Source: Acinetobacter towneri
GTDB taxonomy: Bacteria; Pseudomonadota; Gammaproteobacteria; Pseudomonadales; Moraxellaceae
Direction of reading: 5' to 3'
Length of the DNA: 44,673 nucleotides
Assembly: GCF_001758345.1 (NCBI RefSeq)
Contig: NZ_MKQS01000001.1
Span: forward strand, 380,406 to 425,078
Shown here in pieces: positions 1-44,673 of this stretch. Every line of letters starts with the position of its first letter. Positions within the stretch are counted from its first letter, which is position 1. The position numbers were made by a program, and so were the translations under genes. Below the pieces are notes generated by a model. That model saw only the letters and a list, made by a program, of their open reading frames with translations. It did not search any database and was not told where the DNA came from.

Positions 1-2
1 AA

Positions 3-335
3 CAACTCACTGAAGCGCAGGTGATGTCCAACTATTTACAACAACGCTATGCAATTGCAGCATCACGCATTATCTTAGAAACCCAAAGTACCAGTACGGC
101 ACTCAATTTAAAAAACAGTCAACCTTTGCTGCATCAAATCGGCACAGATAAAACCCAACCAATTACGATTGTCACGAGTGATTTTCATACCCTCCGTGCA
201 GCAGCTATTGCTAAACGACAGGGATACACACAGTTCAGTATGTTGAGCGCATCAACACCGCTCTATAGCCGCTATAACGCGTGGTTACGCGAATATTTTG
301 CTTATATCAGTGGTTGGCTGCTCAATGAGTATTGA
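3..335 (+). CDS. C-terminal part of a DUF218 (ElyC/SanA/YdcF-type) membrane-associated protein, cut by the window edge
   Basis: The reading frame is open to the left edge of the window, so only about the last 110 residues are present and the real start lies upstream. The segment ITIVTSDFHTLRAAAIAKRQGY matches the conserved end of the DUF218 fold, where a Ser-Asp/Asn-x-His-x-x-Arg motif sits before a helix that repeats small residues. Family members such as SanA, ElyC and YdcF are inner-membrane or periplasmic-facing proteins linked to envelope integrity and polysaccharide or peptidoglycan metabolism; their biochemical activity is poorly defined. The next gene (362-823) is convergent, only 26 bp away, with no clear hairpin between them. 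Family assignment is fairly safe; which member it is cannot be said from this fragment. Confidence 0.7.
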   Translation, partial: QLTEAQVMSNYLQQRYAIAASRIILETQSTSTALNLKNSQPLLHQIGTDKTQPITIVTSDFHTLRAAAIAKRQGYTQFSMLSASTPLYSRYNAWLREYFAYISGWLLNEY

Positions 336-361
336 AAAATAAAATCTAACATGCACATCGC

Positions 362-823
362 TTAATTCAAACGAATTGAGCGTGGCAAAGGAATTTGCAT
401 CTCTTTAAAAAATTCAGGTTTTTGTATATACACCTGATACAAATAATTTTTTAGATCTAGCAATAACTTTTCAGGAGCAACCAATACATTCTGCCCTTCA
501 GGGCTTAGATTCATAGAAACATTAGTGGCTTCCTGACGTAAAAACGGAATCACTTTTTCAATAAAATCTTTCAGTGAAATTTCTTCAACTTGATAATTGG
601 CCCAATTGTCTTTGATTAACAGTTTAGCTAGACTTTTATTTTGCCATATTGCAAAAGCACGCTGCCCTGTAGGGGTAGCACAAAGCGCCCAACCATCTTC
701 ATACAATGCAAAAACATGCCCCTGAGAAACAATGGTTTCAATAAATTGCTTGTAAATATCTTGCACATTATAAATTTGCGGCGCTTGCTTAGATGCAGCT
801 TTTCGTTGATAAGGATTTCTCAT
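362..823 (-). CDS. DUF2750 domain protein
   Basis: A 153-residue soluble protein without signal peptide or membrane segment. Residues about 25-95 read as a DUF2750 domain: a helix (FIETIVSQGHVFALYEDGWAL), the phrase ATPTGQRAFAIWQNKSLA, then an acidic helix with EEISLKDFIEKVIPFL. The family is typically about 100-130 residues, so there is a short N-terminal and a longer C-terminal extension here. Its function is unknown. The pattern of a Trp-Ala-Leu strand followed by a Trp-x-x-x-x-x-Ala helix is reminiscent of small immunity-like proteins, but that is only an impression. It stands alone between the DUF218 gene and the tRNA array, and lies downstream of the array on the same strand. Confidence 0.65.
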   Translation of the reverse strand: MRNPYQRKAASKQAPQIYNVQDIYKQFIETIVSQGHVFALYEDGWALCATPTGQRAFAIWQNKSLAKLLIKDNWANYQVEEISLKDFIEKVIPFLRQEATNVSMNLSPEGQNVLVAPEKLLLDLKNYLYQVYIQKPEFFKEMQIPLPRSIRLN

Positions 824-918
824 AAGTCACGGATATTAGTATTATTATAAATAAAAAAATTCTAGGCGAATTTATTGCAATAAGCAAGAAATATGAGATG
901 AAGGTGTATGAAAAGATA

Positions 919-994
919 TGGTGGGCGCTGACGGGATCGAACCGCCGACATTCTGCTTGTAAGGCAGACGCTCTACCAACTGAGCTAAGCGCCC
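919..994 (-). tRNA. tRNA-Val (anticodon UAC), copy 1, last in the array
   Basis: Read on the minus strand this is a 76-nt cloverleaf with encoded CCA. The acceptor stem is GGGCGCT paired with AGCGCCC. The anticodon stem TCTGC/GCAGA encloses the loop CTTACAA, giving anticodon UAC (Val, GUA codons). The T-loop GTTCGATCC is standard. It is identical to the other three Val copies in the array and is the last of eight genes in transcription order. Confidence 0.97.
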
Positions 995-1091
995 TGAAGA
1001 GAAAAATAACATTGTTATTTTACGTTGCAAAACAAGCGAAGTGCATAGTCTTGAACTTTGAAACTCACTTTTCATATCAGGGAATGAAAAA

Positions 1092-1168
1092 TGGCGCAGC
1101 GGACGGGGCTCGAACCCGCGACCCCCGGCGTGACAGGCCGGTATTCTAACCAACTGAACTACCGCTGC
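1092..1168 (-). tRNA. tRNA-Asp (anticodon GUC), copy 1
   Basis: 77-nt cloverleaf on the minus strand with encoded CCA. The acceptor stem is GCAGCGG/CCGCTGC. The anticodon stem CCGGC/GCCGG encloses the loop CTGTCAC, giving anticodon GUC (Asp). Discriminator base is G, as expected for tRNA-Asp. Identical to the other Asp copies in the array. Confidence 0.97.
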
Positions 1169-1233
1169 AACGGTAATTGCATTAAGCAATTAAGGGCTTT
1201 TTTGTATGTATGTCAAGCATCTATACTAAAATA

Positions 1234-1309
1234 TGGTGGGCGCTGACGGGATCGAACCGCCGACATTCTGCTTGTAAGGCAGACGCTCTACCAACTGAGC
1301 TAAGCGCCC
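1234..1309 (-). tRNA. tRNA-Val (anticodon UAC), copy 2
   Basis: Same 76-nt sequence as the gene at 919-994: GGGCGCT acceptor arm, CTTACAA anticodon loop and encoded CCA. Separated from the Asp gene at 1092-1168 by 65 bp. Confidence 0.97.
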
Positions 1310-1410
1310 TAAAATGATCAAAACAACATTTTGTTCTGATTTTGCAAAACTGTCAAATTTTGCATCATTTAAGTTTATATCTATCAGTAAACTTAAACTT
1401 CTCTTTTGAA

Positions 1411-1487
1411 TGGCGCAGCGGACGGGGCTCGAACCCGCGACCCCCGGCGTGACAGGCCGGTATTCTAACCAACTGAACTACCGCTGC
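1411..1487 (-). tRNA. tRNA-Asp (anticodon GUC), copy 2
   Basis: Same 77-nt sequence as the other Asp copies, with loop CTGTCAC and encoded CCA. The 101-bp spacer between it and the Val gene at 1234-1309 resembles the spacer at 995-1091, which suggests a duplicated Val-Asp unit. Confidence 0.97.
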
Positions 1488-1501
1488 ATCGCAAAAGAAT
1501 C

Positions 1502-1577
1502 TGGTGGGCGCTGACGGGATCGAACCGCCGACATTCTGCTTGTAAGGCAGACGCTCTACCAACTGAGCTAAGCGCCC
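1502..1577 (-). tRNA. tRNA-Val (anticodon UAC), copy 3
   Basis: Identical to the other Val copies (CTTACAA loop, encoded CCA). Only 14 bp separate it from the Asp gene at 1411-1487. Confidence 0.97.
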
Positions 1578-1597
1578 TCAAAAGAAATTTATGTAAA

Positions 1598-1674
1598 TGG
1601 CGCAGCGGACGGGGCTCGAACCCGCGACCCCCGGCGTGACAGGCCGGTATTCTAACCAACTGAACTACCGCTGC
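1598..1674 (-). tRNA. tRNA-Asp (anticodon GUC), copy 3
   Basis: Identical to the other Asp copies (CTGTCAC loop, encoded CCA). Lies 20 bp from the Val gene at 1502-1577 and 51 bp from the next Asp gene, which forms the only Asp-Asp neighbour pair in the array. Confidence 0.97.
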
Positions 1675-1725
1675 ACTTACACAAAGTCACTCTTGTGGTA
1701 CAAACGATGGTTAAAGAATCTTAAG

Positions 1726-1802
1726 TGGCGCAGCGGACGGGGCTCGAACCCGCGACCCCCGGCGTGACAGGCCGGTATTCTAACCAACTGAACTACCGCT
1801 GC
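1726..1802 (-). tRNA. tRNA-Asp (anticodon GUC), copy 4
   Basis: Identical to the other Asp copies, with encoded CCA. Second gene in transcription order, 26 bp after the leading Val gene. Confidence 0.97.
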
Positions 1803-1828
1803 ACGTAAGAATCTATAACGTAAAGGCT

Positions 1829-1904
1829 TGGTGGGCGCTGACGGGATCGAACCGCCGACATTCTGCTTGTAAGGCAGACGCTCTACCAACTGAGCTAAGC
1901 GCCC
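1829..1904 (-). tRNA. tRNA-Val (anticodon UAC), copy 4, first in the array
   Basis: Identical to the other Val copies. It is the promoter-proximal gene of the array; the -10 box of the consensus promoter lies 27 bp upstream of its 5' end, leaving a short leader for RNase P to remove. Confidence 0.97.
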
Positions 1905-1931
1905 TTAACGTCTTTATCGTTTGTGAGGTGC

Positions 1932-1959
1932 ATTATAGAGAATCTTTACCGCCTGTCAA
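1932..1959 (-). promoter_or_regulatory. Consensus sigma-70 promoter of the Val/Asp tRNA operon
   Basis: On the minus strand, TTGACA (1954-1959) is followed by a 16-bp spacer and TATAAT (1932-1937). Both hexamers match the housekeeping consensus exactly. The bases after the -10 box (GCACC) form a GC-rich discriminator of the kind found at stable-RNA promoters under stringent control. The predicted start is near 1925, about 20 nt before the first tRNA. Exact hexamers plus position make the call firm; stringent control is inferred. Confidence 0.92.
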
Positions 1960-2175
1960 ACGCTTTTCGGCTTGTTTTCAGTTTTTTGTGATCGAGTGAT
2001 TAAAAAATAGGTGATCCGCTATAAAAACAAACAAATTCTGCAGGTTATTTTAGTTTTCAAACAAAATTAATGTGCTTTTCAACTTGTTAGCGCTGCAATC
2101 TACCTGCTCAATCAGCCAGCTTTTAGGTAGTGATAGATGCAACATTATTCATCTAAATTCACCTCGCAAGCACCA

Positions 2176-2700
2176 TCAACTAAGTAAACCTAAACTATTT
2201 AAATCCAGTTTGTGTTCAGAAATATAAACCAGCGCTTTTTCTGGTATCAGTTCAAACAATTCTAAAATATCTTGGTTACGCATCCGAATACAGCCATGCG
2301 ATGCAGGAATGCCCATTGGTTCTGTGTCTGGTGTGCCATGTATATAGATATAACGCTGAAAAGTATCGCAGCCGATGCCCTGATTAAAACCCTCTTGCAG
2401 ACCACTAAGCCATAAAATACGGCTTAAAATCCAGTCCCGTTCAGGAAATTGTTCGGCTAAATCTAAATTGTAAATTTCACCCGTAGGTTGACGCGCAATG
2501 AACACTGCATTTTCAGGTTCATTTTCACCAAATTTCAAAGCGACTTCATGCCAACCACGCGGTGTTTTACCACTATTTTCAGTTTCACCAATGCCATTCA
2601 CCCCACTAGAAATGACATAAAATTTCTGATGCTTAGGCAAATATAAAGTTTGCTCGGACAAATCAATCAAAATATCTGCTTGTGTATATAAAAAAGTCAT
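2176..2700 (-). CDS. elsL: YkuD-fold L,D-carboxypeptidase/transpeptidase, ElsL-like, without signal peptide
   Basis: 174 residues. The YkuD catalytic core is present: HGTPDTE (His121) and SHGCIRM (His135, nucleophile Cys137), with GKTPRGWHEV near residues 44-53. Normal L,D-transpeptidases are exported, but this protein begins MTFLYTQADILIDLSEQ, with no hydrophobic leader or membrane anchor, so it should stay in the cytoplasm. That matches ElsL of A. baumannii, a cytoplasmic YkuD-type L,D-carboxypeptidase that trims recycled muropeptide tetrapeptides in place of LdcA and affects cell shape and beta-lactam sensitivity. The DUF454 gene lies 9 bp upstream on the same strand, so the two are probably co-transcribed. 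The fold is certain; the ElsL identity rests on size, missing signal peptide and genus. Confidence 0.82.
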   Translation of the reverse strand: MTFLYTQADILIDLSEQTLYLPKHQKFYVISSGVNGIGETENSGKTPRGWHEVALKFGENEPENAVFIARQPTGEIYNLDLAEQFPERDWILSRILWLSGLQEGFNQGIGCDTFQRYIYIHGTPDTEPMGIPASHGCIRMRNQDILELFELIPEKALVYISEHKLDLNSLGLLS

Positions 2701-2709
2701 TGCGTTACC

Positions 2710-3090
2710 CTATTCTTCTTCTTTCTTAAGCGGCTGTGGTTCAGGACGTAACCACAACCAAATACACACCACCAACATGGTGGTATTGGTAAAAACTTTG
2801 ACCGCAACAGGCGCAGTTGTAAACAGCATGAGTACGGCACTGATACTCATCATGATCGTTGCTAACCATTTGGCTTTACGCGGTACTGTGCCATTAGCAC
2901 GCCAATCCCTGAGTGTACTGCCATATTTAGGATGATTCAGTAACCAGTTATCCATTTGCGGCCAACCACGTGATGATGCCCAAGCTGCTAAAATCAAGAA
3001 GACAGTAGTAGGCATACCTGGTAACAATGCACCAATAAAGCCAAGGATGACAAAGATCACCACTAAACCTCGCCATAACAAGCGTTGCAT
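2710..3090 (-). CDS. DUF454 (YbaN family) inner-membrane protein
   Basis: 126 residues with an N-terminal hydrophobic stretch (about 6-30, containing the family signature GFIGALLPGMPTTVF), a central loop with HPKYGSTLRDW, and one or two further membrane segments near residues 75-115. This is the usual size and layout of the YbaN/DUF454 family, whose function is unknown. It precedes the ElsL-like gene by 9 bp, suggesting one transcript. Whether it has any role in peptidoglycan recycling is unproven; the pairing is the only hint. Confidence 0.85.
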   Translation of the reverse strand: MQRLLWRGLVVIFVILGFIGALLPGMPTTVFLILAAWASSRGWPQMDNWLLNHPKYGSTLRDWRANGTVPRKAKWLATIMMSISAVLMLFTTAPVAVKVFTNTTMLVVCIWLWLRPEPQPLKKEEE

Positions 3091-3177
3091 ACTACTGTCC
3101 TAAACTTCGAATTGCGGTAGTATAAAGCGTTTTTTAATTTTCCGTTGTAATTCTGCATTTTTCAGTATGGATTCATA

Positions 3178-4122
3178 ATGATTGAGTTGCATCAATCCGA
3201 GCTTATGCCCGAAGTCTGGCTGACTTATAAAACCCCGCTTATCCGTCAGTTGGCTTTTAGTGTGGCCAGCCCGAATATTTTATCTGCTGTGCCTGAGCAA
3301 TTGCCCATTCAACATACTTTTGAATTCCATGCAAATGCTTTTTGGCAAAAGCATTATCAAGCTTATCAATCACGTTTAGCCTATTTAGATTCTCATCCCG
3401 AAGCGGTGTACGAGTTTTTAAATCAGCTGAAAAGTACCCGTTTAGGCTTACGCTTTGAAATGTTGATGTGGTTTTGGCTGCGTGATCGTGACTATCATCC
3501 CTTCGAATTATTGGGGCACAGTATTCAAATTATTGATGGTGCTAAAACTGTGGGTGAACTGGATTTTTTACTGTGCAACCATGACACAAAGCAGGTTGAA
3601 CACTGGGAAGTGGCTTTAAAATACTATTTAGCTGAAACGGACTGCTCTTTGGCACATTGGTATGGTTTAAACCGCTCCGATACTTTGGCGCGAAAACTGA
3701 ATCATTTTAGTCAAAAGCAATTTCAATTTAAACAAGCTTTAGATGTGTCAATTGAACGTCGCTTTGCCGTACTCAAAGGACAATTGTATTTCGCCACGTA
3801 TCACTTGAAAGAATCAGCTACAATACTTAGCCCACACTGGGTCAATCGCGCTCGTCGTTTAGGACTTTGGGGGAGTGATATTCCAGCGCCAGCAGAACAG
3901 TTTTATCGCCTGCAACGGCATGAATGGATTTGCCAAAATGCTCAAGTCAGTAGCCTACCGAATCAATGGTGGACCGATGGTTTATATTTTCAGGCAGCAC
4001 ATTCACAATTTTATATGTACCGCGCTGCACCCTTGATTAGCTATCTTCCATTAACACGCTGCATAACAGTTTCAACATTTTATTACGCAAGCACCATAAA
4101 AGTTACCTATTTATTATTCTGA
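3178..4122 (+). CDS. DUF1853 family protein
   Basis: 314-residue soluble protein. The core carries DUF1853 features: an RLGLRFE-LMWFWL helix (about 83-100), the PD-(D/E)XK-like set ELDFLLCN ... HWEVALKYYL (about 129-155), and the later RRLGLWG segment. The E-L-D ... E-V-A-x-K arrangement resembles a restriction-nuclease-like core, and the family is often placed near that superfamily; nuclease activity is not shown. The last 20 or so residues (from TRCITVSTF) look unlike the rest and may reflect a recent change of reading frame or simply a divergent tail. The start ATG has a weak ribosome site. Confidence 0.75.
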   Translation: MIELHQSELMPEVWLTYKTPLIRQLAFSVASPNILSAVPEQLPIQHTFEFHANAFWQKHYQAYQSRLAYLDSHPEAVYEFLNQLKSTRLGLRFEMLMWFWLRDRDYHPFELLGHSIQIIDGAKTVGELDFLLCNHDTKQVEHWEVALKYYLAETDCSLAHWYGLNRSDTLARKLNHFSQKQFQFKQALDVSIERRFAVLKGQLYFATYHLKESATILSPHWVNRARRLGLWGSDIPAPAEQFYRLQRHEWICQNAQVSSLPNQWWTDGLYFQAAHSQFYMYRAAPLISYLPLTRCITVSTFYYASTIKVTYLLF

Positions 4123-4182
4123 TTATTTTCTATGCTTAAAAACACATCAAAATAATCTATCTAGCGCATATTGGAGATGAAC

Positions 4183-4329
4183 ATGAAAAAAATTTTAGCG
4201 ACTTCACTGTTATTGACCTTTATTTTAACGGGTTGTAATACAATTAAAGGTGTGGGCGAAGACGTATCTTCTGCAGGTAATGCGGTAAGTAACACTGCTG
4301 AAAAAACCCAACAAGAAATTCGAAAATAA
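4183..4329 (+). CDS. Entericidin EcnA/B-family small lipoprotein
   Basis: 48 codons. The start at 4183 is chosen because GGAG lies 6 nt upstream; an ATG at 4177 abuts that site and is too close. The product has a lipoprotein signal peptide ending in the lipobox LTGC (Cys18), then NTIKGVGEDVSSAGNAVSN and a short Lys/Gln-rich tail. The G-V-G-x-D-x-x-x-x-G motif is typical of entericidins, small amphipathic lipoproteins of the outer membrane or periplasm. In enterobacteria a toxin/antidote pair (EcnB/EcnA) is found; here there is one copy only. A strong terminator follows at 4365-4394. Confidence 0.85.
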   Translation: MKKILATSLLLTFILTGCNTIKGVGEDVSSAGNAVSNTAEKTQQEIRK

Positions 4330-4364
4330 TTCTGACAATTTCAGAAAGATCTTCACAAAACCAC

Positions 4365-4394
4365 AAAAAACCTTGTCCGAGAACAAGGTTTTTT
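4365..4394 (+). terminator. Intrinsic terminator after the entericidin-like gene
   Basis: Perfect 12-bp stem (4365-4376 with 4383-4394) around a 6-nt loop. The upper stem is CCTTGT/ACAAGG, flanked by A-runs and T-runs. It separates the small lipoprotein gene from dapE. Confidence 0.85.
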
Positions 4395-4455
4395 CACGCT
4401 AAAAATTTCACTTTTGTTGCATTATTCCCCTATTATTAGCACTTACTCTTGATAA

Positions 4456-5604
<1,149 letters not shown>

Positions 5605-5633
5605 ATCGAATAAGAGTTAGTTACAAAAAACAA

Positions 5634-5660
5634 AAAAGGAACTCTATTGAAGTTCCTTTT
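5634..5660 (+). terminator. Bidirectional terminator between dapE and the chp operon
   Basis: Perfect 10-bp stem (5634-5643 with 5651-5660), loop of 7 nt, ending in TTTT on the plus strand. The A-runs before the stem give a T-tract on the minus strand, so it can also end the chemosensory operon transcript whose last gene stops at 5687. Confidence 0.8.
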
Positions 5661-5686
5661 CTGTTTTACAACATAGAAAATTGCGG

Positions 5687-6145
5687 TTAAGCCGTTAATT
5701 TTTCTTGAATGTATTGCAAATTTGGTACATGAAAGACCTGCTCACCCATACGGACATATTGGAATACCGCAGGATCAGTCGTGTTTTGTTGGTCATCATC
5801 TACCACTTCAGAAATACGCAAGCGCAGTGTTTTAGGCATTTCATTGCACATCAAAGCAAAACGCTGCTCCATTTCATCGCCTTCAATAACCAGTGCCACG
5901 CCCATTTTTTTCTCTGGGTCATTGACTGCATAAACAGGCAATTGCGATTCGTGCCATTCTACAGTCTTTACTTGAGTGGCATTATCTAGTGCGGATAACA
6001 CAATATTTTGAGGTATCAGCATCGGGTGTTTACCATGACATTCAACAATATAAGCATCAATAAAACCCGTAGAAACGGTGATTAAATGGTGCAACTCTTG
6101 TTGACTAATTTGCCCAAGTAAATTGGGACCATTCGTCTGACTCAT
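5687..6145 (-). CDS. CheW-like protein at the end of the Pil-Chp operon
   Basis: 152 residues, soluble. It begins 3 bp after the chpA stop, so it is translated as part of the same operon. The segment CHGKHPMLIPQNIVLSAL resembles the strand pair of CheW domains, and its place behind ChpA parallels the extra CheW-like protein ChpC of the Pseudomonas Pil-Chp system. Similarity to classical CheW is weak: the usual Gly-x-x-x-x-x-R-G-x-x-x-P-V-x-D motif of PilI/CheW is not obvious, only ESQLPVYAV. I therefore infer an auxiliary adaptor linking PilJ to ChpA, or an inhibitor of that contact, without giving it a name. Confidence 0.65.
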   Translation of the reverse strand: MSQTNGPNLLGQISQQELHHLITVSTGFIDAYIVECHGKHPMLIPQNIVLSALDNATQVKTVEWHESQLPVYAVNDPEKKMGVALVIEGDEMEQRFALMCNEMPKTLRLRISEVVDDDQQNTTDPAVFQYVRMGEQVFHVPNLQYIQEKLTA

Positions 6146-6148
6146 CGT

Positions 6149-9100
6149 TTACCCCTGACTGACTGCTAATAGTTGTTCAATATTGGCAAGTAATTCTACC
6201 TCTTGGAACGGTTTACCCATGTAGTGTGTCACACCTAAGCTAAACGCGCGCTCACGGTGTTTTTCACCTGTACGGGACGTAATCATGATGATTGGCAGAT
6301 TGTTATGCATATCGTGGTGGCGTACGAGGTTAGTTACCTCAAAACCATCCATACGTGGCATTTCAATATCCAGCAACATCAAGTCAGGTTTGACGTTTTC
6401 AAGCTGCTCCATGGCATCGATACCATCTTTGGCGGTCACGATGTCATAACCTTGACGCTCAAGCAGACGTGAAGTTACTTTACGTACGGTGACTGAGTCA
6501 TCCACAATCATAATTAAGCGGCGTGTATCACGACGTTGGATATCACGTTGATCGCTGGCTTGTTTAGTTCGGTGCGTTGCAAGAATTTGACGGGCTATAT
6601 TCTGACCATCCAAAATCAAACAAACTTGACCATCACCCAAAATGGTTGCGCCTGCAATTGCACCAATGCTTGAGAACTGTTGTCCAATTGGCTTCACAAC
6701 AATTTGACCACGCGAACCAATCAACTGATCAACTAGTAAGGCAATACTTTGACCTGTACTGCCTTTAATTAACAGAACTGGTAGTGAATGACCCACATGG
6801 CTTAAACGCGGCAATGGCTGATTACCAACGAACTCAGATAAGTAACGTAACTTATAGTTCTGGTTATCAATTTGGAAGAAATCTTCATTGCTGTTGAAGT
6901 AAGATTCCAAGGTCGTTGGTGCTATACGTACAATACGGTCAATTTGCGCTAACGGTACAGCAAATTGTTGATCACCAACTTTTACCATTAAGGCATCAGA
7001 TACCGCAACCGTGGTTGGTACGCGAATACTGAAGGTTGTACCTTGACCCAATGTTGAATCTACTGATACGTGACCACCAAGTGCCTTAATTTCACTTTGT
7101 ACCACATCTAAGCCCACACCACGACCTGAAATTTGTGTAACCGATTTTGCTGTCGTAAAACCTGGGTGGAAAATGTATTGCAGAATTTCATTTTTATCTA
7201 AATTCTGATCAGCTTTGATTAAACCTAAGCTCAATGCTTTTTCTTTAATCTTGGCATCATCAATACCCTTACCATCATCCACAAAAGTCACCACAACATC
7301 TGTACCTTGGCGGGTGATGTTCAGTTCAATTTTACCAACCTCAGATTTATTAGCAGCAGCACGTTGCACAGGGTCTTCAATACCATGGTCTACCGCATTA
7401 CGCAGCATGTGTTCAAAAGGTGTCACCAAACGTTCTAGAATAGTACGGTCTAATTCACCTTCAGTGTTATTAACCACCAATTCTGTCGGACGGTTCAAGG
7501 TCGATGAAGTCTGACGCACAATACGTTGTAAGCGTGGCAATAAACGCGAGAATGGTACAAGGCGTGTACGCATCAAGCTTTCTTGAATTTCGGCCTGAAT
7601 ACGTGATTGTTGTAATAACAAACCTTCGGCATCACGGATTTTGTCAGCCAATGTGCTCTTAAAGTCCACCAAGTCCGATGCAGATTCTGCCAGAGATTTA
7701 GACAACTGATTCAACGATGAATATTGGTCCATCTCTAATGGGTCAAAGTCTGCATAACGTGAGTTTTCAGAACCATGTTTGGCAATAATTTGCGATTCTA
7801 GCTCGCCTTCCATTCGACGTAACTGATCGGCAAGTCGTTTAATCGCCAATTCCATCTCATTCAACGTACCGCCCAGTTGCCCTAGCTCCATTTCAATACG
7901 TGAACGGTTAATCGAGTTCTCGCCTGACAAGTCAATCATCTTCTCGACTAAATCGGCCGAGATACGAATCATCTCATTGCTGTTATCTAGTTTTGTGGTT
8001 TCGCCCCACTCACCTGACATTGCAGGTGGTTCTGTACCATCACCCTGAACAAACTCATAACTACGGCTTGGTGATAACAAGTCGTTATGCGTTAACCGCT
8101 CAGGCAATTGTGCAGATACATCTACAAACTGCATCGCCGATAAGCTAGATTTTAAACTGTCATAATCAGTGTAATCTGCTTTGAAAATTGCATCACGCAA
8201 CCATGCTAATGTGGTTTGCAGCAAGGCATCATAAACATTTGAGTTAAATTGATGCACTGCAAACTGTTCAAAGGCACTTTCAAGTTGATAGGCAATTTGC
8301 GCAACAGATTCAATTTCAGCCATACGTGCACCGCCTTTTAAGCTGTGCGCCGCACGTTGTAATTGAAGCAAGACACTACGGTCACTACGCTGCTCAAACC
8401 ATTGTTTCAAGCGCTGATCTGCAGCATCCAAAATTTCTTCCGCTTCTTCTCGGAAAGTTTCAACCACAATTGAATGTAATTGCTCATCTTCAGATTCAGC
8501 ATTTGCTTCATGACTTGCAGTTTGTGTTACCGGTTCAAATGACGCAGTAACAGCATCTTCCAGACTTGCCTCATCAGCAATAGCGATATCATCTTCAGCT
8601 AAATCTGCAGTCGTGTCTTGCAAGGCTTTTGCTGCCAACTCAGGCTGTGCATCAACCTCTTCTGCTTCGATCACCTGTTCAGGCTGCGCTGTAGTTACAG
8701 CACTTGTGACTGACACATCTGCATCGCCTTGTGCCAAGCTGACAATGTTGCCTAAAATAGCAATTGACTGTGTCGCAGCATAGTCCACACGCTCATCGCG
8801 AATGGTCTGAATACGGTCTGCAATATCATCTTGCACCAAACGGATAATTTGAATTAACGCAGGTGATACAACAATTTGGTTGTTAATGATACGCTCGTAA
8901 ATCGACTCGAGGTTGTGTGCAATTAAACCAATATGCGTCGCAGAAATCATATTTGCGCCACCTTTCAAAGTGTGCAAATAACGCATTAAGTTGTTTAAAG
9001 CCGAAGTGTCGCTGGCGTCTTTTGACCAAGTATTGACGTCTTCATCCATACCCACCAAAAGCTCTTCAGCTTCTTCCAAAAAGATATCCAGCAATTCAGG

Positions 9101-10708
9101 ATCGAAGTCTTTATTGGCATCATCGGCATGCATGTTTTGTTGATCTGATGCAATACGTTGTGACAATTGCGCTAAATTCACCGTGCCCGAACTTTCGCTA
9201 GCAACTACAGCAGACGCCACATCAGGTTCTGCAACAACTGCTCTTTCTACAGCATTGTCGCTCACCGATGTTTCTGCATCTTCAAGTGCAATTGCATCAA
9301 TGTCTTGCTGCACGAATGCAGTTAAGTCATTTAAGGTTTTCTGAATATCTTCAGTAACCGTAACACGCTGTCCCGCAGCCAAGGTATCAAATAAATGAAT
9401 AAACTCTTGGTGCGCCTGTGCAAATAACTCATAACCATATTCAGAGTTAAGCAAAATTGGCTTAGCTAAAACACTGTCGTAAGCTGCTTTAAGTTCTTCA
9501 GTAAATTGATGGATACCCACTGATGCACGGTTATCAGTATGCTCTACCAATAATTGCGCTTGTGCGCTGAGTTCTTCTAAATAGCTTGGGAATTGCGCTT
9601 GCGCCAATTTATCAAATTCAAATTCAGCATCAAGTAAACGATCAATATTCAGTTCGATGAGTCTCGATACCAAACCTTGAGGATTAGAGTCTTCTGTATC
9701 GCTGGTGCTAAAGCCGTAGCTATCCCATGCTTTACTAAAAGTTGCATAGATAACATCTAAACCATCACAGTAACCTTGGCGAAGTACATGCAGATAATCA
9801 CGGACAAATTCTGCGTATTGCACCAACAGCGCAGTTTCTTTAGAGGTGGATTCAATTTCATCTTGCACAAATGTTTTAAACAAGTTTTCAACTTTAGAAC
9901 TGGCTTGAAAAACTTGATCAATTTGCGCCATAGACGAACTGCCGCGCAGTGTATGTAAAGCACGGATTAAGCCATTATAGTCTTGTGAGTGAATCTGATC
10001 TTGCGCCAAGAACTGATCAATGGTCGCTAAATGCTCTTCAGCTTCTTCCACAAAAATAGCCAGAGTTTCAGCCAATAGGCTCGCATCAGCAGCCGCTTCT
10101 TGTGCAACTTCTGTCTGAGACATTTCTTCAGCTGTCATTACATCTTCAGATGATTCAACTGCTGTTTCAACTGCAGCATCCGCCAACTCTAGTCCTGTCG
10201 GCATATCAGTTGCAGTCAGTTGATCCGCTAGAACTAGCAACTCTTCCAGTGCAGGTTCAGGAGTTTGGTTTTGCTGTAATTGTTGTCCTAAAAGCACCAA
10301 TGGGCGTAAATCAAGATCAATTAAACCGACTTGTTTAAAAATTGGATAAAGCTTGTATTGATAAAGATTGAAAACAGTTTTTGCGTATTTTTGAATATCA
10401 GTATTGAGTGTTACCGTACCCGAAAGCACACGGTTTAAAGTATCTTCAACCGTCCATGCCAATTCGCCCGCAGACTTCGCACCCACCATGCGACCCGAGC
10501 CTTTTAAAGTGTGAAAGTGACGACGAATAGTCACTAAAGTTTCTTGATCTGTTGGGTTGGCAAACCAAGTTGTAAATAATGGATTTAATTCTTCGAAGAT
10601 TTCTTCAATTTCTTCGACAAAAATTTCAAGAATTTCTGCATCTTGCTCAAGATAACTATCTTCAAGAAGCGTCATTGTTTCGACTAAATTTTTTAATATT
10701 TCTTTCAT
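6149..10708 (-). CDS. chpA: ChpA hybrid chemotaxis histidine kinase of the type IV pilus system
   Basis: 1519 residues. It is the CheA-like kinase of the Pil-Chp system controlling twitching motility and surface sensing. Four Hpt domains carry phosphorylatable histidines: His66 (HFHTLKGS), His252 (LHTLRGS), His579 (LHTLKGG) and His788 (HSLKGGAR). An Hpt-like helical region at about 350-475 lacks such a motif. Acidic Ala/Glu/Asp-rich linkers separate them. Then come a dimerisation region (about 915-1085), an ATPase domain with N-box HMLRNAVDHGIE (1100-1111), G1 DDGKGID and G2 GRGVGLD, a CheW domain (about 1235-1375), and a receiver domain with Asp1403/1404, phospho-acceptor Asp1447, Thr1477 and Lys1499. 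It is much shorter than Pseudomonas ChpA. The start is 169 bp after pilJ. Confidence 0.96.
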   Translation of the reverse strand: MKEILKNLVETMTLLEDSYLEQDAEILEIFVEEIEEIFEELNPLFTTWFANPTDQETLVTIRRHFHTLKGSGRMVGAKSAGELAWTVEDTLNRVLSGTVTLNTDIQKYAKTVFNLYQYKLYPIFKQVGLIDLDLRPLVLLGQQLQQNQTPEPALEELLVLADQLTATDMPTGLELADAAVETAVESSEDVMTAEEMSQTEVAQEAAADASLLAETLAIFVEEAEEHLATIDQFLAQDQIHSQDYNGLIRALHTLRGSSSMAQIDQVFQASSKVENLFKTFVQDEIESTSKETALLVQYAEFVRDYLHVLRQGYCDGLDVIYATFSKAWDSYGFSTSDTEDSNPQGLVSRLIELNIDRLLDAEFEFDKLAQAQFPSYLEELSAQAQLLVEHTDNRASVGIHQFTEELKAAYDSVLAKPILLNSEYGYELFAQAHQEFIHLFDTLAAGQRVTVTEDIQKTLNDLTAFVQQDIDAIALEDAETSVSDNAVERAVVAEPDVASAVVASESSGTVNLAQLSQRIASDQQNMHADDANKDFDPELLDIFLEEAEELLVGMDEDVNTWSKDASDTSALNNLMRYLHTLKGGANMISATHIGLIAHNLESIYERIINNQIVVSPALIQIIRLVQDDIADRIQTIRDERVDYAATQSIAILGNIVSLAQGDADVSVTSAVTTAQPEQVIEAEEVDAQPELAAKALQDTTADLAEDDIAIADEASLEDAVTASFEPVTQTASHEANAESEDEQLHSIVVETFREEAEEILDAADQRLKQWFEQRSDRSVLLQLQRAAHSLKGGARMAEIESVAQIAYQLESAFEQFAVHQFNSNVYDALLQTTLAWLRDAIFKADYTDYDSLKSSLSAMQFVDVSAQLPERLTHNDLLSPSRSYEFVQGDGTEPPAMSGEWGETTKLDNSNEMIRISADLVEKMIDLSGENSINRSRIEMELGQLGGTLNEMELAIKRLADQLRRMEGELESQIIAKHGSENSRYADFDPLEMDQYSSLNQLSKSLAESASDLVDFKSTLADKIRDAEGLLLQQSRIQAEIQESLMRTRLVPFSRLLPRLQRIVRQTSSTLNRPTELVVNNTEGELDRTILERLVTPFEHMLRNAVDHGIEDPVQRAAANKSEVGKIELNITRQGTDVVVTFVDDGKGIDDAKIKEKALSLGLIKADQNLDKNEILQYIFHPGFTTAKSVTQISGRGVGLDVVQSEIKALGGHVSVDSTLGQGTTFSIRVPTTVAVSDALMVKVGDQQFAVPLAQIDRIVRIAPTTLESYFNSNEDFFQIDNQNYKLRYLSEFVGNQPLPRLSHVGHSLPVLLIKGSTGQSIALLVDQLIGSRGQIVVKPIGQQFSSIGAIAGATILGDGQVCLILDGQNIARQILATHRTKQASDQRDIQRRDTRRLIMIVDDSVTVRKVTSRLLERQGYDIVTAKDGIDAMEQLENVKPDLMLLDIEMPRMDGFEVTNLVRHHDMHNNLPIIMITSRTGEKHRERAFSLGVTHYMGKPFQEVELLANIEQLLAVSQG

Positions 10709-10825
10709 AGCTAAGGCTTCTTACGTTTTCAGCACCAAAAGGTACTTCAACTTAATTGTAACCATCCTGAATGCCCCTAACCCAAAAGTTAAGTTCATCT
10801 TTGCGATGCTTTATCTCTGAATGAT

Positions 10826-10855
10826 GGTGTACCCATAACTGTGTATAGGTACACC
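10826..10855 (-). other. Stem-loop in the pilJ-chpA gap
   Basis: Perfect 8-bp inverted repeat, GGTGTACC (10826-10833) with GGTACACC (10848-10855), around a 14-nt loop that can add a short inner ATA/TAT pairing. It lies within the 169-bp gap just after pilJ. No T-run follows on the minus strand, so it looks more like an mRNA stabiliser or processing element than a terminator. Confidence 0.5.
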
Positions 10856-10877
10856 TTTCCCCAAGCTGGAATCCCGC

Positions 10878-12953
10878 TTATTCAGGTAGTTTAAAGTCAG
10901 TTACAGATTCACGTAATGATTCTGCCATGTTGGCTAACTCAGATACCGAACGTGCAGTATCAAAAGTTGCACTGGTCGTTTGTGAGGTAATTTCCTGTAC
11001 AACGTTCATCGTGGTTGCAATGTGACCAGCAGAAGCCGACTGAAGTTTTGCAGCATCCGAAATGTTAGAAATCAATTTCGCAAGGTTGCTCGATACCGTT
11101 TGAATTTCATCCAGTGCAACACCCGCATCCTTAGATAAGTTCGCACCACGTACAACTTCAGATGTGGTTTGTTCCATCGAAATTACGGCTTCGTTGGTAT
11201 CGGTCTGAATGGTTTTTACCAGTGTCTCAATCTGCTTAGTTGCAGATGCTGAACGTTCCGCTAGACGCTGTACCTCGTCGGCTACGACTGCGAAACCTCG
11301 ACCAGCTTCACCCGCCATAGATGCCTGAATTGCTGCGTTTAATGCCAAAATGTTAGTTTGGTCAGCAATATCATTAATTAAGGCAACAATGTTACCAATC
11401 TCTTGTGAAGATTCACCCAAACGCTTAATACGCTTTGAGGTTTCTTGAATCTGCTCACGAATAATATCCATACCTTCGATTGAACGGTTTACAACATCTG
11501 CACCATTCGATGCAATATGTACTGATCGTTCTGCTACCGCTGCTGATTCTTCGGCGTTGGCAGATACTTGGTCAATTGACATGGCCATTTCGTTAATAGC
11601 GGCTGATGCACCTGCAATTTCTTGCGCCTGATGCTCAGATGCTTCTGCTAACTGGTTGGTAATGTTCTGTGTGGTTGCCGTATATTGTGCAACTTCGTGT
11701 GATGTTTCGTGAATACGAGATACCAGATCACGTAATTGGTCAATCGCAAAGTTAATCGAGTCGGCAATAGCACCGGTGAAGTCTTCCGATACTGTTGCAT
11801 AAGAACGTAGGTCACCATCCGCAAGGTCAGCAATCTCATCAAGTAAACGTAAAATCGCGTTTTGGTTACGGTCATATTCATCTTGTAGACGAACCACGCG
11901 AGCTTTATCGGCTTCACCACGTAAACTAAGTAACTTGAATACACAGAACAAGAATGCAAGTAATGCTGCAATCAATCCAATTGCAGGAATCGCAATCGAC
12001 CAACCTGAACTGCCAGACAACTTATTTAAATTGTTTAAAAGTTTATCTGACTGGTCAAAAATAGAAGATGATGCCTGACGTACTTTTACAATTTGTGATG
12101 AGTTCTTTAAAACCGTTGCAGCTGCAGATTTCAATACTTCTTCATATTCTGCTTGAATGCCTTCTAATGAACTACGTAAATCTTCTTGAGTAATACGCTG
12201 TACGCCCAGTTCTGCACTACCATTTAACTGCGCTGCTAAGTAAGCACCAAACGTTTCGGTATCGGCACTAAAGTCATCTGCAGATTCACGAGAACTGTCT
12301 GTACCTGTCAATACAGAACTGATTGAACGTAAAATACGCTCTGCAATGAACACTTGGTTCTTGGCAATAACCACTTGGCTACTTGGCATGTCTTGACGTG
12401 CCATTTGGTCAACCATCAAATTATATTCCGCCTGAATACCTGGAATGGTTTCACCAATTGCAATGCTCGTGTCATAAAGCTGGTTAATAATTTTTTGTTG
12501 TGAAGCAATCAAATCAATATTTTCAGAAATTGATTTCCACTGTGTTTCTACTTCGCGCAAGGTATCTGTATTTGCATGAATGTCTTTCACTGTTTCTAAA
12601 TTAGCAGCAAAGGCTTTTTGTGAATCTGTTAAGTTTTTAATCGATTCAGGTGTACCTGATGCCGTGGCTTCAGTTGCTTGACGTGAAATGGTTTGTGATA
12701 ACAGACGTAATTCACCCAAACTACGGGTAAAGTCGTTATTACGCGGCACACTATAAAAAAGGTATAGCAACAGGAAAAGCGATAAGAGGATACAAAAAGC
12801 TGCACCTAAAATAAGTGGCTTAGATTTTTCTGTTTCGCCAAATACACTCGCAAACTCTTCTGTTCGCGCCTGTAGTTTTGCAAAAAAACCTGGACCACTT
12901 GCTTTACGGACGGTTTCTTCGCCTGAATTTTTCTTTTTAAGTTTAAAGCCCAT
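10878..12953 (-). CDS. pilJ: PilJ, methyl-accepting chemoreceptor for twitching motility
   Basis: 691 residues, the size of Pseudomonas PilJ. Topology: cytoplasmic N-terminus rich in Lys, transmembrane helix 1 at about 46-68, periplasmic helical sensor (about 70-315) with type IV pili-like methyl-accepting repeats, transmembrane helix 2 at about 318-342, HAMP-like segment with [10 protein letters not shown], then the signalling coiled coil. The hairpin tip is conserved ([18 protein letters not shown], then [19 protein letters not shown]). In Pseudomonas PilJ senses pilus retraction or pilin and passes the signal through PilI to ChpA. The gene lies 45 bp after pilI. Confidence 0.96.
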
Positions 12954-12998
12954 GCAGCTTCTCCCCGATTGACGCCTTCATTTTTAGGTGCGCGACAG

Positions 12999-13535
12999 TT
13001 AATTTATAAATTTTATAGATGCGTTCATGTATTTTGGGTTTTGCAATAAACGACTCAATAAGAAAACATGCCATTGTTGGTTATGTTGGTGAAAATACCC
13101 CTGACAATATTCTTGTAAATTACTATCTAAATCATTGTGTTTAGAAAAGAAACTTTTCTTATTAAAGTGCTGTATACCCAAAACTTGATCTACAACTAAA
13201 CCGACATAATGGTCATTATGACTAATACACATTACCTTTTGAGTAGGTGAATATTGGCTACTTTGCCCAGAAACATAATGTGCCAAATCTGAAACTGAAA
13301 GTAATCTTCCTCGAATATTCGCTAGACCCACTACCCAAGGCTGGGTATTAGGTACTGGCGTGTATTTCGGTGGATAAATCACCTCAGAAACTTCTCCTAA
13401 TGGAGCAACGAAATATTGCCCCATCATTTCAAAAGCAATACCAGACCAGCGGTTTACCTCATTTTCGGTACTTACGTAGTTTTTGTTTCCACGTTTAGAT
13501 AGCCGAAGTAATTCAATAAAACCATTTGCAGCCAT
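12999..13535 (-). CDS. pilI: PilI, CheW-type adaptor
   Basis: 178 residues forming a single CheW domain. Visible features are PLGEVSEVI, the characteristic WVVGLANIRGRLLSVSDLAHYV (around residues 68-89, quoted here only as its hallmark Gly-Leu-Ala-x-x-Arg-Gly), and GLVVDQVLGIQ. The protein couples PilJ to the kinase ChpA. Translation starts 3 bp after the pilH stop, indicating coupling within the operon. Confidence 0.93.
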   Translation of the reverse strand: MAANGFIELLRLSKRGNKNYVSTENEVNRWSGIAFEMMGQYFVAPLGEVSEVIYPPKYTPVPNTQPWVVGLANIRGRLLSVSDLAHYVSGQSSQYSPTQKVMCISHNDHYVGLVVDQVLGIQHFNKKSFFSKHNDLDSNLQEYCQGYFHQHNQQWHVFLLSRLLQNPKYMNASIKFIN

Positions 13536-13538
13536 AAC

Positions 13539-13907
13539 TTATCCTGCATTAAGGTGTTGATTAATCACATCAATTAATTGTTTTTCGTCAACAGGCTTAG
13601 TTAAGTAATCGCTTGCACCTTGGCGTTTTCCCCAAACACGATCGGTGGCCTGATCTTTGGTACTCACAATTACAATTGGAATATGTTTAGTAGTATCACC
13701 ACGCGAAATTTGACGTGTTGCCTGAAAGCCGTTCACGCCTGGCATAACTACATCCATTAATATTAAATCTGGTAATTCAGCTTGGGCCATGGTCACGCCA
13801 TCTGCCCCATTCGTTGCTTCAATGACATCAAACCCACGCTTGGTCAAGATTTCTCTAAAGCGGAATGTTTCTGTAGGTGAATCATCTACAATAAGAATAC
13901 GAGCCAT
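13539..13907 (-). CDS. pilH: PilH, CheY-like response regulator
   Basis: 122 residues comprising one receiver domain and nothing else. Key residues are Asp8/Asp9, phospho-acceptor Asp52 in LILMDVVMPGVNG, and Lys104 in YLTKPVD. The start MARILIVDD at 13907 is preferred over an upstream TTG because GGGGA lies 6 nt before it. In Pseudomonas PilH acts opposite PilG, as a phosphate sink or on PilT-driven retraction. Confidence 0.95.
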   Translation of the reverse strand: MARILIVDDSPTETFRFREILTKRGFDVIEATNGADGVTMAQAELPDLILMDVVMPGVNGFQATRQISRGDTTKHIPIVIVSTKDQATDRVWGKRQGASDYLTKPVDEKQLIDVINQHLNAG

Positions 13908-13943
13908 TATTTTCCCCAATAAATCTATCTAACTAACTAATAA

Positions 13944-14327
13944 TTATGCTGTCACGTGGTTACGAATGGCGTTTAATAATTCATCTTTACTAAATGGTTT
14001 AGTCAGATACTCATCAGAACCCACAACACGTCCTTTGGCTTGATCAAATAAACCATCTTTACTAGATAGCATAATCACAGGAATGTTTTGGTAATTTTGC
14101 GAGTTTTTAATTAAGGCACACGTTTGGTAACCATCTAGGCGCGGCATCATAATATCTACGAACACAATATCAGGATTTGATTCTGCAATTTTGGATAAAG
14201 CTTCAAATCCATCTACTGCGGTAACCACTTCGCAACCTTCTCGTTGTAAGAGCGTTTCGGCTGTACGGCGAATGGTTTTTGAATCATCAATCACCATGAC
14301 TTTTAGATTTTGGAATTTATCGTCCAT
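13944..14327 (-). CDS. pilG: PilG, CheY-like response regulator
   Basis: 127 residues, a single receiver domain with Asp14/Asp15, phospho-acceptor Asp58 (VFVDIMMPRLDG), Ser88 and Lys110 (YLTKPFS). First gene of the pilGHIJ-chpA operon. In Pseudomonas PilG promotes pilus extension and, with FimL/FimV, cAMP synthesis; in Acinetobacter it is needed for twitching and affects natural transformation. Its promoter should lie in the 275-bp divergent gap (14328-14602). Confidence 0.95.
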   Translation of the reverse strand: MDDKFQNLKVMVIDDSKTIRRTAETLLQREGCEVVTAVDGFEALSKIAESNPDIVFVDIMMPRLDGYQTCALIKNSQNYQNIPVIMLSSKDGLFDQAKGRVVGSDEYLTKPFSKDELLNAIRNHVTA

Positions 14328-14460
14328 TCAATGACCCTTCCCATTTTGTTTGTACAAGCAACTGAGTAGAAATTTTTTCACATTGATCGTATTTTTAACA
14401 TATCTTTACTTGTAGTTTCAATGAACATATTTAGCTCGAAGCTACACTTTTACACCATTA

Positions 14461-14488
14461 TCACCAAATCACTCACACTTTCTGGTGA
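14461..14488. repeat. Dyad in the pilG divergent intergenic region
   Basis: TCACCA (14461-14466) and TGGTGA (14483-14488) form a 6-bp inverted repeat with a 16-nt gap. Twelve bases of context further right hold a second small palindrome, CGATA...TATCG (14493-14508). The region between divergent start codons is where control of the chemosensory operon and of the gene at 14603 should sit, so these are candidate operator sites. A 6-bp dyad could also be chance. Confidence 0.3.
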
Positions 14489-14602
14489 CCATCGATATTT
14501 TTTTATCGGTTGTGTTTTTTTAATTTCTAATTTTGATCTAATATAACACTATATATTACGTTTAATTTAAGTAATTTAGTCAACTTTCATTTGGGGGACA
14601 AC

Positions 14603-15247
14603 GTGAGCACTTATTTTGCACAATTACTCGCTGTCAAATTAAAACAAAACAAAAAGTCGTTCAAAATGGCGATGCTAGCGTTGCTTCTGTTTCCCTCTGC
14701 TCAATTGATGGCTGAAACTCAAAATAAAGCAGTATGGTATCGTTATTATGATCAAAAAGGCGTAGCCAATATTAGCAGCAATGTGACCCCCAATCATATC
14801 CGCTATGGCTATGAGGCTTTGGATCGGAACATGCAAGTGATTCAGCGTGCTCGTCCCTATAATACTGAAACCGATATTAAAAAAGCACCACAACGTGCTG
14901 CTCAAGCACGTCAGAGTGAGTCGGACCAGCGTCTAAAAAAAGCCTATACCAACAGTCAAACTGCCACCATTAAGAGAAATAACACTTTAGCGCACATTAA
15001 AAAGCAAATTAGCTTTCAACAAGAACAACTCAAGCAACTCCAAACTGACCGTATTAGTTTTAAACGTCAGGAAATGGAGTATTTACGTAAAGTTAAGCCT
15101 GTACCACCACAACTGAAAACCAATTTAGACAATAACTTAAAAAATATTGAATTAAAAAAAGACATGATTCAATCTTTACAAACAAGCTATCGAAATACCC
15201 AAGCAGAATACGACAGAATTATTCAACGCCTCAAAGCCCTAGAATAG
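14603..15247 (+). CDS. Exported coiled-coil protein with a DUF4124-like N-terminal domain
   Basis: 214 residues from a GTG start. That start is chosen because GGGGGA lies 5 nt upstream; the in-frame TTG at 14591 overlaps the ribosome site. A signal peptide spans about residues 1-38 and ends LMA-ETQ, so the protein is probably periplasmic. After it, VWYRYYDQKGVANIS resembles the DUF4124 strand motif (Tyr/Phe-Tyr-D-x-x-G). The remainder (about 95-214) is Gln/Lys-rich with two long heptad-like helices. Function unknown. It is divergent from pilG and separated from the RND genes by a terminator-like hairpin, so a link to either is unproven. Confidence 0.7.
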   Translation: MSTYFAQLLAVKLKQNKKSFKMAMLALLLFPSAQLMAETQNKAVWYRYYDQKGVANISSNVTPNHIRYGYEALDRNMQVIQRARPYNTETDIKKAPQRAAQARQSESDQRLKKAYTNSQTATIKRNNTLAHIKKQISFQQEQLKQLQTDRISFKRQEMEYLRKVKPVPPQLKTNLDNNLKNIELKKDMIQSLQTSYRNTQAEYDRIIQRLKALE

Positions 15248-15261
15248 GGCTGGCTTTTTTT
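15235..15261 (+). terminator. Terminator overlapping the stop codon of the coiled-coil gene
   Basis: AGCCCTA (15235-15241) and TAGGGCT (15245-15251) form a perfect stem with a GAA loop. GGC and seven Ts follow. The TAG stop codon of the gene (15245-15247) lies inside the 3' arm. An alternative outer pairing, AAAGCC with GGCTTT, could extend it. Confidence 0.7.
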
Positions 15262-15299
15262 GCGTTGTCATTTTGACATTAAAATAAGGACAAATATGC

Positions 15300-16433
15300 A
15301 TGCACATTGCACAGCGTATCTCATTCATTTTTAATCAACAACCTTTGCCACTTCTTCGGATCAGTACACTTGGGTTATGTGTATTTCTTTCTGCCTGCCA
15401 AAAAAATGAAACAGAAAATGTTGCTCCCACACCAGAAAAAATAGAATTAATTCAACAAGATTTAGTGACACCCCAACAAGGCAGTGCCATTAGTAAAACT
15501 GCCTTTACAGGCACAGTACGTGCAGTCAATCAAAGCAGTATTCAAGCACAGGTGACTGCCACAGCAACTTCAGTCTATGTCAAAGTGGGCGATAGCGTAC
15601 AACGTGGTCAAACCTTGCTACGCTTGAATAATCAGGATAATGCTGCACGTTTGGCTCAAGCTCGCGCCAATTTAGCTGCAACGCAAGCACAAGCCAACCA
15701 AGCTCGCAACATGATGCAACGAAAAAAGCGTTTGCTCGATCAGGGTTTTATTTCGCAAGTGGAATATGAGCAAAGTCAGCTAGATTACCGTGCACAAATG
15801 GAAAGTGTACGCGCGCAACAAGCCAATGTTGATATCGCTTTAAAAGCCGATCAAGATGGCACAATTACCAGCCCTATTCATGGCATCATTACAGAACGTC
15901 AAGTTGAGCCTGGGCAAACTGTGGCTGCAGGACAAACCTTATTTGAAATCGTCGATCCGAAGCAATTAGAAATTCAAGCAAAATTACCAAGCGAATTACA
16001 AGCCGCACTCAAAATTGGTCAAAAAATTGAATATCAACTTCAAGGCCAAGCAAACATATTTAATGCACAAATTAGTCGCGTTTCCCCTGTAGCAGATTTA
16101 GCCAGTCGTCAAATTGAGTTTTTTGCGACCCCGCTTGAGCGTCTTCCTTCTTTAAGTATTGGGGCATTTGTGGATGGTCATATTTTAGCGAAAAGCACTA
16201 TTTCAGGGCAAATCATCCCACTCAATACCATTCACGATATCCAAAACAAACCTTATGTTTGGGTGATTCGAGATCAAAAAATTGCCCGCGTGGATATCAC
16301 AGTTTTAGAACAGCGCTATAGTGACAATACTGCTGTGATTCAAGGCTTACAGAGCAGTGATCTAGTCAGTCGAGTGGTGTTCAACCCCGATCAAATTCAG
16401 CAGCAGGTGATCATTCAAAATAACCCTCAATAA
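15300..16433 (+). CDS. RND efflux periplasmic adaptor (membrane fusion protein), lipoprotein
   Basis: 377 residues. The N-terminus is a lipoprotein signal with lipobox LSAC (Cys33), so the protein is tethered to the inner membrane. Then come a beta-barrel/lipoyl region with GDSVQRGQTLLRL (first half-lipoyl), a coiled-coil hairpin (about 110-175: ARANLAATQAQANQAR and the return with QLDYRAQMESVRAQ), the second half-lipoyl with GIITERQVEPGQTVAAGQ, and a barrel domain ending in residues typical of HlyD/AcrA proteins. It delivers the link between the permease encoded 63 bp downstream and an outer-membrane TolC-like channel, which is not encoded here. Substrate unknown. Confidence 0.9.
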   Translation: MHIAQRISFIFNQQPLPLLRISTLGLCVFLSACQKNETENVAPTPEKIELIQQDLVTPQQGSAISKTAFTGTVRAVNQSSIQAQVTATATSVYVKVGDSVQRGQTLLRLNNQDNAARLAQARANLAATQAQANQARNMMQRKKRLLDQGFISQVEYEQSQLDYRAQMESVRAQQANVDIALKADQDGTITSPIHGIITERQVEPGQTVAAGQTLFEIVDPKQLEIQAKLPSELQAALKIGQKIEYQLQGQANIFNAQISRVSPVADLASRQIEFFATPLERLPSLSIGAFVDGHILAKSTISGQIIPLNTIHDIQNKPYVWVIRDQKIARVDITVLEQRYSDNTAVIQGLQSSDLVSRVVFNPDQIQQQVIIQNNPQ

Positions 16434-16496
16434 ATTGAATTTCATCTCAATGCAGTAGTGCAGATGTCCAATAAATAAAAAATCAGGATCGTTGTT

Positions 16497-19400
16497 ATGT
16501 GGTTTACCCGAGTTAGCGTCAAGTATCCCGTTTTTACCATCATGATGATGTTTTGTCTAATGGTGCTTGGCTTGGCTTCATGGCAACGTATGGGCGTGGA
16601 AGAATTTCCTGACGTCGATTTTCCGTTTGTAGTGGTTTATACCAGTTATCCGGGTGCATCACCTGAAACAGTTGAATCTGAAATCACCAAGAAAATGGAA
16701 GATCAGATCAACACCATTTCTGGACTCAAACAACTGGTTTCACAATCCAGTGAAGGGTTATCTACCATTATAGCCGAATTTAATTTAGATGTTCCTTCGG
16801 CAGTGGCAGCACAAGATGTACGCGATAAAATTTCGTCTGTCAGTGCAGGCTTTCGAGATGAAATTCAAGACCCTGTGGTGGAGCGCTACGACCCCACTGC
16901 TAATGCGGTTCTGTCGATTGTCTTTGAATCCTCACAAATGTCCTTGCGGGATTTAAGTTCCTATTTAGATCAACAGGTTGTGCCACAACTGCGCACTGTG
17001 TCTGGCGTCGGAACTGTCAATTTATTGGGGGATGCACAGCGACAAATTCGAATTGAGGTCGATCCACAAAAATTAATGAGTTTGGGCTTAGGTGTGGATC
17101 AGGTGATCAATACCCTCAAAGCTGAAAATATTGAAGTGCCAGGCGGTACACTCAAACAAGCCAATAGTGAATTGGTGGTCGAAATTCAATCCAAAGTCAT
17201 TCACCCTCTGGCTTTTGGCGATTTAATTATTGCCAATAAAAATGGTGCGCCAATCTTTTTAAAACAAGTGGCTACAATTCAAGACAGTCAGGCAGAGCTG
17301 GAAACTAGTGCGTTTCTAAATGGGCAAACTGCGGTTGCTGTCGATATCTTGCGTAGCTCAGACTCTAATATCATTGAAGTGGTAGATAACACCTACAAAA
17401 CCTTGGAACGTATTCAAACCCAACTGCCTGCAGGCATGACTGCAAAAGTCGTGGCGGATTCTTCTAAAGGGATTCGTGGCAGTATCCGTGATGTAGCACG
17501 CACCATTATTGAGGGTGCGATTCTAGCCGTCCTGATTGTACTATTGTTTCTCGGTTCATTCCGTTCTACCGCCATTACAGGATTGACCCTGCCCATCGCC
17601 CTACTCGGTACACTCACCTTTATTTGGTCATTTGGCTTTACCATCAACATGATGACCTTACTGGCGCTCTCGCTCAGTATTGGCTTATTGATTGATGATG
17701 CAATTGTGGTTCGTGAAAATATCGTGCGTCATGCCGCTATGGGCAAAGACCATGTCACTGCTGCTTTGGATGGCACTAAAGAAATTGGCTTGGCGGTTTT
17801 AGCCACCACGCTAACCATTATTGCGGTATTTTTACCTGTAGCATTTATGGGCGGGATTATCGGACGTTTTTTCTATCAATTTGGTGTAACCGTCAGTACT
17901 GCAGTACTGATTTCCATGTTTGTCAGTTTTACCCTAGACCCAATGCTGTCTGCACATTGGGCAGAAAAACCCAATCCCAATAAACAACCTGGACGGGTAA
18001 AACGTTTCTTAAACTGGATTTCCAACAAACTCGACAATTTAAGTCATCATTATGAAAAACTTTTAAAATTAGCGCTACGATTTCGCGTTATTACCTTATT
18101 GATTGCCGTAGCTTCATTATTTGCCGCACTCGGATTATCTAAACTTATTGGTACAGAATTTGTACCTGTACCCGACAAAGGTGAAATTCGGATTAAATTT
18201 GAAACACCTGTGGATGCCTCACTTGAATATTCACAAGCAAAATTAAAACAAGTAGATCAAATCATTCGTCAACACCCTGAAGTTCGTGCAACTTACGCAG
18301 CCATTAACAGCGTGACAGATCGCGGGAAAAATCATGTTAATTTACGTGTAACTGTCAGCCCACGTAATGAACGTGAACAAACATTGACAGAACTCAATAA
18401 CGAATTCCGCCAACGTCTACAAAGCATTGCAGGTATCACCATCACCTCTGTCGCATCTGCCGATGAAACAGTTTCGGGAGGACAAAAACCTGTGATGGTG
18501 TCCATTAAAGGCCCTAATTTAGCAGAGTTACAAAAAATTTCTGACCACTTTATGAAAGAAATTGCTCAGGTGGATGGTATTGTCGATTTAGAAAGCTCGC
18601 TAAAAGCCCCTAAACCTACATTAGGTGTTCATATAAATCGCGTCCTTGCTAGCGATTTGGGGCTATCGGTGAATCAAATTGCCAATATTATCCGCCCACT
18701 CATTGCAGGGGATGATGTCACTACATGGCAAGATGAACATGGCGAAACCTACGATGTTAATGTTCGCGTTACGGAAAACCGTCGTAGCTTGCCGAGCGAT
18801 GTGCAAAATATGTATTTAACTTCACAAAAAACCGATGCCAATGGACAAAATGTTTTAGTGCCTTTAACGAGTGTGGCAAAGTTTGAGGAAAGTTTAGGTG
18901 CAGCACAAATCAACCGCCGTGATTTAGCCCGTGAAGTTTTGGTCGAAGCAAACACCGCAGGACGTCCTGCAGGTGACATTGGTGCCGACATACAAAAAAT
19001 TCAGGATAATTTTAAGCTCCCTGCGGGCTATAGTTTTGACACCCAAGGTTCCAATGCCGATATGGCCGAATCTGCGGGTTATGCACTCACAGCAATTACA
19101 CTCTCCATCGTATTTATTTATATTGTTTTAGGCTCGCAATTTAACAGCTTTATTCACCCCGCAGCAATTATGGCTTCTTTGCCGTTGTCGCTGATTGGTG
19201 TGTTCTTGGCGCTGTTTATTTTTAATTCCACCATGAACCTATTTTCTATTATTGGCATTATTATGCTGATGGGACTGGTGACCAAAAATGCGATTCTACT
19301 GATTGATTTTATAAAGAAAGCCATGGATCAAGGTGAGTCACGTTATGACGCTATTATTGCCGCAGGTAAAACCAGACTACGCCCTATTTTAATGACCACT

Positions 19401-19601
19401 AGTGCCATGGTAATGGGGATGGTACCCCTCGCACTTGGACTAGGTGAAGGCGGTGAGCAAAGTGCACCTATGGCACATGCTGTTATTGGTGGTGTGATTA
19501 CGTCTACACTGCTGACCTTAGTTGTTGTACCCGTGATTTTTACTTACTTAGATGACTTTAAAAACTTTATGCTGCACCAAACCCGCAAATTGCTTTCATA
19601 G
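16497..19601 (+). CDS. RND efflux permease, hydrophobic/amphiphilic exporter (HAE) type
   Basis: 1034 residues, typical of AcrB/MexB-like proton-driven drug exporters. N-terminal transmembrane helix at about 8-28, then the first porter loop (about 30-335), helices 2-6 (about 336-480), helix 7 near 535-555, second porter loop (about 560-855), helices 8-12 to the end. The proton-relay aspartates of helix 4 are Asp400-Asp401 in [14 protein letters not shown]. The C-terminal block has GSQFNSF and the helix pair around [15 protein letters not shown]. It works as a trimer with the adaptor encoded upstream. Compared with AcrB it is more like the MdtB/MuxB side of the family ([10 protein letters not shown] near residue 40). 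Substrate cannot be deduced. Confidence 0.93.
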
Positions 19602-19628
19602 CATCAAACGACATTGACGTATAATGGA

Positions 19629-19665
19629 GGGGCTAAATTTTAACGCAAGCTTAGCCCCATTTTTA
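19629..19665 (+). terminator. Terminator after the RND operon
   Basis: GGGGCTAA (19629-19636) pairs with TTAGCCCC (19651-19658) over a 14-nt loop, followed by ATTTTTATT. It closes the adaptor-permease unit 28 bp after the permease stop. Confidence 0.8.
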
Positions 19666-19724
19666 TTGTATAATCCGGCTCTGAAAAAATTCCATTTAAC
19701 GCTTCATTTTTTAGGACAGTTTCC

Positions 19725-21440
19725 ATGCGCGCGAGTCGCTTTTTATTTGCTACGTTAAGAGAAACCCCAAACGATGCCGAGGTGATTTCTCACCAGCTAA
19801 TGTTACGTGCGGGTATGATTCGTAAATTGGCTTCGGGTTTATATACTTGGCTGCCAATGGGTGTGCGTGTGCTAAATAAAGTTGAAGCCATTGTTCGTGA
19901 AGAAATGAACCGCGCAGGTGCTTTAGAAACATTTATGCCTGTCACGCAACCTGCTTCACTTTGGGAAGAATCAGGGCGTTATGTGCAATATGGTCCTGAG
20001 TTACTGCGCTTTAAAGACCGCCACGACAATCCTTTTGTACTTGGTCCAACACATGAAGAAGTCATTACTGATTTGGCACGTAATGAATTAAAAAGCTATA
20101 AGCAATTGCCAATCAACTTCTATCAAATTCAAACTAAATTCCGTGACGAAATTCGACCACGTTTTGGGGTAATGCGTTCACGTGAGTTTATTATGAAAGA
20201 TGCTTATTCTTTCCATACCAATCAAGCCTCCCTACAAGAAACCTATGATGTCATGTACGACACATACTGCAGAATTTTCTCACGCTTAGGTTTAGACTTC
20301 CGCCCAGTACAAGCAGATACAGGTTCTATTGGTGGTTCTGGTTCACATGAATTCCACGTTCTGGCTTCAAGTGGTGAAGATGATATTGCCTTCTCTACAG
20401 AATCTGATTATGCAGCCAATATTGAAATGGCTGAAGCCATTTTGGTGGGTGAACGTGCTGCTGCAACGCAAGAACTCAACATTGTAGAGACACCAAACCA
20501 AAAAACCATTGCGGAAGTTTCTGCATTTTTAGGCACAAATAGCAACCAGTCAGTCAAAGCGCTCTTGGTTCAAGGTGTTGCAGATGAATCAGGGCAAATA
20601 CCTGTGATTGCATTATTCCTGCGTGGTGATCATGAACTCAACGAAATTAAAGCAGAAAAGCATCCACAAATTGCTGCACCACTTACTTTTGCAACCGATG
20701 CACAAATTGCAGCGTTAGGTTTAACTGCTGGCTTTGTTGGTCCACAAGGTTTGGTCGAAAAAGGCATAACTGTGATTGTAGACCGTGCTGCATCGGTATT
20801 GTCTGACTTCGTTGCAGGTGCAAACCAAGTTGATCAACACGCAACAGGTGTAAACTGGGAGCGCGATGCACAATATACTGAAGTTTATGATTTACGTAAT
20901 GTCGTTGAGGGCGATCCATCTCCCGATGGGAAAGGAACTCTGCAAATTAAACGCGGTATTGAAGTCGGTCATATCTTCCAGCTTGGTACTAAATACTCAG
21001 AAGCGTTGGGCTGTAAAGTATTAGGTGAAGATGGCAAACCGTTTACTGTTACCATGGGATGCTATGGGATTGGTGTTACCCGTGTGGTTGCCTCTGCCAT
21101 TGAACAGAACTTTGATGATAAAGGGATTATTTGGCCTGCAGCCATCGCACCATTTGAAATTGCGATTGTGCCAATGAACGCACATAAATCACCACGTACA
21201 TTAGAAGCAGCAGAAGCACTTTATGCTGAACTTCAAGCTGCAGGTTATGATGTATTACTGGATGATCGTAATGAACGTCCTGGGGTGAAATTCTCTGATC
21301 TTGAGCTTACAGGTATTCCGCACCGTATTGTGATTGGTGAGAAAGGTTTAGATGCAGGTACTTTTGAATATAAAGGTCGTCGTGATGCTGAATCTAGCAA
21401 CCTAACGAAAGAAGAATTACTCATCAAAATTGCTAACTAA
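19725..21440 (+). CDS. proS: Prolyl-tRNA synthetase, bacterial type with editing domain
   Basis: 571 residues, the normal length of the bacterial form. It charges tRNA-Pro with proline in the cytoplasm. Class II motifs are visible: motif 1 around RELK-free segment 46-75 ([18 protein letters not shown]), [11 protein letters not shown] at 108-117, motif 2 [17 protein letters not shown] at 139-155, and motif 3 [14 protein letters not shown] near 445. The inserted editing (YbaK-like) domain that clears Ala-tRNA-Pro lies at about 225-405. The anticodon-binding domain is at the C-terminus. TATAAT at 19669-19674 could be its -10 box, but no good -35 box accompanies it. Confidence 0.97.
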
Positions 21441-21457
21441 GATTAAACACTAAGCAT

Positions 21458-21489
21458 AAAAAATCCCGCACAAGTTGCGGGATTTTTTT
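21458..21489 (+). terminator. Bidirectional terminator between proS and the secreted-protein operon
   Basis: Thirteen-bp stem (21458-21470 with 21476-21488, core ATCCCGCA/TGCGGGAT), 5-nt loop, A-run before and T-run after. It can end proS on the plus strand and the operon ending at 21499 on the minus strand. Confidence 0.88.
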
Positions 21490-21498
21490 CATTTGGAA

Positions 21499-22923
21499 TT
21501 AACAGAATTTCATACCACCATAACAGTTAGGGGTAACGTTTTGGTTATTTAAAAGCTTATCCTTTAATGTAATCGTAGCTGGATTTCCTGTTGCATAATT
21601 CGTAAATTGACCTACATTAATATTCAATTTTTTTTCAACAGCTACGCCAGCCAAAGAACCTAAAGCCTCAAAAGCACCAACATCAATTGGTTCGGATTTA
21701 TTGAGCAAATAGTCACTAATCGCTGTAGCTACTTGTGGTAATACCGCAGAAATATCAACCTTATCTGTTGTTGCTAAATATCCCAGTTGTATAGGTTCTT
21801 TAAAAGACATCCACCACCCTTGTTGAGCAACATCACCCTGATCGGCTCCTTGCCAATGCACAGGTTTACTTTGCAGAGATAAATACCCTCCTGTGCCATT
21901 GAGTGGAATATTGTGAATCATATTCAAAGCTTGAACAAAAGTAATATCCATATTAAGTTCATCCAAACTCGAGCCTGCTGCCATTTTAAAGAATGAGTGT
22001 GTCCCAAGAGAACCAAATAATAAAGCAGGGAATTCTACATAAAGCTGGTCTTGAGAGAAATCAGGAGTTCCTTGAACACTACCCGGTAAACTCTTACCCA
22101 GCTCTGCAACAGCTAAAGGAATAGAAGGAATAGATGAGCGAATACCACTCACTTTGGCAGCAGTCATACGTTGACCCGTAACCACCGTTTCTGGCATAGT
22201 AAAATCTACTTTCATAGAAGGAACTGTAATCCCTGTATGCCCTTCTGTTCTAACACCATTTGTAAATGGCTTACTATCAAACTGTCTTGTTTGCCCCAAA
22301 GCCTTTAAACGACCAGAAATAATTTCATCATCGGTCATACCAAATGTCGCTTGCTCAGTAAATGAATGACCTTGAGTTTGTGCCATTTTCATATAACCAC
22401 TAAAACTTTTAATCCCGTCATTTGGGTTTTGTACGTTATCTGTACCCAAAGTCAGTAGACCTAAAATTTCTTCAGCACCTAAACGAAAACCAATCACTTC
22501 ACGTGTTGACGCACTATTTCCACTAATTGCAAACTCAATAAATGGATTGGTAATTTGTGCGCTTGTGCCTGCACGCTCACTTGTAAATTTGGGACTGCCT
22601 GTCGAATCATAAGATTGGTTCAAACCACTTAATGCAATATTAGAAATATCAATATCACATCCTGCTTTACCACCAATCGCATTATTTACACCGCCACAAC
22701 CTAGTTGTAGTGTTTTAATATTGGCATTGAGCTCCATGAGTGCATCAACACTCAGTTTATAAAAATTTAACCCTTGCGATTGATCTGTCGCAGTCATCAG
22801 GTTCAAAAGTGCCTGACCTTGTACATGAGATAACTGATCATCATTTAAAGCCTGCATCGCTTGAGCAGAATTGAATGAAAAAGCTGTACTTAAAATAGAT
22901 GCAACTAAAATTGTTTTTTTCAT
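21499..22923 (-). CDS. Exported protein with LS-x3-GQ signature, fourth gene of the secreted-protein operon
   Basis: 474 residues. Sec signal peptide MKKTILVASILSTAFSFNSA with cleavage after AQA (about residue 22), followed at once by MQALNDDQLSHVQGQA, the signature shared with the three genes upstream. The mature part looks like a beta-rich secreted protein with many Asn, Gly, Ser and Thr residues. It has exactly four cysteines in two pairs: Cys-x12-Cys near residues 75-89 and CYGGMKFC at the extreme C-terminus, so the last residue is Cys. No catalytic motif is seen. The start follows the previous gene by 14 bp. Resembles DUF6160/Fil-like proteins annotated in Acinetobacter as putative pilus or surface proteins; function unproven. 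Confidence 0.72.
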   Translation of the reverse strand: MKKTILVASILSTAFSFNSAQAMQALNDDQLSHVQGQALLNLMTATDQSQGLNFYKLSVDALMELNANIKTLQLGCGGVNNAIGGKAGCDIDISNIALSGLNQSYDSTGSPKFTSERAGTSAQITNPFIEFAISGNSASTREVIGFRLGAEEILGLLTLGTDNVQNPNDGIKSFSGYMKMAQTQGHSFTEQATFGMTDDEIISGRLKALGQTRQFDSKPFTNGVRTEGHTGITVPSMKVDFTMPETVVTGQRMTAAKVSGIRSSIPSIPLAVAELGKSLPGSVQGTPDFSQDQLYVEFPALLFGSLGTHSFFKMAAGSSLDELNMDITFVQALNMIHNIPLNGTGGYLSLQSKPVHWQGADQGDVAQQGWWMSFKEPIQLGYLATTDKVDISAVLPQVATAISDYLLNKSEPIDVGAFEALGSLAGVAVEKKLNINVGQFTNYATGNPATITLKDKLLNNQNVTPNCYGGMKFC

Positions 22924-22937
22924 TTTATTTCTATCCT

Positions 22938-25184
22938 TTAGCGTGGCGTAATGCCCAATGTGCTGCGCATGGTTCCACCTGTAAGCGCGACAGATGCGAT
23001 TTTCTGCATATTGCCATTGGTAGACATTGCAAAGTTTGTTTTAAAGGGTTGAGCAATATCATTTTTATAATTAAATTTAACTTGATTGTCTAAAGTGACC
23101 GTATCTGCACTGACGACGACTTTTCCTTTAACACCTATATGACCTTCCATTCGATTCAAGTTAATAGAAGACGTTTGAACAGTTTCATTATTCACTTGAT
23201 CTTCATTAATCAAACTAAAATAACTACCTAAATTCTTGGGATCTGCCTGTTCTGAGCTATCTAGACTTCTAAACTTAAAGTTCGCATCAAAAGACAAAAA
23301 GTTTGAGTTCGGATTAGTATCGGTTGGATCCATTCCAGGAATCACCAACAACTCACCATTTCCATCTAATTTAAAAGCGATTGTGGTCAACACATCATCT
23401 TTCTTAGAGAAATTATCATAAGGTATAAAGCTACCGCATTTAGTTGATCCTGTGACGCAGTTGTACTTTGAACCCGGTAGTTGTCCAATCGCTAACTCTG
23501 CTTTTGCTGCAATCAATAAATGATCTGCACGTATATAAACCCCTTCATCTTCATAACCAATCACACCATCGGACTGAATTAATGCATCAATATTTCTTAA
23601 ACCAGCATAATAGTTGACAGCTTCACCAGCATGCAGGCTGTCTTGCCCGTCAATTAAGATAATAGAAGTGGTACTTGGTAAGCCTGTTTTTGAATCAATG
23701 CCATAACCTTCGGTAGAAACAATAGCGTTATAACCAATTCCGGTTTTGTTCGTTCCATCATAAGGTGACAGATATTGTTTACCCGACAAGGCCACATTGG
23801 CATTTAAATTATAAATTGGAATCCCAATACCCCAAGAACCACCATCTCCTGTCAATTCATTTAAAGAGTTGTCAGAAATAATTCTAGCTTTGGCTGCAAT
23901 AGACTGAAAGTCCACACCACGAACAGCGATCAGTGAGAACTGGTCACCTTCAAGCTTACTCGATAGCAACTGGTTTAAAATAGGACTGGTTGCACCAATG
24001 GTATTTTTAATATTTTCATTGACTAAAAAATTGAGGTTTTTCGCTTGTACGGTATTAATATAAATATCGCCAAAATCGATAGAGGCATTTTTATTGTGTA
24101 AATTACCTTGTGCATCACGTGTGGTTAGCGGTCTTAAATTCGAAAATTCAACCGCATAACTGCCTTTTCCTGTGTGCCCAATTTCTAAAGTTGTTGGTAA
24201 TTGCCCTGCAGCCAAGCCTGCCGTATTTTGATTGGTAAAATCAGCAGATAAGCCCAAATGCAAACCACCTTGTCCCACCACAGTATCGTAGCCTGTAACT
24301 GCGGTATTTTTTGTTTCAATTACACCATTGACCTTATTCGAAACGTCAAAATTGGCAACATTTTTTTGCTGCCCATTAAAAAACAATTTCGCATTGCTCA
24401 CCGCACCTGATGCACCAAAGCGAATTAAATTTTTATCATCATAACGCAAGTCAATATTGACCCCAGGATTGGTTGCATTTTGTCGGCTACTAGCAACATC
24501 ACTCAGGTCTTTCACTCTTCCAAGATTCACAAAATGGTCGGTGGTGCCATTTTTAGTGGTAAAGACCAATCCCTCATCGGCATCAATGTACATATAGCCG
24601 TCAGTCGCAAAATTAAAGTTAAAATCATGCATAGATAATTGATGATCACCTAAACCATGACTAATTTTGGCATTCTGTAACTGGAAGTTTAAATGTGCCG
24701 TTTCATTTTGATTGAATAAACCTGCTTTGGTTTCTAATAAAACTTTTAAAGGTGATTTAGTTTCTAAGCCGAACTGACCCAAGCTTTGTGTTTCTTTAGT
24801 ACAACTATTTCCGACACAGTTTTTTTTGACCAAGTTTAAATCTGCGGTCGCTTGAAAAGCATCAATGCTCGCATCGATACGCACACCTGCGCCGACATCA
24901 GTTTTCCCCACATCTAAAGCAAGCTTACTGATAATAGGCTGGTTATTCTGTCCTTTAATTTCTACATTATGTAAGCCTAAACCCTGTTGAGTTCCAGCCA
25001 CTAAATCAGGATCATACCAATTGACTTGATTAATCGTGGCTTTAGACATTTCATGGGTGATTACAATACCATCTTGCCCGCTTACATCAGACAAATGCTG
25101 GTCTGCAATCAGCTCTAAAGCATAGACTTGTTGCGCACAAAGTACGCTCAATGTTAATAAATTCAACTGTATTATTTTTTTCAT
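22938..25184 (-). CDS. Large exported protein with LS-x3-GQ signature, third gene of the operon
   Basis: 748 residues. Signal peptide MKKIIQLNLLTLSVLCAQQVYA, then LELIADQHLSDVSGQDGI, the best match to the shared signature and to the DUF6160-type N-terminus. The rest is rich in Asn, Asp, Gly and alternating hydrophobic residues, with phrases such as DGYMYIDADEGLVF and SDGVIGYEDEGVYIRADHLLIAA that read as repeated beta strands, probably a long beta-helix or beta-sandwich array. Mature cysteines are two close pairs, CVGNSC and CVTGSTKC. Spaced 33 bp from the gene before and 14 bp from the gene after. Likely an outer-surface or secreted protein; no enzymatic motif seen. Confidence 0.75.
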   Translation of the reverse strand: MKKIIQLNLLTLSVLCAQQVYALELIADQHLSDVSGQDGIVITHEMSKATINQVNWYDPDLVAGTQQGLGLHNVEIKGQNNQPIISKLALDVGKTDVGAGVRIDASIDAFQATADLNLVKKNCVGNSCTKETQSLGQFGLETKSPLKVLLETKAGLFNQNETAHLNFQLQNAKISHGLGDHQLSMHDFNFNFATDGYMYIDADEGLVFTTKNGTTDHFVNLGRVKDLSDVASSRQNATNPGVNIDLRYDDKNLIRFGASGAVSNAKLFFNGQQKNVANFDVSNKVNGVIETKNTAVTGYDTVVGQGGLHLGLSADFTNQNTAGLAAGQLPTTLEIGHTGKGSYAVEFSNLRPLTTRDAQGNLHNKNASIDFGDIYINTVQAKNLNFLVNENIKNTIGATSPILNQLLSSKLEGDQFSLIAVRGVDFQSIAAKARIISDNSLNELTGDGGSWGIGIPIYNLNANVALSGKQYLSPYDGTNKTGIGYNAIVSTEGYGIDSKTGLPSTTSIILIDGQDSLHAGEAVNYYAGLRNIDALIQSDGVIGYEDEGVYIRADHLLIAAKAELAIGQLPGSKYNCVTGSTKCGSFIPYDNFSKKDDVLTTIAFKLDGNGELLVIPGMDPTDTNPNSNFLSFDANFKFRSLDSSEQADPKNLGSYFSLINEDQVNNETVQTSSINLNRMEGHIGVKGKVVVSADTVTLDNQVKFNYKNDIAQPFKTNFAMSTNGNMQKIASVALTGGTMRSTLGITPR

Positions 25185-25217
25185 TTTTATTTCCCTATAC
25201 TGTACTTAATCCTATAT

Positions 25218-25934
25218 TCAACAACGACTTGCTGCTGAACCTGTACAGTTGTAGCTAAATATTTTCACATTGCCAGACATGTGCATATTGCCGTGAATAT
25301 TTAAGCCCATAAATCCTTTTTCAGCGCCCTGATCGAACAAAGGTACATCTTGCTGAACTAAGTTATAACTACCATCTTGTTGATAATTTCTTCCTAGAAA
25401 ATTGGTATATACCTCTGAATTTGCATAACCTTCATTTACTCCCTGCCCAGAACCTGTTTCAATAGATAATGCAGCGAAGCCTAAATTTCTAATTTTTAAC
25501 GGCTTATCATCATAAAACTTAAGCTGCATGGCGGTTTGTGGGTCATTTTTATGATTAATAATGGTTGTGCCATCTAAAGAAAATTTATCTATTTGTATAG
25601 TGCCCTGAATTTGTTTAAATACCAGCCATTTTTTATTGCCGTTATTATCTTCATGGTTATTGGGTGCAATGGCTAAACGACAGAGCACATTATTGTCAGC
25701 ACAATTTTTACTATAGCGATAATAAACTTCTGTAGGTTTAGTCCCACCATTAAATTTAGAAATATTGCTGAGTTCTAAGTTTTCGGTATATTCATGGTTC
25801 AACGATAACGTCCAACTGAGGTCTGCTCCACCTTGACCTGTAGCCTGCGTTAATTCATGATTTTCCAGTGCAATTAAATTGGCATGGGTCAAAGGACTAC
25901 ACATCAATGCAATACAAGACATTTTTTTCAACAT
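25218..25934 (-). CDS. Small exported protein with LS-x3-GQ-like signature, second gene of the operon
   Basis: 238 residues. Short signal peptide MLKKMSCIALMCSPLTHA, then NLIALENHELTQATGQGGADL, where Leu-Thr replaces Leu-Ser in the shared signature. GGAG sits 7 nt before the ATG and only a few bases after the stop of the previous gene, so translation is probably coupled. Mature cysteines are two pairs: CADNNVLC and CTGSAASRC, the latter ending the protein, again with Cys as the final residue. The body predicts beta strands (FKQIQGTIQIDKFSLDG; PLKIRNLGFAALSIETG). Smallest of the four; could be a minor subunit or chaperone-like partner. Function unknown. Confidence 0.7.
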   Translation of the reverse strand: MLKKMSCIALMCSPLTHANLIALENHELTQATGQGGADLSWTLSLNHEYTENLELSNISKFNGGTKPTEVYYRYSKNCADNNVLCRLAIAPNNHEDNNGNKKWLVFKQIQGTIQIDKFSLDGTTIINHKNDPQTAMQLKFYDDKPLKIRNLGFAALSIETGSGQGVNEGYANSEVYTNFLGRNYQQDGSYNLVQQDVPLFDQGAEKGFMGLNIHGNMHMSGNVKIFSYNCTGSAASRC

Positions 25935-25947
25935 GATGATTCTCCTT

Positions 25948-27969
25948 TTATAGACCTGTTGTTTTGAATTTAAGGTGCTGAATCAGCACACCATCTATTG
26001 CAACTGAACCTAGATTCTTAGCAGTACCATCTACACCTTTAAATACAACACCTGTGGCATTATCATGATCCTTGGCACGCAACATATTATTTGGCAAGCG
26101 TTCTACAGTACCAATTGCAATACTACTATGTGTCGCATTACGTCCTTGATACATCGCAGCACTGTCATTGGCATTGGCTTTTAGCGGTGTGCCACAGCTC
26201 ACCACATTACAGGTAGAACCTGTAAATGCTGTAGAACCTAAATATCCACCCTTTCCATCTTCATAATTTTGATAAATTTTATTGTAAATTTCAGGAACAT
26301 TCGGAATACGTGTTACTTCCAGCACAATATTATTGCCCTCAGAACCAACCACAAAAGGCTGATAGATATTCCCTAAAACTAAATTGATATTTGGGCTGTA
26401 TAAATACAAACCTTCTATATCATGAAAAACTGGTGCTAATGAACCATCTATTGCTGGTGTGGCCGCAGTTCCATCTAAAGTGTCTGATTTTGATGCTGTA
26501 CTAATGCGAATTCCTTTACTGTCTAAGTTTGAGTCTGTAAAACTTAAAATCGCAGGATTATCATTGGTATTTAAACGCAATACACTTGCCATACCCAATG
26601 TTTGATGATGATTTGGGTTATCCGAGTCTAAAGTCTGAAATACTCGGGTCTGTGAACCATTTAAACTTAAACCATTGGCAACAAACTGAGTACGTAAACG
26701 GTGCTCTTTATCTAAACCCGATTTTGGTGCTCCAGTGCTCGGATCAACCTCTGCGCTTGAATTCAACTGACGCGAAAAAATATCAGTCCAAAAGCCCAAT
26801 TTAATATTATTATCACTTTCAGTTGGCGTTGTAGTTGCGAGCGGTGCCTCAAGTGCCAAATAACCGACATCTTTTTCTACATTTTTAAATTGTTTTACTT
26901 TTTCTGTACCAGCACGGAATAACCATGGATTGTCTGCAGAACCCCAGTTAAAACCCTGATTGCTATAACGGCTACTTAATGAGTTATCACTTTTAGATAA
27001 TGCTAAACCATAAATAAAGATATCTGCTTTAGTTCTGAGTGAACCTACTGAAGTTTGTGCTGCTGCTGTTTTTGCTGCTTGAGTTGCGGTATTTACTGCT
27101 AACAATTCCAATTCTTTGATTGCATTTGTAGCTGCTGCTTTTGCAATTTTATCCCCTTCATAGTCCAGCCGCTCTTGAGTTACTGTTTCTACAGTTTGAG
27201 CAACCTTAGGATCAATATGATTAAATCTTGTAACCCCTTGCGTCCACTGTGTTGAAGGTACGGTATCAGCACTTCTATTACCATATAAAATTTCAATCAT
27301 TTCATAAGTATTATTAGTCGCATACTCTATTGCCTTTTTTTCTAAGTTCGGATCCCAAGCATGTAGGGAATATGATGTTGTACCATCTTCTATTAAGTCA
27401 GAACCAATAAATCCCCAAGTACCATCATGATAATCATTATAACGCTGTTGATAATATTGTTTCATTCGATCAGATTCAAAGTATTCTGCCACTGAACTTT
27501 GACGCACACCAACTGAGATTTCACTGCTCACTGCTGTTTTTGTAGAGCTATAATTTTGTGTTTTATAGTTATTGAAAGTCGTCGTATAGGTACTTTGGTA
27601 TAATGTTGATGTAGTTGAAACACCTGCCAAATATTCAGCATCATAAACCTGATTATAAACTTTCTTATAGGTATGTTCTGAAATATTCTGATAATTCTCC
27701 CCCGTCGGAATAATACGAATAAAGCCCGTATCATATTGACTAGGGTTTTCTAACCCACGTGTATAGCTCGACCCTGTTGATAGATCATTCGGTTGCTGAA
27801 ACACCATTTTGAAATCATCAAGAACTAAAGCAACCCCTTCGCCTGTGGTATTTGACAAAGAGTCATCGGAGAGTGCTTGCAAGGCATAACTTGGGTTCGC
27901 CAAAAAAAAGCCTATCGCAGTGGCTAAGCAATGCTTACGAAAAGGGAAAGTAATTGCGTGTTCAGTCAT
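25948..27969 (-). CDS. Exported Tyr/Thr/Ser-rich protein with LS-x3-GE signature, first gene of the operon
   Basis: 673 residues from the ATG at 27969, chosen because AAGGA lies 8 nt upstream; an ATG at 27978 abuts the ribosome site. Signal peptide with RKHCLATAIGFFLANPSYA, then LQALSDDSLSNTTGEGVAL, the shared signature with Glu in place of Gln. A Tyr/Ser/Thr-rich stretch follows (about 70-170), then an Ala/Glu/Thr-rich helical segment (about 260-310, AAATNAIKELELLAVNTATQAAK), then beta-rich sequence to the end. The only mature cysteines form one pair, CNVVSC. First gene of the four-gene unit, so its promoter should lie between 27970 and 28157. Function unknown; likely a surface structure component. 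Confidence 0.72.
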   Translation of the reverse strand: MTEHAITFPFRKHCLATAIGFFLANPSYALQALSDDSLSNTTGEGVALVLDDFKMVFQQPNDLSTGSSYTRGLENPSQYDTGFIRIIPTGENYQNISEHTYKKVYNQVYDAEYLAGVSTTSTLYQSTYTTTFNNYKTQNYSSTKTAVSSEISVGVRQSSVAEYFESDRMKQYYQQRYNDYHDGTWGFIGSDLIEDGTTSYSLHAWDPNLEKKAIEYATNNTYEMIEILYGNRSADTVPSTQWTQGVTRFNHIDPKVAQTVETVTQERLDYEGDKIAKAAATNAIKELELLAVNTATQAAKTAAAQTSVGSLRTKADIFIYGLALSKSDNSLSSRYSNQGFNWGSADNPWLFRAGTEKVKQFKNVEKDVGYLALEAPLATTTPTESDNNIKLGFWTDIFSRQLNSSAEVDPSTGAPKSGLDKEHRLRTQFVANGLSLNGSQTRVFQTLDSDNPNHHQTLGMASVLRLNTNDNPAILSFTDSNLDSKGIRISTASKSDTLDGTAATPAIDGSLAPVFHDIEGLYLYSPNINLVLGNIYQPFVVGSEGNNIVLEVTRIPNVPEIYNKIYQNYEDGKGGYLGSTAFTGSTCNVVSCGTPLKANANDSAAMYQGRNATHSSIAIGTVERLPNNMLRAKDHDNATGVVFKGVDGTAKNLGSVAIDGVLIQHLKFKTTGL

Positions 27970-28152
27970 CTCGACCATCCTTTTATCTGATGCTCCGCAT
28001 CTTTCTTTTATTTATCTATAGCTTGGCTATTTATTTGAGTGTTTTTATCCTTAAAAACGTGATTATGCCAAACCATTCTCATATTTAATTATGCTGAATA
28101 TTTATGCAAATGCAAAACAAACTGGCTAAACAGCACAGCTTTCCGATGAATG

Positions 28153-28179
28153 AAAAAAAGCGAGCACATTGGCTCGCTT
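28153..28179 (-). terminator. Terminator of dcd
   Basis: AAGCGAGC (28158-28165) pairs with GCTCGCTT (28172-28179) over a 6-nt loop. On the minus strand the stem runs into a T-tract (the A-run at 28153-28159), placing it 35 bp past the dcd stop. Confidence 0.82.
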
Positions 28180-28213
28180 CTTCAATAGAAAAATTGTGAT
28201 AGATAGTTGTTGC

Positions 28214-28783
28214 TTATGCTTTAGGCAAGGTTACGCCTGTCTGCCCTTGATATTTACCACCACGGTCTTTGTACGAAGTTTCGCAGACTTCATCTGATTC
28301 AAAGAACAGCATTTGCGCCACACCTTCGCCCGCATAAATACGTGCAGGCAAGTTCGTGGTATTAGAAAATTCTAAGGTGACATGCCCTTCCCACTCAGGT
28401 TCTAACGGAGTGACATTGACAATAATACCGCAACGCGCATAGGTCGATTTACCTAAACACACTGTTAATACATTGCGTGGAATACGAAAATATTCAACGG
28501 TACGCGCTAAAGCAAATGAGTTTGGCGGAATGATGCACACATCTGATTCAATATCGATAAAACTTTTTTCATCAAAGTTTTTTGGATCGACAATTGCTGA
28601 GTGAACATTGGTAAAGACTTTAAATTCACGGGCACAACGTACATCATAACCATAGCTAGACACCCCATAAGAAATGAGTTTTTCGCCATTTTCGTCAAAG
28701 CGAACTTGGTTTTCTGCATACGGTTCAATCATGCCGTGTTTTTCGCTCATTTCGCGAATCCAACGATCAGACTTAATTGCCAT
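28214..28783 (-). CDS. dcd: dCTP deaminase
   Basis: 189 residues. Homotrimeric enzyme of the dUTPase fold that deaminates dCTP to dUTP for thymidylate synthesis. The nucleotide-binding segment [10 protein letters not shown] (111-120) and the catalytic Glu138 in HVTLEFSN are both present, as are DVRCAREF (47-54) and the C-terminal [10 protein letters not shown] that closes over the substrate. Length and motifs match proteobacterial Dcd. Monocistronic by appearance: terminator just downstream and the secreted-protein operon starting beyond it. Confidence 0.97.
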
Positions 28784-28917
28784 TTATTCTCTATCCAAAA
28801 TATGAATGTTTAACTGTGCTGTACTTTAACTGAAATCTAAGTTAATGAAAACCAGCCGTTTCCCTCACATCGCTTTTTTAAGTGCAATGATTATTTGCTG
28901 TGGACACAACTTTGGCT

Positions 28918-29511
28918 TTATAGACTTAATAAAGCCGAATAACTTAAAGGAATTGAAAAGCTCAGCAACACAATAGAAGCTGTTTTTTGTAGATTGCACT
29001 GATTGAGCCAGCTAATTTTATTTTTAGCGAGCACCGAACCAATAAATGTCCAGAAAAAAGCAATCGGCACGATTAAACATAAAAATGCCAGCATGTGTGC
29101 CACATAATAGTCTGCTTTTACCCATGCAATCGTTGGGAAAATCGCAGAGGCAAACAACAATGCTTTCGGATTCAATAAAGTCGCTAAAAATAGCTCACTC
29201 GCACGAATCGTAGGTTGATTAAAGCTTTGCTCAACTTTGGCCGTGCGCCACAATTTAATCGCCAAGAAAATAATATAACTTGCACTGAATAATTTTAGAA
29301 TGGTGGGCAATAATGGAAGATGGGTAGACACCGTACCAATTAAGGCACCCCAAAGTGTAATAGAAATCAAATAACCCAATGCTTCTGCTGGAATTAATCG
29401 GAAAGATTTACGGATACCAACCTGAATACCTGATGATGCAAGCAAGGTATTGGTTGGCCCTGGTGTCAATAAAATTGTGATCACCAAACCGATAAAAAAC
29501 CATGAAATCAT
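28918..29511 (-). CDS. LysE-family amino-acid exporter
   Basis: 197 residues with about six hydrophobic helices (for example 2-24, 38-62, 67-87, 108-128, 138-162, 175-195). The N-terminal signature TPGPTNTLLASSGIQVG is the LysE/RhtB hallmark, as is LNPKALLFASAIFP near residue 110. Members export amino acids or small amines across the inner membrane. Substrate not predictable. No regulator of the LysG type is adjacent. Confidence 0.87.
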   Translation of the reverse strand: MISWFFIGLVITILLTPGPTNTLLASSGIQVGIRKSFRLIPAEALGYLISITLWGALIGTVSTHLPLLPTILKLFSASYIIFLAIKLWRTAKVEQSFNQPTIRASELFLATLLNPKALLFASAIFPTIAWVKADYYVAHMLAFLCLIVPIAFFWTFIGSVLAKNKISWLNQCNLQKTASIVLLSFSIPLSYSALLSL

Positions 29512-29883
29512 GAATTGACCTCACTACTGAATGAACGCAGATTAAAATAGTTCATTGCAATTGGCAAAAAGTATTTTGTAAGACAAATTACTGATTAGTT
29601 TAATATTTTAAATTTATTATTCTTATTCAAACACTTATATAGAAAATATTATTTAATTGAATAGTAACTTATAAGTCATTTTTTCTTAACATTTTTAAGT
29701 TAATGAGAGATTAAACGCCATTAAATCAGATGCTTGTGTGTTTTTTAATCAAAAAAATAGTTCACCGAAGTGAGCCAAATTTTCAAAATATTGTGACTTA
29801 GCTTTTAAAGATGAATCATTCAGAATTTAAAGGACGATAACTGAATCACTGAAACCTCGATCATTCAAAGCAGAAATGACTGA
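29512..29883. other. AT-rich intergenic stretch between apbC and the LysE-family gene
   Basis: About 370 bp, strongly AT-rich and with stop codons in all frames. I see no tRNA, clear terminator or ribosome site with an open frame. The only structure is a short repeat of TCATTC/GAATGA-type words near 29815-29870. It probably holds the LysE-gene promoter on the minus strand near 29530-29620. Confidence 0.4.
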
Positions 29884-31137
29884 TTAGAAAATACGATTCT
29901 GATCTTTTTCAGCTTTAGGCAGTTTTTTTGCAATTTTCTGAGCAATCGCAATGTAACTATCGGCAGCATCATCGCCTGCAATCACTGACGGCGTACCTGC
30001 ATCGACATTTTCACGAATACTGACATTTAAGGGTAAACGCCCAAGCAACGGAATGTCATATTGTTCTGCCAGTTTATCGCCGCCGCCCTGACCAAAAATT
30101 TGTTCTTCGTAGCCACAGTTTGAACAGATATGCGTCGACATATTCTCAATTACACCCATGACAGGAATTTGCACACGATTAAACAACTCTATGCCTTTGA
30201 CAGCATCCATTAAAGCGACATTTTGTGGTGTGGTTACAATTACCGCTCCCGTTACAGGAATGCGCTGTGCAAGTGTCAGTTGAATATCCCCCGTTCCTGG
30301 TGGCATATCAATCATCAATACATCTAAATCTGGCCATAGAGTCTGATTAAAAAGTTGCATTAATGCACCTGTGGCTTTTGGTCCACGCCATGCCACAGGT
30401 GTGTTGTGGTCACCCGTTAAATGCCCGATGGATAACACAGGCATCCCAAAAGCATCCAACGGTACAAACTGCTCAGCTTCAATCATTGGGGTTTTACCTG
30501 CATTGCCGAGCATGGTCGGAATACTAGGACCATAAATATCGGCATCTAATACACCAACTTTTAAGCCAAGCTTTTGTAATGCCAAAGCCAAATTTACCGT
30601 AGTGGTGGATTTCCCAACCCCGCCTTTGCCCGAAGACACCAAAATTACGTTTTGAATACGCGGATGTTTCGGCACATCACGTTGTTGTGGCGCTGCTTTT
30701 TGAATCGGTGGATTATTCGGATCGACTTCTTGCATTGAATTTTGACCTGCAGCATCGACCACTGGTGGTAAGTGAGATGCAGCAGTCTGTGTGGTCGATT
30801 TTGAGCAGCTTTCACCTTCAGTATGTTGATGCCCACAGCTTTCTTTTTTTTGTCCAGTTTTCTGCTGAATCACATGCATATTCAATTCTTTAATGCCGCA
30901 TTTTTCTAAAGCATCTGCCAACTCATCATGAATTTGTTGTAAATATTGTTTTTCTTCAGGATAAGTATTAATGGTGATTTGTAAAATTTCACCCTGCACA
31001 TTCACTTGGGAAATACGATCTTTTAAAGCATGTTCAGATTCAGGCAATACATAACTTTGTAGCACGTGCTGAATAGCTTCCTCATTCACCATATGCGAAG
31101 GTGAAAAAACTGATTTAAGTGAAGAAAGCCAAGACAT
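29884..31137 (-). CDS. apbC: Mrp/ApbC-type P-loop ATPase, iron-sulfur cluster carrier
   Basis: 417 residues. N-terminal DUF59/MIP18-like domain (about 15-92), a linker, then a MinD-like ATPase with deviant Walker A GKGGVGKST at 170-178, DADIYGPS (198-205), IDMPPGTGD (276-284) and the CxxC pair Cys338/Cys341 (ICSNCGY) that binds a bridging 4Fe-4S cluster in the dimer. It loads clusters onto apo-proteins. The linker holds an unusual Cys/His group (C101, H103, H105, C111 in CGHQHTEGESC) that could bind metal. Divergent from metG, an arrangement that is common in gamma-proteobacteria (apbC next to metG). Confidence 0.95.
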   Translation of the reverse strand: MSWLSSLKSVFSPSHMVNEEAIQHVLQSYVLPESEHALKDRISQVNVQGEILQITINTYPEEKQYLQQIHDELADALEKCGIKELNMHVIQQKTGQKKESCGHQHTEGESCSKSTTQTAASHLPPVVDAAGQNSMQEVDPNNPPIQKAAPQQRDVPKHPRIQNVILVSSGKGGVGKSTTTVNLALALQKLGLKVGVLDADIYGPSIPTMLGNAGKTPMIEAEQFVPLDAFGMPVLSIGHLTGDHNTPVAWRGPKATGALMQLFNQTLWPDLDVLMIDMPPGTGDIQLTLAQRIPVTGAVIVTTPQNVALMDAVKGIELFNRVQIPVMGVIENMSTHICSNCGYEEQIFGQGGGDKLAEQYDIPLLGRLPLNVSIRENVDAGTPSVIAGDDAADSYIAIAQKIAKKLPKAEKDQNRIF

Positions 31138-31414
31138 AGATTTACTCCAAAGTTTGGAAATACCGCGATTTTGATAGTGTAACGATAATTCAGTCTAAGG
31201 TTAAGTCGTGCTATCACTGAAATACTTAATTCTGAGTATATTGCTTGGTTTTTACATGATTTGTGGTCAAATGCAGACCAAGAGTGTGTTTTGATATTGT
31301 ATTTAGCCTTCTAGGCGGATTTGAAAAGAATTCATGGAATCCCTTGTGCATCTATGTGCTATCTAAGGTAAAATTGCCCAAATTGCATCAGCCCTATATG
31401 AGAGAGTTATATCC

Positions 31415-33472
31415 GTGCGTCAAATTTTAGTCACTAACGCCCTACCATACGCCAATGGCCCGATCCATATGGGTCACTTACTCGGTTATATCCAGGCAGA
31501 TATCTGGGTTCGCGCCATGCGTGCAATGGGACATGACGTGACTTATGTCTGTGCGGATGATGCGCATGGTACAGCAATCATGCTGCGTGCCGAAGCCAAT
31601 GAAATTAGCCCTGAACAGCAAATTGCCAATGTGCAACAAGAACACATTCGTGATTTTGACGGTTTTAGCGTGCATTTTGATCATTATGATTCAACGCATA
31701 GCGACACCAACCGCGCACGTGCCAGCGAAATTTATGTTAAAAACCGTGATGCAGGCAATATTGCTGTTCGTCCTGTCACGCAATTGTTTGATCCTGAAAA
31801 AGGCATGTTCTTATCAGATCGTTTTATTAAAGGCACTTGCCCTAAATGTAAAGCAGAAGATCAATACGGCGACTCTTGCGAAGTTTGCGGCACAACCTAT
31901 AACGCGACTGAGCTGATTAATCCAAAATCGACTTTAAGCGGTGCAACGCCTGTAGAAAAATCATCAGATCATTACTTCTTTAAATTGCCTAATTTTGGCG
32001 AATATTTGCAAAAATGGACGCGTGATGAAGGTCGTTTGCCAGTTTCAATTGCCAACAAATTAGATGAATGGTTTGAAAATGGTTTAAATGACTGGGATAT
32101 TTCACGTGATGCGCCATATTTTGGTTTTGAAATTCCAGATGCACCGAACAAATATTTTTATGTCTGGGTTGATGCGCCAATTGGTTATATGTCGAGTTTT
32201 GAAAACTACGTAAAAACCAAACGCCCCGACCTGAATTTTGACGATTATTGGAAAAAAAATTCAGACAAAGAAGTCTATCACTTCATTGGTAAAGACATCG
32301 TCTATTTCCACGCCTTGTTCTGGCCTGCAATGTTAGATGGTGCGGGTTATCGCACGCCTACAGGTTTATTTGTAAATGGTTTCTTGACTGTAAATGGTCA
32401 AAAAATGTCGAAATCTCGCGGCACATTTATTAAAGCAGAAACGTATTTACAGCATTTAAATCCTGAATATTTACGCTATTACTTTGCATCAAAACTATCT
32501 GATAAAGTTGAAGACTCTGACTTAAATCTGGATGATTTTGTGCAGAAAGTAAACTCTGATCTTGTAGGTAAAGTGGTGAATATTGCCAGTCGTTGTGCCA
32601 AATTCATCAATACCAAATTTGATAACAAATTAAGTGCGAGCTGTGCAGAACCTGAGTTAGTACAAAGCTTTATTGATGCGGGCGATTCAATTGCTCAAGC
32701 CTATGAAGCACGTGAATTCTCTGCTGCTATTCGTGAAATCATGGCTCTTGCGGACAAAGCGAATCAATATATTGATGAGAAAAAGCCTTGGGCTTTAGCC
32801 AAAATTGAAGGCGAAGAACAGCAAGTTCATGACGTATGTTCTGTAGGGATTAACCTATTCCGTCAATTGGCGATTTATCTTGCGCCTGTACTGCCAACCT
32901 TGGCTGAACAAGTTCAAGCCTTCTTACAGTTAGATAGCTTTAACTTTGAATCACGTAAAACTGTTTTAGTCGGTCATGAAATTGCGTTGTTCCAACCACT
33001 CATGCAACGTGTTGATCCGAAAGCGGTAGCAGCCATGGTGGATGCATCTAAAGATTCTTTAGCCGCACCTGCTGAAGCACCAAAAGTGGAAAAGAAAAAA
33101 GAAAAGAAAGCTGAGAAGAAGCCTGAGCCTAAAGTGGGTGAAGCTGAAATTATTGGTATTGAAGACTTTATGAAAGTTGACCTCCGTGTAGCAGAAGTTT
33201 TAGAAGCTTCAACTGTCGAGGGTTCTGATAAATTACTTCAACTCACTTTAAATGTTGGTGAAGCTGAACCACGCAATGTGTTTAGTGGTATTCGTGAGTT
33301 TTATCAGCCCGAAGACTTAAAAGGCAAATTGGTGGTGATGGTCGCTAACCTTGCACCTCGTAAAATGCGTTTTGGTATCTCTAATGGTATGGTACTTGCC
33401 GCTGGTAATGGCGAAGGTGTTTGGGTGATCTCACCTGAATCTGGCGCTAAAGCGGGTGATAAAGTTTCTTAG
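31415..33472 (+). CDS. metG: Methionyl-tRNA synthetase
   Basis: 685 residues from a GTG start with GAGAG upstream. Class I synthetase charging both initiator and elongator tRNA-Met. HIGH-type motif HMGH at 18-21, zinc-binding knuckles [17 protein letters not shown] (about 145-161), KMSKS at 330-334, helical anticodon-binding domain (about 390-540), a Lys/Glu/Ala-rich linker, and the C-terminal EMAP-like dimerising tRNA-binding domain (about 580-685). Full length for the E. coli-like four-cysteine type. Confidence 0.97.
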
Positions 33473-33486
33473 AATTTTAAACTCAG

Positions 33487-33520
33487 AAAACTCCCTATAG
33501 ATAATATAGGGAGTTTTTTT
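33487..33520 (+). terminator. Terminator after metG, overlapping the end of the convergent PIN gene
   Basis: Stem of 13 bp: AAAACTCCCTATA (33487-33499) with TATAGGGAGTTTT (33505-33517), 5-nt loop, then more Ts. The T-tract reaches into the stop codon of the convergent gene (33520-33522). The A-run on the left gives a weaker T-tract for the minus strand. Confidence 0.85.
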
Positions 33521-34635
33521 TAATTTTTCTCAGCATACAACTCTCTATTGAATGGAGGATCCATATTAGTAGAGTCATAAAGTTCATAAGTGTTTATCAG
33601 CTCATTGTCTAAATTATATTCTTTAATAAGATAAGTATCTGTATCTAATCTATGTTTTTGTTTCCAAGACTTATGATCACAAGTTATTCTATGCTCTTTT
33701 GGAATATTTAAATACTTCCTATATTCTAACCAATCATCATAAACTTTTAACTCACTTGATAACTGATTTTCTGTTGCTGCTACAGAATCAATTACCGCAC
33801 TACTCGCATTAAAAATCTGTAATAACTTCGATAATGAGAGAATATGAAATGATTTACCATTTGTTTCTCGCCTAAACTCATCAACTAATTCAAATCTTGG
33901 ATAAAGCCCCTCTTTATTAGATTGATGCCACCAGTCGCTCTTTTCATCTGCAGAAATAAATATTAAATGTTTATCTTTTTCTTGAGCACACTTTAAGATT
34001 TCTTTCCAAATTATCAAATCACCTGAAGCATTTAAATCCTTTCCTTTATCTTTGAAACCTGGTGGTAGTGATAAGGTATTTCTTTTTTCTAACTCACTCT
34101 CTAGTTGGGTAAAATCGATATGTGAGTCATCCAAAATACGATCGACAAATAACTCTTTATATACTGTGCTTACTGGATCATTCCACGTCCAATTTTGCAT
34201 AGTAGATATTATGCTTCTAATTTTATCTTGATATTCTTTTATCTGAACTTTTAATGCTGATCCCAATCCAATTAGCTGTTCATATTCGTCTAAATTAGTT
34301 AAAACAGGATAATTTTCTACATACTGAAAGCTCGTAGAAGATTTTTTATTTAAAGCTTCAACGATTTCAGAAAGCTTATTTGGTCTGTTTTTTAAGAACT
34401 CTCTAATCGCATGGGAAGGTATATACAATTGATTAGTGCTTATCAGTTGACTGTAGACTTGCTTGATCGCATTGAAACTTTCTGAATTTGTTTTATATGG
34501 TAAAAGTAAAATATTTGTATCCAACACAATAAGCGCTTCATTTTTTATCTCATCAATTTTCTTAAACTCAAAGAAAAATGCATCTCTTGACTGAGGGTAA
34601 ATATCTTTTAATGTATAGAAGTTATTAGAAGCCAT
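33520..34635 (-). CDS. PIN-like domain protein (PIN_8 type), putative ribonuclease
   Basis: 371 residues, no signal peptide. A PIN-type metal site can be read: Asp39 in IVLDTNILLLPY, Glu79 in HAIREFLKN, Asp206 in SGDLIIWKEIL, and Asp230 in IFISADEKSDWW. The phrase PPGFKDKGK just before the third acid is typical of the large PIN_8 group. PIN nucleases cut RNA; large stand-alone members are often found in accessory and defence-rich loci rather than as VapBC-type toxins, and no antitoxin gene is adjacent. The C-terminal 100 residues are charged and unassigned. The gene is AT-rich and sits between metG and a hydrolase with unrelated roles, consistent with acquisition by transfer. Nuclease activity and role are inferred. 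Confidence 0.75.
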   Translation of the reverse strand: MASNNFYTLKDIYPQSRDAFFFEFKKIDEIKNEALIVLDTNILLLPYKTNSESFNAIKQVYSQLISTNQLYIPSHAIREFLKNRPNKLSEIVEALNKKSSTSFQYVENYPVLTNLDEYEQLIGLGSALKVQIKEYQDKIRSIISTMQNWTWNDPVSTVYKELFVDRILDDSHIDFTQLESELEKRNTLSLPPGFKDKGKDLNASGDLIIWKEILKCAQEKDKHLIFISADEKSDWWHQSNKEGLYPRFELVDEFRRETNGKSFHILSLSKLLQIFNASSAVIDSVAATENQLSSELKVYDDWLEYRKYLNIPKEHRITCDHKSWKQKHRLDTDTYLIKEYNLDNELINTYELYDSTNMDPPFNRELYAEKN

Positions 34636-34753
34636 TGCTTAAATAATTTTAAAAATCTTGAACTTAGAATAGTCATACTTACCATTAAAATAAAGAGAAA
34701 AGATCAAAATTATGATAAAAAAGATAAATCACTTTAAAATTTGTAAGAACTCT

Positions 34754-35719
34754 ATGAAATTTTTAAAACTGCTTTTCCCTACCCTAGCTTTAAGCACACC
34801 AGCTATCACCACTCACACTGCTGAACCAACTATAACAGCACAAAACCAAGTCGCTGGTTACTACCAATATCAAGCAGGTGATCTACAAATCACTGCCCTG
34901 CTCGATGGTACAAACTTTATGTCACCAAACTTGTTTAAAGACATACCGCAACAACAAGTTCACGAGATTTTAAAGAAATACTATGCAGATCAAGAGAAAG
35001 GCGTACAAACCTCAGTAAATGCCTTCCTCGTTAATACAGGAAAATCTCTAGTATTAGTGGATAGCGGTGCAGCTAGTTGTTTTGGTGCTCATTTAGGTTC
35101 AGTTTTAACGAACCTAAAAGCATCAGGCTATCAACCTGAACAAGTCGATACCATTCTACTCACACATCTACATCCCGATCATGTCTGTGGAATCAGTAAA
35201 GATGGCGTTGCCAATTTCCCTAATGCGACAGTCTATGTATCTGATGATGAAGCAAAATATTGGCTAGATCCCAAACAAGCGGCAAAATTACCAAAAGATA
35301 AACAAGCCAATTACTCAGGCACGGTTGAGAAAATTAAACAAGCGATTGCACCATATCAAACCAAGCAACGCTTTAAAACGTATAAACTCGGTGATGACAT
35401 TCATGGTTTTAAAGTCATTAATACGGCAGGACATACACCAGGGCATTTTAGTTATGAGCTAAAAACCAAAGATGAAAACGTGGTGTTTATTGGAGATATC
35501 GTACATTCACATACTGTGCAATTTGATAAGCCTGAAACGGCAATTGAATACGATATAGACCCCAAAAAAGCGGTTCAAACACGTTTAAAGCAATTTGCTA
35601 ATTTCGCAAAAAATGGACAAACCATTGCCGCTCCACATTTACCGTTCCCAGGGATCGGTCGTATCTATTCTCAGGATGGAAAGAGCTATCAATGGATGCC
35701 AATTCATTTTAAAGATTAA
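34754..35719 (+). CDS. Exported metallo-beta-lactamase-fold hydrolase
   Basis: 321 residues from the ATG at 34754, chosen because it gives a regular signal peptide (MKFLKLLFPTLALSTPA...THTA); an in-frame ATG at 34712 adds 14 residues. The zinc motif is HLHPDH (138-143) with later ligands in AGHTPGH and IGDIVHSH, and a final HLPFPG. This is the common periplasmic subgroup related to quorum-quenching lactonases and alkylsulfatase-like hydrolases, not a true beta-lactamase (no carbapenemase-type Asn/Lys pocket visible). Substrate unknown. Confidence 0.85.
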   Translation: MKFLKLLFPTLALSTPAITTHTAEPTITAQNQVAGYYQYQAGDLQITALLDGTNFMSPNLFKDIPQQQVHEILKKYYADQEKGVQTSVNAFLVNTGKSLVLVDSGAASCFGAHLGSVLTNLKASGYQPEQVDTILLTHLHPDHVCGISKDGVANFPNATVYVSDDEAKYWLDPKQAAKLPKDKQANYSGTVEKIKQAIAPYQTKQRFKTYKLGDDIHGFKVINTAGHTPGHFSYELKTKDENVVFIGDIVHSHTVQFDKPETAIEYDIDPKKAVQTRLKQFANFAKNGQTIAAPHLPFPGIGRIYSQDGKSYQWMPIHFKD

Positions 35720-35729
35720 TGTTTCTATA

Positions 35730-35756
35730 AAACCTTCTCCCTTTAGGAGAAGGTTT
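35730..35756. terminator. Hairpin between convergent hydrolase and LysE-family genes
   Basis: Perfect 11-bp stem AAACCTTCTCC (35730-35740) with GGAGAAGGTTT (35746-35756), loop of 5 nt. T-tracts are short on both strands (TTT on plus, TTTTAT on minus), so it may be a modest bidirectional terminator. Confidence 0.6.
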
Positions 35757-35782
35757 GAATGAAGGCACTCTACATATATTAG

Positions 35783-36406
35783 TCACTTCATCCCAAAAAT
35801 TAATTTTAAGCCCAATACTGTCATTACCGCCCCTGCTGCACGGTCAAAAATAGCCTTAAACTTAATATAAGCCTGACGCGGTTTTTCTGCAGACAAAGCC
35901 ACTGCAACCAATGAACACCAACCTGCGTCAATAAAAAAACACAAAATTGGCAGCACCACATAAAAATAGTTTGGAATTTCTTTAGGTAACAAAGCTGTAA
36001 AAATACTCGCCAAGACAATTGCAATTTTAGGGTTAGATAACTGCGTAATTAAACCTGTGGTAAACGCACGGCGAAGCGACATTTGCTGCCCATCCGCAAG
36101 ATTGGTTTGAATAGGCGCTTTGGCATGCCTCACAATTTTATAAGCCAAAAATAACAGATATAAACCACCACAAATTTTAAGCAGAAAATATGCAGAAGGC
36201 ACAGCCAATAAAATAGCCTGCAACCCCATCACCGCCAATAAACCAAAAATTGCGGCACCCGTACCCGTGCCTAAAGCAGTAAATAAACCATGCTTACGTG
36301 AAATGGCTATCGAATTTTTTGCCACATAAATAAAGGTAGGCCCAGGACTCATTGCACCTAGCATTAATGCCGCCGCAATTGAACCTAATATAAGCAAGGA
36401 TTCCAA
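35783..36406 (-). CDS. LysE-family exporter, second copy in the window
   Basis: 207 residues from a TTG start at 36406, preferred because GGGTG lies 6 nt upstream; a GTG at 36415 and a TTG at 36427 are in frame too. Hydrophobic helices are spread over the whole length. The LysE/RhtB signature is MSPGPTFIYVAKNSIAISR near the N-terminus and LSNPKIAIVLASIF in the middle. Only distantly like the exporter at 28918-29511, so the two are not a recent duplication. Substrate unknown. Confidence 0.83.
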   Translation of the reverse strand: MESLLILGSIAAALMLGAMSPGPTFIYVAKNSIAISRKHGLFTALGTGTGAAIFGLLAVMGLQAILLAVPSAYFLLKICGGLYLLFLAYKIVRHAKAPIQTNLADGQQMSLRRAFTTGLITQLSNPKIAIVLASIFTALLPKEIPNYFYVVLPILCFFIDAGWCSLVAVALSAEKPRQAYIKFKAIFDRAAGAVMTVLGLKLIFGMK

Positions 36407-36534
36407 AACCAACACCCGACACAACAAAATCGATTCTGTTATTTTACAGTTTTTACTGCCATGGTTGTACTATTTGATCAAATTCTTTATTGCCCTTTTT
36501 CCTACTAGATGTACTAAGCGATTGATAATCAAGT

Positions 36535-36645
36535 TCATATATAGGCATGCTCACCATAATAATGCCGCGGGATTCTATTTTTAATTTTGCTTTTTTGCAC
36601 ACTTACAGCGTCACATCCAGAAAGACCCACAATCACACCAAACAT
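36535..36645 (-). pseudogene. Fragmentary small lipoprotein reading frame
   Basis: The 390-bp gap between the exporter and the PLP enzyme contains one notable minus-strand frame: from ATG 36645 it reads MFGVIVGLSGCDAVSVQKSK and 16 further residues before a stop. LSGC is a good lipobox, but only nine residues precede the Cys-Gly and no positive start region exists. The frame is open upstream for about 17 further codons (reading ISFFSHQWCSVL before the Met), where GGAG is followed by ATC instead of a start codon. Either the start codon has been lost or it is coincidence. The rest of 36407-36798 shows nothing I can name. Confidence 0.3.
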
Positions 36646-36798
36646 TAATACAGAACACCATTGATGCGAAAAGAATGAGATATTTTTCTCCTATTCTTAC
36701 ATATATCTTTCGAGCATAGCATTCATTCAGCATGTAACTTCATTGTGTTTGATACCGTGCCATTTATAATTATGTGTTTAATCTTATTGCAGATCTGT

Positions 36799-37671
36799 AT
36801 GTTCAATACCATCGCCCAAGAAATTCCTTTACAACGTATTGATTTTTATGGTCGTGAGCTATGGATAAAGCGCCTCGATTTAGTACATCCCCATATTTCG
36901 GGCAATAAGTTTTACAAATTAAAATATAATTTTTTAGCTGCGCAAGCACAGGGTTATCAACACGTTCTGACTTTTGGCGGCGCATATTCAAACCATATTG
37001 CTGCAACCGCTTTTGCCGCTCAGCTGTTTGGTTGGAAAAGCACAGCAATCATCCGTGGTGAAGAGTTGGCAGAACGACCTTATAACTCAACATTGGCTTT
37101 AGCCCATGAGATGGGGATGCAATTTCGATTCGTTTCACGTGAAATGTATCGTCAAAAAAACCATCCCGAATTTTTACAGTTTTTACAGCATGAATATCCA
37201 GATGCTTATATTCTACCTGAGGGTGGCACTAACGCATTTGCAATTCAGGGGTGTCAGGAAATTTTAAATGCCGATGATTTACATCAGTTTAATCTGATTT
37301 GTTGTGCCGTTGGTACAGGTGGCACACTTACAGGCTTGATTGAAGCAAGTCATCCAAATCAACAAATTTTGGGTTTTTCTGCATTAAAGGGAGATTTTTT
37401 AACGCAGGAACTGCAACAACTGACTAGCAAAAAAAATTGGCAAATTACTGATGAATTTTGCTGTGGTGGCTATGCCAAAACCACGCCTGAATTATTAGCC
37501 TTTATTCGAGCGTTTGAAAAAGAACATGCAATTCCACTCGAGCAAATTTATACAGGCAAAATGTTGTTTGGATTAAGTCACATGATACAACGTGGCGAGT
37601 TTAATACGGGCGAACATATTTTGATCATTCATAGTGGTGGTTTACAAGGCAGGCATATTGCACCTGCCTAA
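36799..37671 (+). CDS. PLP-dependent D-cysteine desulfhydrase / ACC deaminase family protein
   Basis: 290 residues from ATG 36799. In-frame codons further up (from GTG 36745) would add a hydrophobic stretch that the family lacks. Tryptophan-synthase-beta-like fold: PLP-binding Lys37 in HISGNKFYK, substrate loop GGAYSNH (60-66), PLP-phosphate loop AVGTGGTLTG, and the end motif HSGGLQG. Known members deaminate 1-aminocyclopropane-1-carboxylate or break D-cysteine into pyruvate, H2S and ammonia. This shorter form, starting RIDFYGRELWIKRLDL, is a common uncharacterised bacterial branch, so the substrate is not assigned. Ribosome site is weak. Confidence 0.85.
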   Translation: MFNTIAQEIPLQRIDFYGRELWIKRLDLVHPHISGNKFYKLKYNFLAAQAQGYQHVLTFGGAYSNHIAATAFAAQLFGWKSTAIIRGEELAERPYNSTLALAHEMGMQFRFVSREMYRQKNHPEFLQFLQHEYPDAYILPEGGTNAFAIQGCQEILNADDLHQFNLICCAVGTGGTLTGLIEASHPNQQILGFSALKGDFLTQELQQLTSKKNWQITDEFCCGGYAKTTPELLAFIRAFEKEHAIPLEQIYTGKMLFGLSHMIQRGEFNTGEHILIIHSGGLQGRHIAPA

Positions 37672-37687
37672 TTCAACAGGCTTTTTT
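37663..37687 (+). terminator. Weak possible terminator after the PLP enzyme gene
   Basis: CCTG (37663-37666) and CAGG (37677-37680), or GCCT with AGGC, form a short stem over the stop codon, followed by CTTTTTTG. The stem is only 4-5 bp, so this is a weak call. The T-run could instead belong to the end of the adjoining transposase relic. Confidence 0.35.
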
Positions 37688-37730
37688 GCACAAAGATTTG
37701 AAAGGCAAAGCGCCCCGAATTCAGCCAAAT

Positions 37731-38045
37731 TTAAGGCGTAACTTGGGTAAGTGCTCGACCTAATAGCGTAAATCTGTTGAGGACTGCTACAGGTGCGAAC
37801 ATTTCATTGACTTCGCGACTAAAGCGACTTGCACTGAGTTTATCTCCTAATCATTTGATGCAATGCATCTTATTTTCAACCAAACTTCAAGGATTTAATC
37901 ATTAAGCAGCCCTGAATGGTTGCGTCGGAGTAGATTTGCTTTCTTCCCTATTTGCCTTTTGATTGTGCAGACTAATGCCTAGCTCTGGATCCAACCAAAT
38001 GGCAATATTTCCTCGATTGATGCGCTCGGTTATATGAAGACCAAT
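37731..38045 (-). pseudogene. Relic of an IS5-type transposase with large internal deletion
   Basis: Two pieces of one transposase lie on the minus strand only 15 bp apart. The N-terminal piece (38045 down to 37902) reads HITERINRGNIAIWLDPEL and then diverges to a stop. The C-terminal piece (37886 down to 37731) reads LVENKMHCIK, a TGA stop, then LGDKLSASRFSREVNEMF and AVLNRFTLLGRALTQVTP before its end. The two segments match the opening and closing blocks of IS5-group DDE transposases, so the catalytic middle (several hundred codons' worth) is gone. There is no intact ORF and I could not find convincing terminal inverted repeats. This explains most of the 621-bp gap 37672-38292; the rest (38050-38292) shows only AT-rich sequence with a TATAAT at 38257-38262. 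Confidence 0.75.
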
Positions 38046-38292
38046 GGGAGGTACGATAAAGTTTAGTTGTAGGCTTATTCATTATAAAATTATATTGTGA
38101 GATAAGTCTTAACGGATAGGTTTATGCGACACAACCGAAGTGAGTGCAACACAACAATGATCTATTTGATGATAAACACCTCATCTTTTATTAAAAAGAT
38201 AGACATCTCAACCACAATTCAAATGCAAAAAAACAGCAAGGACAAACGATAAAGTCTATAATAATGCGCTTTAATATTTCACTCGGTGCAAC

Positions 38293-39495
38293 ATGGCAAC
38301 TGCAAATCAATATGATGTTTTGGTATTAGGTGCGGGTGCATCGGGGCTGATGACTGCTTACATGGCAGCACAACGTGGTCGTAAAGTTTTGGTGGTAGAA
38401 AAAGCCAATAAAGTGGGCAAAAAAATTCTAATGTCGGGTGGTGGTAAATGTAATTTCACCAACTTAGAAGTCGAACCAAACCATTATATTTCACATAATC
38501 CACATTTTGTCATATCTGCACTCACCCGTTATACCAACTGGGATTTTATTGGTTTGGTCTGCGAATATGGTATTGAATATGAAGAACGTAAACACGGTCA
38601 GCTATTTACAATCAAAGGCGCTAAAGAAATCCTCGAACTTTTACTTGCAGAGTGCAATAAATCGAAACGAGTTCAGATTCAGACCCATTGCGAAGTACAA
38701 AGCATAACAGCACAAACAGATTCAGGTTTTATCATTGAAACCAATCAAGGCACTTATCAGTGTGAATCTCTCGTTGTGGCGACTGGTGGCTTATCTATTC
38801 CAACTTTAGGTGGCTCTGGAGTTGGCTATGAAATTGCGAAACAGTTTGGTCATCGTGTTTATCCGACCCGTGCAGGCTTAGTGCCGTTTACTTTCTCAGA
38901 CAGCTTTAAAGAAGTCACCACACGTTTAAGCGGTAATGCGGTGGATGTGACTTTATCAAATTCACTGAATAGTTTTACCGAAGCACTGCTATTTACCCAT
39001 CGTGGTTTAAGTGGACCAAGTGCCTTACAGCTTTCTAATTATTGGGATGTCGGACAAAATTTTAAAATTAACTTTTTGCCTTACTTAGAACTCTATGATT
39101 TTTTTAAAAATAAAAAACAAAACAGTCCTAAAGTTTTACTGCGCACCTTGCTCAGTGAACATTTGCCAAAAAGTGTAGTAGTAGAGTTACAGCAACTAAT
39201 TTGGCCAGAGCTTTCTGAAACTGCAGTTGGCAATATTAGTGATGACAAGCTAGAACATATTGCAGCACGTTTAAATGCCTTTGAAGTTAAACCATCGGGT
39301 ACAGAGGGTTATCGTACTGCCGAAGTTACTTTAGGTGGAGTGGATACCCAAGAAGTTTCCTCTAAAACTATGGAAAGTAAAAAACAAAAAGGCTTGTATT
39401 TTGTTGGTGAAGTTTTAGATGTGACAGGACATTTAGGTGGCTACAACTTTCAATGGGCATGGTCATCTGCACATGCAGCATCGGAGTATGTTTAA
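38293..39495 (+). CDS. HI0933-family (YhiN/BaiN-like) flavoprotein
   Basis: 400 residues. FAD-binding Rossmann motif GAGASGLMTAY at 13-23, then VVEKANKVGKKILMSGGGKCNFTN, which is the HI0933 family signature around residues 35-58, a second GxGxxG-like segment VVATGGLSIPTLGGSG, and the C-terminal FVGEVLDVTGHLGGYNFQWAWSSG-like closure that completes the FAD site (here AWSSAHAAS). Predicted NAD(P)/FAD-dependent oxidoreductase of unknown substrate. Cytoplasmic, single gene with its own terminator (39594-39620). Confidence 0.92.
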   Translation: MATANQYDVLVLGAGASGLMTAYMAAQRGRKVLVVEKANKVGKKILMSGGGKCNFTNLEVEPNHYISHNPHFVISALTRYTNWDFIGLVCEYGIEYEERKHGQLFTIKGAKEILELLLAECNKSKRVQIQTHCEVQSITAQTDSGFIIETNQGTYQCESLVVATGGLSIPTLGGSGVGYEIAKQFGHRVYPTRAGLVPFTFSDSFKEVTTRLSGNAVDVTLSNSLNSFTEALLFTHRGLSGPSALQLSNYWDVGQNFKINFLPYLELYDFFKNKKQNSPKVLLRTLLSEHLPKSVVVELQQLIWPELSETAVGNISDDKLEHIAARLNAFEVKPSGTEGYRTAEVTLGGVDTQEVSSKTMESKKQKGLYFVGEVLDVTGHLGGYNFQWAWSSAHAASEYV

Positions 39496-39593
39496 GCAGC
39501 TTTTATATGAAACAATCAATTAAAGCATGTGATAGCAATGCTTCGAGTCAAAATGAATCAATATTGATGTTGCAAATCAAATTTTAAAATAAC

Positions 39594-39620
39594 AAAAGCC
39601 AGTTTTCTAAACTGGCTTTT
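39594..39620 (+). terminator. Terminator after the HI0933-family gene
   Basis: Perfect 12-bp stem AAAAGCCAGTTT (39594-39605) with AAACTGGCTTTT (39609-39620), loop TCT, followed by TCTTT. Located 98 bp past the stop codon. Confidence 0.87.
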
Positions 39621-39676
39621 TCTTTAATGAACACCATCACGCACTTTAAACTTAGCAATACGTGAATCCTGTTATT

Positions 39677-39844
39677 TTATTCTAAATAATCGGTACGAAA
39701 TAATACTAATTTTGGCGTATTTGCCAAACGTGATTCAGTTTGCTGCATTTTGAGCACCGCATTTTGTTGATGTATCGGTAACGAATTTACCATTTGAACT
39801 TTTAAACTGATACGTAATTTGTTTAGCATATTGATTTCTCTCAT
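39677..39844 (-). CDS. Small hypothetical protein
   Basis: 55 codons from ATG 39844, which has AAGGA 8 nt upstream. The product starts MREINMLNKLRISLKVQMV and ends LVLFRTDYLE; it is basic, without signal peptide or membrane helix, and I recognise no family. The good ribosome site and the lack of any other gene in the 518-bp gap 39496-40013 favour a real gene. Whether it shares a transcript with the small membrane protein 40014-40184 upstream is unclear (169 bp gap). Function unknown. Confidence 0.45.
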   Translation of the reverse strand: MREINMLNKLRISLKVQMVNSLPIHQQNAVLKMQQTESRLANTPKLVLFRTDYLE

Positions 39845-40013
39845 TATTGTCATCCTTGCGCGAATTTTAAGACTCAAATATTTCAGCTTGGTTAAAACCC
39901 AAGTTTTTTATTTTTCCCTTAAACCCTCATCAAGCTTTCCAAGCGATTAATCTGATTTATCCAAATCAGTCTTTGACTCATTCCTGTCAAAGTTGATTAA
40001 TTTTTAACATAAT

Positions 40014-40184
40014 TTAAGAGGTTGGTCTATCCGCTTTTAAATAATTTTTCTCAACATTTTCAGTTGATTTTGCCGTTGCTTCTGGTTTAGCAAAGACAAA
40101 CTTATAAGCTGCAACAAAAAAACCGATGGTGATACCAGCAATCACTATTGGGGCAAAAAACTTATTGGGTGCTGATTTGGACAT
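40014..40184 (-). CDS. Small single-span membrane protein
   Basis: 56 codons from ATG 40184, with GAGGA 8 nt upstream; an in-frame start 15 codons earlier lacks a site. One transmembrane helix (about 9-30, FFAPIVIAGITIGFFVAAY), then an Ala/Lys/Thr-rich tail. Follows the MscS-like gene by 95 bp on the same strand, so possibly in the same transcript. Unknown function. Confidence 0.65.
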   Translation of the reverse strand: MSKSAPNKFFAPIVIAGITIGFFVAAYKFVFAKPEATAKSTENVEKNYLKADRPTS

Positions 40185-40279
40185 TAGTCTTTCCTCTTTT
40201 TTAATGAAAACCGTAAAGAAATCGACCAATACGGTGATTGGTCGATTATCTTAGCGACTCAAATCAAAATTTGAACAGG

Positions 40280-42001
40280 TTATTTCGGGTCATTTTTGGG
40301 ATGTTCATCAACATCAGGTTCAGCCTCACCTGTCGAACCAAATGGGTTGTTGACTGGTGGATGTTCAGGATCAACCTTTAAGGTATCTGGCACTGCATGA
40401 TCAGTTGCCGCTTCAGGTGTTGTAGTCACATCACTTACAGACGCTTGCGGCTGCTCAGATACAATAGGTGTCATCACACTTGATGCTGACGTTGCCGTTT
40501 CTGTCTTGTGCAAAGGATTCGGTTGATTTGCCTCACGTTTAGCTTTATCAATCAAATCAGTTAACACACGCTCTGCAGGTTGACGACCACCTAAACCAAA
40601 GGCAAGTGCGAAAGCCACTGCAACAGAACCGAGAGTTAAACCAAAGGCCAAGTTCACAATCGAGTCGGCAATACCCATCGCGCGTAGACCCATGGCTACC
40701 ACCAAACCCATAATTAAAATACGGACTAAGTTTGCCAACCAACGTGAGCTGTTATATTCACCGCGCTGTACCACTTTGGCGACCAAATTCGCGAGCCAGA
40801 AACCCACCACCAAAATGACAGCACCCAACAGGATATCTGCACCAAACTGGATAAACATGGCAATCAAGCCGCTGACTTGATCAAAGCCCAAACGGTTCGC
40901 CGCTTCAGATACCGCAAATAGCATGGTAAAGAATACAATCAGATAACCGACTACACATGAAATTTTAGTCGTACCTAAAAAGCGCTGTAAGTCGAGTTTG
41001 GCAGGAATATCATCGACTCCTGTACCTGCAACCACTTCCACCACAATATTGGCTACAAAACGCGACACCACATAAGCCAAAATAAGAATCAGACCTGCCG
41101 CAATAATATGCGGGATCGCATTCATAATTTCATACAGCATGGCTGTCGCAGGCTGCGAAATGGCTTCAATTCCAAGTGCCTCAAAACCAATAATCAAGGC
41201 GGTGATGATCACCAAGGCGAAAACGAACGAACCGAGTAATTTAGGTAAATTTGAATTTTTAAAAATACCAACTTTTTCAGCATGCTGTTGAATATTCAGG
41301 CTGCCCAGTAAACCTTCGACAATGCCACGAACAATTTTTGCCAAAATATATCCGACAAAAACAATCACGCCTGCAATGAAAATATTCGGTAAATAAAGCA
41401 CAACTTCATTCACCATATTTTGCACAGGGAAAAGTAAACCGTTTAAGCCTAATATAGAAAGTACGATTGGCAAGAACAGCAATAAAATCAGCCAATAAAC
41501 AATTTCACTGATATTTTGACTTAAGCCACTCACACCGACATCGGCGCTGAGTTTTTCATCCAACTGGGTACGTGCCAACAGTTTTTGCATGCCCACTTTG
41601 ACCAGATTTGCCAAAATCCAACCAATAAAAGCAACAGCAACAGCAGCAAGCAAAGAAGGAATAAACAGTAAGAACTGCTGAATCATATTACTGAATGGCC
41701 CACTGACACTGGTCAGATTCAACACATTTAGCGCTCCAATGACCGCAATAATTAAAATCACCCAAAACACGACACGTGACACAATCAGTTCAATATTTGA
41801 ACGATGCCCCGTTGCATTTGATAATTTATGATCCGTACCCAATTTTTGCAGGACTTTTTTAACCCCTCCAGCCACGAGTAATGCCACAACCCATCCTATC
41901 AGCAATATTGCAACAGCCGCCAGAATCGGCTGAAATTGCTCCCAATAATACATGGCATTAAAACCTCTACCATGTAGGTTGCCATTTAAATAATCATTCA
42001 T
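40280..42001 (-). CDS. Mechanosensitive-channel-like membrane protein with conserved TM-helix repeats (CmpX-like)
   Basis: 573 residues with about ten or eleven hydrophobic helices between residues 24 and 485. Repeated units of an FIGWILANLVKVGMQKLL type (GWVVALLVAGGVKKVL, GYILAKIVRGIVEGLL, GFWLANLVAKVV) are the 'conserved TM helix' repeats of this group. The Gly/Ala-rich segment LGSVAVAFALAFGLGGRQ near 475-490 resembles the pore-lining helix of MscS. After it comes an acidic, Pro-rich tail (about 500-573), probably disordered. CmpX of Pseudomonas is the nearest named relative I can point to. Likely an inner-membrane channel in osmotic or envelope stress; gating not tested. Confidence 0.85.
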   Translation of the reverse strand: MNDYLNGNLHGRGFNAMYYWEQFQPILAAVAILLIGWVVALLVAGGVKKVLQKLGTDHKLSNATGHRSNIELIVSRVVFWVILIIAVIGALNVLNLTSVSGPFSNMIQQFLLFIPSLLAAVAVAFIGWILANLVKVGMQKLLARTQLDEKLSADVGVSGLSQNISEIVYWLILLLFLPIVLSILGLNGLLFPVQNMVNEVVLYLPNIFIAGVIVFVGYILAKIVRGIVEGLLGSLNIQQHAEKVGIFKNSNLPKLLGSFVFALVIITALIIGFEALGIEAISQPATAMLYEIMNAIPHIIAAGLILILAYVVSRFVANIVVEVVAGTGVDDIPAKLDLQRFLGTTKISCVVGYLIVFFTMLFAVSEAANRLGFDQVSGLIAMFIQFGADILLGAVILVVGFWLANLVAKVVQRGEYNSSRWLANLVRILIMGLVVAMGLRAMGIADSIVNLAFGLTLGSVAVAFALAFGLGGRQPAERVLTDLIDKAKREANQPNPLHKTETATSASSVMTPIVSEQPQASVSDVTTTPEAATDHAVPDTLKVDPEHPPVNNPFGSTGEAEPDVDEHPKNDPK

Positions 42002-42195
42002 CTTGTTTAATCCTCATGGTGTTTAGCTTCATTTTTTGTTTGCGCTGCAGCGCAAAACTGCTTTTTATCGATTCAAATTATTGAGTAAAGCTCTACCCAC
42101 CATAGAATTTGCATATTTTTTATTCAACCTTGAGATGCAGAATCGCAACAATTCTACAAAGGAGTACTAATAAAGCTTCTAAAAAACCACAAAAA

Positions 42196-42217
42196 AGCCC
42201 TGCAACTAGGCAAGGCT
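42196..42217 (-). terminator. Terminator of the 42256-42534 gene
   Basis: AGCC-C-TGC (42196-42203) pairs with GCA-A-GGCT (42210-42217), one mismatch. On the minus strand the stem leads into TTTTTTG. It sits 39 bp after the gene's stop and before the MscS-like gene. Confidence 0.65.
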
Positions 42218-42255
42218 AAATTTATAAAATATGACTTTGTTAGATTTAAGTAAAA

Positions 42256-42534
42256 CTACTGATCTGTTGCTGTTGCAGTATTGCTGTCATCCGCACGTGC
42301 TTCATCTCCAGCTGTGCCCGTAGTAGTGCTATTTGGCGTTGCTTGTTGTACTGTTGGATTCGGATGTCCAGGAGGTGCTTCATTTGGACTCGGTTTGCGA
42401 TCCGCCAACATGTAAACCAACAGCGCCAATAAAAAAATTCCCACCAGTACAAGCATATATACTGGAATACGTTTTTTTCGCTTAATATCTTCAGCTGAGT
42501 TTACATGAGGTGGTTTATTCAAATCATGTGGCAT
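42256..42534 (-). CDS. Small membrane protein with disordered C-terminal tail
   Basis: 92 residues. Start ATG 42534 has GAGGGG upstream. Charged N-terminus with DIKRKKRIP, one transmembrane helix (about 25-44, VYMLVLVGIFLLALLVYML), then a Pro/Thr/Ala/Asn-rich, probably unstructured tail outside the membrane. No family recognised. Same strand as the MscS-like gene but with a terminator between them. Confidence 0.75.
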   Translation of the reverse strand: MPHDLNKPPHVNSAEDIKRKKRIPVYMLVLVGIFLLALLVYMLADRKPSPNEAPPGHPNPTVQQATPNSTTTGTAGDEARADDSNTATATDQ

Positions 42535-42734
42535 GTTCCCCTCACTTATGTATTTATCTGATGAATTTTTATACTAACAAGCTCCTCACGCTTATTGTGT
42601 GAAAATACATAGCAAGATGGTGAAAAGATGTAATATGGATTAAGTAACACCACTGCATCCTTTTATGGACAAAGCTGCCTCTCCCACAGAAATGCGCTAT
42701 AATCACCTACCGTTTTTTGTGTACTTTGAACTCT

Positions 42735-43157
42735 ATGGCGTATCGTCAACAAAGTGTATCGCTTGATCTTGACACTGACGTCACTCATCAATGTGCCTTG
42801 CACTATACCCGTGATGGACATCTCATTGGTATTATTGAATTTAGCAAGCCAAGCTATCTGCTTAAATGGGGCGATTTAGAATATTTTCGTCGCCGTACCG
42901 AAGAGTTTTCGGTCATGCCATTTCCAGATTGTGTAAATGCTATGATCATTGACATTCGCAACATTGCTGCATTTTTGGATAATGAAGTGCCAATTTTGCC
43001 GTGGCGCTTAATTGAAGAAGAATGTCCTGTGCGTTTAGTGGTTCCACAAGAGCGCTTAGAGCATTATGCAGGCTTTTTTGAACCGACTTGGCTAAGTAGC
43101 GACGTCGATAGCGCGATTCAGGAAATCCGCGAATATATGGATATGTTTGTGCATTAA
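42735..43157 (+). CDS. Conserved-looking hypothetical protein, possible STAS-like fold
   Basis: 140 residues from ATG 42735; a TTG six codons earlier is in frame but less likely. Soluble, acidic. The pattern of VNAMIIDIRNIAAFLDNEV followed by LVVPQERLEHYAGFF and a C-terminal helix recalls a STAS/SpoIIAA-like alternation of strand and helix, but no diagnostic motif is present. TATAAT at 42698-42703 may be its -10 box. A terminator follows at 43231-43264. Function unknown. Confidence 0.6.
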   Translation: MAYRQQSVSLDLDTDVTHQCALHYTRDGHLIGIIEFSKPSYLLKWGDLEYFRRRTEEFSVMPFPDCVNAMIIDIRNIAAFLDNEVPILPWRLIEEECPVRLVVPQERLEHYAGFFEPTWLSSDVDSAIQEIREYMDMFVH

Positions 43158-43230
43158 TCTCTTTTAAAAAAATCACTTTCAAGTATTGCCCTCAAAAGCT
43201 GTTTTCATACAGAAGTCGTACAAAGAAAAA

Positions 43231-43264
43231 AGCCTCATCTGCACCGTTGTAGATGAGGTTTTTA
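43231..43264 (+). terminator. Terminator after the 42735-43157 gene
   Basis: CCTCATCT (43233-43240) pairs with AGATGAGG (43251-43258) over a 10-nt loop. AG/TT extend it and TTTTT follows. Confidence 0.8.
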
Positions 43265-43830
43265 TATGCATGATGAAAGTTTCATTAACAAATAAATTTA
43301 AGCGAATTGTGAAAATAGATTTATTTTATAACTTGATTTAGGCAGCCAAAAAACGGCGTAAAACGCACCTAATATTTAAAAAACTTTGTATTTTATTAGA
43401 CGTATAACACCAAACGTCCCAGCGTTATATTTTTCATATTCAAGCGCCTTCCTTGCAATGGTTTGACTTTGCTGAACTTTGATTTTCTAAAAAAAAGGTA
43501 TCTTTCGCACGGATTGAGCCAATTTATTCTTAATACATCTGCTCCATTCAGCACTTTCAAATTGCAATAACTGACACAATACAAACACCAACACTTTCCA
43601 ACTTCTACATTCAGTTGATGATCATAAACTCAATGAACCGAATCAATGTAAAGTCGATCACGCGACCACAGCTATTGAGTGTTAAGGTGTTAATCTTGAC
43701 TGACTGTTTAAGTAATTTCGCTGATAGCGTAATGGTTTTTGAGCTAAGTGGTCCATCATAAATATGAAACATGAAGCCTATACTGCCCATAAATTTAAAT
43801 AGTGGTTATTTAAATAGCTGCATCACATCC
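43265..43830. other. Long weakly coding stretch between terminator and fpr
   Basis: About 570 bp with no gene I recognise. On the minus strand two short frames occur: 43611-43790 (59 codons; MGSIGFMFHIYDGPLS..., ending RFIEFMIIN) and 43396-43584 (62 codons; Cys-rich start YCVSYCNLK, ending ITLGRLVLYV). Neither has a ribosome site that I can support and they are in different frames, which would fit a decayed gene broken by frameshifts. A small perfect palindrome, GCGT-AAA-ACGC, lies at 43356-43366. I saw no tRNA, IS end or CRISPR repeat here. Confidence 0.4.
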
Positions 43831-44592
43831 TCACCAATAATTTTCAACTGCAATATTACCTTCCCCGCGGCGATTCATGCTTAAACCACGTGTTTTTAAG
43901 GCTTCTTTGGTATCATCAACCATGGCAGGGTTACCGCATAACATCACATGGCTAGTTTCAGGGTTGAGTACACTGCCCGCGGCCTGTTCGAGTTCACCAT
44001 TTTCAATTAATACAGGCAAACGATCATGCAAATCAGCTTGAGGGTCGCGAGTGATAATTGGGATAAATTTAAAGCCTGTATGCCCTTCGCCAAAAGTTTC
44101 GGCAATTTCGTGAATTTTATCGACATAAGCCAATTCGGCTTCGGTGCGCACACTATAAACCAAATAGATATATTGATATTTTGTCCACGTTTCAAAATCT
44201 TGCAGCATGGATAAAAACGGTGCAAGACCTGTACCTGTGGCCAACAACCATAAATCGTGTGGCGCAGGCAATTGATAACGCGCCAAGGTCAAAAAACCAT
44301 ACGGGATTTTTTCCAAGTACAGTTCATCACCCACTTGAAGGTGCTGCAAGTTAGAAGTAAACGCACCATCTGGCACGACAATCGAGAAAAACTCTAAAGT
44401 TTCATCAAAGGGCGATGACACCACCGAATAAGCACGTACTACCAATTCATCGCCCACTTTTAACCCGATACGTGCAAACTGCCCTGCGGTAAATTTAAAA
44501 TGTGCAGGTCGGGTCATGGTGAAGCTAAATAAGGTTTTGGTCCAACGATGAACCGAAAGCACTTTTTCTAAAGTAAATTTTTCAATTGACAT
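43831..44592 (-). CDS. fpr: Ferredoxin/flavodoxin-NADP+ reductase
   Basis: 253 residues, usual for bacterial Fpr. FAD-binding domain with RAYSVVSSP (the RxYS-T/S FAD motif, near residue 53), then the NADP domain with ATGTGLAPFLSML, VYSVRTEAELAY, and HVMLCGNPAM. The C-terminus GNIAVENYW ends with an aromatic residue as in plant-type reductases of this class (E. coli Fpr ends in Trp). It moves electrons between NADPH and ferredoxin or flavodoxin, for radical enzymes, Fe-S work and oxidative-stress defence. Starts 81 bp before the window end. Confidence 0.95.
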   Translation of the reverse strand: MSIEKFTLEKVLSVHRWTKTLFSFTMTRPAHFKFTAGQFARIGLKVGDELVVRAYSVVSSPFDETLEFFSIVVPDGAFTSNLQHLQVGDELYLEKIPYGFLTLARYQLPAPHDLWLLATGTGLAPFLSMLQDFETWTKYQYIYLVYSVRTEAELAYVDKIHEIAETFGEGHTGFKFIPIITRDPQADLHDRLPVLIENGELEQAAGSVLNPETSHVMLCGNPAMVDDTKEALKTRGLSMNRRGEGNIAVENYW

Positions 44593-44673
44593 GATTTGAT
44601 CGTGGCATGAAAGACTGTGCTCATGTTAGCATGTCGGGGTAATTTATGAATATTTTTAAATGTTAAGGCTTGA

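What the first reader, a model, noticed from the sequence alone, without database searches (positions are those of the whole stretch)
21499..27969. Four-gene operon of secreted proteins sharing one short signature right after the signal peptide
All four products have a Sec-type leader and then the same pattern within about 15 residues of the cleavage site: LQALSDDSLSNTTGEG, LIALENHELTQATGQG, LELIADQHLSDVSGQD and MQALNDDQLSHVQGQA. Consensus: hydrophobic-x-D/N/H-x-x-Leu-Ser/Thr-x3-Gly-Gln/Glu. The rest of the proteins differ in size (238 to 748 residues) and composition, so the shared tag looks like a sorting or assembly signal, not simple common ancestry. Its placement and the Leu-x4-Gly-x form recall double-glycine leader ends, but here it lies on the exported side. 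Similar N-termini occur in Acinetobacter proteins annotated DUF6160 or Fil, whose role is not settled.
Basis: partly seen in the sequence, partly recalled or inferred. Interest (0 to 1): 0.78.

Follow-up and report, generated by a model that had tools for sequence, protein, structure and literature searches.

The report
Periplasmic leader tag for Fil secretion
Four exported Acinetobacter proteins share a short N-terminal tag that looks like a second, removable leader read by a periplasmic peptidase, which suggests an address label used by many otherwise unrelated proteins and offers a testable answer to what this kind of peptidase cuts.

Summary
A tag profile built without this genome and three near orthologues ranks exactly these four proteins first among 398 window ORFs (E 1e-8 to 2e-5; next 2.1). 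The tag starts at the predicted signal-peptidase site and follows the register of leaders cut by C39 peptidases: hydrophobic -12, Leu -7, Val/Thr/Ala -4, Gly -2. Position -1 is Gln/Glu, where canonical leaders have Gly/Ala/Ser. The genome has a fil operon on another contig: tagged FilA, FilB (C39 peptidase related to FapD), FilC (related to channel FapF). All 127 sampled Acinetobacter genomes with full FilB carry the window operon's 474-aa family; 28 of 31 without it lack that family. In an order-wide sample, 28 of 28 FilB genomes have tag hits, against 2 of 206 others. Tags occur on about 23 body clusters without detectable similarity, and 113 of 135 listed tags lie away from filB. Neighbours of FapD-type peptidases carry an analogous leader, mostly ending GG, GR or GK. 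Best reading: after Sec export FilB recognises and probably removes the tag, committing the protein to export through FilC. Recognition is well supported by genomics; cleavage and route are inferred. Three genomes keep tagged operon genes without FilB.

The parts
25948..27978 (-). first gene of the operon, 676-aa tagged exported protein (W676; 673 aa if it starts at 27969)
   Evidence: relatives with tag in A. baumannii L005 and in L218, L219, L220
27838..27882 (-). tag of W676: LQALSDDSLSNTTGE, predicted cut after GE
25218..25934 (-). 238-aa tagged exported protein (W238)
   Evidence: relatives in L005, L217, L218, L219
25833..25880 (-). tag of W238: NLIALENHELTQATGQ (the one of the four with Glu at -8)
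22938..25184 (-). 748-aa tagged exported protein (W748), DUF6160 N-terminus
   Evidence: 34.7 bits, cut-off 27
25074..25118 (-). tag of W748: LELIADQHLSDVSGQ
21499..22923 (-). last gene, 474-aa tagged exported protein (W474)
   Evidence: family found in 130 of 158 Acinetobacter genomes
22813..22857 (-). tag of W474: MQALNDDQLSHVQGQ
19725..21440 (+). flank: 571-aa gene, proS by recalled identity; adjoins the dcd gene directly in two Acinetobacter genomes that lack FilB
   Evidence: L228, L229
28214..28783 (-). flank: 189-aa gene, dCTP deaminase (dcd); marks the empty site in two FilB-less genomes

Best explanation
The tag is a second leader placed just behind the Sec signal peptide. After signal peptidase cuts, the new N-terminus exposes about 15 residues whose short helix (hydrophobic -12, Leu -7, Val/Thr/Ala -4) docks on FilB, the C39 cysteine peptidase of the unlinked fil operon, expected in the periplasm. 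FilB cuts after Gly-Gln/Glu, and this commits the protein to export through FilC, a FapF-like outer-membrane channel, to the surface or matrix. The four window proteins would be trans-acting clients of the Fil machine, alongside FilA and a small 131-135-aa protein encoded elsewhere in the genome. Shown by computation: tag, register, FilB/FilC kinship, co-occurrence, empty site. Inferred: periplasmic place of FilB, recognition, cleavage site, export through FilC, surface role.
For: Register: of 150 distinct tags, Met/Leu at -12 in 145, Leu at -7 in 134, Thr/Val/Ala at -4 in 132, Gln 143 and Glu 7 at -1 (the search pattern fixed Gly at -2, allowed only Q/E at -1 and limited -12, -11, -10, -7 and -6, so -4, -15 and the DG after the tag are the free observations). 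Published C39 leaders are L(-12)xxxE(-8)L(-7)xxxxG(-2)G(-1); V-4, L-7 and L-12 sit in a groove of LahT, and V-4T is fully cut (PMC6363468, PMC6959990, passages). Machine: FilB matches Peptidase_C39 (7e-16) and NCBIfam FapD (4.7e-31); FilC matches FapF (1.5e-17) and PDB FapF (7e-12). FilB Cys72, His157, Asp173 and Gln66 are invariant in 14 homologues. Co-occurrence: genus 127 both, 0 FilB only, 3 W474 family only, 28 neither; order 28 of 28 FilB genomes with tag hits and 2 of 206 others; class 6 of 6 against 0 of 363 after reading ORFs; family 31 both, 3 tag only, 1 FilB only, 26 neither. Empty site: two Acinetobacter genomes without FilB have the dcd and proS genes next to each other. Linkage: a tagged gene upstream of filB on the same strand in 80 of 80 loci kept from the FilB scan. 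Trans use: 113 of 135 listed tag hits in 26 genomes lie over 20 kb from filB or on another contig. Modularity: 45 tagged proteins from 21 loci fall into 24 body clusters, one probably a false tag. Parallel branch: near FapD-type peptidases 33 of 67 exported-like neighbour ORFs (22 of 23 loci) show an analogous leader, near FilB 105 of 364 (100 of 115 loci), background 11 of 379. FilA model: helix 27-34 on the tag, strands from 39.
Against: Position -1 is Gln/Glu, not Gly/Ala/Ser, and canonical C39 clefts are described as very narrow there, so cleavage may fail or lie elsewhere. Three near-complete Acinetobacter genomes without FilB keep tagged operon genes (G661 three, G722 four, G742 five tag hits). 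G482 has a FilB-like peptidase (186 bits) and no tag hit. The FilB N-terminal hydrophobic segment lacks positive charges, so its topology rests on FapD. Nothing links the four proteins to FilC beyond FilB. The tag helix in the FilA model has low pLDDT (block means 52 and 65). Genomes are related, so the Fisher values overstate independence. The background used ORFs of 150 aa or more on either strand, the neighbours 80 aa or more on the peptidase's strand, so the two are not perfectly matched.
Confidence: 0.66

Rival explanations
1. Docking without cutting: FilB (or another Fil protein) binds the tag as a chaperone or gate signal, as in C39-like domains that have lost activity, and the tag stays on the mature protein.
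For: Position -1 is Gln/Glu, unusual for C39 cleavage. Sequence data cannot tell binding from cutting.
Against: The catalytic residues of FilB are invariant in 14 homologues. In Fap the catalytic Cys of FapD was needed for secretion (PMC5557850, passages). The tag ends where the beta-rich domain of the FilA model begins.
Confidence: 0.17
2. Common ancestry only: the tag is the conserved N-terminus of one very divergent family (DUF6160 and relatives) with no sorting role.
For: DUF6160 covers the N-terminus of several members beyond the tag; W748 and a few FilA-type proteins share weak similarity over about 55 to 97 residues. Short bodies give phmmer little power, so some clusters may be distant relatives.
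Against: About 23 body clusters, whole proteins of 75 to 886 aa, carry it without detectable similarity between clusters. It tracks FilB in genus, order and class samples. 113 of 135 listed tag hits lie away from filB. A parallel leader with another -1 residue goes with FapD-type peptidases.
Confidence: 0.1
3. The tag addresses proteins to another co-inherited Fil component (FadL-like FilD, FilE or lipoprotein-like FilF) or to a different outer-membrane route, and FilB only acts afterwards.
For: FilC and FilD homologues lie behind filB in G269 and in Pseudomonas aeruginosa PA7 (read by eye from the ORFs, not scored), so co-occurrence cannot tell them apart there.
Against: In G197, which has tag hits in plenty, filB and filC are present but no FilD match was printed in the 8 kb after filC (FilD elsewhere in that genome was not sought; in G310 and G069 the contig ends near filC, so they say nothing). 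The register fits C39 peptidases specifically.
Confidence: 0.07

Closest known systems
Double-glycine leaders of C39 peptidase-containing ABC transporters (ComA, LahT, PCAT1)
   Same: Same register: hydrophobic -12, Leu -7, Val/Thr at -4, Gly -2; catalytic Cys/His/Asp peptidase; one peptidase serving unrelated cargos.
   Different: The protein is Sec-exported first; the peptidase is a stand-alone, expected periplasmic protein; -1 is Gln/Glu; cargos are large proteins; no ABC transporter seen in the fil operon.
Fap functional amyloid system of Pseudomonas (FapD, FapE, FapF)
   Same: Stand-alone C39 peptidase next to a related outer-membrane channel; FapE homologues carry a leader in the same register behind the signal peptide (GR/GK type).
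   Different: FilB forms its own clade (100/99 support); Fil scores are far below NCBIfam cut-offs for FapD and FapF; the Fil tag is on many unlinked proteins; amyloid repeats were not looked for.
Acinetobacter fil operon (NCBIfam pilus_FilA to FilF, 'putative pilus system')
   Same: FilA carries the same tag; the operon is in this genome above the NCBIfam cut-offs.
   Different: The window operon is a separate locus; two of its four products match the FilA model, and only at the N-terminus. Nothing here supports a pilus.
Pfam DUF6160 (PF19657)
   Same: The model covers signal peptide plus tag of three of the four.
   Different: Only one of the four passes the cut-off; the model mixes tag and body.

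Membership tests
canonical double-glycine (C39) leader | hydrophobic -12 and Leu -7 | tested here: met
   all four window tags; 150 tags (positions partly limited by the search pattern); consensus from PMC6363468 and PMC6959990 passages
canonical double-glycine (C39) leader | Glu at -8 | tested here: not met
   Glu in W238 only of the four; 17 of 150 tags. LahT tolerates changes there
canonical double-glycine (C39) leader | Gly-Gly, Gly-Ala or Gly-Ser at -2/-1 | tested here: not met
   Gly at -2, but Gln/Glu at -1 in all four; around FilB, Gln in 98 of 105 leaders found without a rule on -1
canonical double-glycine (C39) leader | cut by a C39 peptidase | not testable with these tools
   needs N-terminal sequencing or an in vitro assay
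Fap system | FapD peptidase (NCBIfam NF058616, cut-off 330 bits) | tested here: not met
   FilB 107.8 bits, E 4.7e-31: related, below cut-off; separate clade
Fap system | FapF channel (NCBIfam NF058560, cut-off 700 bits) | tested here: not met
   FilC 63.5 bits, E 1.5e-17: related, below cut-off; closest PDB sequence is FapF, E 7e-12
Fap system | amyloid subunits FapB/FapC | not tested
   no search made for amyloid repeats
fil operon FilA | NCBIfam NF050077, cut-off 220 bits | tested here: not met
   W748 34.1 bits and W676 13.5 bits, N-terminal only; W474 and W238 no FilA match. The unlinked FilA of this genome passes with 294.4
DUF6160 | PF19657, gathering score 27 bits | tested here: inconclusive
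   W748 34.7 (passes), W474 26.3, W238 19.3, W676 none
known fold for the tagged body | confident structural match of the FilA model | tested here: inconclusive
   Foldseek no match with E <= 0.001; best VIA Z 6.8, rmsd 6.6, 159 aligned, to an outer-membrane channel

The most novel reading that the evidence does not exclude
A general two-leader export route: Sec-exported proteins carry a second, peptidase-read leader that addresses them to FapF-family outer-membrane channels. The last leader residue would match the peptidase clade (Gln for FilB, Gly or Arg/Lys for the two FapD subclades), and Fap amyloid secretion would be one specialised branch of a wider protein-sorting system with many unlinked clients per genome.
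Probability: 0.5. Interest if true: 0.85.

Novelty: new variant of a known kind. Interest (0 to 1): 0.72.

Why it matters
Rouse et al. [quoted passage not shown] A tag that follows C39 leader rules and tracks the peptidase clade makes that question directly testable. It would also give a predicted mature N-terminus and a likely route for a large set of proteins of unknown function in Acinetobacter, Pseudomonas and relatives, including the pellicle-associated fil operon. I did not find this tag-peptidase link in the listings of the library searches; only open-licence papers are held there.

Tried and rejected
Ordinary full-length paralogues: rejected, the four bodies show no match below E 0.27. 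DUF6160 as the answer: the Pfam model mixes tag and body and misses W676. A tag private to Acinetobacter: rejected. Raw class tag hits: 13 of 369 genomes at E <= 0.01; I dropped seven after reading their ORFs (G331, G424, G421 transporter-like by eye; G082, G088, G136 match essentially in the signal peptide; G355 match far inside an ORF). Tag hits of the order sample were not read one by one. In some searches the first look scored at most 18 and 31 candidates per genome, so tag-negative genomes may hold weak tags. A weak hit in this genome, C27, E 0.54, reads as a non-exported protein by eye. Conservation in the FilA alignment (T34, G35, Q36, G38 and G317 invariant in 63 rows) is only partly evidence, because the rows were picked by a pattern that demands the GQ. 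Single-sequence AlphaFold of W238 failed (mean pLDDT 29.3). Fold search of the FilA model gave no confident fold. The peptidase tree came with a long-branch warning. A tree labelled by an automatic best leader per locus was noisy: 7 changes against a least of 3, shuffled mean 19.1, 13 of 58 loci without a pick. The statement that the two FapD subclades differ as G against R/K rests on my reading of the list against the tree: a neighbour ending R/K in 11 of 11 loci of one subclade, and one ending G in 11 of 13 of the other (L108 gave no leader; L131 was missed by the C39 pattern, and its neighbour ends GQ). In the G subclade second neighbours of some loci end in D, M, I, T, R or A. Neighbours may be plain orthologues inherited with FapD, so this clade match is weaker proof than the FilB case. 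G028 keeps its operon genes on another contig than dcd, so the dcd-proS site is not universal. The paper search for A1S_0742 to A1S_0747 gave a biofilm transcriptome list (PMC3758355, passages), but I could not establish that these loci are the window operon and do not use them.
Full report
Observation. The window holds four consecutive minus-strand genes of 676, 238, 748 and 474 codons with short gaps. Each product has a hydrophobic leader ending in a plausible signal-peptidase site, followed at once by the tag. A profile of 33 tags, from which all rows of this genome and three Acinetobacter orthologue rows were removed, ranks these four first of 398 window ORFs, E 1.3e-8 to 1.8e-5, with the next ORF at 2.1 and the best reversed ORF at 0.53. 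The bodies beyond the tag have no pairwise BLASTP match below E 0.27. Only one of the four passes the Pfam DUF6160 cut-off.

The machine. The same genome (2.95 Mb, 67 contigs; its FilB is 98% identical to that of A. towneri DSM 14962) has a complete fil operon on another contig, L004. FilA carries the tag. FilB is a C39 peptidase (Pfam E 7e-16; NCBIfam FilB 547 bits; NCBIfam FapD E 4.7e-31, below its cut-off). FilC matches NCBIfam FapF at E 1.5e-17, below its cut-off, and solved FapF at E 7e-12; FilD is FadL-like. The FilB profile's best PDB sequence is a double-glycine motif protease (6mpz, E 2.6e-8, over profile positions 108-190). The catalytic residues are invariant in 14 FilB homologues. 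FapD was shown by others to act in the periplasm and to need its Cys for FapC secretion, and its target was called unclear (PMC5557850, passages). A 2025 review says FapD is thought to process the FapE N-terminus (PMC12822426, passage).

Register. Papers on LahT and PCAT1 give the leader consensus L(-12)xxxE(-8)L(-7)xxxxG(-2)G(-1), a short helix from about -11 to -4, and pockets for -12, -7 and -4; a V-4T change was fully processed (PMC6363468 and PMC6959990, passages). The four tags read LSDDSLSNTTGE, LENHELTQATGQ, IADQHLSDVSGQ and LNDDQLSHVQGQ from -12 to -1. They have Leu/Ile at -12, Leu at -7, Thr/Ala/Val/Val at -4, Gly at -2 and Glu/Gln at -1. Over 150 distinct tags the profile is the same, though the search pattern itself fixed or limited several positions. 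Glu at -8 and a small residue at -1 are not met, so I do not file the tag as a canonical double-glycine leader; it works like one, by inference.

Co-occurrence. Moraxellaceae sample: tag in 34 of 61 genomes, FilB in 32, both in 31; tag without FilB in G037, G038 and G041 (fragmented drafts), FilB with an internal stop and no tag in G053; two further genomes (G036, G056) have only weak C39 hits and no tag. Order sample, 234 genomes: 28 have FilB at 300 bits or more (one, G647, with an internal stop), and all 28 have tag hits; two others have tag hits, G443 (FilB-like, 183 bits) and G429 (75% complete). G482 (FilB-like, 186 bits, 89% complete) and 11 genomes with only FapD-like peptidases have none. 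These hits were not read one by one. Class sample, 369 genomes: 13 raw tag hits at E <= 0.01, six accepted after reading the ORFs; the same six are the only ones with FilB above 200 bits, while 39 further genomes with weaker, FapD-like matches have no accepted tag. Genus sample, 158 genomes: full FilB and the W474 family 127, FilB alone 0, W474 family alone 3, neither 28 (two of the last hold only a FilB fragment or a distant C39). The three exceptions have three, four and five tag hits, and eight other genomes without full FilB that were searched have none. In two FilB-less genomes the operon site is empty, dcd next to proS. Relatedness of genomes makes the Fisher values only indicative.

Clients in trans and modularity. 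In all 80 a tagged gene lies upstream of filB on the same strand, within about 3 kb (78 by pattern, L188 and L192 by reading). Beyond that, 113 of 135 listed tag hits in 26 genomes lie more than 20 kb from filB or on another contig (rows of G000, G005, G429 and G443 and unlisted rows were left out; contig breaks can hide linkage). Forty-five tagged proteins from 21 loci fall into 24 body clusters by phmmer, one of them probably a false tag; the six tagged proteins of this genome are six clusters. In G269 tagged genes of 458 and 238 aa (the latter ending Gly-Tyr) sit directly before filB, filC and filD. G197 and G310 gave 11 and 12 tag hits; the seven and five that I read are small exported proteins, some in pairs or triples, not beside filB.

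The FapD side. Around FapD-type peptidases 33 of 67 exported-like same-strand neighbour ORFs, in 22 of 23 loci, have the analogous leader; -1 is R 13, G 12, K 2, M 2 and four others. Around FilB it is 105 of 364 ORFs in 100 of 115 loci, with Gln at -1 in 98. Background: 11 of 379 exported-like ORFs over 3.5 kb from the peptidase, chosen with slightly different length and strand rules. Of ten neighbours tested, four, all of the R/K kind, match NCBIfam FapE at E 1e-20 to 7e-33, below its cut-off; the G-type ones match no related family. FilB and FapD rows are two clean sides of the peptidase tree, 100/99, with a long-branch warning. Inside FapD one subclade has a neighbour ending R/K in 11 of 11 loci and the other one ending G in 11 of 13 (read by me). 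Rouse et al. stated that Fap proteins lack canonical C39 sequences; the leaders of these FapE homologues suggest at least a related signal.

Structure. AlphaFold of A. towneri FilA with 63 rows gives mean pLDDT 78 and pTM 0.68, a helix at 27-34 over the tag (low-confidence region, block means 52 and 65) and a beta-rich body from residue 39; no confident fold match.

Role. The fil operon (A1S_0690-0695) is described as highly produced in pellicle cells, and filA transcription rises 2.7-fold with mucin (PMC5376624 and PMC5757984, passages). A surface or matrix role of the four proteins is therefore my guess, not a result.

Verdict. A real, modular tag; recognition by FilB is likely, cleavage and FilC export are plausible. 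Main doubts: -1 Gln/Glu, FilB topology and the three genomes without FilB.

Noticed in passing
L108-L130 (FapD-type loci), list: Exported neighbours of FapD-type peptidases, including FapE homologues, carry a leader in the C39 register right behind the signal peptide; GG in one peptidase subclade, GR/GK in the other.
   Followed up: partly
L221, L222, L075-L102 (G197, G310): Two related gammaproteobacterial genomes gave 11 and 12 tag hits; those read are small exported proteins away from filB-filC, some in pairs or triples; function unknown.
   Followed up: partly
G661, G722, G742: Three near-complete Acinetobacter genomes keep three to five tagged operon genes although FilB is not found.
   Followed up: partly
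L219 (G039), 12428-17192: Three tandem W474-type paralogues, all tagged, beside the other operon genes.
   Followed up: no
L012 1258-1665: This genome has a sixth tagged exported protein of 131-135 aa on contig C5 whose body forms its own cluster.
   Followed up: no
L191 3752-9252 (P. aeruginosa PA7): Two large ORFs with LuxR-type C-termini (by eye) lie directly upstream of the filA-filB-filC homologues, possible regulators.
   Followed up: no
window 6149-14327: A CheA-like kinase with Hpt, CheW and receiver domains (1519 aa) with same-strand genes beside it; looks like the type IV pilus chemotaxis cluster (identity of the others recalled, not tested).
   Followed up: no
window 33520-34635: 371-aa protein with a PIN_8 domain (E 3.7e-39).
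   Followed up: no
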